Shown here: positions 1 to 64,000 of the stretch, piece after piece
Position numbering within the stretch: the stretch's first letter is position 1
Layout: every line of letters begins with the position of its first letter
DNA from: Allopusillimonas ginsengisoli
Lineage (GTDB): Bacteria > Pseudomonadota > Gammaproteobacteria > Burkholderiales > Burkholderiaceae_B
DNA: 64,000 nt
Direction of reading: 5' to 3'
Assembly (NCBI RefSeq): GCF_004153455.1
Contig: NZ_SDQE01000014.1
Coordinates: forward strand, 1-64,000
Notes under the pieces: generated by a model
Database searches by the model: none
What the model saw: only the letters and a program-made list of their open reading frames with translations
What the model was told of the DNA's origin: nothing
Program-made: the position numbers and the translations under genes

Positions 1-66
1 CTGGGCGCTGGCCGGTAACGCACCCTTGGGAATGCCTTTAGGTTCCTTCTTTGGTTCTTGTGCCAT
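1..66 (-). CDS. Unknown protein, N-terminal fragment only
   Basis: An ATG on the minus strand at 66-64 opens a frame that runs off the left edge, encoding 22 visible residues beginning MAQEPKKEPK, rich in Lys, Pro and Glu. An AAGGAG ribosome-binding site lies 7 nt upstream of the ATG, on the minus strand at about 74-79, which is why I accept the start. No domain can be recognised from so little sequence. The residues look disordered rather than like a signal peptide. Confidence 0.55.
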   Translation of the reverse strand, partial: MAQEPKKEPKGIPKGALPASAQ

Positions 67-161
67 GGTTCATCTCCTTGAAGATAATCATAGGACCGAA
101 CACAAAATTACGGACACTCTCCTTCGCCCAGGCATGTTCCGGCGGTCCCTGCCGGGACTAC

Positions 162-286
162 CCACGTTTTGTCATGGATCGGGGCGGCCGCAAAACTCGC
201 GCGGTCCACAGTCCACCGGACTGTGGACAAGCGTCGCGCTCGAGCAGCTGCGGCCTTGCCTCCCCGCCCCATGACAAAACGTGGCG
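162..286. repeat. Nested inverted repeats (possible cruciform)
   Basis: The outer arms are CCACGTTTTGTCATG followed by GGGGCGG (about 162-187) and their complement at about 264-285 (CCGCCCC then CATGACAAAACGTGG). The left arm differs by an inserted GATC. Inside lies a perfect 10-bp inverted repeat, GTCCACAGTC (204-213) and GACTGTGGAC (219-228), around a 5-nt loop. It lies in a gene-free stretch between a minus-strand start at 66 and a minus-strand stop at 493. It could be a terminator, a mobile-repeat unit or a protein-binding palindrome. There is no clear T-tract. Confidence 0.7.
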
Positions 287-332
287 CCTGCACAACCTGC
301 CCGGACGAAGCGCTACACCACACACGCTCAGT

Positions 333-481
333 ACAGTGCTGCCGTTCGAGGTTGAGTTCGATCAATGCTGGTGGTGGATGTTGAATTCCTGCCGATGCTG
401 ATGGTGGAGGTTGAACGCCTTTCAGTGTTGCCGGTCGAGGTTGAGTGCTTTCCAGTGCTGGTGGTCTGGGCGCGGCTTTCG
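333..481. repeat. Degenerate 30-bp tandem repeat, about five copies
   Basis: Five consecutive units share the pattern CAGTGCTG-GTGGTCGAGGTTGA-T(T/G)C(C/T)T. Units start near 333, 362, 392, 422 and 452. The core GGTTGA or TGTTGA recurs at 350, 379, 409 and 439, i.e. spacings of 29, 30 and 30 bp. In one plus-strand frame the units read as 10-residue blocks like V-L-x-V-E-V-E-x-L-P, but a TAA at 482 closes that frame and no start or ribosome site supports translation. The array abuts the stop codon of the flavoprotein gene at 493. Confidence 0.7.
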
Positions 482-492
482 TAAGACGCTTG

Positions 493-1773
493 TCAGTGCT
501 GCTGGAGGGCCCGCCCGCATGCTGCGCCGGAGGCCCAGGCCCACTGGAAGTTGTATCCGCCCAGCCAGCCCGTTACATCAACGGCTTCGCCGATGAAGTA
601 AAGGCCAGGCACTGTTTTGACTTCCATAGTCTTCTGGTTCAGGCTACGTGTGTCCACCCCACCCCGCATGACTTCTGCCTTTTTATAGCCCGCTGTCCCA
701 GATGGCGTGAGTGTCCAGTTGTGAATCGCGTGGGCGAGTGAGCGCAGCAGCTTGTCTGGGGCATCGGCCATGCGTACTGTGTCGAGCTGCTGGCCTTGGT
801 TCGGGGCGTTTTGCAGCCATTGCTCGGCCAGCCGTTTGGGCCACAGGCCCGACAGCACCGTGCCCAGTTGCTGGCGGTTGCCCGATTTGGCCTGCAGCAA
901 GAGCTGCTCCATGTCTTGCCCTGGTGCCAGGTTCAGCTGCAAGGGTTGGCCGGGATTCCAGAAGGTTGATATCTGCAGGATGGCAGGGCCCGACAGGCCT
1001 CGGTGCGTGAACAGGAGGTCTTCGTAAAACGTGGTGGCGGCTTTCTTTTTGCCTTCTGTCTGGTGCCTCACGGACACCTCAGCGTCGAGTGCAACGCCAC
1101 TGAGCGTTGCAAACGGCTTCCAGGCCTCTGTGTCGAATGTCAGCGGCACCAGCGCGGGCCGTGGCTCGACCACCTTGAGCCCGAACTGCCGCGCGATACC
1201 CAAGGCGAAATCCGTTGCGCCCAATTGCGGAATCGCCATCCCGCCTGTGGCCAGTACGAGTTGATGCGCGGCGATCTCACCCTGGCTGGTGTCCAGCACG
1301 AACGGCGCGTTGGCGCCGGACAAAGCATCGGCAGCAGGCGGTTTGGTATGGTCGGACGCGCGGGAGATGGACTGCACCGTACAGGGCATTTTCCACTTTA
1401 CCCGCCCGGCATCGCATTCTGCCTGCAGCATCGCGATAATTTGTTCGCTGGACTCGTCGCAGAACAGCTGTCCTTTGTGCTTTTCGTGCCAGGCAATGCC
1501 ATGGCGCTTGACCAGATCGATAAAATCACGCGGCGTATAGCCCGCCAGCGCCGAGCGGCAGAAATTGGGGTTCTGCGAAATGAAGTTCGCTGGGCCTGCC
1601 CCAATATTCGTGAAATTGCAGCGGCCCCCGCCCGAAATGCGGATTTTCTCCGCCAGTCGACTGGCGTGGTCGATCAGCACCACACGCAGTCCGCGTTGGC
1701 CGGCCACTGCAGCGGCCATCATGCCGGCTGCGCCGGCCCCGATCACCGCAACATCGTAGACACCGCTACTCAC
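493..1773 (-). CDS. BaiN/HI0933-family FAD-dependent flavoprotein
   Basis: A 426-residue protein with a Rossmann dinucleotide motif GAGAAG at residues 12-17 and the family hallmark R-I-S-G-G-G-R-C-N-F-T-N near residue 45. The C-terminal block GGYNFQWAWASG closes the FAD site. This matches the HI0933/YhiN (BaiN-like) family, cytoplasmic flavoproteins whose physiological substrate is mostly unknown. The start is GTG at 1773, 5 nt after the stop of the upstream decarboxylase gene, so the two are co-transcribed. Full length for the family. Confidence 0.88.
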   Translation of the reverse strand: MSSGVYDVAVIGAGAAGMMAAAVAGQRGLRVVLIDHASRLAEKIRISGGGRCNFTNIGAGPANFISQNPNFCRSALAGYTPRDFIDLVKRHGIAWHEKHKGQLFCDESSEQIIAMLQAECDAGRVKWKMPCTVQSISRASDHTKPPAADALSGANAPFVLDTSQGEIAAHQLVLATGGMAIPQLGATDFALGIARQFGLKVVEPRPALVPLTFDTEAWKPFATLSGVALDAEVSVRHQTEGKKKAATTFYEDLLFTHRGLSGPAILQISTFWNPGQPLQLNLAPGQDMEQLLLQAKSGNRQQLGTVLSGLWPKRLAEQWLQNAPNQGQQLDTVRMADAPDKLLRSLAHAIHNWTLTPSGTAGYKKAEVMRGGVDTRSLNQKTMEVKTVPGLYFIGEAVDVTGWLGGYNFQWAWASGAACGRALQQH

Positions 1774-1778
1774 GCGCC

Positions 1779-4040
1779 TCAGACTTCCTTGATGCAGTCT
1801 ACGTAGTAGCGTTCCTTGCCATCTGGCCCGATATCGCGCGCCAGCCCGTGCACATAGGTTTCAAAGCCAGGGAAGTTCGCATTGAATTCACGTGCGAATT
1901 CGAGATAGTTGACGATGCGCTGATTGAAGCGTTCTCCCGGAATCAGCAGCGGAATGCCGGGCGGATAAGGGGTAAGCAACACACCCGTTACACGGCCTTC
2001 GAGATCGTCGATCGAGACGCGTTCGGCGTCGCGGTGCGCCATCTTGGCATAGGCATCCGACGGTTTCATGGCCGGCACCATATCGCTCAGGTAGACTTCG
2101 GTGGTGAGGCGGGCAAGGTCATATTTGCGGTAGGCCTCGTGAATCTGCTGGCAAAGATCGCGCAAGCCCATTTTTTCGTAGCGGCGATGTTCCTTGCAGA
2201 AGTCCGGCAGGATGCGCCACATCGGCTGGTTGCGGTCGTAATCGTCCTTGAACTGCTGCAGGGCAGTAAGCAGGGTATTCCAGCGGCCCTTGGTAATGCC
2301 GATGGTGAACAGGATAAAAAAGGAATAAAGCCCTGTTTTTTCGATCACCACACCATGCTCGGCCAGGTATTTGGACACCAGCGCCGCGGGAATGCCGGTT
2401 TCGGCAAACGTGCCTTCGATATCCAGCCCGGGCGTAACAATCGTGGCCTTGATCGGGTCCAGCATATTGAAGCCTTCGGCCAGATCGCCAAAGCCATGCC
2501 ATTTATCGCCCGACTGCAGCAGCCAATCGTCGCGTTCGCCTATGCCATCGGACACCAGGCGATTGGGCCCCCATACCTTGAACCACCAGTCGTTCTTGCC
2601 GAACTCGGACTCCACCTTGCGCATGGCGCGCCGGAAGTCCAGGGCTTCGGAAATGCTTTCCTCGACGAGCGCGGTGCCGCCCGGCGGCTCCATCATCGCC
2701 GCCGCCACATCGCAGGACGCAATAATCGCGTACTGGGGCGAGGTGGAGGTGTGCATCAGGTAGGCCTCGTTGAACACATTGCGGTCCAACTGGCGGGTCT
2801 CGGAATCCTGCACCGTAATCTGCGATGCCTGCGACAGGCCCGCCAGCAATTTGTGCGTGGAGTGCGTGGCAAAAATCATGGCGTCCTTGGAGCGCGGCCG
2901 ATTCTCGCCAATGGCGTGCATATCCTGATAGAACTCATGGAAGGCGGCGTGAGGCAGCCAGGCTTCGTCGAAATGCAGTGTGTCGATGTAAGAGCCCAGC
3001 TTTTCCTTGATCATCTCGACGTTGTAGATAACACCATCGTAAGTGCTTTGCGTCAGCGTCAGAATGCGTGGCTGCTTGTTGCGGGCATTGCGCGCGAAAG
3101 GGTTGGCCTCGATTTTCTTCTGGATATTTTCTGGATCGAATTCATCCAGGGGAATAGGCCCGATAATGCCCAGGTGATTGCGCGTTGGGCGCAGAAACAC
3201 CGGGATCGCGCCCGTCATGGTGATGGCGTGCAAAATGGATTTGTGGCAGTTGCGATCAACAACCACAACGTCGTCGGACGCCACATTGGCGTGCCAAACG
3301 ATTTTGTTGGACGTAGAGGTGCCATTGGTCACGAAAAAACAGTGGTCCGCATGGAAAATGCGGGCCGCGTTCAGTTCGGATTCTGCAATAGGGCCAGTGT
3401 GATCCAGCAATTGGCCAAGCTCGTCGACCGCATTGCAGACATCGGCGCGCAACATGTTCTCGCCAAAGAATTGATGGAACATCTGCCCCACCGGGCTCTT
3501 GAGAAACGCCACACCGCCCGAGTGCCCCGGACAATGCCAGGAATATGAGCCATCCGATGCATACTTGACCAGCTCGCGAAAGAACGGCGGCGCAAGGCCG
3601 TCCAGATAGGCTCGCGCCTCGCGGATAATATGTCTGGCCACGAACTCGGGCGTGTCCTCGAACATATGAATAAAGCCATGCAGTTCGCGCAGGATATCGT
3701 TGGGGATATGCTGCGACGTGCGCGTTTCGCCATACAGATAGATAGGGATGTCAGCGTTGCGAAAACGCAGCTCGCCGATGAAGGAGCGCAGATTCTTGAT
3801 GGCGTTGGCCACGTCCTCGGGCGAGGCGACCACGAACTCCTCATCATCGATCGACAGGATGAAGGCGCTGGCGCGGCTCTGCTGCTGCGCAAACGAACTG
3901 AGGTCGCCGTAACTGGTCACGCCCAGCACCTCGACGCCTTCGGCTTCAATCGCCGAGGCGAGCGCGCGGATGCCAAAACCCGAGGCATTTTCCGAGCGGT
4001 AGTCTTCATCGATAATGACGATGGGGAAACGAAATTTCAT
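1779..4040 (-). CDS. Orn/Lys/Arg decarboxylase, AdiA-like (PLP-dependent)
   Basis: A 753-residue group III amino-acid decarboxylase. An N-terminal response-regulator-like wing domain (about 1-130, beginning MKFRFPIVIIDED) is followed by the PLP domain, with D-R-N-C-H-K-S near residue 250, L-H-F-D-E-A-W and the Schiff-base lysine in T-H-S-T-H-K near residue 390. The C-terminal domain carries Y-P-P-G-I-P. Length and motif order most resemble biodegradative arginine decarboxylase AdiA (about 755 residues), but lysine or ornithine cannot be excluded. ATG 4040 is preferred over TTG 4043 because AGGAG lies 6 nt upstream of it. The gene starts 12 nt after the stop of dcd, suggesting an operon dcd-decarboxylase-flavoprotein. 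Confidence 0.9.
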   Translation of the reverse strand: MKFRFPIVIIDEDYRSENASGFGIRALASAIEAEGVEVLGVTSYGDLSSFAQQQSRASAFILSIDDEEFVVASPEDVANAIKNLRSFIGELRFRNADIPIYLYGETRTSQHIPNDILRELHGFIHMFEDTPEFVARHIIREARAYLDGLAPPFFRELVKYASDGSYSWHCPGHSGGVAFLKSPVGQMFHQFFGENMLRADVCNAVDELGQLLDHTGPIAESELNAARIFHADHCFFVTNGTSTSNKIVWHANVASDDVVVVDRNCHKSILHAITMTGAIPVFLRPTRNHLGIIGPIPLDEFDPENIQKKIEANPFARNARNKQPRILTLTQSTYDGVIYNVEMIKEKLGSYIDTLHFDEAWLPHAAFHEFYQDMHAIGENRPRSKDAMIFATHSTHKLLAGLSQASQITVQDSETRQLDRNVFNEAYLMHTSTSPQYAIIASCDVAAAMMEPPGGTALVEESISEALDFRRAMRKVESEFGKNDWWFKVWGPNRLVSDGIGERDDWLLQSGDKWHGFGDLAEGFNMLDPIKATIVTPGLDIEGTFAETGIPAALVSKYLAEHGVVIEKTGLYSFFILFTIGITKGRWNTLLTALQQFKDDYDRNQPMWRILPDFCKEHRRYEKMGLRDLCQQIHEAYRKYDLARLTTEVYLSDMVPAMKPSDAYAKMAHRDAERVSIDDLEGRVTGVLLTPYPPGIPLLIPGERFNQRIVNYLEFAREFNANFPGFETYVHGLARDIGPDGKERYYVDCIKEV

Positions 4041-4052
4041 CAATAGCTCCTG

Positions 4053-4616
4053 CTAGGTGCGAGGCAGGGTAACCCCAGTCTGTCCCTGATATTTGCCGCC
4101 GCGATCGCGATAAGATGTTTCGCAGACCTCGTCGCTTTCCAGAAACAACATTTGTGCGCAACCCTCGCCTGCGTAGATCTTGGCCGGCAGAGGTGTGGTG
4201 TTGGAGAACTCCAGCGTCACGTGGCCTTCCCATTCGGGCTCCAGCGGCGTGACGTTGACGATGATGCCGCAGCGCGCGTAAGTGCTTTTCCCGAGGCATA
4301 CGGTCAGCACCGTGCGCGGGATACGGAAGAACTCTACTGTACGCGCCAATGCAAACGAATTGGGCGGGATAATGCAGACATCGCCTTTAAAATCGACAAA
4401 TGATTTTTCGTCGAAGGCCTTGGGGTCCACAATGGTCGAGTTGATATTGGTAAATATCTTGAACTCGTCCGCGCACCGAACATCGTAGCCATAGCTGCTG
4501 GTGCCATAGCTGACAATGCGGTTGCCGTTAATCGAACGCACCTGACCCGGCTCGAACGGCTCTATCATCCCATTCTCGGCGGCGCGCCGGATCCAGCGAT
4601 CGTTTTTGATGCTCAT
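4053..4616 (-). CDS. dcd: dCTP deaminase
   Basis: A 187-residue enzyme that deaminates dCTP to dUTP for thymidylate synthesis. The trimeric dUTPase-like fold is visible through S-S-Y-G-Y-D-V-R near residue 40, the G-K-S-T-Y-A-R-C-G motif near residue 110 and the C-terminal G-G-K-Y-Q-G-Q lid. The catalytic Glu is expected in the block P-L-E-P-E-W-E-G-H. It is full length and first gene of a probable three-gene operon. The 109-bp gap upstream (4617-4725) must hold its promoter and contains a TATAAG hexamer about 10 nt before the ATG. Confidence 0.97.
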
Positions 4617-4725
4617 AACCCTACCCTTATAACATTGGCGCGTATTTTAGCCCCTGCAGGCTACGACTGCGGGACAGACAAAAAACAGATTGCTTGTTGC
4701 GTCAAAACCACGGCCCAGCGTCCCG

Positions 4726-7700
4726 TCAGTCTCGCGAGAACCAGCGGTAAACCAGTGCCAGGCCGCTCACGGTACCCACGCTCAACTCGGCGGTCAGGCC
4801 GCGGGCCAATCGGTAGCTGGCATGCGCCACGGTGCCCGTATCCGACAAGGCCTGTCTCAGGCTGAATGTCACGCCATTGGCCAGACCTTTACTGACAATA
4901 ATGAAACGGCGCTCGATATCGCTGGCCCCGTCATCCAGCCCCCGGACAACACTTTCCGCCGGAAGAATACTGCCCGCCCCGCCCAGTTCGCCCGAACGCA
5001 TGCTGACCTCGTCGATGCCAAACTTGCGGTAGAACGGCTCGCCATCGCCCAGAAAGGAGGTGCCTACCGAGAACAGCAACGCCACGTCGCCACCGGAATC
5101 GTCCGGCCCATGCCCGAGCAACAGCCAGGACAGCTTTTCGATCTCGCTGACCGCAGGATACGAAATCAAATCAATGCGTGGCCGCTTGGCCGTACCGGCC
5201 ACCCGCACCCCGGCCTCGACTGCCAGCCCGGTGCGCAAGGCCTCGATATCGAGAATCGGGCTGGTGATGTCACCCTGAAAGGTAATGGTGCCCCGGCGCA
5301 GCTGCAGCCGCTGGCCATAGGTTTCGATGGCGCCGCCGCGCGTACGCAGCGCCCCCATGGCGGTGAGCTTGTCGCCGATCATGGTGATATGCAACTTGCC
5401 CACCAGCCCAGAGTTCACGCCGTAGCCCGTCAGGTAAAAACGCGGCCCCAGATCCACGTCGAGCTCCAGAGACATATCCATGGGCACGCTGGCCTCCTTG
5501 GCCTGCTGGCCAGGGCGTATCACCACCACGTCGCTGTCCACCGTGGGGATGCCACCCAGCATATCCAGATCGAACCAGCCCGCATCGGCGGTGATCGCAC
5601 CCTTGATGGCGACCTTGGGCAGCTCGGCGGCCAGACGCAGCTTGCCCGTCAGCATGGCATAGCGGTCGGCACGCTGCAGCAGCGGATATCGATAGAGATC
5701 AATATCCACCGTGCCGATGGACTCAAAGATATCCCACTCGCCTGTGAGTGTGAGACTGCCGTTCTGCGCATCCGGATTGCTGCTCACCCACTCCGCCGTA
5801 CGCCACTCCTTGGGCTTGGCGCGCAGCCGCGCCGGAAAACTCAACTTGTCCAGTATCAACCGATTATTGTCGATATGCGCGGTGAGCGTGCCATCCAACA
5901 GGCGAATGCCATCGTCGATACGCACAATTCTCAATTTTTCGCCATTGATCGTGCCGTTGCTGCCCCAGCTGCCATCGGACTGGCTTTCAACATCGATCTG
6001 TGCGCGCAAGGAGCCGCCAAACTCCATCGCATCGCCCGTAAACAGGCTCAGCCAGCTCAAGTCGTCTACATCGGCATCCAGCCTCACAGTCTTGCGATCT
6101 TTGGGCTCCAGGTACAGACTGCCGTCCCGGGCGTGCAGCAATGTGCTCCCCTGGGCTGTGATCCGGCCCATATCCTTGGTGACGACATTCAGGTTGGCCG
6201 TCAGCGTGCTGGCCGTATTGCTGGCCCGCTTTGCCTGCAGATCCAGGGTCAGCGTCTGCAAACCCAGCGGAAAAGGCGGTTCGGCCGGCACGGTGATATC
6301 GCCCGACAAGTGCTTGATATGTGCCGACCCTTCGAGCACGCCGGCAAATTTAAAATCCCAGTCCAGGCCCAATGCGATCTCATCGTCTTTTTTGTCCGCC
6401 TGCCCGCGTATTTTTACGCCGCCCTGCTTTTCGCTTTCTTCGGTAGCCATACCGAGTTTTTTGCGCAATGCGTCGATGCGGCGCTCGGACACCACCAGTT
6501 GATCAATTGCGCCTTGCGTTTCCCAGCGCCCCGCGCCGCCTCGTGACCCCGCATGCGCGAGCGTCACCAACGGGCGGGAATCCATCAGCAGATCGATGCG
6601 GCTGCGCCCTATTTCCCACTGCCAGGCAGGCGCCTGCGCGCCCGGGATGAAACTGACCGTCGTCGGGCTGTCCGACTTCAGCGAAAACCCGGCATGATCG
6701 CCATCGATCGAGCGCAGCGTGCCGCGCCAGCCCTCGGCCTGCCTGCCATCCGGCCCATTGCCCCAGCCGCCTTCCAGCACCACATGTGCGTCAATCGGCG
6801 CCTCGCCCACCTTGCCGGCGACCGCATGATCGGGCGTGTATTGCGCAATCAGATCGGTTTTGTGCTGATCCAGGGTGCCGGCCAGATCGCCAGCCAGCGC
6901 CGCGCCGCCCGGCACGTCCGGCCAAAAGGCCGCCAGCACGGGCGCCTTCATGTCCAGCTTGACATGGCTGTCGGTTGACCCCAGCGAACCCTTGGCCTGC
7001 AGATGATTGGGCCCCAGCGTAAGATCCATGTCGATCGCCGCCAGCGCAAGATGCTTGAGAAGGGGAGGAACGATAGGCGCCGCGGGCTCAGTGGCTTGTT
7101 CCTCGGGCGATACAGCCTCGGCGGGTTCTGTCGCAGGCGGCGTGCCGTCTGCTGGCGGTACATCTGCCACGGTATGCTTGGGCGGATTATTCACCACCTG
7201 TGTCTTCAAGTGTCCGGCCAGCGCCTGCTTGTTCCAGGAAGAGCCTTCACCGAACACCAGCGACACCTCTGCGGATTCGACCACACTGCGATCAAGCAGC
7301 TGCAGATCAAAATCCGCCGCGAGACTCAGTACCGCCGGCGGAATGACATCGCCCACCAACTGGCCGATATTCAGTTTGTCGGCCTTGAGTTCGCCAACCA
7401 GGCGGTCCTTGACCGCTTCGCCAACCTGCTCCGACTGCCAGTCCACTGCTGCCTGCAGCGACGAACCATCCGCCAGCGTGACATCCGCCTTGGCGTCCTT
7501 GAGCGGAAACACCGCTCTTGGCGTGAGCGTCGCCTGCACGTCCGCGGCCATGCCCTGCCCGGTGCCGTCCACGTTCAGCGTCAACTGATCCAGATTGCCT
7601 CGCACCGTGGTGTCCAGCGCCAGGGTGCAGTCTTCATCCTGCGCATCGGCAGGAAGGGTTTCCAGATAATTTCGAGCGCACAGCGGCGAGGCCGGTGTCA

Positions 7701-8349
7701 ACCCTTTGGCCACGGTGGTCAGTTTGATGTCTGCAGGCCAGGGGTCTTGCAGCGAAGCCAGGTTCGCATCCCCGCTCAAGGTCGCGCTCACCTGCTCATT
7801 GCCGACTTCCAGGTTGCGCAACGCAAGCTGCCCACCCGCGTTATCCACATACAAAGACGCATCAACGCCGGCAATGTCGACCGGGATAGGCTCACCGCCC
7901 TGACGCACCACAATCGTGTCCACGGCAAAGCGATCCACCGCCAGACTGACGGGCAAGGACGGCATGGAGAACGGCTCGGAGGGCGGCGCTTGTTCGGCAG
8001 GCACCGGCAGGTCGACCTCCACCGCGCCCGCAGACAAATCGAGAATATGCAGACGCCGCTCCAGCAGCTCACGCCACTCCACCCGCAACTGCAGATTCTC
8101 GAGCTGGACACGCCCTTCATCGGGCAGCGGCATATCAAATTCGCCGACCCGCAGGCCATCCCACACCGACCCCGATATCCCGCTGACCTGCGCATCGACC
8201 TGCCGCGCACCTGTCACCAGCGCCCAGCGCGTGCCCGAAGGCGTGGCCAGCACCCAATAGCAAAAACCGCATACCACTACCAGCAGCAGTACAACTATCG
8301 GACCTATCCAGATGAAGGCTGATCGCAACCAGCGGCTTGTACGACTCAA
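4726..8349 (-). CDS. tamB: TamB, translocation and assembly module inner-membrane protein
   Basis: About 1207 residues. A single N-terminal membrane anchor (W-I-G-P-I-V-V-L-L-L-V-V) is followed by a long beta-rich AsmA/TamB-type repeat body and the conserved C-terminal TamB (DUF490) domain, ending in Y-R-W-F. It partners with TamA to move beta-barrel substrates or phospholipids across the periplasm. I place the start at TTG 8349, whose last two bases are shared with the TGA of tamA. The frame extends further upstream to 8472, but that part lies inside tamA and encodes no sensible signal. The 4-nt stop/start overlap implies translational coupling. Confidence 0.92.
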   Translation of the reverse strand: MSRTSRWLRSAFIWIGPIVVLLLVVVCGFCYWVLATPSGTRWALVTGARQVDAQVSGISGSVWDGLRVGEFDMPLPDEGRVQLENLQLRVEWRELLERRLHILDLSAGAVEVDLPVPAEQAPPSEPFSMPSLPVSLAVDRFAVDTIVVRQGGEPIPVDIAGVDASLYVDNAGGQLALRNLEVGNEQVSATLSGDANLASLQDPWPADIKLTTVAKGLTPASPLCARNYLETLPADAQDEDCTLALDTTVRGNLDQLTLNVDGTGQGMAADVQATLTPRAVFPLKDAKADVTLADGSSLQAAVDWQSEQVGEAVKDRLVGELKADKLNIGQLVGDVIPPAVLSLAADFDLQLLDRSVVESAEVSLVFGEGSSWNKQALAGHLKTQVVNNPPKHTVADVPPADGTPPATEPAEAVSPEEQATEPAAPIVPPLLKHLALAAIDMDLTLGPNHLQAKGSLGSTDSHVKLDMKAPVLAAFWPDVPGGAALAGDLAGTLDQHKTDLIAQYTPDHAVAGKVGEAPIDAHVVLEGGWGNGPDGRQAEGWRGTLRSIDGDHAGFSLKSDSPTTVSFIPGAQAPAWQWEIGRSRIDLLMDSRPLVTLAHAGSRGGAGRWETQGAIDQLVVSERRIDALRKKLGMATEESEKQGGVKIRGQADKKDDEIALGLDWDFKFAGVLEGSAHIKHLSGDITVPAEPPFPLGLQTLTLDLQAKRASNTASTLTANLNVVTKDMGRITAQGSTLLHARDGSLYLEPKDRKTVRLDADVDDLSWLSLFTGDAMEFGGSLRAQIDVESQSDGSWGSNGTINGEKLRIVRIDDGIRLLDGTLTAHIDNNRLILDKLSFPARLRAKPKEWRTAEWVSSNPDAQNGSLTLTGEWDIFESIGTVDIDLYRYPLLQRADRYAMLTGKLRLAAELPKVAIKGAITADAGWFDLDMLGGIPTVDSDVVVIRPGQQAKEASVPMDMSLELDVDLGPRFYLTGYGVNSGLVGKLHITMIGDKLTAMGALRTRGGAIETYGQRLQLRRGTITFQGDITSPILDIEALRTGLAVEAGVRVAGTAKRPRIDLISYPAVSEIEKLSWLLLGHGPDDSGGDVALLFSVGTSFLGDGEPFYRKFGIDEVSMRSGELGGAGSILPAESVVRGLDDGASDIERRFIIVSKGLANGVTFSLRQALSDTGTVAHASYRLARGLTAELSVGTVSGLALVYRWFSRD

Positions 8350-10121
8350 AACGCAATACCCAGGGAAAAATGCAGACGCAACTTCTTGTCGCGCTGGCCA
8401 TAGGCCAGATCGACGAAAAACGGCCCTGCCGGTGTCCGGACAGCAAGGCCCGTGCCATAGCCGACATGCCAATCCATATCCCCGAATGTCCGGGCGGCAT
8501 CGCCAGCGTCGACAAATACATTCATGCCAAGCGATTCAGTGAAATAGTGTGTGTACTCCACGCTGGCCACCGCCAACGCGTAGGCGCCAATGATGGCATC
8601 GCCGCGCGGCTGGCCTATGCTCTGGAAGCGATAGCCGCGTATCGTACGCGCGCCACCGGTACGATAGCCGAAGTCTGCAGGCAGGCGGTCGGTTTGCGTC
8701 CAGACCTTGCCAACTTCCGCGCGCGCCGTCACCACATCGCGGCGCCCCACGGGCCACCACTTTTGAGCCCTGACCCCCGCCCGCGAAAAACTCTGGCCTT
8801 CGTCCAGCGTCACGCCAGTACCCAACCCGATCTCGATCAGATTGCCTTCGCGGGGATCGTATTTTTTATCCACATCGCGCCGCAAGAAGCGATAGGTGCC
8901 CGTCAAGGTGGGCACCTCGTAACCCGGGGCGCCGCTGATGCGCGTTTTGTCGTAGGCAGCCACCAGCCCCCACTCCGACTCGTAATCGACACGGCTGTCA
9001 CCGCCGGCTTCCCAGGCCTTGAGGCGCTTGGCGCCCAGGCCCAAGCGGCTGTTTTCCAGCCCCTCGATGTCCGAATGCTCGTAGAGCACCCCTACGCTGT
9101 CCTGATGGCCACTGCGCGTAGGGGGCAAATGCACGTCGAAGAACAGGCGTTGACGATCTTTGTCCAGCCCGGCGCCCGTTTCGATCCAGACAGGCTTGCC
9201 GAACACCACGTTCTGTCTGTACAGGCCCTCGACCCGCAAGCCGTGATCACTGTCCACCCCGATCGAAGTGGTGACCCGCCGCGCTGGTGCTTCAGAGACA
9301 TCCACACGAACAGGCAGTTCGACCGAGCCATCCTCCAGGACTTTCTGCGCGGACTCGTCCTGATTCAGCGTAACAAACGCCCCGCGAAAAAACGAGGTGG
9401 ACTGCAGCGCCTGCTGCCAGTCATCCAGCTTGTCCTGATCGTAGGGATCCCCCTGCGCATAGTGAACATAGCGATCAATCAACGATTCGGGCACGCGCTT
9501 GAGGCCCGATACCGTCAATGGCCCCATCACTACGCGGGGGCCGCTGTCCACCTTGACGAACAGATCAGCCTTGGCGGTTTCGGCGTCTACGGTCGCCTGC
9601 GTACTCTCATAGCGGGCAAAATAGAAATCCTTGCGGCTGACACCATCGAGCAGCGATTCCTTGGCTTCTCGCCAGGACTTGCTGATAAACGGCATGCCCT
9701 CGGTCAGCGGCCAGTCGCGCCGCAAGCCGATCAGCCGGGTTTCGAACTGCGGACGCTCGATCTGGCCCGAAAACTGAATATCGACGCCATCCACATGCGT
9801 GCGCTCGCCCGGTTCGATCACGATATCCCAGGTTTCGCCAGCAACATCCTCGCCCACCTCGAGCGTGACCACCGGCGAAAAAAATCCCTGCGTTTCAAGC
9901 GCCGACACCGTGGCGTCGTGCGCGCGGCGTCGCAAGCGCGAGACTTCGCCGCCGTCCTGATCTTCGGCCAGGCGGGTAATGGCCTCGACCGCACCATTGA
10001 TGGCCTGCAGCGCCTCTGGCGGCACGCCCCCAGGATCGATCACCACCTCTGGGCGATCCGCGCGCGCCTCGTGGACGAAACCCGCCACCAGCAACAACCC
10101 GACGACAACGACCCCACGCAT
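8346..10121 (-). CDS. tamA: TamA, Omp85-family outer-membrane protein
   Basis: About 591 residues. A Sec signal peptide (M-R-G-V-V-V-V-G-L-L-L-V-A-G, ending ARA) is followed by periplasmic POTRA domains and a 16-strand Omp85 barrel. R-T-G-G-A-R-T-I-R-G-Y-R-F-Q-S is the Omp85 lid-lock region (RGY), and the chain ends in the outer-membrane-type C-terminus G-I-A-F. ATG 10121 was chosen because it begins the signal peptide and follows the apbC stop by 4 nt; the frame opens further upstream inside apbC. It forms the TAM complex with the product of the overlapping tamB. Confidence 0.92.
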   Translation of the reverse strand: MRGVVVVGLLLVAGFVHEARADRPEVVIDPGGVPPEALQAINGAVEAITRLAEDQDGGEVSRLRRRAHDATVSALETQGFFSPVVTLEVGEDVAGETWDIVIEPGERTHVDGVDIQFSGQIERPQFETRLIGLRRDWPLTEGMPFISKSWREAKESLLDGVSRKDFYFARYESTQATVDAETAKADLFVKVDSGPRVVMGPLTVSGLKRVPESLIDRYVHYAQGDPYDQDKLDDWQQALQSTSFFRGAFVTLNQDESAQKVLEDGSVELPVRVDVSEAPARRVTTSIGVDSDHGLRVEGLYRQNVVFGKPVWIETGAGLDKDRQRLFFDVHLPPTRSGHQDSVGVLYEHSDIEGLENSRLGLGAKRLKAWEAGGDSRVDYESEWGLVAAYDKTRISGAPGYEVPTLTGTYRFLRRDVDKKYDPREGNLIEIGLGTGVTLDEGQSFSRAGVRAQKWWPVGRRDVVTARAEVGKVWTQTDRLPADFGYRTGGARTIRGYRFQSIGQPRGDAIIGAYALAVASVEYTHYFTESLGMNVFVDAGDAARTFGDMDWHVGYGTGLAVRTPAGPFFVDLAYGQRDKKLRLHFSLGIAF

Positions 10122-10125
10122 GCAG

Positions 10126-10977
10126 TCAGGGCTTCCGAGCGACGACCGAGGGGCGGCTGCTCGACATATCCGGCGGCAGCGCCGCGACATTGGCCGCCAG
10201 CTTGGTCGCTATCTCGATGTAAGCGCGGGCCGCCTCGCCGTCTGGTTCGGCCACGACACTGGGCATGCCCGAATCGGTCTGCTCCCGTATCCGCATCTGC
10301 AAGGGCAGGGCTCCCAACCACGACAGGTTGTATTCGGCCGCCATGTCGCGCCCGCCATGCTCTCCGAAAATCGGCTCGGCGTGACCGCAATGACTGCAAA
10401 TGTGCACCGACATATTTTCGACCACCCCCAGCACCGGCACATTCACTTTCTGGAACATGCGCAGGCCCTTGCGGGCATCAGCCAGCGCGAGATCCTGGGG
10501 CGTGGTGACGATAATCGCGCCCGTGAGCGGCACTTTCTGCGCCATCGTCAGGGCAATATCGCCGGTGCCGGGCGGCATGTCGACGATCAGATAATCCAGA
10601 TCGTGCCAATTGGTTTGCGTGAGCAATTGCTGCAAAGCCTGCGTGACCATCGGCCCTCGCCAGATGGCAGGCGCATCGTCATTGATGAGAAAACCAATGG
10701 AATTGGCCTGCAGACCATGTTTTTCGAGCGGCTCCATGGTCTTGCCATCCAGGCTCTTGGGTTTGCCGGAAAGCCCCAGCATAATAGGCACGCTGGGCCC
10801 ATAGATATCGGCATCCAGCAGGCCGGTACGCGCCCCCTGGCGCGACAGCGCCAGGGCAAGGTTGACGGCAGTCGTGCTTTTGCCGACGCCGCCCTTGCCC
10901 GACGCGACGGCAATGATGTTGCGTACATTGGCCATGGGCTTGAGCCCCGGCTGCACGGCATGGCTGACAATCTGCAT
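10126..10977 (-). CDS. apbC: Mrp/ApbC-family Fe-S cluster carrier ATPase, N-terminally short
   Basis: A 283-residue P-loop ATPase that binds and delivers Fe-S clusters. The deviant Walker A G-K-G-G-V-G-K-S-T lies near residue 26, D-A-D-I-Y-G-P-S near 56, and the cluster-ligating C-S-H-C pair near residue 195. Most homologues have an N-terminal MIP18/DUF59 domain of about 90 residues that is missing here. ATG 10977 has GGAAGGA 9 nt upstream; TTG 11040 would add 21 residues. Upstream, the same frame stays open to a TAA at 11109-11107 and still encodes a DUF59-like stretch (LLTVTVPLAYPS), so the N-terminus looks eroded. Leads the operon with tamA and tamB. Confidence 0.9.
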   Translation of the reverse strand: MQIVSHAVQPGLKPMANVRNIIAVASGKGGVGKSTTAVNLALALSRQGARTGLLDADIYGPSVPIMLGLSGKPKSLDGKTMEPLEKHGLQANSIGFLINDDAPAIWRGPMVTQALQQLLTQTNWHDLDYLIVDMPPGTGDIALTMAQKVPLTGAIIVTTPQDLALADARKGLRMFQKVNVPVLGVVENMSVHICSHCGHAEPIFGEHGGRDMAAEYNLSWLGALPLQMRIREQTDSGMPSVVAEPDGEAARAYIEIATKLAANVAALPPDMSSSRPSVVARKP

Positions 10978-11170
10978 GTGTTCAGATCCTTCCGCCCGGC
11001 GCCAGGGTGGCGCCAAAGCAGTTTCAATACGTTTCGCCAACGGCCACGCGCCGTTGTGCGAGGGATACGCTAAGGGTACAGTGACGGTTAGTAATCCGTG
11101 TCGGCATTAGACCTCAAGTCGACAGCCAGACACAGGAAGAATACACTGAAGACTCAAGAATAGCGGATCG

Positions 11171-11187
11171 CGGGAATTTTTTTCCCG
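11171..11187. repeat. Hairpin CGGGAA/TTCCCG around a T-run
   Basis: CGGGAA (11171-11176) and TTCCCG (11182-11187) flank five T residues, in the gap between the divergent apbC and the small membrane-protein gene. It lies about 20 nt before the ATG at 11209 and could affect that gene's translation. Function unknown. Confidence 0.4.
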
Positions 11188-11208
11188 GAACGCGGTCTAT
11201 CAAGGCAC

Positions 11209-11463
11209 ATGAATACATTTAATCAAATCATCCGCGGCATCCTGTTTTTCGTATTGGCCATCTTCGGCATGGTTGCGGCCTTCGTTTTCATGGTGTCCAC
11301 GGCGATCGCCGTCGGCATCCTGTATATCGTCGCCCGCATCAAAGGCCGGCCCTTCGGCGCCCGCGCCTATTGGGAACAACGCCGCCAGGCCGCGCCAAAG
11401 CGGTCTGAGCGCATGTTCCGCGCCAAAGATGTCACCGATGTCGAGATGCGCGAAATCCCCTGA
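11209..11463 (+). CDS. Small inner-membrane protein, unknown function
   Basis: 84 residues. A long hydrophobic stretch from about residue 8 to 42 is enough for one or two membrane spans, followed by a basic cytoplasmic tail with several Arg and Lys (R-R-Q-A-A-P-K-R-S-E-R). The tail ends in an acidic D-V-T-D-V-E motif. There is no cysteine or known catalytic motif. It stands alone, divergent from apbC and about 300 bp ahead of metG. I do not recognise a characterised family. The amphipathic, well-formed sequence makes it a credible gene. Confidence 0.65.
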   Translation: MNTFNQIIRGILFFVLAIFGMVAAFVFMVSTAIAVGILYIVARIKGRPFGARAYWEQRRQAAPKRSERMFRAKDVTDVEMREIP

Positions 11464-11766
11464 TTTCATCTGCGGGATGCCAACGCCGTATCGGCCGCGA
11501 GCCCTGTAAAACAGCGCGGCGGCTGTTTCATTGCATCTTGCACAATTAACAATTGTTCACCATATTGCGTCGGCACTTTTACAACATTGCCGGCCAAGTC
11601 CTCGCGTTTGGCCCTGCCCGCTGCCAACCCCCGCAGCACCTCAGCCAACGACAATCACAACGCGCTTTAATCACTGGCCAAGCAGGTTCGCGGCGAAAGC
11701 CCTAAAATCGATCTTTTGCGCCGCCCGGCGCACCACCCTCGATTTTCTTACTCAAGCCTCCTGAAC
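11464..11766. other. Gene-free stretch before metG
   Basis: About 300 bp with no supported gene. It contains a 10-bp palindrome AACAATTGTT (11548-11557) in a locally AT-rich patch, which may be part of the metG promoter region. A 62-codon minus-strand frame at 11466-11654 has no recognisable product and I do not call it. Confidence 0.4.
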
Positions 11767-13839
11767 ATGCCGCGCACGATTTTCGTCACCACCGCACTGC
11801 CCTACGCCAACGGTTCCTTCCACATCGGCCACATCATGGAATACATCCAGGCCGATATCTGGGTTCGTTCGATGCGAATGTCGGGCCATACGGTGCATTT
11901 CGTGGGCGCCGACGACGTACACGGCGCACCCATCATGCTCAAGGCCGAAAGCGAGAAAATCACCCCGCACGAACTGGTTGCCCGGTATGCGGCCGAACGC
12001 CCGCGTTACCTGAACGGCTTTCATATCGAATTCGACCACTGGCACTCCACCGATTCGGCCGAAAACATCGAGCTGTCACACGATATCTACCGCAAGCTCA
12101 AGGCGGCAGACTTTATCTACAGCCGCGATATCGAACAGTTCTACGACCCCGTCAAGGGCATGTTCCTGCCCGACCGCTATATAAAAGGCGAATGCCCCCG
12201 TTGCCACACCAAAGACCAATACGGCGATTCGTGTGAATCCTGCGGCGCGGTCTATTCGCCCACCGAACTGATCGAACCCTATTCCACGCTTACCAAGGCC
12301 CGGCCTGTTCTGAAGACGTCGGAACACTTCTTTTTTCGCCTGTCCGACCCTCGCTGCGTCGCTTTTCTGCAAGCGTGGACCACGGGCACCAACGCGCAAG
12401 GCAACCAGCACCTGCAGGCTGAGGTGCTGGCCAAGACCCGCGAATGGCTGGGCACCGGCAACGCAGACAGCGACGCCAATCTTGCCGACTGGGACATCTC
12501 CCGCGACGAGCCTTATTTTGGCATCCCTATTCCCGATGCGCCCGGCAAGTATTTTTATGTCTGGCTGGACGCGCCTGTCGGCTATCTGGCGTCGCTCAAG
12601 GCCTACTGCAACAAGCAGGGCATCGATTTCGACGCCCTGCTGGATCCAGCCGGCGATACCGAGCAGGTGCACTTCATCGGCAAGGACATCGTGTACTTTC
12701 ACGCCCTGTTCTGGCCCGCCATGCTCAAGTTTTCGGGCCGCAAAACGCCGGACAACCTGCATGTCCATGGCTTTATCACCGTCAGCGGCGAAAAAATGTC
12801 CAAGAGTCGCGGCACGGGCATCTCGCCTATCCGCTACCTGGATCTCGGCATGAACGCCGAATGGATGCGCTACTACATTGCCGCCAAACTCAATAGCCGC
12901 GTCGAAGACCTGGATTTCAATCCAGACGACTTCATCGCCCGCGTCAACAGCGACCTTATCGGTAAATACGTCAACATCGCCAGCCGCGCCGCCAGCTTCA
13001 TCAGCAAGCACTTCGACGGCCAGCTCGCCTATCTTGGCGATCCGCAAGCCCTGCAGCAGGAACTTGAACAGGTGGCGCAAGAGGTACGCAGCGATTTCGA
13101 GCTTCGCGAATATGGCCGTGCCGTGCGACGCCTCATGGCCCATGCGGATCAAATCAATCAGGCCTTTGACGCCGCCCAGCCCTGGATCATGGCCAAGGGC
13201 ATCTCCAGCGCCAGCGACGAACAGAAAGCCGGCCTGCAGAACGTTTGCTCGCGCGCCCTGGCTGGCTTCAAGGCATTGACCGTGATGCTCGCCCCCGTGC
13301 TGCCCGCCCTGGCTCACCGCGTGGCCCACGAACTCTTTGGCGAAACACGCAATTATCTCTGGGCCGACGCCGGCGTACTGCCTACCCAGATCGCCCCTTT
13401 CAAGCATCTCATGCAGCGCGTCGAGCCGACCATGCTGGACGACCTTTTCGAGCCGCCGGCACAAGCCCTGCCAACGCCCGGCGGCCAGCCCATCGCAGAC
13501 GCCATCGATATCAAGGATTTCGGCAAACTGGATCTGCGCATCGCCCGCATCGTCGAATGCAGCGAGGTCGAGGGCTCGGACAAACTGCTGCGTCTCATGC
13601 TGGACGTCGGCGAGGGTCGCCTGCGCCAGGTATTTTCAGGCATCAAGTCGGCTTACAAACCAGAGGATCTCAAGGGCCAGCTCACCGTCGTGGTGGCCAA
13701 TCTGGCGCCCCGCAAAATGCGCTTTGGCGTCTCCGAAGGCATGGTGCTGTCCGCCAGCCACGCCGACAAGGACGCCGATGCCGGGCTGTACGTGCTGCAA
13801 GCCTGGCCCGGCGCGCAGCCGGGCATGCGCATCAGCTAG
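11767..13839 (+). CDS. metG: Methionyl-tRNA synthetase
   Basis: 690 residues. Class I synthetase charging tRNA-Met in the cytosol. HIGH motif in S-F-H-I-G-H near residue 17, a zinc knuckle C-P-R-C...C-E-S-C-G near 145-160, and KMSKS in G-E-K-M-S-K-S-R near residue 345. A C-terminal tRNA-binding OB-fold domain covers roughly 590-690, so this is the long dimeric form. ATG 11767 starts the canonical [16 protein letters not shown]; the open frame begins earlier at 11716 but adds no conserved residues. The ribosome site is weak. Confidence 0.97.
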
Positions 13840-13845
13840 CGCACC

Positions 13846-14760
13846 ATGCCGGCCCCGACTGATACCCAGCGCCAGGCTGCGGGTCGCCGGAGCACCCTGG
13901 TCAGTGTGGCCGTCAATATCGTCCTGACCACCCTCCAGATGGTGGTCGGGGTGCTCGCCCATTCGCAGGCGCTGGTCGCCGACGCCATCCACTCCCTGTC
14001 CGACCTGGTCTCGGATGGCGTAGTGCTGGTGGCCAACAAGCACAGCCACAAGGCGCCTGACGCCGAACACCCCTACGGCCACCGGCGCTTCGAAACTGCC
14101 GCGTCCATGGCAATTGGGGCACTGCTGCTCGCCGTGGGCATCGGCATGCTGGCGCGCAGCTTCAACGTTCTGCAGACGCCAGCCGCCATCCCGGAAGTCC
14201 ATGCTGCGGCGCTCGTCATCGCCCTGCTCGCGCTGGCATCCAAAGAACTGCTGTTCCGCTATATGCTGCGTGTCGCCCGGCGCGTACGATCCTCCATGTT
14301 GGTCGCCAACGCCTGGCATGCCCGGTCCGACGCGGCGTCGTCTCTGGTTGTCGCCCTGGGCATTCTGGCCAATCTGAGCGGCCTACACCTGGCCGATCCG
14401 CTCGCCGCCCTGGTGGTCGGACTCATGATCATCCGCATGGGCTGGAAGTTCTTCTACGCCGCCTTCAACGACCTCATGGACGCCGCCGTGGATGACGAAA
14501 CCGAAGGCCGTATCCGCCAGCATATCCTCGACACACCCGGCGTACTCGGCATTCATGCGCTCAAGACCCGCAAAATGGGCGACATGATTTGGGTAGAGGT
14601 CGATATCGAAATGGACGGCGACCTGACCATCACCGAGGGCCACGCGATCGCCGTCGCGGCCCGCGACCGCGTGATGGAGAAAGAGCCCGTGCTGGACGTC
14701 ATGACGCACTTTGATCCAGTAAAACGACCCTTGAACGACGGATCCTCGCAGACACATTAA
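13846..14760 (+). CDS. Cation diffusion facilitator (CDF) family transporter
   Basis: 304 residues with six predicted membrane spans and a C-terminal cytoplasmic ferredoxin-like domain (about 210-295). Metal-binding pairs typical of the family are seen: H-S-L-S-D near residue 49 and H-A-R-S-D near residue 163. The His-x-x-x-Asp second site is closer to the FieF/MamB type (Zn, Fe or Mn) than to CzcD. It exports divalent cations in exchange for protons. It begins 6 nt after the metG stop, so it may be read through from metG. Confidence 0.9.
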   Translation: MPAPTDTQRQAAGRRSTLVSVAVNIVLTTLQMVVGVLAHSQALVADAIHSLSDLVSDGVVLVANKHSHKAPDAEHPYGHRRFETAASMAIGALLLAVGIGMLARSFNVLQTPAAIPEVHAAALVIALLALASKELLFRYMLRVARRVRSSMLVANAWHARSDAASSLVVALGILANLSGLHLADPLAALVVGLMIIRMGWKFFYAAFNDLMDAAVDDETEGRIRQHILDTPGVLGIHALKTRKMGDMIWVEVDIEMDGDLTITEGHAIAVAARDRVMEKEPVLDVMTHFDPVKRPLNDGSSQTH

Positions 14761-14923
14761 TCCAAAGGCCAGCGGCTCGGCGATGGCCTGCGCCAGCCTC
14801 GCCTGGCAAGGCCTTAATTGTTGTTTCAATTATCGTACGCCACGGAAAAGTTGATCTACACTGACAACGCAGTTTGCTTGTCTCAGCCTGCCTGAACACG
14901 GCCCACCCCTTTGGAGAGACACC

Positions 14924-15811
14924 ATGTCCAGACTCACTGCTCAACATTTTTCCCCCGAACTGCTGGAGCTTTACGATTTCTACGCGCATGGGCGGATCAG
15001 CAAGCGCGAGTTCTTGCAGCGATCCGCGGGTTTTGCGGTCGCCGGGCTCACCGGCACCGCACTCCTGGCCGCGTTGACACCCAACTATGCGCTCGCCCAG
15101 CAGGTGCCCCTCACCGACCCCGACATCACCACCGAATACCTGACCTACCCTTCGCCACAAGGCCATGGCGATGTGCGAGGATATCTTGTTACGCCGGCCA
15201 AGCGTGAAGGCAAATTACCCGCCGTCGTGGTTGTCCACGAAAACCGCGGGCTCAACCCCTATATCGAAGACGTGGCGCGCCGCCTTGCAAAAGCAGGCTA
15301 CCTGACGCTGGCGCCTGATGGCCTCAGTTCCAAGGGCGGCTATCCTGGTGATGATGACAAGGGGCGCGAACTGCAACAACAGGTGGATCCCCAGAAACTG
15401 ATGAACGATTTTTTCGCGGCCGTCGAATACATGACCGCTCATGAGCGCTCAACAGGCAAAGTGGGCATTGTCGGATTCTGTTATGGCGGCGGCGTCTCCA
15501 ATGCCGCGGCGGTGGCCTACCCCGAGCTGGCGGCCGCCGTTCCCTTTTATGGACGCCAGGCCAGCGTGGAGGACGTACCCAGAATCCAGGCGCCCTTATT
15601 GCTGCATTACGCAGAGAACGATGCCGGCGTTAATCAGGGCTGGCCCGCCTACGAAGCCGCATTGAAAGAGCACGGCAAAACATACCAGGCCCACATCTAC
15701 CCAGGCACAAATCATGGGTTCCACAACGATACGACCCCGCGCTATGACAAAGACGCGGCTGAACTGGCCTGGGACCGAACGCTGGAATGGTTCGAGCGAT
15801 ACCTGCGTTAA
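14924..15811 (+). CDS. Exported dienelactone hydrolase-family protein
   Basis: 295 residues. An N-terminal segment S-K-R-E-F-L-Q-R-S-A-G-F followed by a hydrophobic run resembles a Tat signal, although it has KR rather than RR; cleavage is likely after A-L-A. The alpha/beta-hydrolase body has the nucleophile in G-F-C-Y-G-G-G (cysteine, as in dienelactone hydrolases), an Asp in E-N-D-A-G and a His in T-N-H-G-F-H. Similar to YghX-type proteins with unknown substrate. GGAGAG lies a few nt before the ATG. It converges with the GlxA-type gene, the two stops being 4 nt apart. Confidence 0.87.
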   Translation: MSRLTAQHFSPELLELYDFYAHGRISKREFLQRSAGFAVAGLTGTALLAALTPNYALAQQVPLTDPDITTEYLTYPSPQGHGDVRGYLVTPAKREGKLPAVVVVHENRGLNPYIEDVARRLAKAGYLTLAPDGLSSKGGYPGDDDKGRELQQQVDPQKLMNDFFAAVEYMTAHERSTGKVGIVGFCYGGGVSNAAAVAYPELAAAVPFYGRQASVEDVPRIQAPLLLHYAENDAGVNQGWPAYEAALKEHGKTYQAHIYPGTNHGFHNDTTPRYDKDAAELAWDRTLEWFERYLR

Positions 15812-15815
15812 TGCT

Positions 15816-16814
15816 TCAAGGGGTTTGCGGGGTAGGCGCTGCGCGGAATTGTTTTCGGTAAGTGACAGGCGATGTCTGGAACGTAGCCTTGAAATGCTGC
15901 CGAAGCGACAGCGCCGAGCCAAAACCCGCCTGTTGCGCCACGATCTCGACCGAGGCGTCGCTGGCTTCGAGCATGTGCTGCGCATGTGCCAACCGCTGGT
16001 TAAGCAACCATTGCTTGAACGATACGCCCGTAGCCTGGCGAAAATGGCGGGTAAAGTTGCGCCGGCTCATCGCCGCGCGCTGCGCAAGCGCATCGATGGT
16101 GTGATCCTGCTCAGGGCGATCCGCCACCCATTCAAGCACCTGGGCAATGCGGTTATCGGTACTGGATACCGGTAGCGGACGCTCGATAAACTGTGCCTGC
16201 CCGCCTTGCCGATGCGGTGCGATGATAAGTTGCCGCGCCACCCGGTTGGCGCTGTCTGCACCACACAACTGGCGCAGCACATGCAGGCAACAATCCAGAC
16301 CCGCTGCAACGCCGGCAGAAGTAAGCACATCTCCTTCATCCACATAGAGCACGTCACGATCCACTTTGACCGAGGGGTAGCGCTCCTCCAGGGCTTCGGC
16401 GTACGCCCAGTGGGTCGCGGCGGATTTGCCATCCAGCAAGCCTGCCTGCGCCAACGGAAACGCCCCAAGACACAAGCCCATCACCCGGGCGCCACGCGCA
16501 TGGGCACGCCGCAGCGCCTGCAGCAGATCTACCGGCGCATCGCGACAATCATCATGCCAGCTGGGCATGACGACCATATCGGCTGAATCCACAGCCGACA
16601 GATCATGCTTGGCCACAATATCGAACCCCGACGCGGTACCCAGCGACGTACCGGCGCCCGCGCTGGCGCAAACGCGCACATCAAATACGGGCGCGGTCGC
16701 ACCCACGCACCGAGATCCGAATACCAGACAAGGCACTGAAAGATGAAACGGCGTGATCCCGTCAAACGCGATGACGACGACGCTGTAGTGAGGAGAATGT
16801 GTTTTTATCGGCAT
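15816..16814 (-). CDS. GlxA-type AraC regulator with DJ-1/PfpI sensor domain
   Basis: 332 residues. The N-terminal DJ-1/PfpI (class I amidotransferase-like) domain covers about 1-175, with G-L-C-L-G-A-F at the nucleophile elbow. A C-terminal AraC double helix-turn-helix covers about 215-325 (A-M-S-R-R-N-F-T-R-H-F-R). Such proteins sense a small metabolite and activate nearby genes. It is divergent from the isochorismatase-like gene, which is therefore a plausible target. The start is ATG 16814; the ribosome site is weak. Confidence 0.88.
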   Translation of the reverse strand: MPIKTHSPHYSVVVIAFDGITPFHLSVPCLVFGSRCVGATAPVFDVRVCASAGAGTSLGTASGFDIVAKHDLSAVDSADMVVMPSWHDDCRDAPVDLLQALRRAHARGARVMGLCLGAFPLAQAGLLDGKSAATHWAYAEALEERYPSVKVDRDVLYVDEGDVLTSAGVAAGLDCCLHVLRQLCGADSANRVARQLIIAPHRQGGQAQFIERPLPVSSTDNRIAQVLEWVADRPEQDHTIDALAQRAAMSRRNFTRHFRQATGVSFKQWLLNQRLAHAQHMLEASDASVEIVAQQAGFGSALSLRQHFKATFQTSPVTYRKQFRAAPTPQTP

Positions 16815-16980
16815 GGCCCAATTCTATCGTAGATCAGCCTTTGGGCCAATGTTGGATGAGGCCAATCACGCAGACAATACCCTTCATCAAGCAGCGGAAC
16901 GCCGGCTTGTTGCCCTCCAGCCTGGGCAAACCCGGATTAAACACCGGCCAAAAACCACCCCTTCGTCTCAGGAGAACATG

Positions 16981-17613
16981 ATGTCAGCATCCCCCCGCCG
17001 GGCATTACTGGTGATCGATGTACAAAACGAATATGTCACAGGTAACCTGCTCATCGAATACCCACCTATCGAAACATCCCTGAAAAACATTGCACTTGCC
17101 ATGGACACTGCCCGGGCCAGCGGCATCCCCGTGATCGTCGCCCAGCACGACGCGCCGGAAGACTCCCCCTTGTTCGCAAAAGGGTCTCAGGAATGGGAGC
17201 TCCATCCCCTGATCGCAGAACGCCCTGCCGACCACCGCATCAACAAACATATGGCCAGCGCCTTCACCGGCACAGACCTGGCCCAATGGTTGGCCGACAA
17301 AGGCGTCGACACGCTCACGATCGTGGGCTACATGACGCATAACTGTGATGCGTCGACCATCTTTCATGCATCGCACGATGAGCTGAATGTGGAGTTCCTG
17401 GCTGATGCGTCTGGTTCTCCCTCGTACGAGAACGCCGCCGGCAGAGCCAGCGCCGAGGAAATACACCGCGTGTTCAGCACTGTATTCCACTCCAACTTTG
17501 CAGCGGTCTGCACAACAGAAGACTGGATCAGCGCCGTGAACAAAGGCCACGCGCTTGCGCCTGACAATGTCTATCTGTCCAACCAGCGTACGAAAAAGGC
17601 AGTGGCTGTCTGA
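16981..17613 (+). CDS. Isochorismatase-like cysteine hydrolase
   Basis: About 210 residues. The three catalytic positions are visible: Asp in V-I-D-V-Q-N-E-Y near residue 14, Lys in R-I-N-K-H near residue 88, and Cys in M-T-H-N-C-D-A-S near residue 121. The family hydrolyses amides or isochorismate-type ethers; nicotinamidase and ureidoacrylate hydrolase are relatives and the substrate is unknown. AGGAG at 16970-16974 lies 6 nt before ATG 16981 and 3 nt before ATG 16978, so I prefer 16981. Divergent from the GlxA-type regulator, which probably controls it. Confidence 0.85.
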   Translation: MSASPRRALLVIDVQNEYVTGNLLIEYPPIETSLKNIALAMDTARASGIPVIVAQHDAPEDSPLFAKGSQEWELHPLIAERPADHRINKHMASAFTGTDLAQWLADKGVDTLTIVGYMTHNCDASTIFHASHDELNVEFLADASGSPSYENAAGRASAEEIHRVFSTVFHSNFAAVCTTEDWISAVNKGHALAPDNVYLSNQRTKKAVAV

Positions 17614-17647
17614 ACGTAAATTCGGACAACCATCACCAGCGTCGACA

Positions 17648-18877
17648 TCATCGCGCGCTTGCTGTCGGTGACGACAGTTGCGCAACGGCGCTGGTGAGCC
17701 GCCGGTCGATGACGCGATGGACGCCGTCGGCCATCTTCAGCAACGCCATGTCACGGCCGGGCAAAGCGACACACTGCACCCCCAAGGGAAGGCCTTGCGG
17801 GTTCTCACACGCAGGCAAATGCAGTGCCGGCCATCCCAAGAGCGACCAAACCCTGTTGAACGCCGACGTACCAGTTCGATCAAGCCCCGCGAGCGCTGCG
17901 CCCGGTGCACTCGGCGTCAGGACAGCATCATAACGAGACAAAAGATCTGACCAAGCGTCGCTCAGCGCTTTCCGCCTTTGCGCAAGATTGCTGTAATCCG
18001 CAAGGGTGATCGCCAGCCCCTTGTCGATCACCGCGTTCGTCTGCGCCCGCAAGGCTTCGGGCTCGGCCTGACGCACGGGCAACAGGCTTCGGGACAGTTC
18101 GTAAGCCATGATCCCGTCGTGCACTTCCAAGGTCTCCGTCACCAACGTCCCTGCATCGAGCCACTGCACTTGCGCGCCACGCGCGCGCAAATCATCCGCT
18201 GCCTGTTGCAGGCACGACCGCGCCTCTTCACTCAATTTTCCGGCCTGAGGGCAAGGCAGAACAGCCAACGACAAGGCCTCTACCGGACGCGGCGCACCAT
18301 GTTCCGCCATAAATACACTGGCCAGCTTCAGGCTCAGGCCAACATCTTGCGTAAACCAGCCAATGGTGTCCAACGAATCGCACAGAACCAGCATGCCTGA
18401 ACGTGGAATGCGGCCAAAACCCGGTTTGAAGCCAACTACACCGGTATACGCCGCCGGCCTTACGATGGACCCACCCGTTTGTGTGCCCAGGGCGAAAGAC
18501 ACCATCCCTGCCGCCACAGCCGCCGCAGACCCGCTGGACGACCCGCCTGGCGTATGGGCCAAGTGGCGCGGGTTGCGGGTGGGCCCAGGCGCGGCGAAAG
18601 CAAATTCGGCGGTAACCGTTTTACCCACGGGGCGAGCGCCCGCCGCTCTGAGCATGGCCACGCATGCCGCGTCGAATCGGGCTGGCGGCATGCCGGGCAA
18701 GGTCGCGCCATGACATGTGGGCATGCCACGAACGTCCATGACGTCCTTGACGCCAAAGGCCAGGCCGCTCAATAGTCCACGCTCTGTGATAGATGGTGTT
18801 TCTTCCTCTGGAAGAAACACCCAGGCACGAACGTCAGTATCCAACTGTCGTATTTCATTGAGCGCAGGTTGTTTCAT
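17648..18877 (-). CDS. Amidase (amidase-signature family)
   Basis: About 409 residues. The Ser-cisSer-Lys machinery is visible: Lys in G-V-K-D-V, the loop G-G-S-S-S-G-S-A-A-A-V-A-A-G, and the nucleophile Ser in T-Q-T-G-G-S-I-V-R-P. It cleaves carboxamides in the cytoplasm; the substrate cannot be read from sequence. I choose ATG 18877 (M-K-Q-P-A-L-N-E-I), which follows the upstream stop by 14 nt; the frame opens earlier at 18934 but that overlaps the receptor gene. Forms an operon with the Bug receptor, hinting that the receptor binds the amide or its acid product. Confidence 0.88.
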   Translation of the reverse strand: MKQPALNEIRQLDTDVRAWVFLPEEETPSITERGLLSGLAFGVKDVMDVRGMPTCHGATLPGMPPARFDAACVAMLRAAGARPVGKTVTAEFAFAAPGPTRNPRHLAHTPGGSSSGSAAAVAAGMVSFALGTQTGGSIVRPAAYTGVVGFKPGFGRIPRSGMLVLCDSLDTIGWFTQDVGLSLKLASVFMAEHGAPRPVEALSLAVLPCPQAGKLSEEARSCLQQAADDLRARGAQVQWLDAGTLVTETLEVHDGIMAYELSRSLLPVRQAEPEALRAQTNAVIDKGLAITLADYSNLAQRRKALSDAWSDLLSRYDAVLTPSAPGAALAGLDRTGTSAFNRVWSLLGWPALHLPACENPQGLPLGVQCVALPGRDMALLKMADGVHRVIDRRLTSAVAQLSSPTASAR

Positions 18878-18891
18878 CGCTTCCCATCCGC

Positions 18892-19881
18892 TTACTGCAC
18901 GTTCAAATTCTGCTCGCGGATCAAGTTGCCCCAAAGCGCCGATTCACTTTGAATGAACGTTCTGAATTCCTCAGGCGTGCCACCCGCCACCTCGGCGCCT
19001 TGCGACTCCACGACTTTGCGGTAATCAGGATCCTGCAGCGCCTTGTTCACAGCCTGGTTCAACTGAGCCAGAACATCGTCCGGCAAGCCCGCCGGGCCAA
19101 TGACGCCGAACCAGTTGGAGGCCACCACATCAACGCCCTGCTCTTTGAAGGTCGGCAAATCAGGCAAGGCCTTTAGTCTATTTTCCGCAGCAACCCCCAG
19201 GGCACGAATTCGGGGTTCGTCAGCAGACAGATGAGGGATGAACAGGCTTGCCAGTTCCAGATACATGTCAACGCTACCACCGATCAAGTCGTTGACAGCA
19301 GGCGCACCACCACGATAAGGAACGTGTGTTGCACCCATCCCCGCGCGCTGCTTGAGCAGTTCACTCGACAAATGCGATGCGCCTCCGGCACCCGTAGAAG
19401 CGTAGTTCAGCTTGTCAGGGTTACGTTTGGCATCCGCCACCAGTTCGCCGGCATTCTTGTAGGGTGCGGCTGCATTGACGGCCAATACCATGGCGCCCAC
19501 TTCAATCAGCGCGATAGGTTGTATGTCTTTTTCCGGATCAAACGGCAAGGTATCCCCATACAAAGCCTTGTTGACCGCCATGGGTGCAAAGTTGCCCAAA
19601 CCTATCGTATAGCCATCAGGTTTGGCGCGCGCAACTTGCGCGGTGCCAATATTGCCGCTCGCACCAGGGCGGTTTTCAACCACAACGGGCACGTTCAGCG
19701 ACTCGGACATATGCTGGGCCAGTTGACGCGAACGCGTATCAGAGCTGCCTCCCGCAGAATACGGCACGATAAACGTGATGGGCTGCGATGGATAAGCCTG
19801 CGCCGATACATTGGAAAGCGGTGCAAGGCACGCCACGCCGATCATTGCGGCCAACAGACTTTTCTTATTGATCCGATTCAT
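18892..19881 (-). CDS. Bug/TctC-family periplasmic solute receptor
   Basis: 329 residues with a Sec signal peptide (K-K-S-L-L-A-A-M-I-G-V-A-C-L, cleavage after V-S-A) and the Bug family signatures Y-P-S-Q-P-I-T-F-I-V-P-Y-S-A-G-G and E-N-R-P-G-A-S-G-N-I-G. Family members bind carboxylates or amides; many are orphans without TctAB permeases, as here. GGAGGAGG lies upstream of the ATG. First gene of a two-gene unit with the amidase, divergent from a LysR gene. Confidence 0.92.
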   Translation of the reverse strand: MNRINKKSLLAAMIGVACLAPLSNVSAQAYPSQPITFIVPYSAGGSSDTRSRQLAQHMSESLNVPVVVENRPGASGNIGTAQVARAKPDGYTIGLGNFAPMAVNKALYGDTLPFDPEKDIQPIALIEVGAMVLAVNAAAPYKNAGELVADAKRNPDKLNYASTGAGGASHLSSELLKQRAGMGATHVPYRGGAPAVNDLIGGSVDMYLELASLFIPHLSADEPRIRALGVAAENRLKALPDLPTFKEQGVDVVASNWFGVIGPAGLPDDVLAQLNQAVNKALQDPDYRKVVESQGAEVAGGTPEEFRTFIQSESALWGNLIREQNLNVQ

Positions 19882-20008
19882 TTTGCCTCCTCCTTAACTC
19901 GACCTGGTAGGTCGGGGACGCAGCACTGCGGAAAATGCCCGGCCCGACAGATATCCTCTGGATCATAGGAAAGCCCTATTATTCTGTCTAATTCTATTTA
20001 ATGTCATA

Positions 20009-20031
20009 ATTAGGTGGATTTAAAACCTAAT
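20009..20031. promoter_or_regulatory. Candidate LysR-type operator
   Basis: Perfect inverted repeat ATTAGGT-N9-ACCTAAT, centred about 60 bp upstream of the LysR start at 20080 and about 140 bp upstream of the receptor start at 19881. Its dyad shape and AT-rich spacer fit a LysR recognition site (T-N11-A class). Binding is inferred, not shown. Confidence 0.55.
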
Positions 20032-20079
20032 AGAACCGCACTGATCACAACCCTCTGACCAGGTGCACACTACCCCGCC

Positions 20080-21063
20080 ATGCTCGACACCCGTCTGCTC
20101 AAATGTTTCGCTGTTGTTGCCGAGGAACTGCACTTTGGCCGCGCCGCCAAACGCCTGTTCATGACACAGCCTCCCCTGAGCCAGAACATCCGCAAGCTCG
20201 AAGCGCAATTACAGGTTCAATTGCTGGTGCGTAGTACCCGCTCTGTGCGGCTCACGCCCGCAGGCGAATTACTCAAGCGTCGCATCACGGCATTGGAAAA
20301 AGAAATGGCCCAGACGATACGGGCTGTCCGGGAAATCCACTTCGGTGAAAAGGGACGACTCCGGATCGCGCTGACGCCGAGCGCAGCCTACTCAACCTTT
20401 CCCCAATGCCTGCACGCCTTCCGGCAAACCTACCCCGACGTAACGGTAGAGCTGATCGAGATGAACTCCAGCGAGATGCCCGACGCTTTGCGTCATGGCC
20501 GTCTTGATATGGCCTTGATGCGGCCGCCCTTCGCTGACCGAGACCTTTCGCCGGAACGCATTCTTGCTGAACCACTGATGTTGGCGGTTCGCAAAGACCA
20601 TCCCGTGGCGCAGACGGCCGCCAAGCGCATCCGCCTTGCCGATGCGCTCCAGTGCGAGTTGATCGGCTATGCACGGCATTCATCCCGCTATTTTCACGAA
20701 GTGCTTCAGCGCCTGGGCATGCACGCCGGTATAGCGCCCAACATCGTTCACGAAAGCATGATCCCGACGGTGCTGGCGCTGATCGAAGCAGGGGTCGGCG
20801 CAGCCATCGTGCCAGCCAATCTTGGCCGCGCGCGCGCAGACACTATCACTTATCTACCGCTACACGGCTGCGGCAATATTCATGCTGAACTTCTGCTGGC
20901 ACGGTCGCCTGAGGGCGGTAACGGCGCGGTCGAAAACCTGATCGACATCATGCGAAGCTGGCACAAGGGGCGAAGCACCCGCGGAACACGCTCACCCAAG
21001 GTACACCCGGCCAGCCATACCGCTGATGGTTTACCGCCCAGGCCGGCCCGCCGCAACGGTTGA
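20080..21063 (+). CDS. LysR-family transcriptional regulator
   Basis: 327 residues. N-terminal winged helix-turn-helix (about 5-64: L-H-F-G-R-A-A-K-R-L-F-M-T-Q-P-P-L-S-Q-N-I-R-K-L-E) and a periplasmic-binding-protein-like effector domain (about 90-295). Divergent from the receptor/amidase pair, so it most likely controls that operon. The last 33 nt overlap tail-to-tail the 3' end of the nucleosidase gene. The C-terminal 25 residues are basic and low complexity and lie largely outside the effector domain. Confidence 0.93.
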   Translation: MLDTRLLKCFAVVAEELHFGRAAKRLFMTQPPLSQNIRKLEAQLQVQLLVRSTRSVRLTPAGELLKRRITALEKEMAQTIRAVREIHFGEKGRLRIALTPSAAYSTFPQCLHAFRQTYPDVTVELIEMNSSEMPDALRHGRLDMALMRPPFADRDLSPERILAEPLMLAVRKDHPVAQTAAKRIRLADALQCELIGYARHSSRYFHEVLQRLGMHAGIAPNIVHESMIPTVLALIEAGVGAAIVPANLGRARADTITYLPLHGCGNIHAELLLARSPEGGNGAVENLIDIMRSWHKGRSTRGTRSPKVHPASHTADGLPPRPARRNG

Positions 21064-22083
21064 ACCCGTGGCCGTCTCCCATCGCTGAAGAAAGGCCATC
21101 AGCACCCGCGCGGAATTTTCCGCGGCAATGTTCATGAAAACGTGCATTTCGTTGGCGTCCGGCCCGCCCCCGGCCAGATCGCTGACCGAACGGAAAGCCA
21201 GGAAAGGAATGCGGTTGGCCTGCGCCACCATGGCGCAGGCAGCGCTTTCCATATCAACTACATTAGCCTGAAAGACCTGATATAGATGCTCGCGATACTG
21301 CGCATTGTCGACAAAGGCAGTGCCGGACAAGCCGTTCCCCCCAACGACAAGGCGCGGGGCTTCGCGCAGACAAACCTTATCCGCGTCGCAGGACTGCAGG
21401 GCGACGCCTTGCATGCTCCGGGCGATATCCAGCAACTGCTCGTCCACATCGAACCAGAATTGTGGACGCGGGTCAGGATGATCATCCGAGATCACCCGCA
21501 CCGCGCGGTGAAACAACATGCCAAACTCGGGCACGCCCAGGTTCTGCTTGTCCGGTGGAAACGCATACGTGCCAGGGCTGACCTCGCGTGCCATCAAGAC
21601 CTCCAGATGCGACCCCCAGCGCTCGGGCACGTTCACATCGCCCAAGTGCAGATCAGGATTCACGCCCCCCGCAATGCCACTGAACAACACGTGCGACACC
21701 GCAAAGCGGTCAAACGCCAATTGAGTATTCATGGCTGCATTGACCATGCTAATGCCGCTGAGAAACAGCAGCACCGGACGCCCTCGCAATATGCCCGTGG
21801 TAAACGTAACGCCATTGATCTGGTATTCCTGCGACGCATCCAGTGCCTCGCGCAGCAAGGACAGCTCGGGGGCAAAGGCAGACACGATGGCAATCCGCGG
21901 CATAGCGTCGAGATAGCCAGACGTGTGCGCAGCCGCCGGAGCAATCTCACGACCGGCAGGGGCCTCCTGCAGGCCCGGCGGCTGCGAACCGGCATGCGCC
22001 ATCGACAACATGCCATATCCCAACACACCCAACGTCCACACAACCAACCGCCGCTGCGCCCCACCCGACAAACCCCAACCCAT
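21031..22083 (-). CDS. Exported 5'-methylthioadenosine/adenosylhomocysteine nucleosidase-like protein
   Basis: About 350 residues. A signal-like N-terminus (L-V-V-W-T-L-G-V-L-G-Y-G-M, cleavage near A-H-A) precedes a phosphorylase/MTAN fold, with A-I-V-S-A-F-A-P-E near residue 63, S-G-I-A-G-G-V near 133 and the catalytic-region V-D-M-E-S-A-A near 276. ATG 22083 has GGAGG 7 nt upstream; the open frame to 22200 is not needed. A secreted nucleosidase is unusual since MTAN is normally cytoplasmic. Its role may be periplasmic nucleoside salvage. Confidence 0.85.
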   Translation of the reverse strand: MGWGLSGGAQRRLVVWTLGVLGYGMLSMAHAGSQPPGLQEAPAGREIAPAAAHTSGYLDAMPRIAIVSAFAPELSLLREALDASQEYQINGVTFTTGILRGRPVLLFLSGISMVNAAMNTQLAFDRFAVSHVLFSGIAGGVNPDLHLGDVNVPERWGSHLEVLMAREVSPGTYAFPPDKQNLGVPEFGMLFHRAVRVISDDHPDPRPQFWFDVDEQLLDIARSMQGVALQSCDADKVCLREAPRLVVGGNGLSGTAFVDNAQYREHLYQVFQANVVDMESAACAMVAQANRIPFLAFRSVSDLAGGGPDANEMHVFMNIAAENSARVLMAFLQRWETATGSTVAAGRPGR

Positions 22084-22339
22084 CACCGATCCTCCCCGAC
22101 TTACGCTTTGGCCACTGGCCGTGACCAAAGCCTCGTGAATAGCCGATGGCCCAGCGCCACCTTGGCCCTTTCGGAGGCGGGGCGCGGCGGGCCTCGACAT
22201 AATTTGTTGCCGAGATTATCCCCCATCGCCTGCCACTTGCCCACCACTGCCTATAATCTGGAAAAGCCGGATAAGCCCCATATCAGATCCCTGCCACACC
22301 GGCCCCGGCCCAAGTCTCTTCACGTTGCCGGAGCCCGCC

Positions 22340-22858
22340 ATGACCACCGCCGCAGACCTTATCCACACCCTGGCACTCTCCCCTCACCCGGAGGGCGGGC
22401 ATTACCGTGAAACCTATCGCTGCACCCAAAACGTCACGCGAGCAGATGGCGCTGCGCGAAGCGCCTGCACAGCCATCTACTATTTGCTGGAGCCTGGGCA
22501 GTATTCCGCATGGCACCGCATTGCCTCGGATGAGCTCTGGCACTTTTACGCCGGCCTGCCCCTGGACATCCATATCGTGCACCAGGGAACCATGACCACA
22601 CAACGCCTGGGGCATCCCGCTGCAGCACCAGACGCCGTATTCCAGCACGTCGTGCCTGCAGGCGCATGGTTCGCCGCCGAACTCGCTCCACAAACCGAAG
22701 CCCTGAATACAGGAACGCTTTACAGCCTGGTCGGGTGTACCGTCGCCCCCGGCTTCGAGTTCAGCGAGTTTGAACTGGCCGCCGCTCAGGATCTGGCCCA
22801 GGCGGGCGCGCCCGACACTAGTGCGGTCCGGCGCTTGCTGGCATCATCCACGCCATGA
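22340..22858 (+). CDS. DUF985 cupin-fold protein
   Basis: About 172 residues. The family signature H-P-E-G-G-H-Y-R-E-T-Y-R lies near residue 15, with the cupin core (W-H-R-I-A-S-D-E-L-W-H-F-Y, G-A-W-F-A-A-E, and the C-terminal L-V-G-C-T-V-A-P-G-F-E-F). DUF985 proteins are single-domain cupins resembling sugar epimerases, but no activity is generally agreed. GGAG sits 7 nt before ATG 22340. It converges with the Slam-type gene. Confidence 0.9.
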   Translation: MTTAADLIHTLALSPHPEGGHYRETYRCTQNVTRADGAARSACTAIYYLLEPGQYSAWHRIASDELWHFYAGLPLDIHIVHQGTMTTQRLGHPAAAPDAVFQHVVPAGAWFAAELAPQTEALNTGTLYSLVGCTVAPGFEFSEFELAAAQDLAQAGAPDTSAVRRLLASSTP

Positions 22859-23024
22859 AGAAAGAGTTCATACCGTATGAAAACGGCACAACCGACCCGA
22901 CCGTCGTCCGAAACCGTAGTATCTCGCACGGCAAGCGCACCCTGCTCGCACTGATTCCTGCCATGGCGACCATGCCCAGCCGAAGGCTGCGGCGCGACGT
23001 CGCGGCGAGGGCAGGTATCAGCGC

Positions 23025-24503
23025 TCAGAAGGTTCGACGCAGCAGCAAGGTCATTTCGTTCTGCCTGAAATCAAACGCCCAGCCCAGATTGCTGCGGTTG
23101 GCACTGTGCCGCACACGCAGTTCAGGGGTCAGGCCAGCAATGTTCCAACCCTTAGCGCACAGGCTCACGATATAAACCTGCTGCTTGTCCCGTCGGCGCC
23201 CACCCAAAAAACCATCATAAGCGTCGTTTTGGCTCAGGCGAAAAATCCCCATTGCGTTCAAATACAAGCCCGCACTGGTTTCGAACGCATGCGAGATGCC
23301 CATACGCATGGCCAGATCCCTGCTGCTGGCTTGCTCGACTTCATACTTTTTGCGGACAAGATCCAGCCCGCCGTAGATCGACGTAGCGCGTCGCGGTACG
23401 TAGCTGGCAAAGAGACTGCTCCGATACTGGCTGTAATCACTGGCGATCCCCCTCGCCGCTTGTTTGTGATGGTAGCGGCGCGCGTCCAGCGATGCGCCTG
23501 CGTGCCATTTGGCGGCGATCATGCGCCGCCATTCCATCTGCATGCCACCCGATAGATAATTGCTGCGGCCGTCGCGGTAGTAATGTTCAGCGTAAGGCAA
23601 GAGGCTCACGCTAGTGCGCGCGCTCAGATACTGGTAGCCCAGATACAGCATCGAGCTTGCTCCGCTGTAGTTCCTGACGTCCGTGATCCCTACCAACCCG
23701 TTACGCCGGTAATAGCTGCCGTAGCTGATCGGCTGAACCAGCAAATTGTGATTGCCGGTCAGGTTATAACGGCGCTCCAGCACGGCCTCGTAACCCATCA
23801 AGGCCGAACTGATGGGGTCGGCCATGTTGCGCTCGACCACGCATATGTCCATGAACACCGCCAGGCAGCTGCGATCGCCATTGGCATGATTGATGTTGCT
23901 GTTATAGCCCATGCCGACGGCGAGGCTGCCATGCCAGCGGGCTCGCGCATCCAGCGCGGCCAGGTATTGTTGTGCCAAGCGCCGGCCGTAGTCAGGCAGT
24001 TCTCCACGCCTGGCCGACTCGAAGTTGGCACGAGCCTCGGCATCGCGGTTGTCTTCAAACTGCAGGCGGGCCAGTTCCAACCTGATGCGGATGTCTTCGG
24101 GGGCAGCAGTATGAGCGGCCTGCATACGGTGTAGCGCCCGAGCATGGTCACCTTGCTGGCGTGCCAGCAAGCCTAAAGCCATATCAACCAAGGCGGCCCG
24201 GTGATCACGCAGCAGGCGGTAACGGCTGATGAACTCGAGCAAGCGATCCCACTGCCCTGTGTTCAGCGCGATATAAATGGCGGGCTCAAGGCTTTCGAGC
24301 GTGGTCTGGACTTCGTAGATGGTGTTGTCGTGCACGACCGCCCCGGGTGGTGCGATCAGGCTGTCAGGCGGCAAGGCGCGGCGCTCGACGGCGCGCTGCG
24401 TCTGCTCCCGCAAAAAAAATGTGTGGTCATCGTTGGTCGCGACAGCAAGCAAGGGCTGGCAAACCAGCAACAGGCACAGCGCAACAGTGCCACGGTGCAG
24501 CAT
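23025..24503 (-). CDS. Slam-family outer-membrane translocon (TPR plus DUF560 barrel)
   Basis: 492 residues with a Sec signal peptide (V-A-L-C-L-L-L-V-C-Q-P-L-L-A). An N-terminal TPR domain covers about 75-190 (A-L-G-L-L-A-R-Q-Q-G-D-H-A-R-A-L). A C-terminal 14-strand DUF560 barrel from about residue 195 (G-M-G-Y-N-S-N-I-N) ends in the outer-membrane-type R-R-T-F. Slam proteins export surface lipoproteins and, in the hemophilin branch, unlipidated heme-binding proteins. Its neighbour upstream encodes exactly such an unlipidated substrate, so this is likely the HsmA-type member. Third gene of a heme-uptake unit, after a strong hairpin. Confidence 0.88.
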   Translation of the reverse strand: MLHRGTVALCLLLVCQPLLAVATNDDHTFFLREQTQRAVERRALPPDSLIAPPGAVVHDNTIYEVQTTLESLEPAIYIALNTGQWDRLLEFISRYRLLRDHRAALVDMALGLLARQQGDHARALHRMQAAHTAAPEDIRIRLELARLQFEDNRDAEARANFESARRGELPDYGRRLAQQYLAALDARARWHGSLAVGMGYNSNINHANGDRSCLAVFMDICVVERNMADPISSALMGYEAVLERRYNLTGNHNLLVQPISYGSYYRRNGLVGITDVRNYSGASSMLYLGYQYLSARTSVSLLPYAEHYYRDGRSNYLSGGMQMEWRRMIAAKWHAGASLDARRYHHKQAARGIASDYSQYRSSLFASYVPRRATSIYGGLDLVRKKYEVEQASSRDLAMRMGISHAFETSAGLYLNAMGIFRLSQNDAYDGFLGGRRRDKQQVYIVSLCAKGWNIAGLTPELRVRHSANRSNLGWAFDFRQNEMTLLLRRTF

Positions 24504-24544
24504 GGATGAGAGACTCGAGATAGTGTAGAAAAGGCACAGAATAT

Positions 24545-24566
24545 GAAGGCCGGCGAACCGGCCTTC
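24545..24566 (-). promoter_or_regulatory. Perfect 9-bp intercistronic hairpin before the Slam gene
   Basis: In the minus-strand transcript, GAAGGCCGG and CCGGCCTTC enclose a TTCG tetraloop, in the 100-nt gap between the secreted-protein gene and the Slam gene. The T-rich tail is weak, so it may stabilise the upstream message or partially terminate, giving more substrate than translocon. It could also be a plain terminator. Confidence 0.7.
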
Positions 24567-24603
24567 ATAAGGAGCGGTTTACGTCAGAAGCATGCGAGGC
24601 TGC

Positions 24604-25491
24604 TTATAGCCGCTTGCCTCCGAACGCCACATGGTCGGCGGCGGCAGCACCTTTGTAGATACCGGCAAGCGCAGCCGCATCGTTATAAAAGCGGCCACTG
24701 ATGGTGCTGTCGTTAGAGAATTCTCCGTTGGAGAAAATGCGCGTGCCTGCGAAGTCAACGGCGTCGGTGCCACGCGTGATCGAACCCGAGATCGAACCAT
24801 TGCCGCCGCTGTAGTTGGCGGTAAGCATACCGCTGTACAGATTAGGCGCATGCGGCAGGTTGCCGTCTACGCCAGTCTGGCGAATGCCGACCACATCATA
24901 GTTGGCGGCAACCAATGTAGGCATGCTGGCCACCGCATTGTCACCCGCATACCACACGGTGCGGCTGGCGTCTGCCATGTTCAGATCCGTGCTGTCACCG
25001 GAGCTGGGTGAACCAACGGCCTTGGACCATTCTCCAAAATACACACCGTTGCCGCGGGCAGTCTCCTTGACCTGGCCGATGACCAGGCCGCCGAACTGCG
25101 GCCAAGTCTCCAGCGGAAGGGTCGTGATCTGGCGCACGCTATAGACATTGGCAGCGTTATGCTGGTCGTTGCGCCAAACCTGGGCGATTTTGATGCTTCG
25201 GATCAACGGAAAAGGAGCATAGTGTGCCTCGGCACTGTTGGCCGCAGCGTTGTCCGTCACCTGCTTAACCGGACCGCCAAAAATATCCACGCTACCGGAC
25301 CGGGCCGTGCCGTCCGCGCGGAGCATTTCGAGCCCGGCATAACCCAGGGGCCTGACAAGGGGTGGGAAGTTGGACGCGGCAACGGTGACGTTGTCACTCG
25401 AGGAACTGCCTTGCAGGTTGACCGCTTGCGCATACACGGCGGTCGAGCTGAACAGGGCCAAGGCTACCATGGTGAGAACAGATTTCTTCAT
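24604..25491 (-). CDS. Secreted hemophilin-like Slam substrate (TbpB-type C-terminal barrel)
   Basis: About 295 residues. A type I signal peptide (K-K-S-V-L-T-M-V-A-L-A-L-F, cleavage after V-Y-A) has no lipobox cysteine, so the product is soluble rather than a surface lipoprotein. The C-terminus carries a TbpB_B_D-like signature: I-S-G-R-F-Y-N-D-A-A-A-L-A-G-I-Y-K-G followed by A-F-G-G-K-R. This barrel is the part read by Slam. The N-terminal domain would bind ligand, probably heme by analogy with hemophilin HphA. ATG 25491 has GGAG 8 nt upstream; the frame opens at 25527. Flanked by the receptor and Slam genes on the same strand. An alternative is a non-heme ligand. Confidence 0.82.
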   Translation of the reverse strand: MKKSVLTMVALALFSSTAVYAQAVNLQGSSSSDNVTVAASNFPPLVRPLGYAGLEMLRADGTARSGSVDIFGGPVKQVTDNAAANSAEAHYAPFPLIRSIKIAQVWRNDQHNAANVYSVRQITTLPLETWPQFGGLVIGQVKETARGNGVYFGEWSKAVGSPSSGDSTDLNMADASRTVWYAGDNAVASMPTLVAANYDVVGIRQTGVDGNLPHAPNLYSGMLTANYSGGNGSISGSITRGTDAVDFAGTRIFSNGEFSNDSTISGRFYNDAAALAGIYKGAAAADHVAFGGKRL

Positions 25492-25562
25492 ACAACATCT
25501 CCAAGGAAAGGAAGAGAAAAAATACAAAATTTTCCTTAAAAAATCGAGACGACAAAATTGAC

Positions 25563-28500
25563 TCAGTAGCGCAATGCCACGTCCAGCCTCATTGTGCGGC
25601 CCGGCCCTGGTGTGGCAATTTTAGCCAGGGGGTCCAGGTAGTAACGGTCAGTCAGGTTGTCCACGGAAAAGCGTGCGCTGGCCTGCCGGCTGAAGTTATA
25701 TTCGGCAAACAGGTCGAACAACATGACAGGCTCCCAGTAGTACGGGCGAATTTGCAGCAATCCCTTATTCTTGGCCACGATACGTTCGAGCTTTTTGTTT
25801 TCGGTCCGGCTGTGATAGCGCATACGCATGCCCAGGTTCAGGCTGCGCGCCATCAGGCGCGCACCCAGATCCAGGTTGATTGAATACTTGGGCTGCAGGC
25901 TGTAGAACGTCATGGCGCCGGGGAATCCGCCAGGCATACATTGGGGCCAGCGGTTAAAGGTAGGGTCCAGTTGCACGGCGTAATCGGCGTCGCACATCTC
26001 CTGGCGCAGCCGCAGCGTCGCGCCCAGCCCCCCGTAAAAAAGACCCGTGTCCACACGGCTTTGCAGTTCAAGACCACTCATGATCTTGCGGTCGAACTGA
26101 AGGGTGTTCATGTGTCCGGTGCGGTCGTAAAAATCCCGGATGGTGTTGTGGTAATAGCTGAGCTTGACGTCGGCCTGTCGTACGCTTTGCAGCAGATCGC
26201 GCAAGTTGTAAGTCAGGCCGATCTCCCAGGCCTGGTTGCGTTCGGGCTTCATCGTGATGGGGAATTCGCCGCGTATGCCGTGACGGTTGGAAAACTCCAT
26301 GATGCTGGGAAAACGCGCCATGCTGCTCAGCCGGCCGTAGACCCGGGCACGGTCGTCCAACTGATAAGACGCCACCAGTTGAGAGGACCAGGCTAGGCTA
26401 CGCTGCTTGTCCGGGCGCTGCCAGGGATCGGCCGCGCGATGAGAGGCAAAGCTTTCTAAGTTTCGCAATTTGTACTTTGGATGGGTGCCGCCCTGCGCAT
26501 AGACCGTTTCGGTCGGATTGATCTGACCGTTGTAGAAAGGGTTTTCGCTGCGATCGGCTTTGCCGTTTCTCAGTGTGACGGGATAGGCTATTTCCCAGTA
26601 ACTAAGGCCGGTAGATAGGTCTCTGTCTAGCTCAAAACTGGTTATGTGATTGGCAATCCGGTATGCCTCCCATTCCTCCATTGCTTGTGCCGGGTCCGCC
26701 CACACGCGTTTGCGCATGGCCAACTCCTCGTCCGTCGCGAGGCGGCCATACCCGATGATCTGATGCGTATTAATTCTGGTACGGGCCCAGGATTCATCCC
26801 GCTCGGCCCGGCGGCGATCGGTTTCGTCATCGAAGCCCCTATATCCGCCATACCGCGCTCCCGCGCTGACGTGCAGCTTTTTAGTGGCTTGCCAGTCCAG
26901 GCCCAAGCTCGCGCCGTACTCTTCTCGCCGACCCGAGGCCGGGCCGAATGCCACCGACGTGAGGCCACCGCCCACCACGGGTGTATCGACGAACACGTAG
27001 TCGGTCTTGCGCTCGTATTGCCAGTCGGCCGACACCGTCAACGCGAGATTATTCCTCAGGCGAAAGCGATTGTTCAGATCCATGCCCGTGCGGGTCGAAT
27101 GGGTATCCTGCTGATTGCCGATGATGACGTCATAAATGCCATCGATATTGGGCTGCCTTGCGGGCGGGTTGTCGAGGTCTATCATCCCGTAGTCAATCCG
27201 AATTTTGCAGTACGGGTCGAGGGCGTTGTATTTACACTGAACCCAGTGATCCCAGGATTGATCTCCGTCTTTAACCTGATAGGTGATATCGCCATTCTGA
27301 TAGCGCGTACTTTCATTGACATTGCGCCATAGCGCCATGTCGAGATCCAACCAGCGCGAGCCTTCGGGCTTGACTTCGTAACCCAGGCGGTAGACGTGCT
27401 GGTCCACGCGCGTGACGGGAAATGGATACTGGAAGTTCGTGCGTGCGAAGCTCAAGTTCTCATCGGTATCGACCATATTGATCAGCAGCTCTGAGGCCAT
27501 GGCAGGCATCTCGCCAAAAGCCAGTCGGTTACGGGTAAAAGCCAGGCTGATTTTCTGGTTATGAGGCAAATACCAATTATTTTTAGCCAGCAGGCTTTCA
27601 GCCGACGTGCTGGTGTAGGGCACTTCGTAGCCTGGTGCGTAGACGCGGGCCAGGCTGGGATACAGGTTTTGGGGCACGAAGCTATTGTCAGACAGCATAT
27701 TCGAGGTGTACTTGTCGGCGCCCTTGGTGCCGGCAAAATAGTTGCCGCGCTGGGCGTCGCTATAAGCCAGCATGACGTCGAACATCTCGTGCTTGTGCGC
27801 GCCGCTGACAAAGACCTTGCGGTCGTCCAGATTGAAGCGCCGCACATCGTCGCGCGATCGCATATCCACCTGCGGTACCCAAAAGGCCAGACCAGGATTG
27901 TCCCAGGGCGTGGCGGTAAACGCGCCGGGGATATCGCGATAATCCTTTCCTACGAGGGCGAACGGATCGGATGCATCCTTGACGGAGTTGCTGGCAGTGT
28001 TGGCCTTGAGCTCAAGGCCCCAGTTGCGACCAGGCGCAACAATATCGTCCGCTTCGATGGTGCGGATCGCCACAGCACCGCCTATCCCGCTCTTGATGCC
28101 GCGCGTCATTGATGGGCCCTTTTCCACTTCGATGCTGCGGAACAGATTAGGGTCCACATAGTTCCGATTATTGATACCGCGCAACGCCATCCAGACGTCC
28201 AGAGACTGCATGGTGCCATCCACCGTCACCGGAATACGGCCGTTACCAGACAAGCCGCGTATATTGGGAAACAGCGCGGAGCCATTTCGGTTGTCCGCGT
28301 TGTATACGCCATTCATGCCGGCAAACACGTCGCCCACCGAAACGCCCTGGTAGCGCTCCATGTATTGACGATCCACGTACAGATTGGAAATGTCCTTGTC
28401 GTAGACGTTGTCGTGTCCGACCTCATCCTGCGTGCGCTTGCCACTGACGACCACTTCTTCCAGCCTGCGCACATTCTGAGACCGGCCCGCACTCCGCGCC

Positions 28501-28664
28501 TCGCTATCAGATGCCTGCCGCGCACGTTCCGTGGCGCTGTCGCCTCGCGCTTCGCGAGGCGGGCTACTCAAATCAGGAGATCGGTTCGCCTGCGCATGAG
28601 CGTTTGCCGACCACAGGGCGGCGAGCAGGAGGGGCAGTGCCCTGACGGTGAATCGGTGTTGCAT
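25563..28664 (-). CDS. TonB-dependent heme/hemoglobin-type receptor
   Basis: About 1033 residues. Signal peptide Q-H-R-F-T-V-R-A-L-P-L-L-L-A-A-L, cleaved after A-H-A. A TonB-box-like E-E-V-V-V-S-G near residue 70 is followed by a plug domain (R-G-L-S-G-N-G-R-I-P-V-T-V-D-G, V-E-K-G-P-S) and a 22-strand barrel ending L-R-Y. Large extracellular insertions fit a protein-binding receptor such as HphR or hemoglobin receptors rather than a siderophore receptor. ATG 28664 starts the signal peptide and has GGGAG upstream; the frame extends to 28781. A Fur-box-like palindrome lies about 120 nt upstream. Confidence 0.9.
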   Translation of the reverse strand: MQHRFTVRALPLLLAALWSANAHAQANRSPDLSSPPREARGDSATERARQASDSEARSAGRSQNVRRLEEVVVSGKRTQDEVGHDNVYDKDISNLYVDRQYMERYQGVSVGDVFAGMNGVYNADNRNGSALFPNIRGLSGNGRIPVTVDGTMQSLDVWMALRGINNRNYVDPNLFRSIEVEKGPSMTRGIKSGIGGAVAIRTIEADDIVAPGRNWGLELKANTASNSVKDASDPFALVGKDYRDIPGAFTATPWDNPGLAFWVPQVDMRSRDDVRRFNLDDRKVFVSGAHKHEMFDVMLAYSDAQRGNYFAGTKGADKYTSNMLSDNSFVPQNLYPSLARVYAPGYEVPYTSTSAESLLAKNNWYLPHNQKISLAFTRNRLAFGEMPAMASELLINMVDTDENLSFARTNFQYPFPVTRVDQHVYRLGYEVKPEGSRWLDLDMALWRNVNESTRYQNGDITYQVKDGDQSWDHWVQCKYNALDPYCKIRIDYGMIDLDNPPARQPNIDGIYDVIIGNQQDTHSTRTGMDLNNRFRLRNNLALTVSADWQYERKTDYVFVDTPVVGGGLTSVAFGPASGRREEYGASLGLDWQATKKLHVSAGARYGGYRGFDDETDRRRAERDESWARTRINTHQIIGYGRLATDEELAMRKRVWADPAQAMEEWEAYRIANHITSFELDRDLSTGLSYWEIAYPVTLRNGKADRSENPFYNGQINPTETVYAQGGTHPKYKLRNLESFASHRAADPWQRPDKQRSLAWSSQLVASYQLDDRARVYGRLSSMARFPSIMEFSNRHGIRGEFPITMKPERNQAWEIGLTYNLRDLLQSVRQADVKLSYYHNTIRDFYDRTGHMNTLQFDRKIMSGLELQSRVDTGLFYGGLGATLRLRQEMCDADYAVQLDPTFNRWPQCMPGGFPGAMTFYSLQPKYSINLDLGARLMARSLNLGMRMRYHSRTENKKLERIVAKNKGLLQIRPYYWEPVMLFDLFAEYNFSRQASARFSVDNLTDRYYLDPLAKIATPGPGRTMRLDVALRY

Positions 28665-28781
28665 GTGCGTGTCGCTCCCGGCGTTTCCTCTGCGCTGTGA
28701 TGAGTAGGAGGGAAAACTGCGTGGCCCCAGCGCAAAGGGCTGCGCAATGGAGCGATTATGTGGGTTCAACAATGCAGACAA

Positions 28782-28799
28782 TAATGATAATTATCATTA
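28782..28799. promoter_or_regulatory. Fur box upstream of the heme-uptake unit
   Basis: TAATGATAATTATCATTA is a perfect 18-bp palindrome matching the Fur consensus built from GATAAT hexamers. A possible -10 (CATAAT on the minus strand, 28760-28755) lies 20 nt downstream, so iron-loaded Fur would block transcription of the receptor, hemophilin-like and Slam genes. Derepression when iron is scarce is inferred. Confidence 0.85.
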
Positions 28800-28903
28800 C
28801 GGAGGGGCTTGCGGCATGTGGATACTCACGGAATAAAGCTCGCGGGCCATCACTGCCCTGACTGCAATGAACATATCCGTAGCTGCCGTGGGAGAGCGGC
28901 CTG

Positions 28904-29128
28904 ATGTTCGCGGCGTTGGTGCGCGCTGCAACGGGTACACCAGCGCTGGGCGCGTGGGCTTCGTGGCTGCTACTGGGATCTACGCTGGCGTGGGCGGGCG
29001 TGTTCGCCATCTACCTTTGGAATGCGTGGCCCGCGCGCTGCGAACCACGTACGGATGACCAGGAAGGCTGCGCGGAGCCGCTGGGCAAGCAGTGCAGCCC
29101 TTTCTCGGGATCGTCTTCACACTGCTGA
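28904..29128 (+). pseudogene. Probable nnrS C-terminal remnant
   Basis: A 74-codon frame whose residues resemble the last membrane span and tail of NnrS heme-copper membrane proteins. L-A-W-A-G-V-F-A-I-Y-L-W is followed by P-A-R-C-E-P-R-T-D-D-Q-E-G, compared with the usual aromatic span and P-x-L-x-x-P-R-x-D-G. Only this end is present; a TAG in frame at about 28880 and the heme-uptake unit replace the rest. NnrS genes often sit beside Crp/Fnr (Dnr-like) regulators, and one follows here. It could instead be a small membrane protein; GGAG lies 9 nt before its ATG. Confidence 0.4.
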
Positions 29129-29140
29129 AACGGGAGCCAC

Positions 29141-29902
29141 CTAGTGCGGCGAACAACAGCGAAACAGTGCCTTGTCCTCAGCAGATACGGCTTCGCGTTT
29201 GGCAGGCTTTGGCACAGGCGGCGGCAGGCGGGCTTGTCGGCATATCGCGTCAACATCAAGCAACACCAGTTCGCGAGCCCGCCCGCCTATCAGGCCGGCA
29301 CGCCGAAACGCAGCCAGCGTACGCGACAGGTTTTCGGGCGTCATGTTCAACTGCCGGGCCAGCACCGCATGACTGGCAGGCAAAGTGATCCAGGCGCTGC
29401 CGCGCTCCCGATATATATCCAGCAAATAAGTGATCAGTCTTTGCGTGGCATTGGTGATGGTCAGCAGATCGATACGATTAATGGCTTGCACCAGATGATT
29501 GGAAACAATCTGCAGTAGCGTATAGGCAACTTCCGGGGAATGCCGCGTCATGTCCAATAACAGTTCGCGATCCAGCCGATAGAGTACGGAGTACTCACTG
29601 GCTTGTGCGGACAAAGGGTAATGACCACTCTCCGAAAACATCACGGTGGCACCGAGCAGACAGCCCTGTTCCAGCGTTTGCACGATTTTTTCATCGCCGT
29701 TGTAACTGGGCAGGTACAACGTGATACCGCCGCGCTCAATCCAATAGAAGTAGTCTGCGGCCTGGCCCGCGTGGAATAAATGCTGCTTGGACGGCAGGCA
29801 GATACGCCGCGCGCGTTCGGCCAGCGCCTTAAGGCTGTTGGGGTCAGCATGCTGAAAGGCCGGGAGATTGCTCAAGGCCTTAATCAGAGAAGGAGATTGC
29901 AT
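29141..29902 (-). CDS. Crp/Fnr-family transcriptional regulator (Dnr-like)
   Basis: About 253 residues from ATG 29902 (GTG 29944 would add 14). A cyclic-nucleotide-binding-like sensor barrel covers about 20-130, a long dimer helix follows, and the C-terminal winged helix contains L-N-M-T-P-E-N-L-S-R-T-L-A-A-F-R-R near residue 190. There is no N-terminal cysteine cluster, so it is not an oxygen-sensing Fnr; the recognition helix E-x-x-S-R fits the Dnr/Crp group. No ribosome site is clear. Stands alone between an nnrS-like remnant and the TRAP operon. Confidence 0.85.
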   Translation of the reverse strand: MQSPSLIKALSNLPAFQHADPNSLKALAERARRICLPSKQHLFHAGQAADYFYWIERGGITLYLPSYNGDEKIVQTLEQGCLLGATVMFSESGHYPLSAQASEYSVLYRLDRELLLDMTRHSPEVAYTLLQIVSNHLVQAINRIDLLTITNATQRLITYLLDIYRERGSAWITLPASHAVLARQLNMTPENLSRTLAAFRRAGLIGGRARELVLLDVDAICRQARLPPPVPKPAKREAVSAEDKALFRCCSPH

Positions 29903-30004
29903 GAAAATATGAGAAGAAGATGGAGCTCTGCTAGACGCAGTCACCGTGACGACGGGCCTGCCATTTAGCTATAACGCACAGGGCGTCTCGATATTTCTCA
30001 GCCC

Positions 30005-31711
30005 CTAGTCAAACAACGCATTCAAGTCTGATGGCGGCGATGAATCCGGCAACGGCTCGCTCCCAAAATCGTCAGACCCGATATCGCTAAAGTTGCCAAA
30101 CGAAGACGTATCAATTTCAACGCTGTCAACATCCACCACAGTGCGACCTGCCTTGTAATGGGTCACCATGCCGGGGAAGGCCAGGACGGCCACCACCATG
30201 ATAATTTGCAGCACGATAAAGGGTATCGACCCCCAATAAATCTCGCCGGTTGTCACTTTCTTAATGTTTCGCCCGCTGACTCTATCCTTGTAGTCTTCTT
30301 TTGGTGCGACCGAGCGCAAATAGAATAATGCGAAACCAAATGGTGGATGCATGAATGACGTCTGCATATTCACCGCCAGCAGCACGCCCAGCCAGATCAG
30401 GTCGATCCCCATCTTGTCCGCAACAGGACCGATCAGCGGCACAACAATGAATGCGAGTTCGAAGAAATCCAGAAAAAACGCCAGGACGAATGTCAGAATA
30501 CTGATTGCAATTAAAAAACCCATTTCACCGCCTGGCAAGGCGATGAGCAGATCCTCCACCCACAGATCGCCGTTAACGGCGCGGAACGACAGGCTGAAAA
30601 CAGATGAGCCAATCAATATAAAGACAACAAAACACGTCAGCGTGGCGGTTTTGTCGACAGCTTGTCCCAGCAATGGCCAGCTTAAACGCCGCCGGAAAAC
30701 CGCCATGATCAGCGCACCTACCGCGCCCATGGCGCCGCCTTCAGTCGGCGTTGCAACGCCGATGAAAATGGTCCCCAGCACCAGGAAGATCAATGCCAGC
30801 GGCGGGATCATGACAAACGTCACCCGCTCGGCAATTTGCGACAATAAGCCCAACCGCAGATACTTGTTCAGCAACGCACATACAAAAGCGGTCAAGCCCC
30901 AAATCAGCACACTACTGACGATAAGCTCGTCAACGTGCGCAGTTTCCGGCAAGAGCCAATTTGCACCCATCACCGCGGCAACTACCGCTATCGCCATCAG
31001 AACAAGTAAAGACGGAACACCGTGGCCGCCGCGGGGTTCGACGAAGGTTCGGTCCTCGGGCGGGATGGCTGGCGCAGCCTTGGGCCGCACTAGCGCAACA
31101 GCAGCTACATAAAGAATGTATAAACCGGTGAGTAGCGCGCCCGGGATAAACGCGCCTTTGTACATATCGCCGACCGAACGCCCCAATTGATCAGCAAGAA
31201 CAATCAGCACGATTGACGGCGGAATAATCTGAGAAAGCGTTCCCGATGCGGCGATAACGCCCGTCGCCAAACGGCGGTCATAGCCGTAGCGCAACATGAT
31301 GGGTAAAGAAATAAGCCCCATTGAGATGACTGACGCTGAGACCACACCGGTGGTCGCCGCCAGCAGCGCACCCACAAGCACCACAGCAATCGCCAGACCA
31401 CCACGTAAGGGTCCGAACAATTGCCCCACAGTTTCAAGCAGGTCTTCGGCCATGCCTGAGCGTTCCAGGATCAAGCCCATGAAGGTAAAGAAAGGCACGG
31501 CCAGCAAGGTATCGTTTGCCATGACACCGAACACACGCTGCGGAAGCGCCTGGAAAAGCGCCACGGGTATGATGCCCATCTCGATGCCAATCAGACCAAA
31601 CAGCATGCCATTGGCGGCCAGCGAGAACGCAACGGGCAAGCCTACCAATAGCAACATGACCAGCGTGCAGAACATGATCGGCGCAATATTCGCCAGAAAA
31701 ATAGCTTCCAT
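30005..31711 (-). CDS. TRAP transporter large permease (DctM type)
   Basis: 568 residues, 12-14 membrane spans of the DctM/IT superfamily, with I-I-P-P-S-I-V-L near residue 160 typical of the family. The last 40 residues form an unusual acidic, Ser-rich soluble tail (S-D-I-G-S-D-D-F-G-S-E-P). Begins 2 nt after the small-permease stop. Works with DctQ and DctP to import an organic acid using a sodium gradient. The long form is typical of TRAP systems annotated for mannitol, taurine or carboxylates, so the ligand is unknown. Confidence 0.93.
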   Translation of the reverse strand: MEAIFLANIAPIMFCTLVMLLLVGLPVAFSLAANGMLFGLIGIEMGIIPVALFQALPQRVFGVMANDTLLAVPFFTFMGLILERSGMAEDLLETVGQLFGPLRGGLAIAVVLVGALLAATTGVVSASVISMGLISLPIMLRYGYDRRLATGVIAASGTLSQIIPPSIVLIVLADQLGRSVGDMYKGAFIPGALLTGLYILYVAAVALVRPKAAPAIPPEDRTFVEPRGGHGVPSLLVLMAIAVVAAVMGANWLLPETAHVDELIVSSVLIWGLTAFVCALLNKYLRLGLLSQIAERVTFVMIPPLALIFLVLGTIFIGVATPTEGGAMGAVGALIMAVFRRRLSWPLLGQAVDKTATLTCFVVFILIGSSVFSLSFRAVNGDLWVEDLLIALPGGEMGFLIAISILTFVLAFFLDFFELAFIVVPLIGPVADKMGIDLIWLGVLLAVNMQTSFMHPPFGFALFYLRSVAPKEDYKDRVSGRNIKKVTTGEIYWGSIPFIVLQIIMVVAVLAFPGMVTHYKAGRTVVDVDSVEIDTSSFGNFSDIGSDDFGSEPLPDSSPPSDLNALFD

Positions 31712-31713
31712 GT

Positions 31714-32328
31714 TCAGAGATTCCTGTGCTGCAGCGCCTGTTCGCGTTCCGCAGCAGCACGGCCGATTTCCTCGGCCAATTGCTGCTCGCTGGATCCGCT
31801 ATTGGCAGCCTGCGTTGGATCTGCGCATAGGCCCCGCAGATAAGCAATGCACTTGATCAGATGCGAAATCGCGGCGGCGACCAACAGCGCAAAGCCGACC
31901 GGGATCAATAGCTTGGCAGGCCATCGGATCAGCCCACCGGAGTTTGAAGACTGCTCGTTATGGACAAACGCGTCCACAAAGACGGGCCACGACAACCACA
32001 TGATGACCAGCGATGCAGGCAGAATGAACAGCAATATGCCGAATATTTCAACTTTTACACGTGTACGCGGCGAAAAACGCTGAGACAGCACATCGACGCG
32101 CACATGCTCGTTCTTGAGTAGTGTGTAGCCCGCCGTTAAGAGAAATACGGCACCAAACAGATACCACTGCAGTTCCAGCCAGGCATTGGAACTCATACTG
32201 AACAGCTTACGAATCAAGGCATTGCCGGCACTGACAATGACCGCGACAAGTATTAGCCATGTGACCGCACGCCCAATAACAATATTGACCGCGTCAATCC
32301 ACCGCGACAAGACAAGCAAAGCTTTCAT
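31714..32328 (-). CDS. TRAP transporter small permease (DctQ type)
   Basis: 204 residues with four membrane spans; L-E-L-Q-W-Y-L-F-G-A-V-F-L-L is the family's central motif near residue 55. A C-terminal soluble tail is rich in Gln, Glu and Ala. It is coupled to the large permease, whose start is 2 nt after this stop. Separated from the receptor gene by a 99-nt gap with a hairpin. Confidence 0.9.
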   Translation of the reverse strand: MKALLVLSRWIDAVNIVIGRAVTWLILVAVIVSAGNALIRKLFSMSSNAWLELQWYLFGAVFLLTAGYTLLKNEHVRVDVLSQRFSPRTRVKVEIFGILLFILPASLVIMWLSWPVFVDAFVHNEQSSNSGGLIRWPAKLLIPVGFALLVAAAISHLIKCIAYLRGLCADPTQAANSGSSEQQLAEEIGRAAAEREQALQHRNL

Positions 32329-32354
32329 GATGGAGGAACGTGCAAGAAGCAGGC

Positions 32355-32379
32355 CCTGCTGCGCTTAACATGCAGCAGG
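32355..32379 (-). promoter_or_regulatory. Intergenic hairpin between dctP- and dctQ-like genes
   Basis: CCTGCTGC (32355-32362) and GCAGCAGG (32372-32379) are perfect complements around 9 nt. Such hairpins after a solute-receptor gene commonly protect its message and so raise receptor over permease levels. Confidence 0.5.
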
Positions 32380-32427
32380 CGCGCCAGACAGCAAGAGCAC
32401 TTGGGCAGCATCAAGGCCATATCCTGT

Positions 32428-33516
32428 TCACAAGCCTTGCTTGCGCGTGGCCATCAAATAACTTTCTGCGGCACCGTCGTTGACACTGGCCCACAAAAGC
32501 TGATCGTCCCGGAAGGCCCGCCATGAGCTCAATACCTTGCCAAAACTTTCGTTCTTTGCACCGTAGTCTTCCAGCACCTCTTTGGTCGCACGCTGCATCG
32601 CATCCATCACTTCGCGTGGCCAGGACTTGAGCTTCACACCTTCACCCACCAGCATCTTGAGTGCGCGAATGTTTTTGGCATCATATTTGGCCAACAGATC
32701 GTTAGCGGCAATAGCGCACGCTGCGCGAAGCGCCGCCTGGTAATGAGACGGCAGCTTGGCCCAACTGTCGCGATTCACATTGAACGCCAGGTTCGCGCCC
32801 AACTCCATCACACCGGGGCCGTAATAGTATTTTGCCACCTTGGCAAAGCCGAGTTTTTCGTCATCGTAGGGGCCGACCCACTCGACGGCATCCAGGGAGC
32901 CTTTTTCCAACGCCGGGTAAATATCGCTGCCAGCGATCTGCTGAGGAATCGCCCCCAGTTTTTCGTACACCATACTCAGCAAGCCTGGCGTACGAATGCG
33001 TAAACCGTTAAAGTCTTCCGGCTTGGTGATTTCCTTGCGAAACCAGCCACCCATTTGCGCACCGGTATTACCACACGGTATGACGATGGCGTTGAATTTA
33101 CTATAGAGCTCGTCCATGAGCTCTTTACCGCCGCCATAGGCAAGCCAGGCTGACTGTTGACGCGGCGTGAGGCCAAACGGCACGCCGGTGTCAAAAACAA
33201 GCGCCGGCTCTTTGCCCAGATAATAAAAACCGGCAGTATGTCCGCATTCGGTCGTGCCATTCTGCACGGCGTCCAGAACTTGTAAAGGCGGTACCAGTTC
33301 GCCCGCCGAAAAGGGGCGAATCGTAAATTTACCGTCGGTCAGCATGGACACCTGCTCTGCAATGACTTCGGCAGAACCCCAAACCGTGTCCAGTGATCGC
33401 GGGAAACTGCTGGGCATACGCCAGCTGATTGTGGGCGCATCTTGCGCGATCGCCGGGGCGGCGATCGTAGCGCCTGCCGTGCCAGCGGCAAAAGCCAAAA
33501 ATTTGCGACGTTGCAT
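32428..33516 (-). CDS. TRAP transporter substrate-binding protein (DctP type)
   Basis: 362 residues. The Tat-like signal M-Q-R-R-K-F-L-A-F-A-A-G is followed by cleavage after A-I-A. The periplasmic domain shows family blocks W-R-M-P-S-S-F-P and G-L-R-I-R-T-P-G near residue 170. The carboxylate-binding Arg is expected in that second block. AAGGAG lies 6 nt before the ATG. Follows the aldolase gene by 12 nt in one operon, so aldolase and transporter probably share a substrate. Confidence 0.92.
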   Translation of the reverse strand: MQRRKFLAFAAGTAGATIAAPAIAQDAPTISWRMPSSFPRSLDTVWGSAEVIAEQVSMLTDGKFTIRPFSAGELVPPLQVLDAVQNGTTECGHTAGFYYLGKEPALVFDTGVPFGLTPRQQSAWLAYGGGKELMDELYSKFNAIVIPCGNTGAQMGGWFRKEITKPEDFNGLRIRTPGLLSMVYEKLGAIPQQIAGSDIYPALEKGSLDAVEWVGPYDDEKLGFAKVAKYYYGPGVMELGANLAFNVNRDSWAKLPSHYQAALRAACAIAANDLLAKYDAKNIRALKMLVGEGVKLKSWPREVMDAMQRATKEVLEDYGAKNESFGKVLSSWRAFRDDQLLWASVNDGAAESYLMATRKQGL

Positions 33517-33528
33517 TGAACGCTCCTT

Positions 33529-34317
33529 TTAGTCCAGACAGTCAGGCGTTTCACGCAGCACACGGCGCGCAAAATAGGCGAATGTCAATTCCAGAATCCG
33601 CGGCTTGACCAAGAAATCGTGCGATTCACGCGCACGGTCGGCGGGCACCGGCTTGACAGGGCCAAGCGCACGAGCCTTTAGCTGCAAGGCCGCAACCTGT
33701 TCCAGCCAAAGCGCCATCACGGTGGCCTCTTCAATCGATTTCCCAACGGTCAGCAGCCCATGATTGGCCAGCAGGATCGCGCGCTTGTCGCCCAAGGCCT
33801 CTGAAATGATCTGGCCTTCGTCGTCGCCAATCGGCAAGCCAGGCCATTCCGGCAAGTAGGCACAATCCTCGAAGAAAGGCGTCGCATCCATGTGCGCCAC
33901 AACCAACGGCTCGCCAACCATGGACAGCGCCGATGTGGCAGGCGGATGGGTATGCACGATGCACTGAACATCGGGACGATGGCGGTACACCCAGATATGA
34001 AAGCGGTTCGCTGGATTCGCCAAAGACGTGCCATCGAGCGGGTTGAGATCCTCATCAATCAATATCAATTCCCGCGCCAGTGCTTCGTCTGCGCCCGTGC
34101 CGAACGGCAAGGTCCAGAACGTGCCAGGCTGTTCGCTCCGGGCGGTGAACTGACCGGCAAGCCCGCTGTGCCAGTGTCCTTGGGCCGCCAACATGCGGCA
34201 CGCCAATGTCATTTTCTGTGCGGCATTCCACTGCGCTGTCGGCGCAGCGCGTTGGTCAATTTCACGATCGACACGCTCTCGCAAAGCGCTTTTTTCTTGA
34301 GGGGCGTATGTCTGCAT
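33529..34317 (-). CDS. Class II aldolase/adducin-family protein
   Basis: About 262 residues. Zinc-binding histidines are visible in H-T-H-P-P-A-T near residue 130 and A-N-H-G-L-L near residue 186. Such enzymes are aldolases, epimerases or decarboxylases of hydroxy-acids. ATG 34317 (M-Q-T-Y-A-P-Q-E) has AGGA about 9 nt upstream; a TTG at 34335 is an alternative. First gene of an operon with the TRAP receptor and permeases; divergent from the XRE-cupin regulator. Confidence 0.88.
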   Translation of the reverse strand: MQTYAPQEKSALRERVDREIDQRAAPTAQWNAAQKMTLACRMLAAQGHWHSGLAGQFTARSEQPGTFWTLPFGTGADEALARELILIDEDLNPLDGTSLANPANRFHIWVYRHRPDVQCIVHTHPPATSALSMVGEPLVVAHMDATPFFEDCAYLPEWPGLPIGDDEGQIISEALGDKRAILLANHGLLTVGKSIEEATVMALWLEQVAALQLKARALGPVKPVPADRARESHDFLVKPRILELTFAYFARRVLRETPDCLD

Positions 34318-34346
34318 TGCTTTAATTCCTGACAAATATGAAACTT

Positions 34347-34359
34347 GACACCTAGTGTC
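34347..34359. promoter_or_regulatory. Candidate operator for the aldolase/TRAP operon
   Basis: GACAC-CTA-GTGTC is a 5-bp-arm palindrome located 30 nt upstream of the aldolase start, in the 250-bp gap shared with the XRE-cupin gene. It overlaps a TTGACC hexamer on the minus strand (34368-34363). Repressor binding is inferred. Confidence 0.35.
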
Positions 34360-34565
34360 TATAGGTCAACAGGTTGTCCAAACAATAACGCATCGAAGGT
34401 CAGGACAATATTGGGTTTATCCCTATACCCGACTGCCAATGCACGCGAGCAATGTCAGCGAACATTGCCGCTATGTTGCAAGAGGCGTGGGGCGACGCTG
34501 CGACACCCGCGATCGGCTAATCCGTTTTGACCGGGTAACATACAGTTCCGATTGTTGAATTGAAG

Positions 34566-35168
34566 ATGTCATTCATGTTGAAAAGCCCCCCCATCCATAT
34601 CGGCCTTCCCGATATACGCCAGATAGGGTTCAGGATTCGCTCCGCACGTCGACGGAAAAAACTGACGCAGGCCCACGTAGCAGCCCGCGCCGGCATAGAC
34701 AAAGCCCATCTGTCGCGTATCGAACGCGGGGAAAAGACCGCATCGCTCGGCACGCTACACATGTTATCCGTTGCACTGGATACCAGCCTCTCGCTTCTGT
34801 TGGGCGAAAGCAATCCAAAGGATGAAATTCGCGTTAACCGGGCAGAAGAGCGTCAACCGGCAGCAGATACCAAGGCGTTAGCTAATGAAGGGCATTACAA
34901 AACCCTGCTGGCCGGAGGGATGGACAGCCCGCTGTCGATGATGATGGTTCAGGTCAGCAAGCAAGGCCTCAAAGAAACCGCAGTGCATGGCGGCGAAGAA
35001 GTAATCTTCGTGCTCGAAGGCCGAGTGCGGGTTCAATTCGACCAGCATGGCGTTGTGCTTGGCAAATACGACAGCGTGAGCTTTCCGGGCTATTTGTCCC
35101 ACAGCTTATGCGCGGAAGGCACCAAGATCGCTCGCGTGTTGATCGCGATTGCGGGCGACTCGCTGTAG
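34566..35168 (+). CDS. XRE-family regulator with cupin sensor domain
   Basis: About 200 residues. Helix-turn-helix at about 20-70 (K-L-T-Q-A-H-V-A-A-R-A-G-I-D-K-A-H-L-S-R-I-E) and a C-terminal cupin (about 115-195, E-E-V-I-F-V-L-E-G-R-V). The cupin presumably binds a small ligand or metal. It is divergent from the aldolase/TRAP operon and likely represses it. Start uncertain: ATG 34566 or 34575; TTG 34560 is also open. No strong ribosome site. Confidence 0.88.
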   Translation: MSFMLKSPPIHIGLPDIRQIGFRIRSARRRKKLTQAHVAARAGIDKAHLSRIERGEKTASLGTLHMLSVALDTSLSLLLGESNPKDEIRVNRAEERQPAADTKALANEGHYKTLLAGGMDSPLSMMMVQVSKQGLKETAVHGGEEVIFVLEGRVRVQFDQHGVVLGKYDSVSFPGYLSHSLCAEGTKIARVLIAIAGDSL

Positions 35169-35202
35169 GCAAGTAAATTCCGGGGGCAGCGACCGGGGTT
35201 GC

Positions 35203-36120
35203 TCAACCGAGGAGATTCACTCCCCCTCCCTCCCGCATCATGTTGATCAATGCTCTCAGGCTCACTGGCACATGCCGATTACTGGGAAAGTAAAGATGCA
35301 GGCCTGGGATGTACGGGCACCAGTCTTCCAGCACGGCCACCAACCCACCCTCGTCCATGAGTGGGCGGGCATATGCCTCTGGAATATAGGCGATGCCCAC
35401 GCCGGCCGCCGCAGCCTCAGCCATTAACTGACTGTTGTCCAGCGTTAGCACACCCGGCACATCGAGCGCCAATTCTTGTCCTCGCCTGCAGAATTCCCAG
35501 CGATAACGTTTGCCACTGGTAAGGCGTTGCCGAATGCATCGATGTCCGGCAAGCTCATCGGGCGTTTGCGGAGCCTGATGAACCGCCAGGTAGGCCGGCG
35601 ATGCAACGGCCAAGAAACGCATATCGGGACCGAGCCGTACCGCCACCATATCCTTGGGCACCGCTTCGCCCAGCCTCACGCCCGCATCAAATCCCTGCTC
35701 GACGATATCCACCAGTTGCCCTTGCGCGACCAGGTCGAGTTCTACGCCGGGATAGCGCGCCAAAAACTCCGGCACTAGAGTTAAAAGCAAGCGGATGGCC
35801 GCCTCGCTGCCATTGATTTTCAACGTGCCCGTCGGTCGCCCATGTGCGCCCGCGACGTCCTCCAGAAGTTGATTCAAATCCCCCAGCAAAGGATCAAGAC
35901 GGGCAAGAAACTGCTCGCCGGCTTGGGTCAGCGACACGCTGCGCGTTGTTCGGTGCAATAGGCGAGTGCAGAGCCTGTCTTCCAGACCCCGCACGGTATG
36001 GCTGAGTGACGAACGTGTTACGCCCAGCAATTCAGCGGCACGTCGGAAACTGCGGTGTTCAGCGACGGCCTTGAACGCGCGCAAATCCTTCAGTGAGGGC
36101 GGTTCTATTGGTGATTTCAT
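35203..36120 (-). CDS. LysR-family transcriptional regulator
   Basis: 305 residues. Helix-turn-helix at about 8-65 (S-F-R-R-A-A-E-L-L-G-V-T-R-S-S-L-S-H-T-V-R-G-L-E) and an effector domain at about 90-290. GAGGTG lies just before the ATG. Divergent from the short-chain dehydrogenase gene, which it most likely controls, through the ATTGG-N5-CCAAT box in the gap. It ends 34 nt after the XRE-cupin stop on the opposite strand. Confidence 0.93.
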   Translation of the reverse strand: MKSPIEPPSLKDLRAFKAVAEHRSFRRAAELLGVTRSSLSHTVRGLEDRLCTRLLHRTTRSVSLTQAGEQFLARLDPLLGDLNQLLEDVAGAHGRPTGTLKINGSEAAIRLLLTLVPEFLARYPGVELDLVAQGQLVDIVEQGFDAGVRLGEAVPKDMVAVRLGPDMRFLAVASPAYLAVHQAPQTPDELAGHRCIRQRLTSGKRYRWEFCRRGQELALDVPGVLTLDNSQLMAEAAAAGVGIAYIPEAYARPLMDEGGLVAVLEDWCPYIPGLHLYFPSNRHVPVSLRALINMMREGGGVNLLG

Positions 36121-36138
36121 TTCACCTCTTCATGCAAT

Positions 36139-36157
36139 TTATTGGTTATTCCAATAA
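36139..36157. promoter_or_regulatory. LysR box between LysR and SDR genes
   Basis: TTATTGG-TTATT-CCAATAA is a perfect 7-bp inverted repeat with a 5-nt spacer, containing the T-N11-A pattern of LysR sites. It lies 19 nt upstream of the LysR start (36120) and about 100 nt upstream of the SDR start, a position suited to autorepression and divergent activation. Confidence 0.6.
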
Positions 36158-36173
36158 CAATAGTAATCCCATA

Positions 36174-36236
36174 CCATTCATTCAGTCGTCCATTTCATTC
36201 ATTCAGTCGTTCATTTCATTCATTCAGTCGTTCATT
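36174..36236. repeat. Three 21-bp tandem repeats upstream of the SDR gene
   Basis: The core TTCATTCAGTCGT recurs at 36177, 36198 and 36219, a 21-bp period (two helical turns). The array ends about 20 nt before the SDR ATG, so it covers the promoter or leader. It may be a slippage-prone element that tunes expression. Confidence 0.75.
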
Positions 36237-36256
36237 TTTCTCTCAGGATTTGCAAC

Positions 36257-37087
36257 ATGACCAAGACATGGTTTATTACCGGAACCTCAACCGGCCTGGG
36301 CCGCCTCCTTACTGAGCGATTGTTGGCGCGCGGCGATCACGTGGTCGCAACGCTTCGCCGGCCCGACATGCTGAAAGCGTTGGCGGCACAGTATGGCGAT
36401 CAACTTCATGCGCTCACGCTGGACGTCACTGACACGCAAGCCACGAAAGCCGTGGTTGCGGATGCTTTCCAACGTGTCGGACATATCGACGTAGTGGTCA
36501 GCAATGCGGGATATGCACTCTTCGGCGCAGCTGAAGAAGCGAGCGACGCGCAGATCGAGCGGCAGATCGCGACGAATTTGGTCGGTTCCATTCAACTCAT
36601 TCGGGCGGTCTTGCCTCACTTGCGCGCGCAAAAAGGTGGTCGCATCGTTCAGGTCTCCTCGGAGGGCGGACAGATCGCTTATCCGAACTTCAGCCTCTAC
36701 CACGCCACCAAATGGGGCATCGAAGGCTTTGTCGAATCAGTGGCTCAGGAGGTTGCGCCGTTCGGCATAGACTTTCTGATTGTCGAGCCTGGCCCGACCG
36801 GTACCAACTTCGTTGAAGGACTGGATCGCGCGCAGCCTATGGCCTGTTATGACGATACCCCGGCGGGAGAAGTACGGCGCGCTATCGCATCAGGTGCCTT
36901 TGCCATCCGGGGCGATGCCGCCAGAACAGTCGATGCCATGATTGCGGCAGCCGATGCGGCGCACCCGCCCTTGCGTCTAGCCCTGGGCAGCACGGCGTAC
37001 GCGTCGATCAGCGAGGCACTGACGAATCGGAGAAACCTGCTGGAGGCGCAGAAAAAGGTGGCGTTCTCCGCCGATCGGCACGACTGA
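36257..37087 (+). CDS. Short-chain dehydrogenase/reductase
   Basis: 276 residues. Cofactor motif T-G-T-S-T-G-L-G at residues 8-15, S-N-A-G near 83, and the active-site Y-H-A-T-K-W-G near residue 154, preceded by the catalytic Ser in V-S-S-E-G. A classical SDR of the type that reduces ketones or oxidises alcohols with NAD(P); the substrate is unknown. AGGA lies 8 nt before the ATG. Divergent from a LysR gene. Confidence 0.9.
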   Translation: MTKTWFITGTSTGLGRLLTERLLARGDHVVATLRRPDMLKALAAQYGDQLHALTLDVTDTQATKAVVADAFQRVGHIDVVVSNAGYALFGAAEEASDAQIERQIATNLVGSIQLIRAVLPHLRAQKGGRIVQVSSEGGQIAYPNFSLYHATKWGIEGFVESVAQEVAPFGIDFLIVEPGPTGTNFVEGLDRAQPMACYDDTPAGEVRRAIASGAFAIRGDAARTVDAMIAAADAAHPPLRLALGSTAYASISEALTNRRNLLEAQKKVAFSADRHD

Positions 37088-37193
37088 GCCGAGCAGGCTG
37101 CGATCACACTGCTTGCGTCGGGCCGGCCTTTCCCGACTGATCACTTTCAACCCAACGGGCTTTCATGCGACCGTAATCGCTGCAAGCCAGTCA

Positions 37194-37721
37194 TCATGCG
37201 CGGGGCTGCCCCAGCGTTTTCTCGACCATCTCCTCGGCCTGCGCATGGAGTGCCCAGAAGTTGGGAACGGCCTCACCCTTGATACGCCTCTCCAGCGCAG
37301 CAAGATGCGAATGCCAGCCACCACCGAAATTGACAGCATCGTCGCGGCCGCGCAAACCTGTGTGCGTCAACACAAACCGGGTTTTGTCGCCTTCGGCGGT
37401 CAATGCAAACGTGACCTCACCGCCATCGCCGCCATCCCAGGTGATTGCAAGCAAATGCGGCGGCTCGTACCGTGTGATGTTTTCCGCCCAGCTGTGACCG
37501 AGATAGGGACGGTATTTTTCCGGTGTGTCCACATCGTCGTCTGACAAATTGTCGTGGTCCATCGTCAGGCCGAAACGCCCGCCAACTTTCAGCTCGGAGG
37601 GTCCAGCCATGAACCACCGCGCACGCAGCTCGGGATCAACCAGATATCGCCAGACCTTTTCCAAAGGAGCGTCCAGCAAGCGCTCGAAGCGCAAAGCGTC
37701 AGGGGTAATGGAGTCTGTCAT
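37194..37721 (-). CDS. SRPBCC/AHSA1-domain protein
   Basis: 175 residues. The Bet v1-like AHSA1 fold is indicated by the N-terminal F-E-R-L-L-D-A-P-L-E-K-V-W-R-Y-L and the C-terminal G-G-W-H-S-H-L-A-A-L. Such proteins bind hydrophobic ligands and are often paired with an ArsR regulator, which is the gene upstream here. AAGGGAG lies 9 nt before the ATG. Confidence 0.88.
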   Translation of the reverse strand: MTDSITPDALRFERLLDAPLEKVWRYLVDPELRARWFMAGPSELKVGGRFGLTMDHDNLSDDDVDTPEKYRPYLGHSWAENITRYEPPHLLAITWDGGDGGEVTFALTAEGDKTRFVLTHTGLRGRDDAVNFGGGWHSHLAALERRIKGEAVPNFWALHAQAEEMVEKTLGQPRA

Positions 37722-37860
37722 CTAGGCACTCCCTTCATTCGCAAGATTCAATTGCAGACCCAGCGCAGCCTGCGCGCCGCCGTCCTGAAACATGAAAAAT
37801 GGCCTGGCTATCGTCATCAGATACCTTGATATGCGTTGCCGCCTGAGCTTGGCGTGGCGA

Positions 37861-38184
37861 TTATTCGGGGTCTTGCTTCAATGCAACTTCCAGCGCATCG
37901 AGGCGATCAGTCCAGAATCGCTCCCATTGCCTGAGCCAATCGCTGGCGTCCTTCAATTGGCTGGGATTGAGCCTGCACAACTGCTGCCGCCCTACCTTGC
38001 GCCGCTCAATCAGGCCCGCGCGTGCGAGCACGGCAACGTGTTTGGCGGCCCCCGCAAAGCTCATCCGATAAGGCGCGGCGAGTTCACCGATCGACTTTTC
38101 GCCCAGCATCAGATCCGCCAGCATCGCGCGCCGGGTCGGATCAGCAAGCGCCGTGAACGTCGTATCGAGTCGTTTTTCAACCAT
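37861..38184 (-). CDS. ArsR-family transcriptional regulator
   Basis: About 107 residues. Winged helix with A-L-A-D-P-T-R-R-A-M-L near the start and the recognition helix M-S-F-A-G-A-A-K-H-V-A-V-L near residue 47. There is no cysteine metal site, so it belongs to the ArsR group paired with SRPBCC proteins. I choose ATG 38184 (M-V-E-K-R-L-D-T); a promoter places the RNA start about there, so the message is probably leaderless. Upstream in-frame starts at 38220 and 38214 would lie inside that promoter. Confidence 0.85.
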   Translation of the reverse strand: MVEKRLDTTFTALADPTRRAMLADLMLGEKSIGELAAPYRMSFAGAAKHVAVLARAGLIERRKVGRQQLCRLNPSQLKDASDWLRQWERFWTDRLDALEVALKQDPE

Positions 38185-38191
38185 AGGGTTT

Positions 38192-38220
38192 AGTATCTGA
38201 CGTAATGGCGCCATTGTCAA
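38192..38220 (-). promoter_or_regulatory. Promoter of the ArsR/SRPBCC pair (TTGACA-N17-GATACT)
   Basis: On the minus strand TTGACA (38220-38215) is followed after exactly 17 nt by GATACT (38197-38192). Transcription would start near 38185, one nucleotide before the ArsR ATG, and no ribosome-binding site precedes that ATG. Confidence 0.6.
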
Positions 38221-38383
38221 CCAAATGGTTTAACTTATTCAGTCCTGCTATTTCTGGGAAAGGTCAACGACTGCCAGACTCATCGATCCCGGTGTAGCCA
38301 AGCCTGGAACGCGGCCCATCGCGCCGTTACCGGCTTTCCCTGAGCGATGACGCACAGTACACAAGAATGAGAGCGATGCATCC

Positions 38384-38473
38384 ATCCGGAGGCTCTTTAT
38401 CGAATGGTTCAACCGCGCTTAACGTACGGAGGTGCTCGACGCCCATCTGATTGCCAACCTCGAGCAGGTCGAT
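38384..38473 (+). pseudogene. IS3-family transposase (OrfB) relic
   Basis: In one frame the plus strand reads I-R-R-L-F-I-E-W-F-N-R-A, a TAA stop at 38420-38422, then R-T-E-V-L-D-A-H-L-I-A-N-L-E-Q-V. This matches the C-terminal part of IS3-type integrase-core transposases (E-x-F-N-R-x-Y-R-T-E-V-L-D). The TAA stands where Tyr is expected. No inverted repeats or remaining domains are visible in the 275-bp gap, so it is a decayed fragment. Confidence 0.6.
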
Positions 38474-38495
38474 AAGAGAAGAGATCGATCGTGCC

Positions 38496-39263
38496 TCAAC
38501 GAGGCACGCCATGGATTACAGCGCTGCCGTAAGCGACGTCGCCGTAGGCGAAAAACCGCTCGTGAGCGATGCGTGCCCCATCCACGCCCAGCGCCGCGAG
38601 CGCCTTCGACACGGAATCCACCATTGCCGCCGGGCCTGCCACGTAGTAATCAGCGTCCAGCGCGCCGTCAAGCAGAACACCCAGAAGATTTTGACCAAAC
38701 CGCCCCCGGAGCCCCCGCCAGGCCGACGCCGTCACCGTCGCCGAAGTCATTGTCACATGCAAACGCATCTGCGGATTTCTCGAAGCGCAATCCTCGAGTT
38801 CGGTCAAAAGCGCCGCACTTTCCGGGTCACGGCAAGAATACAGCAACAAGCAGTCACGCGGGTCATGCGTGTGAGCCAAATGTTTGGCAATGGAGAAACA
38901 CGGTGCAATCCCGATTCCTCCCGCGATCAACACAATAGGCCTTGCATCGCCTCTCGGTGGAGAAAAATAGCCGAAGGGACCAGTGAAATGGAGCGTCGCA
39001 CCTTCCTTCAGGCCAATAAGCTTCTGTTTGAAAGCGGAGTGCTCCCGGACGCGCGTGGCGATGCTCAGCGCCGGCTCGTGCGGCGCGCCCGCCAAAGAAA
39101 AGATATGGCGCAACGGGGGCGATGACGCATGATCCGTTGGCAAGAGCAGACTGATAGTCTGACCCGGCATGAATGAGAATGCATCAGGCCGTTCGAAATG
39201 CACTCGAACGGCGTCCAGCGCCAGCCACTCCACCTCCAATAATCGGCTAGTCCAGTCCAGCAT
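38496..39263 (-). CDS. Ferredoxin-NADP reductase-like flavoprotein
   Basis: 255 residues. The FAD-binding barrel (about 1-100, with S-L-A-G-A-P-H for R-x-Y-S positions) and the NAD domain (I-A-G-G-I-G-I-A-P near 114, Y-V-A-G-P-A near 210) are both present. A C-terminal 2Fe-2S domain is absent, so it must pass electrons to a separate partner not visible nearby. The gene lies just past an IS3 relic. Confidence 0.82.
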   Translation of the reverse strand: MLDWTSRLLEVEWLALDAVRVHFERPDAFSFMPGQTISLLLPTDHASSPPLRHIFSLAGAPHEPALSIATRVREHSAFKQKLIGLKEGATLHFTGPFGYFSPPRGDARPIVLIAGGIGIAPCFSIAKHLAHTHDPRDCLLLYSCRDPESAALLTELEDCASRNPQMRLHVTMTSATVTASAWRGLRGRFGQNLLGVLLDGALDADYYVAGPAAMVDSVSKALAALGVDGARIAHERFFAYGDVAYGSAVIHGVPR

Positions 39264-39366
39264 GGTTCGACACTCAATAATGCAGGAGCACTTAATACAT
39301 TCAAGGCCGCCCGCCAGCCGTCATTATTCGGACAACCATCCGGGCGACGCTGCGCGGCAACAGAAC

Positions 39367-39825
39367 TCAGCCCGGCTCGAAGGTCTTAGGCTTATGCTGG
39401 GTACGGATCTGCTTTTTGTTTTCCACACCATAGCCGGCGCTGTTCTTGAAGATATTTGGCTTCCGGTAGATTGCCAATATGGTGCAACCCTCTTCACTAT
39501 GGGTTTCGTGAAGCGAGCCAGGAATGCGATAGACATATTCTCCAGCGCGGCAAATACCGTCGTGATCCGAGAAGGAGCCCGAAATCACATAGCTTTGTTC
39601 TATTTCCGGATGCTTATGGAATGGCAATGTCGTTCCGGGCGCCCAACGCAGCAGGCACGTCAATTCGCCCGCCTCCTTGTTTTCATACAAGACCTTGATT
39701 TCAATACCCTCGAACTGAGACTGCTTCCATTCCATGTCCTGCGGCTTGACATACACCGATCCGTTTTTCGTGGGCTCCAGATTTCCCACCAATCTTTCTG
39801 AAAAATGATTTTCCACTTCGGGCAT
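39367..39825 (-). CDS. Cupin-domain protein (ChrR/DHAP-dioxygenase-like)
   Basis: About 152 residues. Metal-binding motifs P-F-H-K-H-P-E-I-E-Q near residue 68 and H-E-T-H-S-E-E near residue 103 mark a single cupin. AAGGAG lies 7 nt before ATG 39825 (a second ATG sits 3 nt upstream). Function unknown; a metal-dependent dioxygenase or sensor is possible. Confidence 0.82.
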   Translation of the reverse strand: MPEVENHFSERLVGNLEPTKNGSVYVKPQDMEWKQSQFEGIEIKVLYENKEAGELTCLLRWAPGTTLPFHKHPEIEQSYVISGSFSDHDGICRAGEYVYRIPGSLHETHSEEGCTILAIYRKPNIFKNSAGYGVENKKQIRTQHKPKTFEPG

Positions 39826-39965
39826 CATCAACTCCTTTAGATTATTTTGCAGCAACTATTCAAACCGTTAGAACGACCCGTCCAAGGATGGCCATCTATA
39901 TTCCACTATACCGGCTGCATTGCCCAATAGACAATATAAATTCATTAAAGGTTTTCCCTAGGACG

Positions 39966-40613
39966 TCAGGAACCCACAGGCTGGGCGGTCGCCGGCCGCA
40001 CCACAGGCAGGCGCGCCAGATTCGCCGCGCGAGCGGCGTCGTACTCCATGATGTGCGCGATTTGAGCGGCGGCTTCCTCGCCATACCGACTCGCAAGAAG
40101 ATAGAACGTGGCATCGATGCACAGACTCACGCCCCCGCCTGTGATGACGCGCCCGTTATCCACCAACAGGGCACCCGATTCGACGGTTACTCCCGCGCAC
40201 CGGCCCAAGTCGTCGATTGGTGGCGATTCGGGCGGCACCACGCGGGATTTAGTAGTTGCGCTCAGGCCATCGAGAACACCCGACGCGGCTAGAATCAACG
40301 ACCCCGTGCAAATCGACATCAAGGTCGCATCCAGGGCGGCCCAATGTCTAATGAACGCCAAAATAGCGTCGTTGCGCGCCGCCTCGCGCCATCCTCCGCC
40401 CCCCGGCACCAGGAGAACGTCCACCTTCTCGACTTCACCGAACGTCCGCGATGGCAACACCGTGAGGCCATTGGTCAGCTCCACCGGTGATCGGTCGGGG
40501 GCCACCAGTTCATATTCAAGTTCCGGTACGACGCGCCGCCCCATTGAAAACACCCCCAGGGGCGCCAGATCGATCGGCTCGATGCCGGGATATAACAAGT
40601 ACGTTAATCGCAT
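39966..40613 (-). CDS. DJ-1/PfpI-family protein
   Basis: About 215 residues. The nucleophile elbow is S-I-C-T-G-S-L near residue 103, followed by L-A-A-S-G-V-L-D-G. There is no AraC DNA-binding domain, so it is the enzyme-like form (for example an isonitrile hydratase relative). GGAGGAG lies just before ATG 40613; the frame extends to 40709 without conserved residues. Divergent from the MHS transporter. Confidence 0.85.
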   Translation of the reverse strand: MRLTYLLYPGIEPIDLAPLGVFSMGRRVVPELEYELVAPDRSPVELTNGLTVLPSRTFGEVEKVDVLLVPGGGGWREAARNDAILAFIRHWAALDATLMSICTGSLILAASGVLDGLSATTKSRVVPPESPPIDDLGRCAGVTVESGALLVDNGRVITGGGVSLCIDATFYLLASRYGEEAAAQIAHIMEYDAARAANLARLPVVRPATAQPVGS

Positions 40614-40769
40614 TTCTCCTCCGTTTTTCTGAAAACCTGCCATATCCGTACAAACCCTTTGTTGCACAGTAGACAACTCAATACTACAATTTCTTTGTCT
40701 GTGGATCAACTTTCATCAAGTTCCCCCTAATAAAAAAAACGAAATTCTCTAACCAAACAGGAGAGATAA

Positions 40770-42125
40770 ATGGCTAACACAAAAGTAGGCCAGGTGGATG
40801 GAAAGCCTGTTTCTATACGAACCGTCGCAATGGCGAGCGCCATTGGCACGACTATAGAGTGGTACGATTTTCTGATCTACGCGACCGCCGCATCCATTGT
40901 TTTCAACACACTATTCTTCCCTTCCGGGGACCCCTTGATAAGCAAGCTCCTATCCATCAGCACCATCGGGGTGGGTTTCTTCGCAAGGCCGCTGGGGGCG
41001 GTTATCCTGAGCCACTACGGAGATCGTGTTGGTCGCAAGTCCCTGCTCATCATCACACTGGTATCTATGGGTGCAGCCACCACCGTCATTGGCCTGCTCC
41101 CCACATACGCAACCATAGGAATCGCCGCACCGATCCTGCTGGTGATCTGCCGCCTGTTCCAAGGGCTCGCAGTTGGCGGTGAATGGGGCGGCGCTGTGCT
41201 GATGGCCATCGAGCACTCTCCCGAAGAACACCGGGGCCTGTATGGCAGCATCGTGCAGGTCGGCTTTCCACTGGGCATGGCCCTAGGCACCCTGTCCTTT
41301 TTCGGGCTGGCCTTTCTTGACGAAGAAGCCTTTATGTCGTGGGGTTGGAGAATTCCGTTCCTGGCCAGCGCAGCCCTGGTTATGGTGGGTACCTTCATCC
41401 GCTTGCATATCGAGGAAACCCCTGATTTCGAGCAAACCCGCAAGCAAGGGAACGTCGAACGCTTCCCCGTCTGGAAGGCGATCACGAAGCACCCCAAAAG
41501 CCTGCTCATCGGACTGGGCGCCCGCATTACCGAAATATCCTGGATCTATGTACTGACGATTTTCGGTCTCAGCTATGCTGTCACGACACTCGGCTTGTCC
41601 CGCACGTTGATCCTGGGCGCCATCGCAATCGGCTGCGTCGCCGAATTGATCACCATCCCCCTGTTTGGCGCACTGTCTGATCGCATCGGCAGGCGGCCGG
41701 TGTATATGATGGGCTGTATCGCCGCCATCGTGCTGGCTTTCCCGATCTTTTGGGGCATCCAAACCAAAGACCCAACCATTGTGATTATTTCCTTTGTGGT
41801 GGGAATGGCAATCGGCCACGGTGTCATGTATGGCGTCCAAGCCAGCTTCCTGAGCGAAATGTTCCCGGCGAATGTGCGATATAGCGGCTCGTCCCTGGGC
41901 TACCAACTCGCGGCACCGCTGGGGGGCGGCATTGTACCGGTGCTTGCGACCGCGGCCGTGGGCGTCACCCACGGGGCAACCTGGCCCGTCTCGTTGCTCA
42001 TGATCGGAATTGCCTTGTTAACCATCCTGGCGGTGTATTGGAGCAAGGAAACCGCCCCGGTGGCGCTCAAGAAAAAAGCATCGGCTGGCGGGGCCCTGCC
42101 GCACGCCATCAAACCGAGCCTCTAA
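40770..42125 (+). CDS. MFS transporter, metabolite:H+ symporter (MHS) family
   Basis: 451 residues, twelve membrane spans. The MHS loop motif G-D-R-V-G-R-K near residue 90 and its repeat S-D-R-I-G-R-R near residue 306 are clear. The family imports dicarboxylates, osmolytes or aromatic acids with protons (ShiA/ProP/KgtP-like). AGGAGAG lies 6 nt before the ATG. The message ends at the terminator that follows. Confidence 0.92.
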   Translation: MANTKVGQVDGKPVSIRTVAMASAIGTTIEWYDFLIYATAASIVFNTLFFPSGDPLISKLLSISTIGVGFFARPLGAVILSHYGDRVGRKSLLIITLVSMGAATTVIGLLPTYATIGIAAPILLVICRLFQGLAVGGEWGGAVLMAIEHSPEEHRGLYGSIVQVGFPLGMALGTLSFFGLAFLDEEAFMSWGWRIPFLASAALVMVGTFIRLHIEETPDFEQTRKQGNVERFPVWKAITKHPKSLLIGLGARITEISWIYVLTIFGLSYAVTTLGLSRTLILGAIAIGCVAELITIPLFGALSDRIGRRPVYMMGCIAAIVLAFPIFWGIQTKDPTIVIISFVVGMAIGHGVMYGVQASFLSEMFPANVRYSGSSLGYQLAAPLGGGIVPVLATAAVGVTHGATWPVSLLMIGIALLTILAVYWSKETAPVALKKKASAGGALPHAIKPSL

Positions 42126-42142
42126 AAGAGGAAATAAAAAAC

Positions 42143-42169
42143 GCGGGCCGCAAGGGCCCGCATTTTTTT
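42143..42169. terminator. Bidirectional intrinsic terminator
   Basis: GCGGGCC (42143-42149) and GGCCCGC (42155-42161) form a hairpin with a T7 tail on the plus strand and GTTTTTT on the minus strand. It serves the transporter gene and, from the other side, the XRE-cupin gene, whose stop codon sits in the T-run. Confidence 0.9.
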
Positions 42170-42815
42170 ATGCCAGATTTTCATCAAAGCCCGCTGGCGA
42201 AAACATGACGACCAATGCAGTGGCCTGCCCGGACAAGCTGCGGCCCCGATGGGGTATTTGGGAATCAAAATGAATGGTATCGCCGGCCTTCAATACATAT
42301 TTCTGGCTGCCTACTTGCCATTCTATTTTCCCGCTCAACACATATAATAATTCCTCGCCGTCGTGTTGAAAGAACACGTATTTATCGATCTGTTCAGGGA
42401 ACGAAAACAAAAACGGCTGCAAGGCGTGATTTGGCTTGGCTTTGCTCAGGGCAAAATAATCGTAGCCGAATGTCGTGCCCCCCATTACCGTCGGGCGCTG
42501 CTCGTCGTGCCGCACCACGCTGACACCGCGCCAGGTTCCGGGTGTCGACACGGAATATCCGATCAGTGAGCCAGCCTCGATATCCAAGGCATTGGCAAGG
42601 CGCGATAACGTCGCCAAGGGCGGCACCTTTTTGCCATTCTCGATCCGGGATAAATAGCCTTTATCCAGATCTACCCGAGCGGCCAGCTCGGTTAGCGTCA
42701 AACCCGCCGCTTTCCGATGGCTACGCAGTTTAGCGCCTAAATTACGCAAATGAAGGTGCTCCTCGGGATTGTCTTCTTGGTCAGATTGAGTGTTAGGAGC
42801 GAAGACCATTGCCAT
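42168..42815 (-). CDS. XRE-family regulator with cupin domain
   Basis: About 215 residues. Helix-turn-helix at about 28-82 (L-T-L-T-E-L-A-A-R-V-D-L-D-K-G-Y-L-S-R-I-E) and a C-terminal cupin (about 130-210, D-G-E-E-L-L-Y-V-L-S-G-K-I-E-W). Same architecture as the regulator at 34566 but only moderately similar. ATG 42815 or ATG 42806 may be the true start. It converges on the MHS transporter gene and may regulate it. Confidence 0.88.
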   Translation of the reverse strand: MAMVFAPNTQSDQEDNPEEHLHLRNLGAKLRSHRKAAGLTLTELAARVDLDKGYLSRIENGKKVPPLATLSRLANALDIEAGSLIGYSVSTPGTWRGVSVVRHDEQRPTVMGGTTFGYDYFALSKAKPNHALQPFLFSFPEQIDKYVFFQHDGEELLYVLSGKIEWQVGSQKYVLKAGDTIHFDSQIPHRGRSLSGQATALVVMFSPAGFDENLA

Positions 42816-43460
42816 CAACTAATAAGGTGTTTTTGCATTAATCCGTATTTTACCAATTATTAGCGCGACTCTTTGGAAGCCAATATGCATTCCCGCTCAG
42901 TCCGGCGCAGCATCCGCATCCCCAGTATTGATACACGATACCGCATGCGCCTATCGATGTAAAAGCAATCATCCGGAACCAGCTCCACCGGTTGATAGAA
43001 CTCGGTATGCAGCGCGCCAGCCCACCTTATTGATGGATCAAAAAATGCACATTTTGGAATGGCTGTAGGTGGATTCCCCTGGATGTCAGTGGACATCCCT
43101 CAGAAGGGAATTTGTCTTTTAGATCAAAAAATTAATCACTCGGTGGATGGCCATGGTTTTCCCTGGCCGTCCTTGGAATGAGCGGGTGAGGGGAACAGAA
43201 TTTAGCATCCAACTCATTGATTTATAAAGGACTAACCCCATTCGAAAAACGAGGATGTGCCGCATTTTGTACCAGTTCTACGCACACTGGCAAGCTGCTG
43301 CTCCAACAGACGCCATGCGGCTTCCGGTCCATGGATCCCGACCATTGCTCCTTTCGTCCACAGGCACCTTCATTCTATGGAACGGTTTCAGCAGATGTTG
43401 AAATGTGGCTTAGAAGTGAAAACTTAGCGACGATTTTCAAAAATATGGTATTTTCAGCGT
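42816..43460. other. Gene-poor junction before the tRNA-Gly island
   Basis: No convincing gene. It holds a 7-bp-arm inverted repeat GGATGTC-AGTG-GACATCC (43081-43098), another dyad around GGATGGCCA...TGGCCGTCC (43145-43172), and the tRNA-like repeat at 43180. A 78-codon minus-strand frame (42860-43096) and a 97-codon plus-strand frame (43217-43510) have no recognisable product. The base composition is more AT-rich than the flanks, as expected at an island edge. Confidence 0.5.
43180..43196. repeat. Imperfect copy of the tRNA-Gly 3' end (island edge)
   Basis: GAGCGGGTGAGGGGAAC matches 15 of 17 positions of the tRNA-Gly 3' segment at 46157-46173, in the same orientation. This is the footprint left by integration into a tRNA gene and marks the far boundary of the interval with the AbiE genes. 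Confidence 0.65.
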
Positions 43461-43470
43461 ATGGTGAAAA
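43417..43470. promoter_or_regulatory. Four-hexamer operator array at the AbiEi-like start
   Basis: TGAAAA at 43417, TTTTCA at 43434 and 43451, and TGAAAA at 43465 form two dyads around a -10-like TATGGT (43444-43449) and the ATG at 43461. AbiEi antitoxins repress their own promoter through inverted repeats, which fits this layout. Confidence 0.55.
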
Positions 43471-44543
43471 ATGCCAATCCAATGAAAGAGACAGAGGCGC
43501 GGGCCGGTGAGGCGCTCCGTCAGTTGCTTGAAAAGATACCGATCCTTCAGATTGAAGGCATCGAAGTCGAAGCCGTGTCCGGCGATTGGGAACCGGACTT
43601 GACCGCTCGGCTGCTCGTGGATGACCGGCGGCACCTACTCATCTGCGAGTACAAGTCGAACGGGCAACCGCGGTACGCCCGGTCCGCGTTATTGGAACTA
43701 CGGAACTACATTGCGCAGCGAGCTCCCGAGGCGACGCCCGTCTTCATCGCTCCTTACATCTCACCCGCGGTAAGGCAGTTGTGCGAAGAGAAGGGCGTCA
43801 GCTATCTCGACCTAGAGGGCAACGCCCGGATCGCTTTTGGCGGCGTGTTCATCGAGCGCATGGTGGCGGACAAACCGGTGGCCGAACAACGCGAACTCAA
43901 GTCGCTGTTTAGGCCAAAGTCGGCTCAGGTTCTGCGCGTCATGCTGCGCGAGCCCGGCCGTGCATGGCGCGTCACCGAGTTGTCGGAAATTTCCGGAGTC
44001 AGCCTGGGACACGTCAGCAATGTGCGCACCGGTTTAATTAATCGGGAATGGGCACGCGCCTCGAAAGACGGTCTCGTCCTCTCAGAACCCGATGCACTGT
44101 TGGACGCATGGCGGGACAGCTACACCGCACCGCCGGGTGAACGTCTGCGGTTCTACACACCTCTGCACGGCAGCACGTTCGAAGACGCGGCCCGTACCGC
44201 GTTGCGCGCTGACGAGGCTCCCAGACGTGCCGTTTTCGCATCGTTCTCGGCAGCGCAATGGCTTTCGCCCTACGGCCGCACCGGCACGCACTACTTCTTC
44301 GCTGACGAGGATGGTCTGCGCAAGCTTCAAGCAGCGCTGAAGCTCGCGCCTGCCGCGAAGGGCGAGAACGTGGTCATCACCGTGCCGAAAGACACAGGAT
44401 TGTTCGCCGACACCATTGAACCTGCGCCGGGCGCAGTCTGCACGAGCCCGGTTCAGACCTACCTCGATCTCACCATTGCCGGCGAACGCGGCGCCGAGGC
44501 CGCCGACCACCTGCGCAAGGAAAAGCTTTCATGGCCCCAATGA
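43461..44543 (+). CDS. AbiEi-type antitoxin/transcriptional regulator (type IV TA)
   Basis: 360 residues. The N-terminal half resembles a restriction-endonuclease-like module (E-P-D-L-T-A-R-L-L-V, L-I-C-E-Y-K-S near residue 65). The middle holds a winged helix (W-R-V-T-E-L-S-E-I-S-G-V-S-L-G-H-V-S-N near residue 175) and the C-terminal half matches AbiEi antitoxins. It would repress its own operon and neutralise the toxin downstream without binding it. The length exceeds the classic AbiEi (about 280) because of the N-terminal part. Its stop overlaps the next gene by 13 nt. ATG 43461 is uncertain; no ribosome site. Confidence 0.72.
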   Translation: MVKNANPMKETEARAGEALRQLLEKIPILQIEGIEVEAVSGDWEPDLTARLLVDDRRHLLICEYKSNGQPRYARSALLELRNYIAQRAPEATPVFIAPYISPAVRQLCEEKGVSYLDLEGNARIAFGGVFIERMVADKPVAEQRELKSLFRPKSAQVLRVMLREPGRAWRVTELSEISGVSLGHVSNVRTGLINREWARASKDGLVLSEPDALLDAWRDSYTAPPGERLRFYTPLHGSTFEDAARTALRADEAPRRAVFASFSAAQWLSPYGRTGTHYFFADEDGLRKLQAALKLAPAAKGENVVITVPKDTGLFADTIEPAPGAVCTSPVQTYLDLTIAGERGAEAADHLRKEKLSWPQ

Positions 44544-45403
44544 CACCGCCCCAGGAACCACAGTCGGCCTCCGAATATGACGACCGCACGACCGCGGCAG
44601 TGAAATCCGTGCTGATCGAGATCGGCCAGATACTTGGCAGCTTCAGAGGCAAGTTCGCCATCATCGGCGGTGCGGTACCCTGGCTGCTGCTGGCCAATGA
44701 GGATATGCCCCACGTCGGCACACTCGATGTGGACGTCGGTCTGGACGCGGAAGCACTCGGCGACGGCGAGTACGCAACCTTGATCGGTGCGCTCCAAAGC
44801 CATGGATACGCCCAACGCAACGGGCTTCGGCGCTTCCAACTGGTTCGCCAGGTTCCCGTGCGAGATGGCGGGGAAGCGATCGACATCGTGGTCGATTTCC
44901 TGATGCCGCGCGACGCGGAGGTCGTCAAGAACACCCCTCCCCTGATCAGCGACTTTGCCGTACAACGGGCCGACGGCGCTGACTTGGCGATGCGGTTCTA
45001 TCAACTGGTGGCGGTGGCGGGGCCAATGCCGGACGGAGGGACCAATCGCGTGGAGATCGCAGTGTGCTCCATCCCTGCGCTGCTGGCAATGAAAGGCCAT
45101 GCGCTGGCGGGCCGCTACAAGCAGAAGGATGCCTACGACATATACTACTGCGTGCGGAACTACCCTGATGGCATCGAGGCGCTGGCGCAGGAATGTCTCC
45201 CTCTCCTGGGGCACGCAAGCGGCGAGCGCGGTTTCCGGCACATCGCCGACAAGTTCGACGCCTTCGAGGGGCACGGACCTACCTGCGTGAGGCGCTTCGT
45301 CGAAGCCACGCATGCGCTGGGTAATCGCGCGCCCGAACAGTGGCAGCAGGATGCGTTCGGGCAGATCGACGCGCTGCTGCGCGCCATGTCACTGCGAGCT
45401 TGA
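44531..45403 (+). CDS. AbiEii/DUF1814-type nucleotidyltransferase toxin
   Basis: 290 residues. The nucleotidyltransferase core is visible: I-I-G-G-A-V near residue 45 and T-L-D-V-D-V near residue 60. A later K-Q-K-D-A-Y-D-I-Y-Y near residue 198 matches the K...D-x-x-D motif of AbiEii. Such toxins add nucleotides to tRNA acceptor ends and stop growth, giving phage resistance. ATG 44531 has AGGA 9 nt upstream and overlaps the antitoxin gene; ATG 44540 would overlap by only 4 nt (ATGA). Confidence 0.78.
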   Translation: MAPMTPPQEPQSASEYDDRTTAAVKSVLIEIGQILGSFRGKFAIIGGAVPWLLLANEDMPHVGTLDVDVGLDAEALGDGEYATLIGALQSHGYAQRNGLRRFQLVRQVPVRDGGEAIDIVVDFLMPRDAEVVKNTPPLISDFAVQRADGADLAMRFYQLVAVAGPMPDGGTNRVEIAVCSIPALLAMKGHALAGRYKQKDAYDIYYCVRNYPDGIEALAQECLPLLGHASGERGFRHIADKFDAFEGHGPTCVRRFVEATHALGNRAPEQWQQDAFGQIDALLRAMSLRA

Positions 45404-45451
45404 GTCACGCCCAACGAATGATCGCCGCATTGGAGAAGGCACAGCACCAGC

Positions 45452-46096
45452 ATGCCAAACGCTAACGAAGGTATCGATACTGTCCGGGCATCTCGTGCGG
45501 GACACACCTTCCACGAGAGATGGGCTGCCAGGCGGGCATTGCAGCTGGTCTTTCCGAATGACGATCTGTCCGCGATCGCCGTGGAGGGGATTTCGTCGAC
45601 GGAGACTACTAGTCCCGGAACATGGGACGAAGATGTTGCTGACCGCGTTCTTTACTACGGTGGGGGAGACAATTTTCAGACCTGCGAGCGGATGGAAACC
45701 GTCCAGTTCAAGTACAAGCTTCGCGAAGAGGCAGTTACAGCGTCTTATCTGAAAAAGACGATCGAAAAGTTCTCCAGCACGATTATCGGTTATGACAGGA
45801 CCTTCTCAGCTGCCGAAGTCGACACGAAGACATCGTTTATCTTCGTCACGAACGCGGTATTTAAGGACAGTCTTTCGGAAGCGATAACATCCCTCATCGA
45901 AGGGACGACGCTTTCAAACCGCAACGCAGCCAATCAGGCTCGCGATCTCAAGAAGTGGTGCGTTGATGTGGGCTTGTCTGACGCAATGCGACATGCCGGC
46001 CCCCGTATTGATAGGCCAAAAAATGTACCGAAATGGGGGGCGCTGGGGAGGCGTTTTTCCGATCCCAACAGCATTAGGGATGAAAAATCTCATTAA
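45452..46096 (+). pseudogene. Truncated Cap4/DUF4297-like nuclease, N-terminal part
   Basis: 214 codons. Residues 17-170 resemble the N-terminal nuclease module of Cap4/DUF4297 proteins, with G-H-T-F-H-E-R-W-A-A near 17 and the catalytic-type E-T-V-Q-F-K-Y-K at 82-89. Full proteins continue with large sensor or ATPase domains. Here the frame ends after about residue 185 in unrelated sequence close to tRNA-Gly. It is likely a stump left by deletion, or a standalone fragment. The family assignment is from motif shape only. Confidence 0.5.
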
Positions 46097-46154
46097 GATT
46101 CAATCACTTGGAATCACTTCCCAAAGTGTGACAAACCGGGTATGGAGCGCTACT

Positions 46155-46228
46155 TGGAGCGGGTGAAGGGAATCGAACCCTCGTATGCAGCTTGGGAAGC
46201 TGCCGTTCTACCATTGAACTACACCCGC
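46155..46228 (-). tRNA. tRNA-Gly (anticodon CCC)
   Basis: Full cloverleaf: acceptor GCGGGTG (46228-46222) with CACCCGC at the 3' side, D-arm GTTC...GAAC, anticodon stem GCAGC with loop TTCCCAA, T-arm GAGGG-TTCGATT-CCCTT. CCA is encoded at 46157-46155. Its 3' end is the probable integration site of the adjoining island. Confidence 0.96.
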
Positions 46229-46331
46229 ATTGCTGAGCAAGACAACGCGACCGACAGGACGGGCAGAGCGTGCTTTTGGCCAGTGTTTTGAGCCGCCGCC
46301 GCGTTCGCGAGGGTTTGCATTATAGCGCCTT

Positions 46332-46337
46332 TATAAT
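46332..46337 (+). promoter_or_regulatory. -10 box immediately before trmB
   Basis: TATAAT ends 6 nt before the trmB ATG at 46344, so the transcript would begin at or beside the start codon. No ribosome-binding site is seen. No good -35 at 17 nt can be identified. Confidence 0.45.
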
Positions 46338-46343
46338 CGCGAT

Positions 46344-47069
46344 ATGAACTCAACACCGCAAGAACAAAAACCGGATTTCGTGGAAACGTCCACGGCCCCG
46401 TCGGGTACCGGCCATATCCGCAGCTTCGTGCATCGGCGCGCCCACATCACGCCCGGTCAAAAAGAAGCGCTCGACCGCCTGCTGCCGCAGTGGTCCATCC
46501 CTTACCGCCCAACGACGCTGGACATGGAAAAGGCCTTTGGCCGCGCTGCGCCTACGGTGCTGGAGATCGGTTTCGGCATGGGCGAAACTACCCAAAAGAT
46601 CGCCGAAGCCCGTCCCGAAGACAACTTCCTGGGCGTGGAAGTCTTCAACGCCGGCGTAGGCGCCCTTCTCAAGCGCATCAATGAAACCGGCCTGCAAAAC
46701 ATCCGCATCATCCAGCATGATGCCGTGGAAGTCGTGCGCGACATGATCGCGCCTGACTCCCTCGCTGGCGTACATGTGTATTTTCCAGACCCCTGGCCCA
46801 AGAAGCGGCACCACAAACGCAGGCTGATCCAGCCTGAGTTCGTGGCGCTGCTGGCCAGCCGCATTGCGCCGGGTGGCTATATACACTGCGCCACAGACTG
46901 GGAGAACTACGCTGAGCAAATGCTGGAGGTGCTCGGTGGCAACCCCCATCTGGTCAACAGCGCAGACGGCTACGCACCCCGGCCTGATTTCCGCCCGCAA
47001 ACCAAATTCGAAACCCGTGGGCTGAAACTCGGGCATGGGGTTTGGGATCTCATCTTCAAGCGCCGCTAA
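46344..47069 (+). CDS. trmB: tRNA (guanine-N7-)-methyltransferase
   Basis: 241 residues. The SAM-binding motif [10 protein letters not shown] lies near residue 73, [13 protein letters not shown] near residue 150, and the C-terminal T-x-F-E-x-R-G motif (T-K-F-E-T-R-G) near 222. Methylates G46 of tRNAs. It is divergent from tRNA-Gly and its message may be leaderless. Confidence 0.96.
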
Positions 47070-47266
47070 TTCCCGCCAGGCCTGGGCCTTGCTTGGTCCA
47101 TAGCAAGGCGCCACGCCGCCCTGGTCAAGCGGAGTCTTCCCTGCGCAAAGCCGGCTTCGGCCCGAACCGATATACTTGTCCGGTCGGCCCATACTGCCTA
47201 AGACAGGCAGCATTCGGCCTGTGTTCAATCCGCGCCGGTGCGCGGGCGCAAACGTGAGGAAGAGAC

Positions 47267-48217
47267 GTGTACCCAGAAATACAGCCGTATGCCCATGGCT
47301 ATCTTGACACCAACGATGGGCACCATGTGTATTGGGAGCTTTGCGGCAACCCGGATGGCAAACCGGCCATTTTCCTGCATGGCGGCCCCGGCAGTGGGTG
47401 CTCTCCTGTACACCGTCGGCTATTCAATCCGGACAGATACAACGTTCTACTGTTCGATCAGCGCGGCTGCGGCCGTTCGACCCCGCACTCCAGCCTGGAG
47501 AACAACACCACCTGGCATCTGGTCGACGACATGGAGCGCCTGCGCGCCGAGGTGCTCAAAGCAGACCAAATGCTGGTCTTTGGCGGATCCTGGGGATCAA
47601 CGCTCAGCCTGGCCTATGCGCAAACACATCCAGACCACGTCAGCGAGCTGATCGTGCGAGGTATCTTCACCGTGCGACAATCCGAGGTGCACTGGTTTTA
47701 CCAGAATGGCGCTTCTGCGCTCTTTCCCGACTACTGGGAAGATTATCTCGCCCCCATTCCCCAGTCAGAAAGGGATGACCTGATCGGCGCCTATCATCGC
47801 CGCCTTACCGGCGACGACCGCGACGCCCAGCTCAAGGCCGCACACGCCTGGACACAATGGGAGAGCCGCACAATCACCCTGCTGCCCAGTACCCACCACG
47901 AAAAAGCCCATTCCGCCGACGCGCAAGCGCTGTCCTTTGCCCGCATCGAAAACCACTACGTCGTCAACGGCGGATTCATGGAAGATGGCCAGCTCCTGCG
48001 CGATGCGTACAAACTCCGCGACATCCCCGGCGTCATTATCCAGGGAAGGTACGACGCCTGCACACCCGCGCGCACGGCCTGGGATTTGCACCGTGCCTGG
48101 CCGCAAGCCGAGTTCCACCTGGTGCCCGATGCTGGCCATGCCTTCGACGAACCTGGCATTCTGACCCGGCTGCTGGCTGCAACGGATAAGTTCAGCGAGC
48201 CCACGTCCGTTTCGTAG
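47267..48217 (+). CDS. pip: Proline iminopeptidase
   Basis: 316 residues. Alpha/beta-hydrolase with H-G-G-P-G-S-G-C near residue 39, the nucleophile Ser in G-G-S-W-G-S near residue 107, Asp in G-R-Y-D and His in D-A-G-H. Releases N-terminal proline from peptides in the cytoplasm. Start is GTG 47267, with GAGGA 5 nt upstream. Confidence 0.95.
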   Translation: MYPEIQPYAHGYLDTNDGHHVYWELCGNPDGKPAIFLHGGPGSGCSPVHRRLFNPDRYNVLLFDQRGCGRSTPHSSLENNTTWHLVDDMERLRAEVLKADQMLVFGGSWGSTLSLAYAQTHPDHVSELIVRGIFTVRQSEVHWFYQNGASALFPDYWEDYLAPIPQSERDDLIGAYHRRLTGDDRDAQLKAAHAWTQWESRTITLLPSTHHEKAHSADAQALSFARIENHYVVNGGFMEDGQLLRDAYKLRDIPGVIIQGRYDACTPARTAWDLHRAWPQAEFHLVPDAGHAFDEPGILTRLLAATDKFSEPTSVS

Positions 48218-48362
48218 GAAACGCCTCTATACAATTCCTAACGTTTGCGCCGCATCCGTGTCATGTTTTCTGGCCATAATGGAATGGCACGGCAGAGCGC
48301 CGTCTCTCTCAGGGCTGCCCGGCAGCCCGATTCGATGACCTCGAGAACAAGGAAAATACACA

Positions 48363-48809
48363 ATGAGCGTACTTAGTTTTCTGAAAGATGTGGGTGAGAA
48401 GCTCTTTGGCGCGGACGAAGCCAAGGCAGCCACGGCGGACGAACTCAAAAAGGAACTGGACAAGCACAACCTGTCGGCTGACGGCCTGGACATCAAGGTG
48501 GATGGCGACAAGGTAACGGTCAGCGGCCAAGCTCAGACCACCGAAGAGGCCGAGAAAATCTCGCTGGCCCTGGGCAACACCCTGGGCGTATCCAGCGTGG
48601 ACAATCAATTGCAGGTTGCCCAGCCCGCGGCTGAAGCCAATATGTACACCGTCAAGAAGGGCGACACCCTATGGAAAATCGCCGAAGAACAATACGGCAA
48701 GGGCCAGGGCGCCAAATACACCCAGATCTTCGAAGCCAACAAGCCCATGCTGTCCGATCCAGATAAAATCTATCCGGGTCAAGTGCTGCGTATCCCTGCG
48801 CTCACCTAA
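48363..48809 (+). CDS. BON-LysM protein (Kbp/YgaU-like)
   Basis: 148 residues. A BON domain (about 20-90) is followed by a LysM domain (about 95-145, Y-T-V-K-K-G-D-T-L-W-K-I-A). Matches the potassium-binding protein Kbp family in both order and length. There is no signal peptide. AAGGA lies 9 nt before the ATG and an intrinsic terminator follows the gene. Confidence 0.92.
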   Translation: MSVLSFLKDVGEKLFGADEAKAATADELKKELDKHNLSADGLDIKVDGDKVTVSGQAQTTEEAEKISLALGNTLGVSSVDNQLQVAQPAAEANMYTVKKGDTLWKIAEEQYGKGQGAKYTQIFEANKPMLSDPDKIYPGQVLRIPALT

Positions 48810-48878
48810 CAGCAAGGCCGTGCACAACGGATAGCGCGAGTCCGAGCATCCCGCCCGCGCCAAACCCACTGCACGTAC

Positions 48879-48909
48879 AATGGGGCCAGCTCAACACTGG
48901 CCCCATTTT
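48879..48909 (+). terminator. Intrinsic terminator after the BON-LysM gene
   Basis: AATGGGGCCAG (48879-48889) and CTGGCCCCATT (48897-48907) form a perfect 11-bp stem with a 7-nt loop; the stem ends in TTTTC. Confidence 0.85.
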
Positions 48910-48994
48910 CATGAGCACAACGTCACCGGGCCATAGGCTCCGTGGATGCACTGCAGCGTTAGCGTTCGGAACAACCCGCGCATGCAGAACAGAA

Positions 48995-50419
48995 TCAGGG
49001 CTTGAACCCGCCAAACCCCTTGCCCAGGCCCTTGAGCCCTTTCATGCCGCCCATGGACCGCATCATCTTGGCCATGCCACCTTTTTTCATCTGCTTCATC
49101 ATGCCCTGCATCTGATCGAATTGCGACAGCAGACGATTCACATCCTGCACGGGCACGCCCGCCCCCGCCGCGATTCGGCGCTTGCGCGAGGCTTTGAGCA
49201 GTTCGGGCTTGGCGCGTTCAGCAGGCGTCATGGAGTTCAGAATGCCTTCCTGGCGACGCAACTGCTTCTCTGCCTGGCCGCTTTGCAACTGCCCCGCTGC
49301 CTGCGCGAACTGGGCAGGCAGCTTTTCAAGCAACGACCCCATATCGCCCATCTTGCGCACCTGCTGCAATTGGTCGCGAAAATCATTCAGGTCGAAACGC
49401 GAGCCTGACTTCATCTTGGCCGCCAGCTTTTGCGCCTCGGCCACATCGATATTCTTTTGCGCCTGCTCGACCAGCGACACGATATCGCCCATGCCCAGCA
49501 CGCGTTGCGCCATCCGCTCGGGATGGAAAGGCTCAAGGCCATCCAGCTTTTCGGACATCCCCACAAATTTCAGTGGCTTGCCGGTGACATGCCGCACCGA
49601 CAGCGCCGCCCCCCCGCGCGCGTCGCCATCCAGCTTGGTCAGCACCACGCCGGTCAATGGCAAGGCGTCGGCAAAGGCACGCGCCACGTTCACCGCATCC
49701 TGACCCTGCATGGCATCGACCACGAACAGCGTCTCGATCGGATGCAGCAAATCATGCAAGGCGCGGATCTCGCGCATCATGGCTTCGTCGATACCAAGCC
49801 GGCCGGCCGTATCGACAATCAGCACGTCATAGTGATGGCGCTTGGCGTGATCAAGCGCAGCGCGTGCGATGTCCTCGGGTTTTTGCGAGGTGTCCGACGG
49901 CAGAAAATCCGCATTCACCTGGCCCGCCACCGTCTTCAACTGCTCGATAGCGGCCGGACGATATACGTCGGCACTGACCACCAGCACTTTCTTTTTACTG
50001 GTCTTGCGGCCATTGTGCACATGATGGCCGTCAATCAGCCATTTGGCCAGCTTACCCGTAGTCGTGGTTTTACCCGCCCCTTGCAGGCCCGCCATCAGGA
50101 TCACCGCGGGTGGCTGCGACGCCAGGGACAGTTCGCTGGCCTCCGCACCCAGGTCGCCGCCCATCAGCGCGGTCAGCTCTTTGTGCACCACGCCCACCAG
50201 GGCCTGGCCAGGATTCAGGCTGCCCACCACGTCCTGGCCAAGCGCGCGTTCCTTCACGCGCGCCACAAAATCGCGCACTACCGGCAGCGAGACATCGGCC
50301 TCCAGCAGGGCCATGCGCACTTCACGCAGCATCTCCTGCGTATTGGCCTCGGTGAGGCGCGCTTCGCCTCGCATGGTCTTGACGACCCGCGACAAGCGTT
50401 GAGTCAGATTATCGAGCAT
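48995..50419 (-). CDS. ffh: Signal recognition particle protein Ffh
   Basis: 474 residues. The N domain is followed by the G domain: P-loop G-L-Q-G-A-G-K-T-T near residue 107, D-T-A-G-R near 190 and T-K-L-D-G near 245. The Met-rich M domain from about 330 has M-K-Q-M-K-K-G-G-M-A-K. Binds SRP RNA and signal peptides to deliver nascent membrane proteins. ATG 50419 (M-L-D-N-L-T-Q-R-L) is canonical; the frame extends to 50545. Confidence 0.97.
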   Translation of the reverse strand: MLDNLTQRLSRVVKTMRGEARLTEANTQEMLREVRMALLEADVSLPVVRDFVARVKERALGQDVVGSLNPGQALVGVVHKELTALMGGDLGAEASELSLASQPPAVILMAGLQGAGKTTTTGKLAKWLIDGHHVHNGRKTSKKKVLVVSADVYRPAAIEQLKTVAGQVNADFLPSDTSQKPEDIARAALDHAKRHHYDVLIVDTAGRLGIDEAMMREIRALHDLLHPIETLFVVDAMQGQDAVNVARAFADALPLTGVVLTKLDGDARGGAALSVRHVTGKPLKFVGMSEKLDGLEPFHPERMAQRVLGMGDIVSLVEQAQKNIDVAEAQKLAAKMKSGSRFDLNDFRDQLQQVRKMGDMGSLLEKLPAQFAQAAGQLQSGQAEKQLRRQEGILNSMTPAERAKPELLKASRKRRIAAGAGVPVQDVNRLLSQFDQMQGMMKQMKKGGMAKMMRSMGGMKGLKGLGKGFGGFKP

Positions 50420-50521
50420 AAGAATGTTTCGCTTAAACTGGTGTTTATCGTCTGTAAACCAGACTAAAATGATCCGGCCTGGGGCTAGCCCCCCAGCTGT
50501 ATAACCAAAACCCAGAGGACT

Positions 50522-51370
50522 ATGTCTGCAGGCATTGTATTTCACTTGCTGGCCGCACTGGCGTACGCCATCCTGGCGTTTGCGCTTTGGCGGCCATTAA
50601 CCCAGCCCCACAGCAACGCCCAGGTCAAGGCTGGCACTATACGCCGCGTATGCCTGGGCGGCGCCATCGTACTGCATGGCGTCGGGCTCGCAGAATCCGT
50701 CGTTCCCAACCATAGCCTGTTTCTCGGCTGGGCGCTTGCCTTGTCCGCTGCTGTCTGGCTGGGCCTCATCGTGTTCTGGCTAGAAAGCCTGGTCATGCGC
50801 ATCGACGGCCTGTTGCTCATTTTACTCCCCGCCGCCACAGCCACCTGCCTGCTGGCCGGCGCCTTTCCCGGCGGTCATCTGGTCGATCACGCCAATAACG
50901 AATGGCTGCGCATCCACCTGCTTATCGCCCTGATGGCCTACGGCCTGATCACCGTCGCCGCGCTGCAGGCCATGCTCATGGCCGCGCTGGATCGCCAGCT
51001 CCACCGTCCCGTACAGCCCGAAGCCTCCCGCGGCATCCTGGATCGCGCGCTCGACTCCATGCCGCCGCTGCTCATCCAAGAAGTCCTGCTGTTCAGGCTG
51101 ATCTGGATAGGCTTTGCCATTCTTACGCTTACCATCATCACAGGCACTGCGGTGTCCATGCGGCTGTCAGGCAGCTTCATGCCCATGGATCACAAAACGC
51201 TCTTCACCCTGCTGTCCTGGTTCACTTTTGGCGGCCTGCTTCTGGGCCGCTACACCCGCGGCTGGCGCGGGCCAGTTGCCCTACGCTGGACGCTGGTCGG
51301 CTTTGCCTTCTTGCTGCTGTCCTATACCGGCAGCCGCTTTGTACTAGACGTCATCTTGCAACGAGGATAA
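50522..51370 (+). CDS. CcsA/YpjD-family inner-membrane protein
   Basis: 282 residues with eight predicted membrane spans. Family positions seen include H-G-V-G near residue 57 and the loop A-I-L-T-L-T-I-I-T-G near residue 205. Related to cytochrome c assembly protein CcsA, but lacks a full WWD motif, so it is the YpjD-like group found next to ffh in many Proteobacteria. AGAGGA lies 4 nt before the ATG. Starts an operon-like run with the PP0621-type gene and ampD. Confidence 0.88.
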   Translation: MSAGIVFHLLAALAYAILAFALWRPLTQPHSNAQVKAGTIRRVCLGGAIVLHGVGLAESVVPNHSLFLGWALALSAAVWLGLIVFWLESLVMRIDGLLLILLPAATATCLLAGAFPGGHLVDHANNEWLRIHLLIALMAYGLITVAALQAMLMAALDRQLHRPVQPEASRGILDRALDSMPPLLIQEVLLFRLIWIGFAILTLTIITGTAVSMRLSGSFMPMDHKTLFTLLSWFTFGGLLLGRYTRGWRGPVALRWTLVGFAFLLLSYTGSRFVLDVILQRG

Positions 51371-51371
51371 G

Positions 51372-51626
51372 GTGGGAAAACTTCTTTTTTGGGCTGTTGT
51401 CATCATCGGTGGCCTGCTGCTCGCCCGCATTCTCGCCCACAGCAAGGCCAACCGCGCTGCCGAACAAACACCGCCCCCAACCCGCGCCTTCCCCAAATCT
51501 CAACAGGGAGAATCCATGGTGCAATGCGAGCACTGTGGCATCCACCTGCCGCGCTCCGAGGCCGTGATGATAGGCGGCCGCACCTGGTGTAGCCAGGAAC
51601 ATGCGCGCCTGGGCGTCAGGCATTGA
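51372..51626 (+). CDS. PP0621-family small zinc-knuckle-like protein
   Basis: 84 residues. One N-terminal membrane span (L-L-F-W-A-V-V-I-I-G-G-L-L-L-A) and a cysteine pair C-E-H-C plus C-S-Q-E-H that could bind zinc. Matches the PP0621 family. GTG 51372 starts 1 nt after the upstream stop. The end overlaps the ampD start by 4 nt. Confidence 0.88.
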   Translation: MGKLLFWAVVIIGGLLLARILAHSKANRAAEQTPPPTRAFPKSQQGESMVQCEHCGIHLPRSEAVMIGGRTWCSQEHARLGVRH

Positions 51627-52204
51627 ATACACTCACGCTCGACCAGCACGGCTGGCTCAAACCCCGCCGCCGCGTCACGCATCAGCCCTCCCCCAACCAC
51701 GATGCCCGACCGCCTGGCGATGAGCCCACCCTTCTCGTTCTGCACAACATCAGCCTGCCACCGGGCATCTTCGGCGGCACCGAAGTCGCGGACCTCTTCA
51801 CCAACCGGCTCGACTACAGCCGCCACCCCTGGCTCGAACGCCTGCGCGGGCTTCGTGTTTCCGCGCATTTTTTCGTGCGCCGTGATGGCAGCATCATTCA
51901 ATTCGTGCCCACTACCCTGCGCGCCTGGCACGCGGGTGTGTCCTGCTTTGAGGGCCGCGAGCGCTGCAATGATTTTTCCATCGGCATCGAGCTAGAGGGC
52001 ACCGACACGCTACCCTATACGAACGACCAGTACGACACCCTGGCCATCCTGGCGCCCGCGCTGCGCGCCCGCCACCCTCTGCGTGCTGTGCGCGGCCACG
52101 AGCATATTGCCCCAGGCCGCAAAACCGATCCCGGCCCTGCCTTTGACTGGCACCGATTCGGCCGCGACACAGGCTGGGCCAGGCGACTGATGCCAGCCTA
52201 TTGA
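51623..52204 (+). CDS. ampD: 1,6-anhydro-N-acetylmuramoyl-L-alanine amidase
   Basis: 193 residues. Zinc ligands are visible in L-H-N-I-S-L-P-P near residue 35, H-E-H-I-A-P-G-R-K-T-D-P-G-P-A-F-D near residue 150. Removes peptides from recycled anhydro-muropeptides in the cytoplasm, influencing beta-lactamase induction. Start is TTG 51623, overlapping the preceding TGA; no later start would preserve the domain. Confidence 0.95.
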   Translation: MNTLTLDQHGWLKPRRRVTHQPSPNHDARPPGDEPTLLVLHNISLPPGIFGGTEVADLFTNRLDYSRHPWLERLRGLRVSAHFFVRRDGSIIQFVPTTLRAWHAGVSCFEGRERCNDFSIGIELEGTDTLPYTNDQYDTLAILAPALRARHPLRAVRGHEHIAPGRKTDPGPAFDWHRFGRDTGWARRLMPAY

Positions 52205-52278
52205 GCGAGGTAGCGCCCTGCTGTGTTCGCGCACCCCGCCAAGGCGGGCATGACGCAGGCCTCGATAACGTAGGTCGC

Positions 52279-52321
52279 AAAAAACAGCGATCCCCACGCA
52301 GCACATGGCTGGGTGGGGATC
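52279..52321 (-). terminator. Intrinsic terminator of htpG
   Basis: On the minus strand GATCCCCAC (52321-52313) and GTGGGGATC (52297-52289) form a 9-bp stem with a 15-nt loop, followed by GCTG and six T residues. Confidence 0.82.
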
Positions 52322-52341
52322 AATTCAATCAATTAAGCACA

Positions 52342-54252
52342 TCAGGCCTGTTTGAGCAGCAGCGCATTGACCCGCTTCACAAAACTCGCCGGATCCGCCA
52401 GGCTTGCGCCTTCTGCCAGCATCGCCTGATCCAGCAACAATAGCGACCACTCGCCAAACTCAGCATCGTCTGCATCCTTGATACGCGCCAACAGCGCATG
52501 CTCCGGATTGATTTCCAGGATGGGTTTGACTTCCGGCGCCTCCTGGCCAGCCGCCTGCAGCATGCGCAGCAAGTGCGGGCTGAGCTCATGCTCGTCCACC
52601 ACCACGCAAGCCGGCGAATCCACCAGACGGCCCGTCACGCGAACCTCTTTCACCTTATCGCCCAAGGATGCCTTCAAGCGCTCGACCAGCGGCTTGAAAT
52701 GCTCTGCGACTTCGGCCTGATGCTTTTTTTCTTCCTCATCAGACAGTGTGTCCAGATCCAGCCCGCCCTTGGCAATCGACACCAGCGACTTGCCGTCAAA
52801 ATCGCGCAAATACGACAGCATCCACTCGTCGACGCGATCAGACAACAGCAGAACCTCCAGCCCCTTCTTGCGGAAAATCTCCAGATGCGGGCTATTGCTG
52901 GCCGCCGCGAACGAATCCGCGCTCACATAGTAGATCTTGTCTTGCCCTTCTTTCATGCGGGACACATAATCAGCCAGCGACACCGTTTGAGCGGAGCCCT
53001 CGCCCTGTGTCGAGGCAAACCGCAGCAGCTTGGCAATACGCTCCTTGTTGGCCGCATCCTCGCCCACGCCTTCCTTGATCACCTGACCAAACTGATCCCA
53101 GAACGCAGCGTAGTCCTCGGCTTTGTTCTCGGCCATGTCTTCCAGCAACGACAGCACCCGCTTGGCCGAACCCTCGCGAATCGCACGCACATCGCGGCTT
53201 TCTTGAAGAATTTCACGGGAAACGTTCAGCGGCAAGTCTGCGGAATCAATGACTCCGCGCACAAAACGCAGATACATCGGCAGCAACTGCTCTGCATCGT
53301 CCATGATGAAAACGCGCTTTACGTAAAGCTTGACGCCACGGCGACCCTCGCGATCCCACAGATCCATGGGCGCGCGCTTGGGAATGTACAACAGTTGCGT
53401 GTACTCGCTGCGGCCCTCGACCCGATTGTGCGTCCACACCAGCGGATCGTCGAAATCGTGCGCGACGTGCTTGTAGAACTCCTTGTACTGCTCATCGGTA
53501 ATGTCAGACTTGGAACGCGTCCACAAGGCATTGGCCTGGTTGACGGTTTCCCACTCATTCGTCTTGATCTGCTGCGATTTTTCGCTGTCCCATTCTTCTT
53601 TGCGCATCTGAATAGGCAGAGAAATATGGTCTGAATAGCGACGCAGCACCTCGCGCAGGCGCCAGCCATCCAGGAAATCATCCTCGCCGTCACGCAGATA
53701 CAGCGTAACCGAGGTGCCTCGATCCGCCTTCTCGACCGTGGTGACGGAGAATTCGCCTTCGCCGTCCGATTCCCACAAGATGGCGTCTGTTTCCGCCACC
53801 CCGGCTCTGCGGCTCAACACCGACACTTTCTTGGCAACAATGAACGACGAATAAAAGCCCACCCCGAACTGGCCAATCAGCTGCGCATCCTTCTGCTTGT
53901 CGCCGGTGAGCTGAGAAAAGAATTCCTTGGTGCCCGAGCGCGCAATCGTACCCAGATTGGCCACCGCCTCTTCGCGCGACATCCCGATGCCGTTGTCCGA
54001 AATCGTTACCGTACGCTGATCCTTGTCGAACTCCACCCGAATGCGGAGATCCGTATCACCCTGAAAAAGATCCGGATTATCAATCGCTTCGAAGCGAAGC
54101 TTGTCGCAGGCATCCGACGCATTCGACACCAGCTCGCGCAGGAAAATCTCCTTGTTGCTGTACAGCGAGTGAATCATCAGGTGCAGCAATTGCTTGACTT
54201 CCGCCTGGAAGCCCAACGTTTCTGAGGCAGATTGTGTATCGGTTTGAGTCAT
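52342..54252 (-). CDS. htpG: Chaperone HtpG (Hsp90)
   Basis: 636 residues. GHKL ATPase motifs: E-L-V-S-N-A-S-D-A near residue 40, D-N-G-I-G-M near 88 and G-Q-F-G-V-G-F-Y-S near 125, followed by the Hsp90 middle and C-terminal dimerisation domains. ATG 54252 (M-T-Q-T-D-T-Q-S) is canonical; the frame extends to 54327 without conserved residues. Driven by a sigma-32-like promoter with a hairpin leader. Confidence 0.97.
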
Positions 54253-54275
54253 GTGGCAGTCCGAAATAAACAAGA

Positions 54276-54314
54276 CAAAAAGGAAAAGACATCGGCCCTG
54301 AGGTTGGGCCGATG
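54276..54314 (-). promoter_or_regulatory. Terminator-like hairpin in the htpG leader
   Basis: In the minus-strand transcript, CATCGGCCC and GGGCCGATG (54314-54306 and 54298-54290) form a 9-bp stem around 7 nt, then UCUUUUCCUUUUUG. It lies between the promoter and the htpG ATG, about 38 nt before it. This could attenuate, or stabilise and gate the heat-shock message. Confidence 0.65.
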
Positions 54315-54349
54315 CTACCGCGACCATTGCCGCGGACGACTATCCTGCT

Positions 54350-54378
54350 ACATGGGGCCACCTGCCGGCGATTTCAAG
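54350..54378 (-). promoter_or_regulatory. Sigma-32 heat-shock promoter of htpG
   Basis: Minus strand: CTTGAA (54378-54373), 15 nt, CCCCATGT (54357-54350). This closely follows the heat-shock consensus CTTGAA and CCCCATNT, about 95 nt upstream of the htpG start. Confidence 0.85.
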
Positions 54379-54503
54379 CGGTAGAAGTGCGGGGGCAGTC
54401 TTTTTTTAGCCTGATGACCCACGCACCCGGTGCCAGTCGGCCCTTTCCGCCGAGCTTTCGCCTGGGAACAAGCTTTTTAGTCTCGCGAACGCACGCGATT
54501 GGC

Positions 54504-55475
54504 TTACATCTGTAAGTTGGCCGCCTTAACAATCTCGCCCCAACGCTGGTATTCGGATGCGGACAACTGCCCAAGCGCTTCCGACGTCGAGCCCTCTGGA
54601 CTGAAGCCGGCATTCTCCAGCACCGTTTTCACCTCATCCGAGGCCAAGGCCTCGCCGAATGCCTGGTTGAGCTTGCTCACGGCATCGGCAGACATACCCG
54701 CCGGCCCGTATAAAGCAAACCACGGATCCACCGCATACCCCTGCACGCCCGCCTCGGCGATCGTCGGCACATCGGGAAGCTGAGGATTGCGCTTGGCGCC
54801 CGCTACCGCCAGCGCCTTCAGCTTGCCCGCCTTGATATGAGGCAGCGACGCAGGCAGATTATCGAACATCACCTGAATCTGCCCGCCCATCATGTCTGTC
54901 AGCGCTGGCGCGCTACCTTTGTAGGCGACATGCTCCAGATTCGTACCCGTCATCTGCCCAAACAGCACGCCCGCCAGATGCATGGAAGTGCCTGTACCCG
55001 CCGCGCCGTAGATCAAGCCGGGATGCTGCTTGGCATACGCCACAAACTCCTGCACGTTATTGACCGGCACGGAAGGATTCACCTCCAGCACAATCGTTGA
55101 CGTACCCAGCATCACAATCGGCGTGAAGTCCTTGGTAGGATCGAACTTCATCTCCTTATACAGATGTGGATTCACCGCATTCGTCGAGATCGCCCCCATC
55201 CCTACCGTGTAGCCATCCGGCTTGGCCTGCGCCACTTCAGCCATCCCGATGTTGCCGCCCGCACCGGGCTTGTTCTGCACAATGACCGGCTGGCCCAATT
55301 CCTCTGACACCTTCTTGCCCACGGTGCGGGCCACCAGATCCGTTGTCCCGCCTGGGGCGTAGGGGACAATAAACTTGACGGGCTCTGTCGGAAACGTCGC
55401 GGCCAGCGCGGGACCTGCCAGGGCCGAAAGGGTCAGGGTGAGGAGGGTGAGCGGAATTGTCTTGGGAATAGCCAT
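54504..55475 (-). CDS. Bug/TctC-family periplasmic solute receptor
   Basis: 323 residues. Signal peptide L-T-L-L-T-L-T-L-S-A-L-A, cleaved after A-L-A. Family signatures V-K-F-I-V-P-Y-A-P-G-G-T-T-D and N-K-P-G-A-G-G-N-I-G. An orphan receptor without TctAB nearby; the ligand is unknown. An 8-bp inverted repeat GGGATGTC/GACATCCC (55476-55510) sits right before its ATG and could be a leader structure or operator. Confidence 0.9.
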   Translation of the reverse strand: MAIPKTIPLTLLTLTLSALAGPALAATFPTEPVKFIVPYAPGGTTDLVARTVGKKVSEELGQPVIVQNKPGAGGNIGMAEVAQAKPDGYTVGMGAISTNAVNPHLYKEMKFDPTKDFTPIVMLGTSTIVLEVNPSVPVNNVQEFVAYAKQHPGLIYGAAGTGTSMHLAGVLFGQMTGTNLEHVAYKGSAPALTDMMGGQIQVMFDNLPASLPHIKAGKLKALAVAGAKRNPQLPDVPTIAEAGVQGYAVDPWFALYGPAGMSADAVSKLNQAFGEALASDEVKTVLENAGFSPEGSTSEALGQLSASEYQRWGEIVKAANLQM

Positions 55476-55558
55476 GGGATGTCTCCTGTCATGTTGATGT
55501 CAGACATCCCGGATATTACCGAATATGCGCGTCAAGACGCCAGACGGCGCTGAGCATA

Positions 55559-56572
55559 TCATGCTGTGCGGCGTCGTATTATCTCGTAACCCACATCTAT
55601 CTTCTGCATTTCTTTCTGATCATAGTCGTCGTGGTTCAGAATAAGCTGGGCTGCCAGCTCACCGATCTCGAACCCGGGGATTCGAACCGTCGTCAAACCT
55701 ACACCGAATTCATTGGCAAACTCAAAATCACCGAAGCCTGCGATGGCAATGTCGTCCGGCACCTTCAAGCCTCTGCGCTGCGCCTCGCTGAGCGCCCCAA
55801 GTGCCAATGTATCGCTTGCGCAAAATACCGCATCGGTATCCGGCCACTGCTCGATCAGTGCTGCGAATTCCTGGGCACCGCGCTCCGAATTATTCGGCCC
55901 CTTCTTTGTGTCTGCAATTTTGCGAAAAACACCACTGCCAAACTCGCGGCATGCTGCCTGATAGCCGATGAATCGCTGCCGCGAGCGAATACTGGTCTTG
56001 GAGTTTCCAACAAACCCCACGCGCCGATACGACAGCTCGTGCAAAAAACGCACCATCGCGAAGCCCGCGTCATGATTCGAAAACCCGACCGCATGATGCT
56101 GCGCAACCTTTGGCAACTCCCAAACCTCGACTACGGGTATGCCGCAGCCTTGCAATAAAGCGTCTGCTTCGCGGGTATGGTGAGTACTGGTCAGCACCAG
56201 CCCAGCCGGTCTGCGTCTAAGCATGGTGGCGATGAAGTCCTCTTCCTTCCCGCTCGAATAATCCGTGCATGCAAACAAAAGCTGGTGATTCGCCGCCCGC
56301 AACCTCGTGGACAGGCCATCGATGGTGGACGTGAAAGCTGAGCCGGTCAAGGTGGGAATAAGCGCTGCCACGGACCGATTTTGCCGCGATGATAAGTCAC
56401 CTGCGCCTTCATTCGGTACATATCCCAACCGGTCGATAACCGCCTGGATTTTCGCCCTTGTTTCGGCCGCGACTTTCTCGGGCGTGCGAATGACACGGGA
56501 AACAGTGATGGTGGATACTCGCGCTTCCTGGGCAACCTCGGCCATCGTGACCCAGCGTCTATGCTCCCTCAT
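55559..56572 (-). CDS. LacI/GalR-family transcriptional repressor
   Basis: 337 residues. N-terminal helix-turn-helix (T-M-A-E-V-A-Q-E-A-R-V-S-T-I-T-V-S-R-V-I, about 9-28) with hinge, then a periplasmic-binding-like sugar domain (about 65-335). Resembles gluconate-type GntR repressors. It is divergent from the enolase-superfamily gene, and an 18-bp LacI operator lies in the gap, so it should repress the 56.7-63 kb cluster. Confidence 0.92.
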   Translation of the reverse strand: MREHRRWVTMAEVAQEARVSTITVSRVIRTPEKVAAETRAKIQAVIDRLGYVPNEGAGDLSSRQNRSVAALIPTLTGSAFTSTIDGLSTRLRAANHQLLFACTDYSSGKEEDFIATMLRRRPAGLVLTSTHHTREADALLQGCGIPVVEVWELPKVAQHHAVGFSNHDAGFAMVRFLHELSYRRVGFVGNSKTSIRSRQRFIGYQAACREFGSGVFRKIADTKKGPNNSERGAQEFAALIEQWPDTDAVFCASDTLALGALSEAQRRGLKVPDDIAIAGFGDFEFANEFGVGLTTVRIPGFEIGELAAQLILNHDDYDQKEMQKIDVGYEIIRRRTA

Positions 56573-56650
56573 ATTGTTCTTAGCTCAATGGTGGTTCGTA
56601 TATTTGCCATGATACCTGCCTGACCTGTTTTCGAATCATGCTATTATGCA

Positions 56651-56693
56651 TTGACATTCTTGTTTTTCGTCTGTTAATGTTAACGATAACATT
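56651..56693 (+). promoter_or_regulatory. Promoter and LacI-type operator of the sugar-acid cluster
   Basis: TTGACA (56651-56656) is followed after 17-18 nt by a weak -10 that overlaps AATGTTAACGATAACATT (56676-56693). This is an 18-bp near-perfect palindrome (8 of 9 pairs) with the central CG typical of LacI/GalR operators. Repressor bound there would block RNA polymerase. Confidence 0.75.
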
Positions 56694-56733
56694 TTAACAA
56701 AGAACTTCGCTCAGACGAACAACAGGAGACAAC

Positions 56734-57897
56734 ATGAAGATCACGAAGGTCGATGCGATCCACGCTGGCCAGTTTTTATTCGTCAGAGTCGAAACCGACT
56801 CCGGTATTCATGGCGTTGGGGAAGCAGGAGCCTGGGGGCATATCGAAGCATCGAAGACTGCCGTCGAAAAATTTGCTACCTACCTCGTTGGAAAAGACCC
56901 CTTCCCGATCGAGCACCACTGGAATGTGATGCATCGGTACTCCTATTTTCAGGGACATGCCATCAACGGCGCCATTGCCGCTATTGATATCGCCTTGTGG
57001 GACATCAAGGGCAAGGCGCTCAATGTACCCGTATATGAACTGCTGGGCGGTGCCACGCGAAAAAGCGCCCGCGTCTATGGCCATGTCTACGAAAAAACCA
57101 TCGAAGGCGTAATCCGCGAACTCAAAACCCGGAAAGAACAGGGATTCACCGCAGTCGGACACATCAATCCTTTTCTCGATGAGGGTGAAGATCAGGTTTA
57201 CTTCAAGCCGCACATCGCAAAAATGCGCGATGCCATCGACAACGTCGGTCGCATGCGCGAGGCTGCCGGCCACAAAATGGATCTTTGCATTGAAATCCAT
57301 CGCCGCCTGACCCCGGCCGAGGCTATCGTCTTTGCCCAGGGCATCGAACAGTTTCATCCAATGTTCATCGAAGATCCGATGCGGTATGAAGATGCTGCCT
57401 CCATGGCGCGCATTGCAGACAAAATCCGCATTCCGATTGCGACCGGCGAACGCTTCACGAATATCTATGAATTTCAGGCACTGCTCAGCCGCAATGCCGT
57501 TGAATATGCCCGCGTTGACCTGTGCCTATGCGGCGGCATCACTGGTGGCCGCAAAGTAGCTGCCATGGCTGAGGCACATAACGTGATGGTGGTACCCCAC
57601 AACCCCTTGTCCCCCATAGGCCTGGCCGCATGCCTGCAGCTAGACGCGGCCATTCCGAACTTTGCGTTGCAGGAATATTCAACCGGCTTCGAAGCCAATG
57701 TGATGGTCTCTCAGACACAGCATCTGGGAAGCGATGTCGTGGACCACGTTCCGCTTCCCGAGAATGGCTTTGTGCAGATTCCATCCACGCCAGGCATTGG
57801 CATTGATCTTATCGAGGATCCAGTTTCCGTGCGCCCGCCACTGAGCAAGCCCGTGCTGATGCGCATGCACAAAGACGGTTCACCCGTCGATCAGTAA
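56734..57897 (+). CDS. Enolase-superfamily sugar-acid dehydratase (galactonate/mannonate type)
   Basis: 387 residues. A mandelate-racemase/muconate-cycloisomerase fold. Metal-ligand region C-I-E-I-H-R-R near residue 190, E-D-P-M near 213, G-E-R near 240 and the P-H-N-P-L-S-P-I loop near 288. This loop resembles galactonate dehydratase (P-H-C-P-L-G-P-I), so an aldonic acid is the likely substrate. AGGAG lies 7 nt before the ATG. First gene of the LacI-controlled cluster. Confidence 0.88.
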   Translation: MKITKVDAIHAGQFLFVRVETDSGIHGVGEAGAWGHIEASKTAVEKFATYLVGKDPFPIEHHWNVMHRYSYFQGHAINGAIAAIDIALWDIKGKALNVPVYELLGGATRKSARVYGHVYEKTIEGVIRELKTRKEQGFTAVGHINPFLDEGEDQVYFKPHIAKMRDAIDNVGRMREAAGHKMDLCIEIHRRLTPAEAIVFAQGIEQFHPMFIEDPMRYEDAASMARIADKIRIPIATGERFTNIYEFQALLSRNAVEYARVDLCLCGGITGGRKVAAMAEAHNVMVVPHNPLSPIGLAACLQLDAAIPNFALQEYSTGFEANVMVSQTQHLGSDVVDHVPLPENGFVQIPSTPGIGIDLIEDPVSVRPPLSKPVLMRMHKDGSPVDQ

Positions 57898-57912
57898 GCC
57901 TCCTGAGACGCA

Positions 57913-57931
57913 GCGGCGGCCTCCCCGCCGC
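57913..57931 (+). promoter_or_regulatory. Hairpin between dehydratase and permease genes
   Basis: GCGGCGG (57913-57919) and CCGCCGC (57925-57931) pair around 5 nt, 15 nt after the dehydratase stop. No T-tract follows, so it probably stabilises or partially attenuates rather than terminates. Confidence 0.45.
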
Positions 57932-58006
57932 CCGCCTGGAAACTCTCGTTGAAAAATGTATGGCCTTCCTACGGCCACGTATACCGAAATACGACTAAGG
58001 CACTGA

Positions 58007-59713
58007 ATGTATAACCACAGCACTCGACTATCAGCTTATCGGGTTATATGGACGCTATTGCTATTGTCCATACTGGGATTCCTGATTATTTACCCGATCT
58101 TCATGCTGGGCGTGGGCGCCGTTTCCACTGGCGGCCCCACCGCTTCGGAAGGACAAATCAGCTTTAACGCCTTCTTGCAGGTCGTTCACGACCCCAACGT
58201 GCTGCGCGTGACATGGAATACCCTTGTTGTCTGCGCCGGAGGAACTATTATTGCCGTCATAGTCGGCCTGTTCTTTTCCTGGGTTACTGCGCGCACCAAT
58301 ACCCCTTTTGCCAAGGTCATTGAAGCGGTCAGCATCATGCCGCTGCTTATCCCGCCACTCGTGGCCGGGGTCGCGTGGTCCATATTGGGGTCGCCGCAGA
58401 CTGGACTGCTCAATGTCCTGCTCTCCGGACTTGGGGTAGACGCTAAATTCAATTTTTACACCCCGACCGGCATCATTATTATTTTCGGGATTTATTACGC
58501 CCCTTACGTGTACATGTTCACCGCCTCGGCCATGAAGAACATGGACCCCTCGCTCGAGGAAGCGGCGGCAATTTCGGGCGTATCCACATTCAAGACGATT
58601 TTTCAGATCACGCTGCCGCTCATTCTGCCCGCCATTATCGCCGGCTCCATGCTGTCTTTCGTCGTGATGCTAGGCATATATGGTATACCTGCAACACTCG
58701 GAACGCCGGAACGCTATACAGTCCTGACGACCTATATCTACGAACTGCTCTCGAGCGCCCCGGCAGACTACAACCGCGCAGCAGCCACCTCCCTGATTCT
58801 CATCCTGGTCACTGCGTTGGCAGTCATCGCCCAGCAACAGGTACTGAAAGGGAAATCCTTCGTCACCGTTGCGGGAAAAGCGTTCAAGCCCCGCCGCATT
58901 GATCTGGGCGGATGGCGATATGTCACCTTTATCGTGGCCGTCATCTATCTGTTCATCGCCGTCGTGCTGCCCATGGGCGCCCTCCTTATCGGTTCCTTGC
59001 GAAAGTTCCTCTATCTGCCCAACGCGGCCGCTGTGTTTGACATGTCGGCCTACTCCCTGGGACATTTCCAGCGGCTATTCTCAAACAGCCTGACCACCCT
59101 GTCACTGGTCAATACCTTGAAAATAGGCGTGACCACAGCCATTGCGGGCGGCTTCCTGTCCTTTGCGCTGGCCTATACGATCTACCGCACCCGCCTGCCT
59201 TTCCGACGGCTGATCGACATCATTTCAACGCTGCCCATCGCCATACCGGGGCTCGTCATCGGCGTGGCTTATATCTGGGCATGGATATCCCTGCCGGGCG
59301 GAATCTATGGCTCCATCTGGATACTATCCCTGGCATTTGTCGCGCGATTCATACCCGATACCGTCAAATCGCTCTCCACATCATTGCTGCAGGTGCATAG
59401 CGAACTTGAGGAAGCCTCGTTGATCTGCGGCCGCGGCCGCCTCTACACCATCAAGAAAATCATCCTGCCGCTCATCGCCCCCGGGCTCATATCGTCCATG
59501 AGCCTGCTGTTCATCCTGGCCATACGAGAACTGGGCTCTTCCCTGTTCCTGTACTCGAGCAAGAGCCTTCCCATGTCAGTCCTGCTTGTCAATCTATACG
59601 AAGGAGGAGATTTCGGTGTCACCGCAGCATTCAGCGTAGTCCAAACCGCAATACTCGTCGTTGTGGTCCTGTTCACCACATGGCTGGGCAGAACAATGAG
59701 TATCGCCAAATAA
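58007..59713 (+). CDS. ABC transporter permease, fused two-domain (FbpB type)
   Basis: 568 residues with two MetI-type permease domains, each carrying the EAA loop (E-E-A-A-A-I-S-G-V near residue 185; E-E-A-S-L-I-C-G-R-G near 468). The two halves give about 12 spans. FbpB-type permeases carry ferric iron or phosphonates, yet the flanking genes and LacI control point to an organic acid here. Confidence 0.9.
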   Translation: MYNHSTRLSAYRVIWTLLLLSILGFLIIYPIFMLGVGAVSTGGPTASEGQISFNAFLQVVHDPNVLRVTWNTLVVCAGGTIIAVIVGLFFSWVTARTNTPFAKVIEAVSIMPLLIPPLVAGVAWSILGSPQTGLLNVLLSGLGVDAKFNFYTPTGIIIIFGIYYAPYVYMFTASAMKNMDPSLEEAAAISGVSTFKTIFQITLPLILPAIIAGSMLSFVVMLGIYGIPATLGTPERYTVLTTYIYELLSSAPADYNRAAATSLILILVTALAVIAQQQVLKGKSFVTVAGKAFKPRRIDLGGWRYVTFIVAVIYLFIAVVLPMGALLIGSLRKFLYLPNAAAVFDMSAYSLGHFQRLFSNSLTTLSLVNTLKIGVTTAIAGGFLSFALAYTIYRTRLPFRRLIDIISTLPIAIPGLVIGVAYIWAWISLPGGIYGSIWILSLAFVARFIPDTVKSLSTSLLQVHSELEEASLICGRGRLYTIKKIILPLIAPGLISSMSLLFILAIRELGSSLFLYSSKSLPMSVLLVNLYEGGDFGVTAAFSVVQTAILVVVVLFTTWLGRTMSIAK

Positions 59714-59731
59714 AGGAAAAGGAGAATGGAG

Positions 59732-60751
59732 ATGAATACAACAACTATCAAAATCCGCCACGGCGTCATGCTGGCCATCCTGGCCAGCGTCTTTGCCGCA
59801 ACAGGCAGCCATGCCAGCGGCGACAAGATGCTGCAACAAGCCGCCGAGAAGGAAGGCCAACTGGTCGTCTACACGGCCAACCAACTTGAGTCCGAACAGG
59901 ACCTGGTCGCCCAATTCAACAAGGAATACCCGAACATCAAGGTTGAAATCGTACGTGCTCCCGGTGGCCGACTGGCCACCCGCATCGAAACCGAGGTGGC
60001 CGCCGGAAAGCTGGGCGCCGATGTCATCGATATGTCAGATCGCGGACTGGTCGAAGGTTTCAAACAGGTTTTTGCGGACTACTCGCCGCCCAACGCCGAC
60101 AAATACCCCGATTCGCTGAAGGATATTCCTAACGTCTGGCCCAAGACCGTTTGGGGCTTTGTCATTGCCTATAACGCTGCATCAGGCGTTGAACCACCCA
60201 CCAGTTGGGCAGACCTCACCAAGCAGAAATATCACGGCAAAGTCGCGACGGTAGTCGCCAACTCCGGTGGTTCCACCTGGACGCGCGCGCTCTTTGAACG
60301 CAAGGTTGTCAGCGACGACTACTGGGAAAAACTCGCCGCCAACAAACCTGTGCTGTATCCCAGCGGCGCCCCCGCTGCGAGCGGCATCGTGCGAGGCGAA
60401 GCATTGGTCGGCGGCGTGCAGTCCAATTCGGTCATTCCCATGGTCCGGGAAGGCGCTCCCATCAAGGTCGTTTATCCGAAAGAAGGCATTCCCGTCACGG
60501 CATCGGTCGCGGGCATTGTGAAGGATAGCAAGCACCCCAATGCTGCACGGCTTTTCATGAACTGGGCCTTGTCTGAAAAAGGCCAGTCGGCCTGGGTCAA
60601 GAACGGTGGGGGATTCTCCGTCATGGAAGGCGCACCCCTGCCAGAAGGGGCGGACTCCTCGACCCGTATCTGGATACCAGACAGCAAGGAATACACCACT
60701 TTGCGTAACGACTGGCTTGCGCAATGGAACAAGATTTTCGGGGTTCACTAA
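59732..60751 (+). CDS. ABC transporter substrate-binding protein (FbpA type)
   Basis: About 339 residues. Sec signal peptide (M-L-A-I-L-A-S-V-F-A-A-T-G-S, cleaved after S-H-A). Family 1 motif L-V-V-Y-T-A-N and D-V-I-D-M-S near residue 90. ATG 59732 lies 7 nt after AGGAG; ATG 59726 is too close to it. Lacks the tandem Tyr residues of ferric-binding FbpA as far as can be read, favouring an organic ligand. Confidence 0.85.
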   Translation: MNTTTIKIRHGVMLAILASVFAATGSHASGDKMLQQAAEKEGQLVVYTANQLESEQDLVAQFNKEYPNIKVEIVRAPGGRLATRIETEVAAGKLGADVIDMSDRGLVEGFKQVFADYSPPNADKYPDSLKDIPNVWPKTVWGFVIAYNAASGVEPPTSWADLTKQKYHGKVATVVANSGGSTWTRALFERKVVSDDYWEKLAANKPVLYPSGAPAASGIVRGEALVGGVQSNSVIPMVREGAPIKVVYPKEGIPVTASVAGIVKDSKHPNAARLFMNWALSEKGQSAWVKNGGGFSVMEGAPLPEGADSSTRIWIPDSKEYTTLRNDWLAQWNKIFGVH

Positions 60752-60760
60752 GGTCAACAC

Positions 60761-61861
60761 ATGTCTTCTGAACTTGTCATCAAGCATCTGATGAAGCATT
60801 ACGCTGCAGGCGCCAAGCCTGCAGTCAATGATGTGACCATCACGATCGAAGCGGGAAATATCCTGGCCTTGCTGGGCCCATCCGGGTGCGGAAAAACCAC
60901 GACATTGCGCTCCGTGGCCGGCCTGGACCACCCTACCGGCGGCACGATCAGCATCGGCGGTCGTCTCGTGGCCGATCCGGCAAACGGCCTGTTTGTTCCC
61001 CCACAGCACCGAAACCTGGGCATGGTTTTCCAGTCATACGCGGTCTGGCCGCATATGTCTGTGCGGGAAAACGTCGAATATCCCCTGAAAAACAAGAAGC
61101 TGTCTCGAAAGGAAATTCATTTGAAGGCAGCCCAGGCTCTGGAACTGGTCGGCCTGGAGGAATATGCGGACAGGCCTGTTGTAGCCCTGAGCGGTGGCCA
61201 GATGCAGCGCGTCGCGCTTGCACGCAGCCTGTCATACCGGCCTTCCCTATTGCTGCTCGACGAACCCTTGTCCAACCTTGATGCCAAATTGCGCATCCGT
61301 TTAAGGGATGATCTCAGGAAGATCATCAAAGACGCGGGCGTCACCGCGCTGTATGTGACCCATGACCAGGCCGAAGCCGTCGTCATCGGTGATCGCATCG
61401 GCGTCATGAAAGACGGCCAGTTGCTGCAGCATGACGCGCCAGCGGCACTGTACAACCATCCCCGCGATCTCTTCGTTGCCAACTTCACCGGCGCGGCAAC
61501 AGTCCTGAACGTGCAGTTGCGCAAGGCTGAAAACAACGCATTAGGCGCCTTCATCGACGGTTGCGACACACAGCTCATGAGCCTGCCGCTCGAGGTCGCC
61601 GCACAACCCGGCCCCGCCCAGATCGCCATCCGCCCCGAGAATGTGCGGCTGCATGCGCTTGCGGCGTCACCACGCCACGACCAGCACCCGGCACGCATCA
61701 GCAGCCGGCAGTACCTGGGGACCCAAACGCTCTATTCCCTGAGTTTCCATGGACAAACCATTGACATCGTAGAGCTGGGCACCGTTCCCCGGTTCTCCGA
61801 GGGCCAGGAAGTGCTTATCGAATTTCCCCTTGAATGCCTGACCGTATTCACCACCCACTAA
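60761..61861 (+). CDS. ABC transporter ATP-binding protein (FbpC/PotA type)
   Basis: 366 residues. Walker A G-P-S-G-C-G-K-T-T near residue 38, signature L-S-G-G-Q-M-Q-R near residue 137, Walker B L-L-L-L-D-E-P near residue 160, then a C-terminal TOBE-like regulatory domain from about 285. Starts 9 nt after the substrate-binding gene and completes the importer. Confidence 0.94.
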   Translation: MSSELVIKHLMKHYAAGAKPAVNDVTITIEAGNILALLGPSGCGKTTTLRSVAGLDHPTGGTISIGGRLVADPANGLFVPPQHRNLGMVFQSYAVWPHMSVRENVEYPLKNKKLSRKEIHLKAAQALELVGLEEYADRPVVALSGGQMQRVALARSLSYRPSLLLLDEPLSNLDAKLRIRLRDDLRKIIKDAGVTALYVTHDQAEAVVIGDRIGVMKDGQLLQHDAPAALYNHPRDLFVANFTGAATVLNVQLRKAENNALGAFIDGCDTQLMSLPLEVAAQPGPAQIAIRPENVRLHALAASPRHDQHPARISSRQYLGTQTLYSLSFHGQTIDIVELGTVPRFSEGQEVLIEFPLECLTVFTTH

Positions 61862-61870
61862 GGACTTACA

Positions 61871-62980
61871 GTGAAGATCACAGATATTGAGACGATTGCG
61901 CTAGAGATGCCGCTGCCAAAAACCTTCAAGGGCAGCTATTACTATATGACGCATCGCTGCACCATCATCACACGCGTGTATACCGATGAGGGCATCATCG
62001 GCGAATGCTACAACGGCGACGAGTATGAGACTCAGGCCGAAATCCTCAAGATTATCCACGAGGAAATCAAACCCAAGGTCATCGGCCTGGACGTATTCGC
62101 CAGCGAGCAAGTCTGGCAAGCAGCCCTCTCGCCCACCTACAACATATTGCGTGATCGAAAACTGGCGACCAATGCCCAGGCCTGCGTGGACAGCGCTGTC
62201 CTGGACGCCTGGGGCAAAGCCCTGAACCAGCCCCTGTACAAGCTCTGGGGCGGCTATCGCGACAGCCTGCAGGTCATCGCCATTGCCGGTTACTACGAAG
62301 AAGGCAAGCAACTCGCCGATTTCGGCACCGAGATGGAAGCCTTGCGCAAAGCAGGCCTGGCAGGCTGCAAATTCAAGGTTGGCGGCAGAACACCTGAAGA
62401 AGATGCCGCTCGCGTCAAGGCGGCACGCTCCGCGGTTGGCGACGATTTCATTCTTTCCGTCGACGCCAACCAGGGCTATACCCAACGCGACGCCATCAAG
62501 TTCGGCCTGCTGGTCCAGGACTGCAATATCCGCTGGTTTGAAGAACCGTGCCGCTGGTACAACGATCGCTCCTCCATGGCGCTCGTGCGCCAGGTCACCG
62601 GCATACCCGTGGCCGCCGGCCAAAGCGAATACCATCGGGGCGGCTGCCGCGACCTGATGGTCGACCGATCCATTGATGTCTGCAACTTCGACGCAAGTTG
62701 GAGCGGTGGCCCCACCGAATGGCGGCGTGTTGCTGCCATGGCCTTGTCCTTCGAAGTACAAATGGCACATCACGAAGAACCCCAGGTATCGGCCCACCTG
62801 CTCGCATCCATCCCGCACGGCACCTATCTTGAAGTCTTTCACCCCGACCGCGACCCCCTCTTCTACAACCTCGTGGAAAACCGCAATCCCTTCGTCAATG
62901 GTGTCTACAAAGTACCCGAGGGCCCCGGTTGGGGGCTGAAGCTGGACGAGCAGATCATCGCGAAGTATCGGGTTAATTGA
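61871..62980 (+). CDS. Enolase-superfamily enzyme (mandelate racemase subgroup)
   Basis: 369 residues. The catalytic K-x-K is seen in C-K-F-K-V-G near residue 165, metal ligands in S-V-D-A-N near 197, E-E-P near 224 and G-Q-S-E near 250, and a catalytic His in A-H-H-E-E near 299. Start is GTG 61871, with AAGGA 6 nt upstream. A second dehydratase or racemase in the cluster, with active site distinct from the first. Confidence 0.88.
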   Translation: MKITDIETIALEMPLPKTFKGSYYYMTHRCTIITRVYTDEGIIGECYNGDEYETQAEILKIIHEEIKPKVIGLDVFASEQVWQAALSPTYNILRDRKLATNAQACVDSAVLDAWGKALNQPLYKLWGGYRDSLQVIAIAGYYEEGKQLADFGTEMEALRKAGLAGCKFKVGGRTPEEDAARVKAARSAVGDDFILSVDANQGYTQRDAIKFGLLVQDCNIRWFEEPCRWYNDRSSMALVRQVTGIPVAAGQSEYHRGGCRDLMVDRSIDVCNFDASWSGGPTEWRRVAAMALSFEVQMAHHEEPQVSAHLLASIPHGTYLEVFHPDRDPLFYNLVENRNPFVNGVYKVPEGPGWGLKLDEQIIAKYRVN

Positions 62981-63122
62981 GGGCAGGTTGGCGCGGGGCC
63001 TCAGTCAGATGAAACGATACGGCTTTGAATTGGACATGCCCCCGTGCAGCCGAGCAAAAGATTGCGTATAATTTCGCCTTCGTGCCACGCGCAGTGTTCT
63101 GGCTGCGCGACCTTCCTTATGT

Positions 63123-63207
63123 GCCCGGGTGGTGAAATTGGTAGACGCAGGGGACTCAAAATCCCCCGCCGCAAGGCGTGCCGGTTCGATTCCGGCCCCG
63201 GGCACCA
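63123..63207 (+). tRNA. tRNA-Leu (anticodon CAA)
   Basis: 85 nt class II tRNA: acceptor GCCCGGG/CCCGGGC, anticodon stem GGGGA with loop CTCAAAA, a variable arm, T-arm CCGG-TTCGATT-CCGG, and encoded CCA. A TATAAT at 63067-63072 is a likely -10 for its transcription. An integrase gene follows, so its 3' end is probably the attachment site. Confidence 0.96.
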
Positions 63208-63245
63208 CTCTAAAAATCCCAATGAATACAACCATTTAGAGTGGT
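63204..63245. repeat. 11-bp inverted repeat at the tRNA-Leu 3' end
   Basis: ACCACTCTAAA (63204-63214, starting in the tRNA CCA end) and TTTAGAGTGGT (63235-63245) are perfect complements around 20 nt. It may be part of the element's attachment region or a tRNA processing or terminator structure. Confidence 0.65.
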
Positions 63246-63350
63246 TTCAGTTCTTGCCCTACAGTTGGGGGATTTTCAAAGTTTGCGAGCCAGGTACAGT
63301 TTCGGTACAGTGGTGAAGCGCCGAGTGTACTTTTCGGAACTTTGACTCGC

Positions 63351-64000
63351 ATGGCTACTATCGTTAAGACCCCTTCTGGCACCTGGAAAGCCGTCATTCG
63401 AAAGACGGGCTGGCCGACTGCGTCCAAGACCTTCAGAACCAAACGTGATGCTGAGGATTGGGCCCGGCGTACCGAAGATGACATGGTACGCGGGGTATAT
63501 ATACAGCGGGCACCTGGTGAGCGGATGTCCATTGAGGCGGCACTCAAGCGATATTTACGGGAAGTGACACCTACCAAACGAGAATCCACCCGAGTATCAG
63601 AGTACAAAAAGGCGCAGCCACTGCTGCGACACCTCGGGAAGTATTCATTGGCCGCCCTGAGCGCCGATACCGTTGCACAGTACCGCGACATGCGTTTGGC
63701 TGGCGACCCTGGTGAAAATGGCAAGCTGGTGCCGCGCAGCAACAATACCGTCCGGCTGGAGCTGGCGCTGCTCAGCCACCTGTTTACTGTGGCCATCAAG
63801 GAGTGGGGTATAGGATTGCCCTTCAATCCTGTGTCCCAAATCCGCCGCCCTGCTCCTGGCGCTGGGCGGAACCGCCGATTGACACCGATAGAGACCAAGC
63901 GGCTGCTGATTGCTGTAGATGCCTACTCGAATCCTATGTTCAGCTGGATTGTGCGGATAGCCCTGGAGACAGGGATGCGGCTTTCAGAGATTGGGGGCTT
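63351..64000 (+). CDS. Tyrosine recombinase/integrase, N-terminal part
   Basis: About 216 residues before the window ends. An N-terminal DNA-binding arm domain (T-P-S-G-T-W-K-A-V-I-R near the start), a core-binding SAM-like domain (about 60-165), and the first catalytic Arg in E-T-G-M-R-L-S-E-I near residue 210. Typical phage- or island-type integrase beside a tRNA gene. No terminator or ribosome-site evidence; ATG 63351 is plausible. Confidence 0.9.
   Translation, partial: MATIVKTPSGTWKAVIRKTGWPTASKTFRTKRDAEDWARRTEDDMVRGVYIQRAPGERMSIEAALKRYLREVTPTKRESTRVSEYKKAQPLLRHLGKYSLAALSADTVAQYRDMRLAGDPGENGKLVPRSNNTVRLELALLSHLFTVAIKEWGIGLPFNPVSQIRRPAPGAGRNRRLTPIETKRLLIAVDAYSNPMFSWIVRIALETGMRLSEIGG

Follow-up and report, generated by a model that had tools for sequence, protein, structure and literature searches.

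The locus raises the question of whether a secreted protein encoded between a TonB-dependent receptor (TBDR) and a Slam translocon is a heme carrier or serves another ligand. Resemblance can easily lead to 'hemophilin-like' T11SS cargos being called heme carriers, and a first, sequence-only reading had described the three genes as a hemophilin-like heme-uptake unit. In the window (the whole 64-kb stretch of DNA that was analysed), the TBDR, cargo, and Slam genes followed one another in that order on the minus strand, all of them open and full length. With a probability just above one half, the cargo is regarded here as a hemophilin-fold protein that is secreted to scavenge a metal chelate, one different from bis-histidine heme, and that would pass it to a HasR-like receptor. 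The features of the locus are as follows.

23025..24503, minus strand: Slam / T11SS outer-membrane translocon, 492 aa, TPR domain and SlipAM barrel (PF04575, PF24575)
24545..24566, minus strand: perfect 9-bp inverted repeat with a TTCG loop, between the cargo and Slam genes (read by eye)
24604..25491, minus strand: Slam cargo, 295 aa, signal-like N-terminus without a lipobox, predicted hemophilin fold (NF041636, model, Foldseek)
24610..25056, minus strand: predicted C-terminal beta-barrel of the cargo, about aa 146–294 (NF041636 match over 146–294; strands in the model)
25087..25413, minus strand: predicted N-terminal handle of the cargo, about aa 27–135 (model and alignment)
25563..28664, minus strand: large HasR-like TonB-dependent outer-membrane receptor, 1033 aa (Pfam, phmmer, Foldseek)
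28785..28796, no strand: palindrome TGATAATTATCA upstream of the TBDR gene (motif scan of the window)
28901..29092, plus strand: truncated C-terminal remnant of nnrS, 64 residues (PF05940, tblastn)
29141..29944, minus strand: Crp/Fnr-family regulator (Pfam cNMP_binding and HTH_Crp_2 over the cut-off)

Layout and spread of the three-gene unit

The three same-strand genes proposed by the sequence-only reading were all found, their set matched hphR-hphA-hsmA as that reading had held, and the genome was Alcaligenaceae-like, in agreement with its assignment to a probable Alcaligenaceae member. The TBDR gene started at ATG 28664, and an upstream TTG at 28781 also opened the frame. A profile search of the Slam gene against DUF560, which had been named as a check, gave a SlipAM/DUF560 (PF04575) match of 105 bits against a Pfam cut-off of 22, together with an N-terminal TPR_Slam (PF24575) match of 56.1 bits against a cut-off of 35.2. 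The inverted repeat between the cargo and Slam genes was not followed by a T run and was absent from the terminator-like sites of the window scan; it may possibly represent an attenuator or an RNA-stability element.

The sister group of the hemophilins that includes the window's cargo is referred to below as window-type. The complete TBDR-cargo-Slam order was present in 50 of the 54 named loci, which were relatives found with the cargo alignment, and the arrangement is therefore not due to chance. Three of the incomplete loci (L041, L042, and L064) were broken off by a contig end, and the fourth (L087) had a short cargo and no recognised Slam. The scan that supplied 53 of the rows relied on a pair of peptide patterns, and as the FGG stretch was one of the pair, the traits at issue partly steered the choice; relatives found without the FGG pattern carried the same FGG stretch. 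The carriers included host-associated names (Neisseria, Comamonas kerstersii, and Achromobacter pulmonis), and many were named after soil, water or marine genera, habitat being judged from names only. A plasmid search returned six records with a partial match, none of which reached 80% coverage.

The unit would fall into the published class of T11SS subcluster 1B soluble TbpBBD cargo, or 'haemophilin-like 1' (PMC8406197, PMC12282271), which, in the portions of these papers that were available, likewise has a soluble single-barrel cargo beside a T11SS outer-membrane protein. In the same portions, the window-type group is not named, and neither NnrS nor denitrification nor siderophore clusters are given as partners; PMC8406197 has one further siderophore mention. 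Literature searches returned no paper for hemophilin in Alcaligenaceae (the spelling 'haemophilin' lying outside the search), only gonococcal iron work for surface lipoprotein assembly modifier with denitrification, and nothing on Slam, by title and start of abstract, for NnrS with TonB-dependent and denitrification. Gonococcal ngo0554 was rejected as a member of the group, since its primers were a poor fit to L082 and L134, the gonococcal loci of window type (six mismatches for the forward primer and no site within six for the reverse).

The cargo and the heme ligands of hemophilins

The cargo matched the NCBIfam family NF041636, 'Slam-dependent surface lipoprotein', at 84.3 bits, a thin margin over the cut-off of 80. 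Its N-terminus resembled a signal peptide without a lipobox, and by a crude pattern, none of the 60 window-type cargos had a lipobox; this agrees with the earlier description of an unlipidated secreted type, secretion itself being predicted. The structure model (pLDDT 91.8) had its best PDB match in Acinetobacter baumannii HphA (7re4; Foldseek E 3.7e-11), with a TM-score of 0.66 by target length and 0.55 by query, which points to a handle-plus-barrel fold of the hemophilin kind. The next matches were 8glo, 8gmm, 6om5, and 8gm3, and TbpB stood lower in the list. A TbpB-like C-terminal barrel had been proposed and could be supported by the fold, in which the barrel was matched, though the Pfam TbpB_B_D profile gave 13.5 bits, below its cut-off of 26. 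The C-terminal barrel is likely the part recognised by Slam, judging from the family. Residues W106, R120, and Q121 were invariant in the 54-row cargo alignment.

Two genuine hemophilins, C22a (L019) and C22b (L109), were found on another contig (C22) of the same genome, each with an upstream TBDR, and this corrects the reading of the window locus. Both passed the profiles HphA_N and HphA_C and carried the H106-type His, with His at the H43 column in neither. C22a had its own Slam, with TonB, ExbB-like, and CobN-like genes nearby, and the 16-kb stretch with C22b revealed no Slam. The window cargo resembled them in being a Slam-type cargo with an upstream TBDR and was 25% identical to C22a. Their presence favours a non-heme role for the window cargo.

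Against HphA_N, the heme-binding domain (PF22828), the window cargo scored 13.3 bits, below the cut-off of 22, and the four other window-type cargos scanned failed as well; the profile was passed by C22a, C22b, and L110, all three of which had originally been found by that model. The score against HphA_C (PF22829) was 20.4 bits with a cut-off of 31. Since the window-type cargos L090 (= L052), L091, L092, and L093 passed HphA_C, failure there is not a group trait and does not help in discrimination.

The heme-ligand (axial) histidines of HphA are H43 and H106 (PMC8560813), and the corresponding columns were tied to HphA numbering by counting and by the same paper. At the H106 column, His was present in 10 of 10 hemophilins against 0 of 60 window-type cargos, in all 60 of which the stretch was a gap, and at the H43 column in 8 of 10 against 0 of 60, in a comparison set partly chosen by the trait tested, as eight of the ten hemophilins had been selected by HphA_N. 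The remaining two of this picked set came through HphA_C, with L096, L098, L106, L108, and the second G600 protein outside it; the 60 rows held one cargo per locus after removal of identical copies, with the short L087 cargo and the additional ones at L038 and L077 omitted. A His elsewhere in the H43 loop, a few residues earlier (SNH), occurred in 16 of the 60, many of them in the NnrS-linked clade, whereas SNF or SDF stood there in the window cargo and those closest to it, leaving the window cargo without an H43-loop His. The handle contained at least one His in 51 of 60 window-type cargos and none in nine; the window cargo's own were H90 and H111. The richest His column held 16 of 58 rows, and none was conserved throughout.

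A tree split the 10 hemophilins from the 60 window-type cargos by one branch with an SH-aLRT of 100 (quick method, midpoint root, with a long-branch warning). The window-type group appears to be sister to the hemophilins; it retains their handle-plus-barrel fold and a Slam partner and lacks the heme-ligand His. An ordinary hemophilin identity was rejected on HphA_N, both His columns, the tree placement, and the in-genome paralogs. A heme-binding hemophilin, as suggested by the sequence-only reading, is thus not supported: the cargo fails the profile, has His at neither axial position, and groups apart from the hemophilins in the tree; the claim is further weakened by the two true hemophilins elsewhere in the genome and by the profile search for PF01126, the one heme oxygenase family searched, which found no member in the whole genome. 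The HphR-HphA-HsmA system of A. baumannii (PMC8560813) is alike in its TBDR, unlipidated cargo and Slam, and in the handle-plus-barrel fold, but His is absent from both ligand columns (H43, H106) in the window cargo, which also scores below the HphA_N cut-off, and the Acinetobacter locus has hemO, a contrast to the genome studied here with its lack of PF01126.

The receptor and the genes around the unit

The receptor carried Pfam Plug and barrel domains over the cut-off. Its best phmmer match was HasR (3csl, E 1.3e-23), and its model (pLDDT 80.0), folded with an alignment of 37 relatives, was closest in Foldseek to the HasR-HasA-heme complex (E 2.4e-40); the first non-HasR match was PhuR (2.1e-31), ChuA was also high, and TbpA stood lower. 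The best NCBIfam match was TIGR01785 (heme/hemoglobin receptor), though at 219 bits it remained below the cut-off of 316.85, which the C22a receptor passed (329.2) and the C22b receptor did not (285.1). The nearness of HasR, PhuR, and ChuA by fold and the rank of TIGR01785 count against a non-heme reading. Compared with the receptors beside C22a and C22b, the window receptor had extra segments, the longest at aa 614–662, and receptors of window-type units were 1012–1239 aa long (55 ORFs above 900 aa). The histidines of HasR were rejected as a discriminator: H795 of the window receptor lay opposite HasR H603, but the column was not His-conserved in the 38-row alignment. HasR H189 was missing in both the window and the C22a receptors. 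HasR is a receptor for a secreted hemophore, and HasA uses type 1 secretion. The HasA-HasR pair is alike in combining a secreted binder with a dedicated receptor, HasR being the nearest solved fold of the window receptor; HasA is structurally distinct from HphA (PMC8560813).

Over its 64 residues, the nnrS remnant shared 73% identity with the C-terminal end of NnrS from Achromobacter pulmonis (tblastn E 3.5e-24), and its PF05940 match (22.2 bits, profile 323–371) was below the cut-off. In the same species, a 75% identical relative of the Crp/Fnr regulator adjoined a TBDR-cargo-Slam unit. Relatives of the unit recurrently stood beside a Crp/Fnr-NnrS-ABC (denitrification-type) cassette, of which the nnrS remnant persists in the window, or beside a thiocarboxylate-metallophore-like cluster. 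NnrS was present in the fetched flanks of 13 of the 54 named loci and FecI in seven, the background comparison for NnrS covering 38 of the 54. At least two genes of the AraC-methyltransferase-MFS-ThiF-JAB-CaiB-AMP ligase-acyl-CoA dehydrogenase cluster occurred in 14 of 54. We take the gene content of this cluster to resemble that of the pdt genes, and its product is presumed. In the 19-kb cluster stretch of Pseudomonas putida GM4FR, no further TBDR was seen by eye among ORFs of at least 180 aa. No metallophore genes were seen beside the window unit, so that the ligand class is extrapolated from relatives; nor was a cluster such as that of the PDTC siderophore system of Pseudomonas (PMC10393863, PMC2996968) seen there.

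Proposed working, competing readings and regulation

We infer that the cargo would cross the inner membrane by Sec, be passed across the outer membrane by the adjacent Slam, capture a small ligand outside the cell, and hand it to its own large HasR-like TBDR. The ligand would most likely be a metal chelate other than bis-histidine heme. The missing heme-ligand His, the HphA_N failure, and the separate tree branch favour a non-heme reading, and the metallophore-type, NnrS, and FecI neighbours in relatives favour a metal chelate.

A serious but less probable contender is a heme hemophore after all, which would bind through Tyr, Met or its own H90/H111 and deliver to the HasR-like receptor. Hemophores can bind heme without two histidines, as seen from the single His in the Haemophilus haemolyticus hemophilin, the Tyr in IsdX1, and the lack of iron coordination in HusA (PMC8560813); this counts against a non-heme reading, as do the SNH cargos and the frequent handle His. 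Heme is also suggested by HasR as the best receptor match in both sequence and fold, by HphA as the closest cargo fold, by the Fur-like site (15/19) upstream of the unit, and by Marinobacter oulmenensis, where a window-type unit adjoins a TBDR and a true hemophilin, an adjacency that weighs against the non-heme reading. However, no His column is conserved (16 of 58 rows at best, with nine of 60 handles lacking His), the H106 stretch is a gap in 60 of 60, two dedicated hemophilins are already present in a genome without PF01126 heme oxygenase, and metallophore-type genes adjoin some relatives.

In an improbable reading, the cargo's partner would be a metalloprotein from a host or the environment, as for HpuA and TbpB, and large receptor loops would dock that protein. 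The length and extra segments of the receptors, TbpB and TbpA lower in the fold lists, and the host-associated carriers would suit such a role; many carriers bear soil, water or marine names, however, the cargo lacks the lipobox of TbpB and HpuA, and small-molecule biosynthesis clusters adjoin some relatives. Still more remote is a decaying relic that has lost the NnrS-ABC cassette and perhaps part of the uptake chain. The reduction of nnrS to its last 64 residues could be read in this way, as could the low similarity of the nearest counterparts that the rest of the genome offers, at most 21.7 bits for the binding protein of the cassette and 31% identity for a permease. On the other hand, all genes of the unit are open and of full length, and NnrS, which did not turn up in the fetched flanks (some of them cut) for 41 of the 54 relatives, is thus not obligatory.

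The preferred metal-chelate reading allows a broader and more tentative proposal, which we consider somewhat doubtful: window-type cargos may be exported by Slam to carry metallophores or metal chelates of other kinds, one clade serving the thiocarboxylate metallophore of its flanking genes and the window's clade being tied via Crp/Fnr to a nitric-oxide/denitrification cassette. Across the 54 named loci, the subgroup keeps the fold and export partner without the heme-ligand His, and many relatives have neighbouring genes suggestive of metal chelates or of denitrification. To our knowledge, no secreted protein carrier for a metallophore is known in the T11SS class. If confirmed, the proposal would supply one, together with a simple sequence test splitting heme from non-heme cargo predictions, and the hemophilin fold would serve secreted proteins generally as a scaffold for small ligands, heme being one among several.

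The palindrome that precedes the receptor gene would probably serve to control expression, in response to iron through Fur, through the neighbouring Crp/Fnr regulator, or through both. The palindrome TGATAATTATCA was the sole match in the 64 kb with at most one mismatch, against 0.05 expected. It was overlapped by the 19-base Fur-like match and scored 8/10 against an FNR/DNR-type box; a Fur box as proof of iron control was rejected, as the palindrome also resembles the FNR/DNR box. Fur-like sites with a shuffle p of at most 0.02 preceded 15 of 56 TBDR rows including the window, with mononucleotide shuffles as a weak control. A DNR-type site of at least 9/10 preceded 7 of 12 NnrS-linked against 0 of 42 other TBDR rows (Fisher 4.5e-6, with a threshold picked post hoc), in a table of 54 TBDR rows that left out the window, the second L070 fragment, L041, L049, and L052. 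Over seven independent pairs, the sign test gave a median p of 0.125, and the association of DNR-type sites with NnrS linkage is thus only suggestive.

Receptor-cargo-Slam unit and predicted folds

The tandem of same-strand genes proposed in the sequence-only reading could be confirmed on the minus strand, with a palindrome ahead of the receptor gene.

25563-28664, minus strand: TonB-dependent receptor (TBDR), 1033 residues
24604-25491, minus strand: cargo, 295 residues, NF041636
23025-24503, minus strand: Slam translocon, 492 residues, SlipAM and TPR_Slam
28785-28796: palindrome TGATAATTATCA

The profile check of the Slam gene revealed scores above the Pfam cut-offs for both SlipAM and TPR_Slam, and the cargo passed NF041636 narrowly (84.3 against a cut-off of 80). 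A perfect 9-bp inverted repeat, spotted by eye, lies in the gap between the cargo and Slam genes, and a search of the 64 kb for the palindrome returned one match, with 0.05 expected.

The suggested structural likeness to HphA was borne out by the cargo model (mean pLDDT 91.8, 54-row alignment), whose top PDB match was apo HphA of Acinetobacter baumannii (7re4, E 3.7e-11; TM 0.66 by target length and 0.55 by query length; 24% identity), followed by four other hemophilins and then TbpB. The receptor model (mean pLDDT 80.0, 38 rows) matched best to HasR complexed with HasA and heme (E 2.4e-40), then to PhuR (2.1e-31), FrpB, ChuA and others. Based on these fold matches, the two proteins resemble a secreted binder with its receptor. 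T11SS units with soluble hemophilin-like cargo form a published class, as described in PMC8406197 and PMC12282271; thus, the unit as such is a further member. The cargo would be exported by Sec and released in dependence on Slam; the ligand may be captured in the N-terminal handle of the cargo and handed to the HasR-like receptor, through which import would be TonB-driven.

Comparison of the cargo with hemophilins

The middle protein had been proposed as a hemophilin-like candidate heme binder, and its assignment to the heme-binding hemophilins was not supported. The cargo scored below the cut-off for the Pfam heme-binding domain HphA_N (13.3 against 22), as did all four other window-type cargos scanned. 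It also failed HphA_C (20.4 against 31); this failure is no group trait, since four window-type relatives passed (L090, which is the L052 cargo, L091, L092 and L093). The heme ligands of HphA are H43 and H106, according to PMC8560813; in the 7re4 chain, counting places these histidines at positions 33 and 96, so that the two numberings differ by 10. When 60 window-type cargos were aligned with 10 hemophilins, eight of which came from the HphA_N search so that the sets were partly chosen by the compared traits, the H106 column held histidine in 10/10 hemophilins and a gap in 60/60 window-type rows. The H43 column held histidine in 8/10 hemophilins (not in C22a and C22b, the two of this genome) and in 0/60 window-type cargos. 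A single branch (SH-aLRT 100) separated the two groups in a tree made by a quick method, in which long branches meet at that very branch.

The genome carries two true hemophilins of its own on contig C22 (131138-131464 and 28913-29242), recognised by HphA_N and again by HphA_C, each accompanied by a TBDR.

L019 (C22:122000-140000), 7046-13174: second Slam unit, with TBDR (871 aa), TonB-like protein, true hemophilin and Slam
L109 (C22:21000-37000), 7515-11145: third unit, with TBDR and hemophilin

ExbB-like and CobN-like genes lie near the L019 unit, which is likely the real heme system of the genome; the CobN-like protein is possibly a metal-removing enzyme. The L109 hemophilin also exceeded the cut-off for HpuA. 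No Slam was found in the L109 stretch by tblastn with the window Slam, so this unit may rely on the L019 Slam. A SlipAM fragment with an internal TAG (C27:75276-75641; profile positions 106-219 only) represents a decayed Slam. A genome-wide search for PF01126 heme oxygenases was negative. Considering the profile scores, histidine columns, tree, resident hemophilins and this absence, the window cargo would not be filed as a hemophilin.

Distribution and recurrent neighbours

Whole-genome search of the window's family revealed the cargo in 15/268 genomes, counting that of the window itself (6/43 genera). In all 14 relatives covered by a wider stretch, the cargo gene is flanked by a same-strand TBDR gene upstream and a same-strand Slam gene downstream. 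A scan of named genomes, with the 15-row alignment as query, yielded 54 loci, all in Beta- and Gammaproteobacteria, and in 50 of these the order was complete; carriers include Achromobacter pulmonis, Allopusillimonas soli, Alcaligenes, Thauera, Pseudothauera, Comamonas, Halopseudomonas, Pseudomonas, Marinobacter and Neisseria. The scan used two peptide patterns, including the FGG stretch adjoining the H106 position, which is also present in relatives found without it in the family-wide search. Locus L038 holds three window-type cargos, L077 two cargos ahead of one Slam, and L059 a second TBDR and a Slam truncated by the end of the stretch, between which no cargo could be recognised. In Pseudomonas bharatica (L070, 4828-7940) the receptor gene spans two overlapping frames, owing to a frameshift or an assembly error. 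A window-type unit also occurs in Neisseria gonorrhoeae (L082, L134), in a plasmid-collection record without listed features there; its cargo is 41% identical over the C-terminal two thirds, and identity with ngo0554 was ruled out by primer comparison.

Neighbours were surveyed with representative proteins as probes (>60 bits) in the fetched flanks of the 54 loci. An NnrS gene was present at 13, accompanied by an ABC ATPase and permease (13/13), a binding protein (12/13) and a Crp/Fnr regulator (9/13; 12/54 overall); the L040 NnrS copy was verified with Pfam (262.5 bits). The genomes of 38 of the 54 loci contain 78 NnrS genes over cut-off, a density of about 0.46 per megabase, from which about 0.4 would be expected near the 54 loci by chance. 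In the window, a truncated NnrS end lies between a Crp/Fnr gene and the receptor gene.

28901-29092: NnrS remnant, 64 residues, 73% identical to NnrS of A. pulmonis L034

The Crp/Fnr gene is 75% identical to that of L034, which is also the nearest tree row to the window cargo (pair support 82; 97 for the trio with A. soli). These sequence relationships suggest that the locus probably once carried the NnrS cassette, most of which has since disappeared. In the rest of the genome, the top-scoring relative of the binding protein from the cassette reached 21.7 bits, and the closest permease showed 31% identity. A DNR/FNR-type site precedes the receptor gene in 7/12 NnrS-linked rows against 0/42 others, at a threshold chosen post hoc and with a median p of 0.125 once relatedness is allowed for.

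A second clade (Pseudomonas, Alcaligenes, Marinobacterium and others) adjoins a biosynthesis cluster with AraC, methyltransferase, MFS, ThiF-rhodanese, JAB, CaiB-like, AMP ligase and acyl-CoA dehydrogenase genes. At least two of these were present in 14/54 loci; ThiF, JAB, CaiB, AMP ligase and acyl-CoA dehydrogenase all occur in L118, L119, L120 and L074, which are longer or suitably placed stretches. We take this make-up to match the pdt clusters for the siderophore PDTC. PDTC is a siderophore of Pseudomonas according to PMC10393863 and PMC2996968, the former of which cites work on PDTC membrane transporters. No further TBDR was seen by eye in a 19-kb P. putida GM4FR stretch. FecI was present in 7/54 loci and FecR in 8/54. 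Handle positions that distinguish the two clades include L136/E, G139/A and V105/T, fixed in 29 and 22 rows; this divergence fits different ligands without proving them.

Candidate ligand

Gene set and order, predicted folds, missing histidines and recurrent neighbours constitute the observations. Our first choice of ligand is a metal chelate other than bis-His heme. Heme bound otherwise than through two histidines is a serious rival and the second choice, because the TBDR resembles heme receptors, the window handle has histidines of its own (H90 and H111), and only 9/60 window-type handles contain none. Also in its favour, an SNH histidine occurs in the H43 loop, a few residues earlier, in 16/60 window-type cargos, many of them NnrS-linked; in Marinobacter oulmenensis (L057, L088) a window-type unit adjoins a second TBDR and a true hemophilin; and the compared sets were partly selected by the traits at issue (FGG pattern, HphA_N search). 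The metal chelate remains the preferred reading. In the literature passages searched, neither the non-heme subgroup nor its denitrification and metallophore company was mentioned.

The window cargo reads SNF where the 16 relatives carry SNH (STH in one; L039-L041, L043-L046, L049, L053, L055-L057, L059, L061, L064 and L084), a motif that may be the signature of a subgroup having a one-His site for metal or heme. The M. oulmenensis unit and hemophilin pair perhaps share one Slam.
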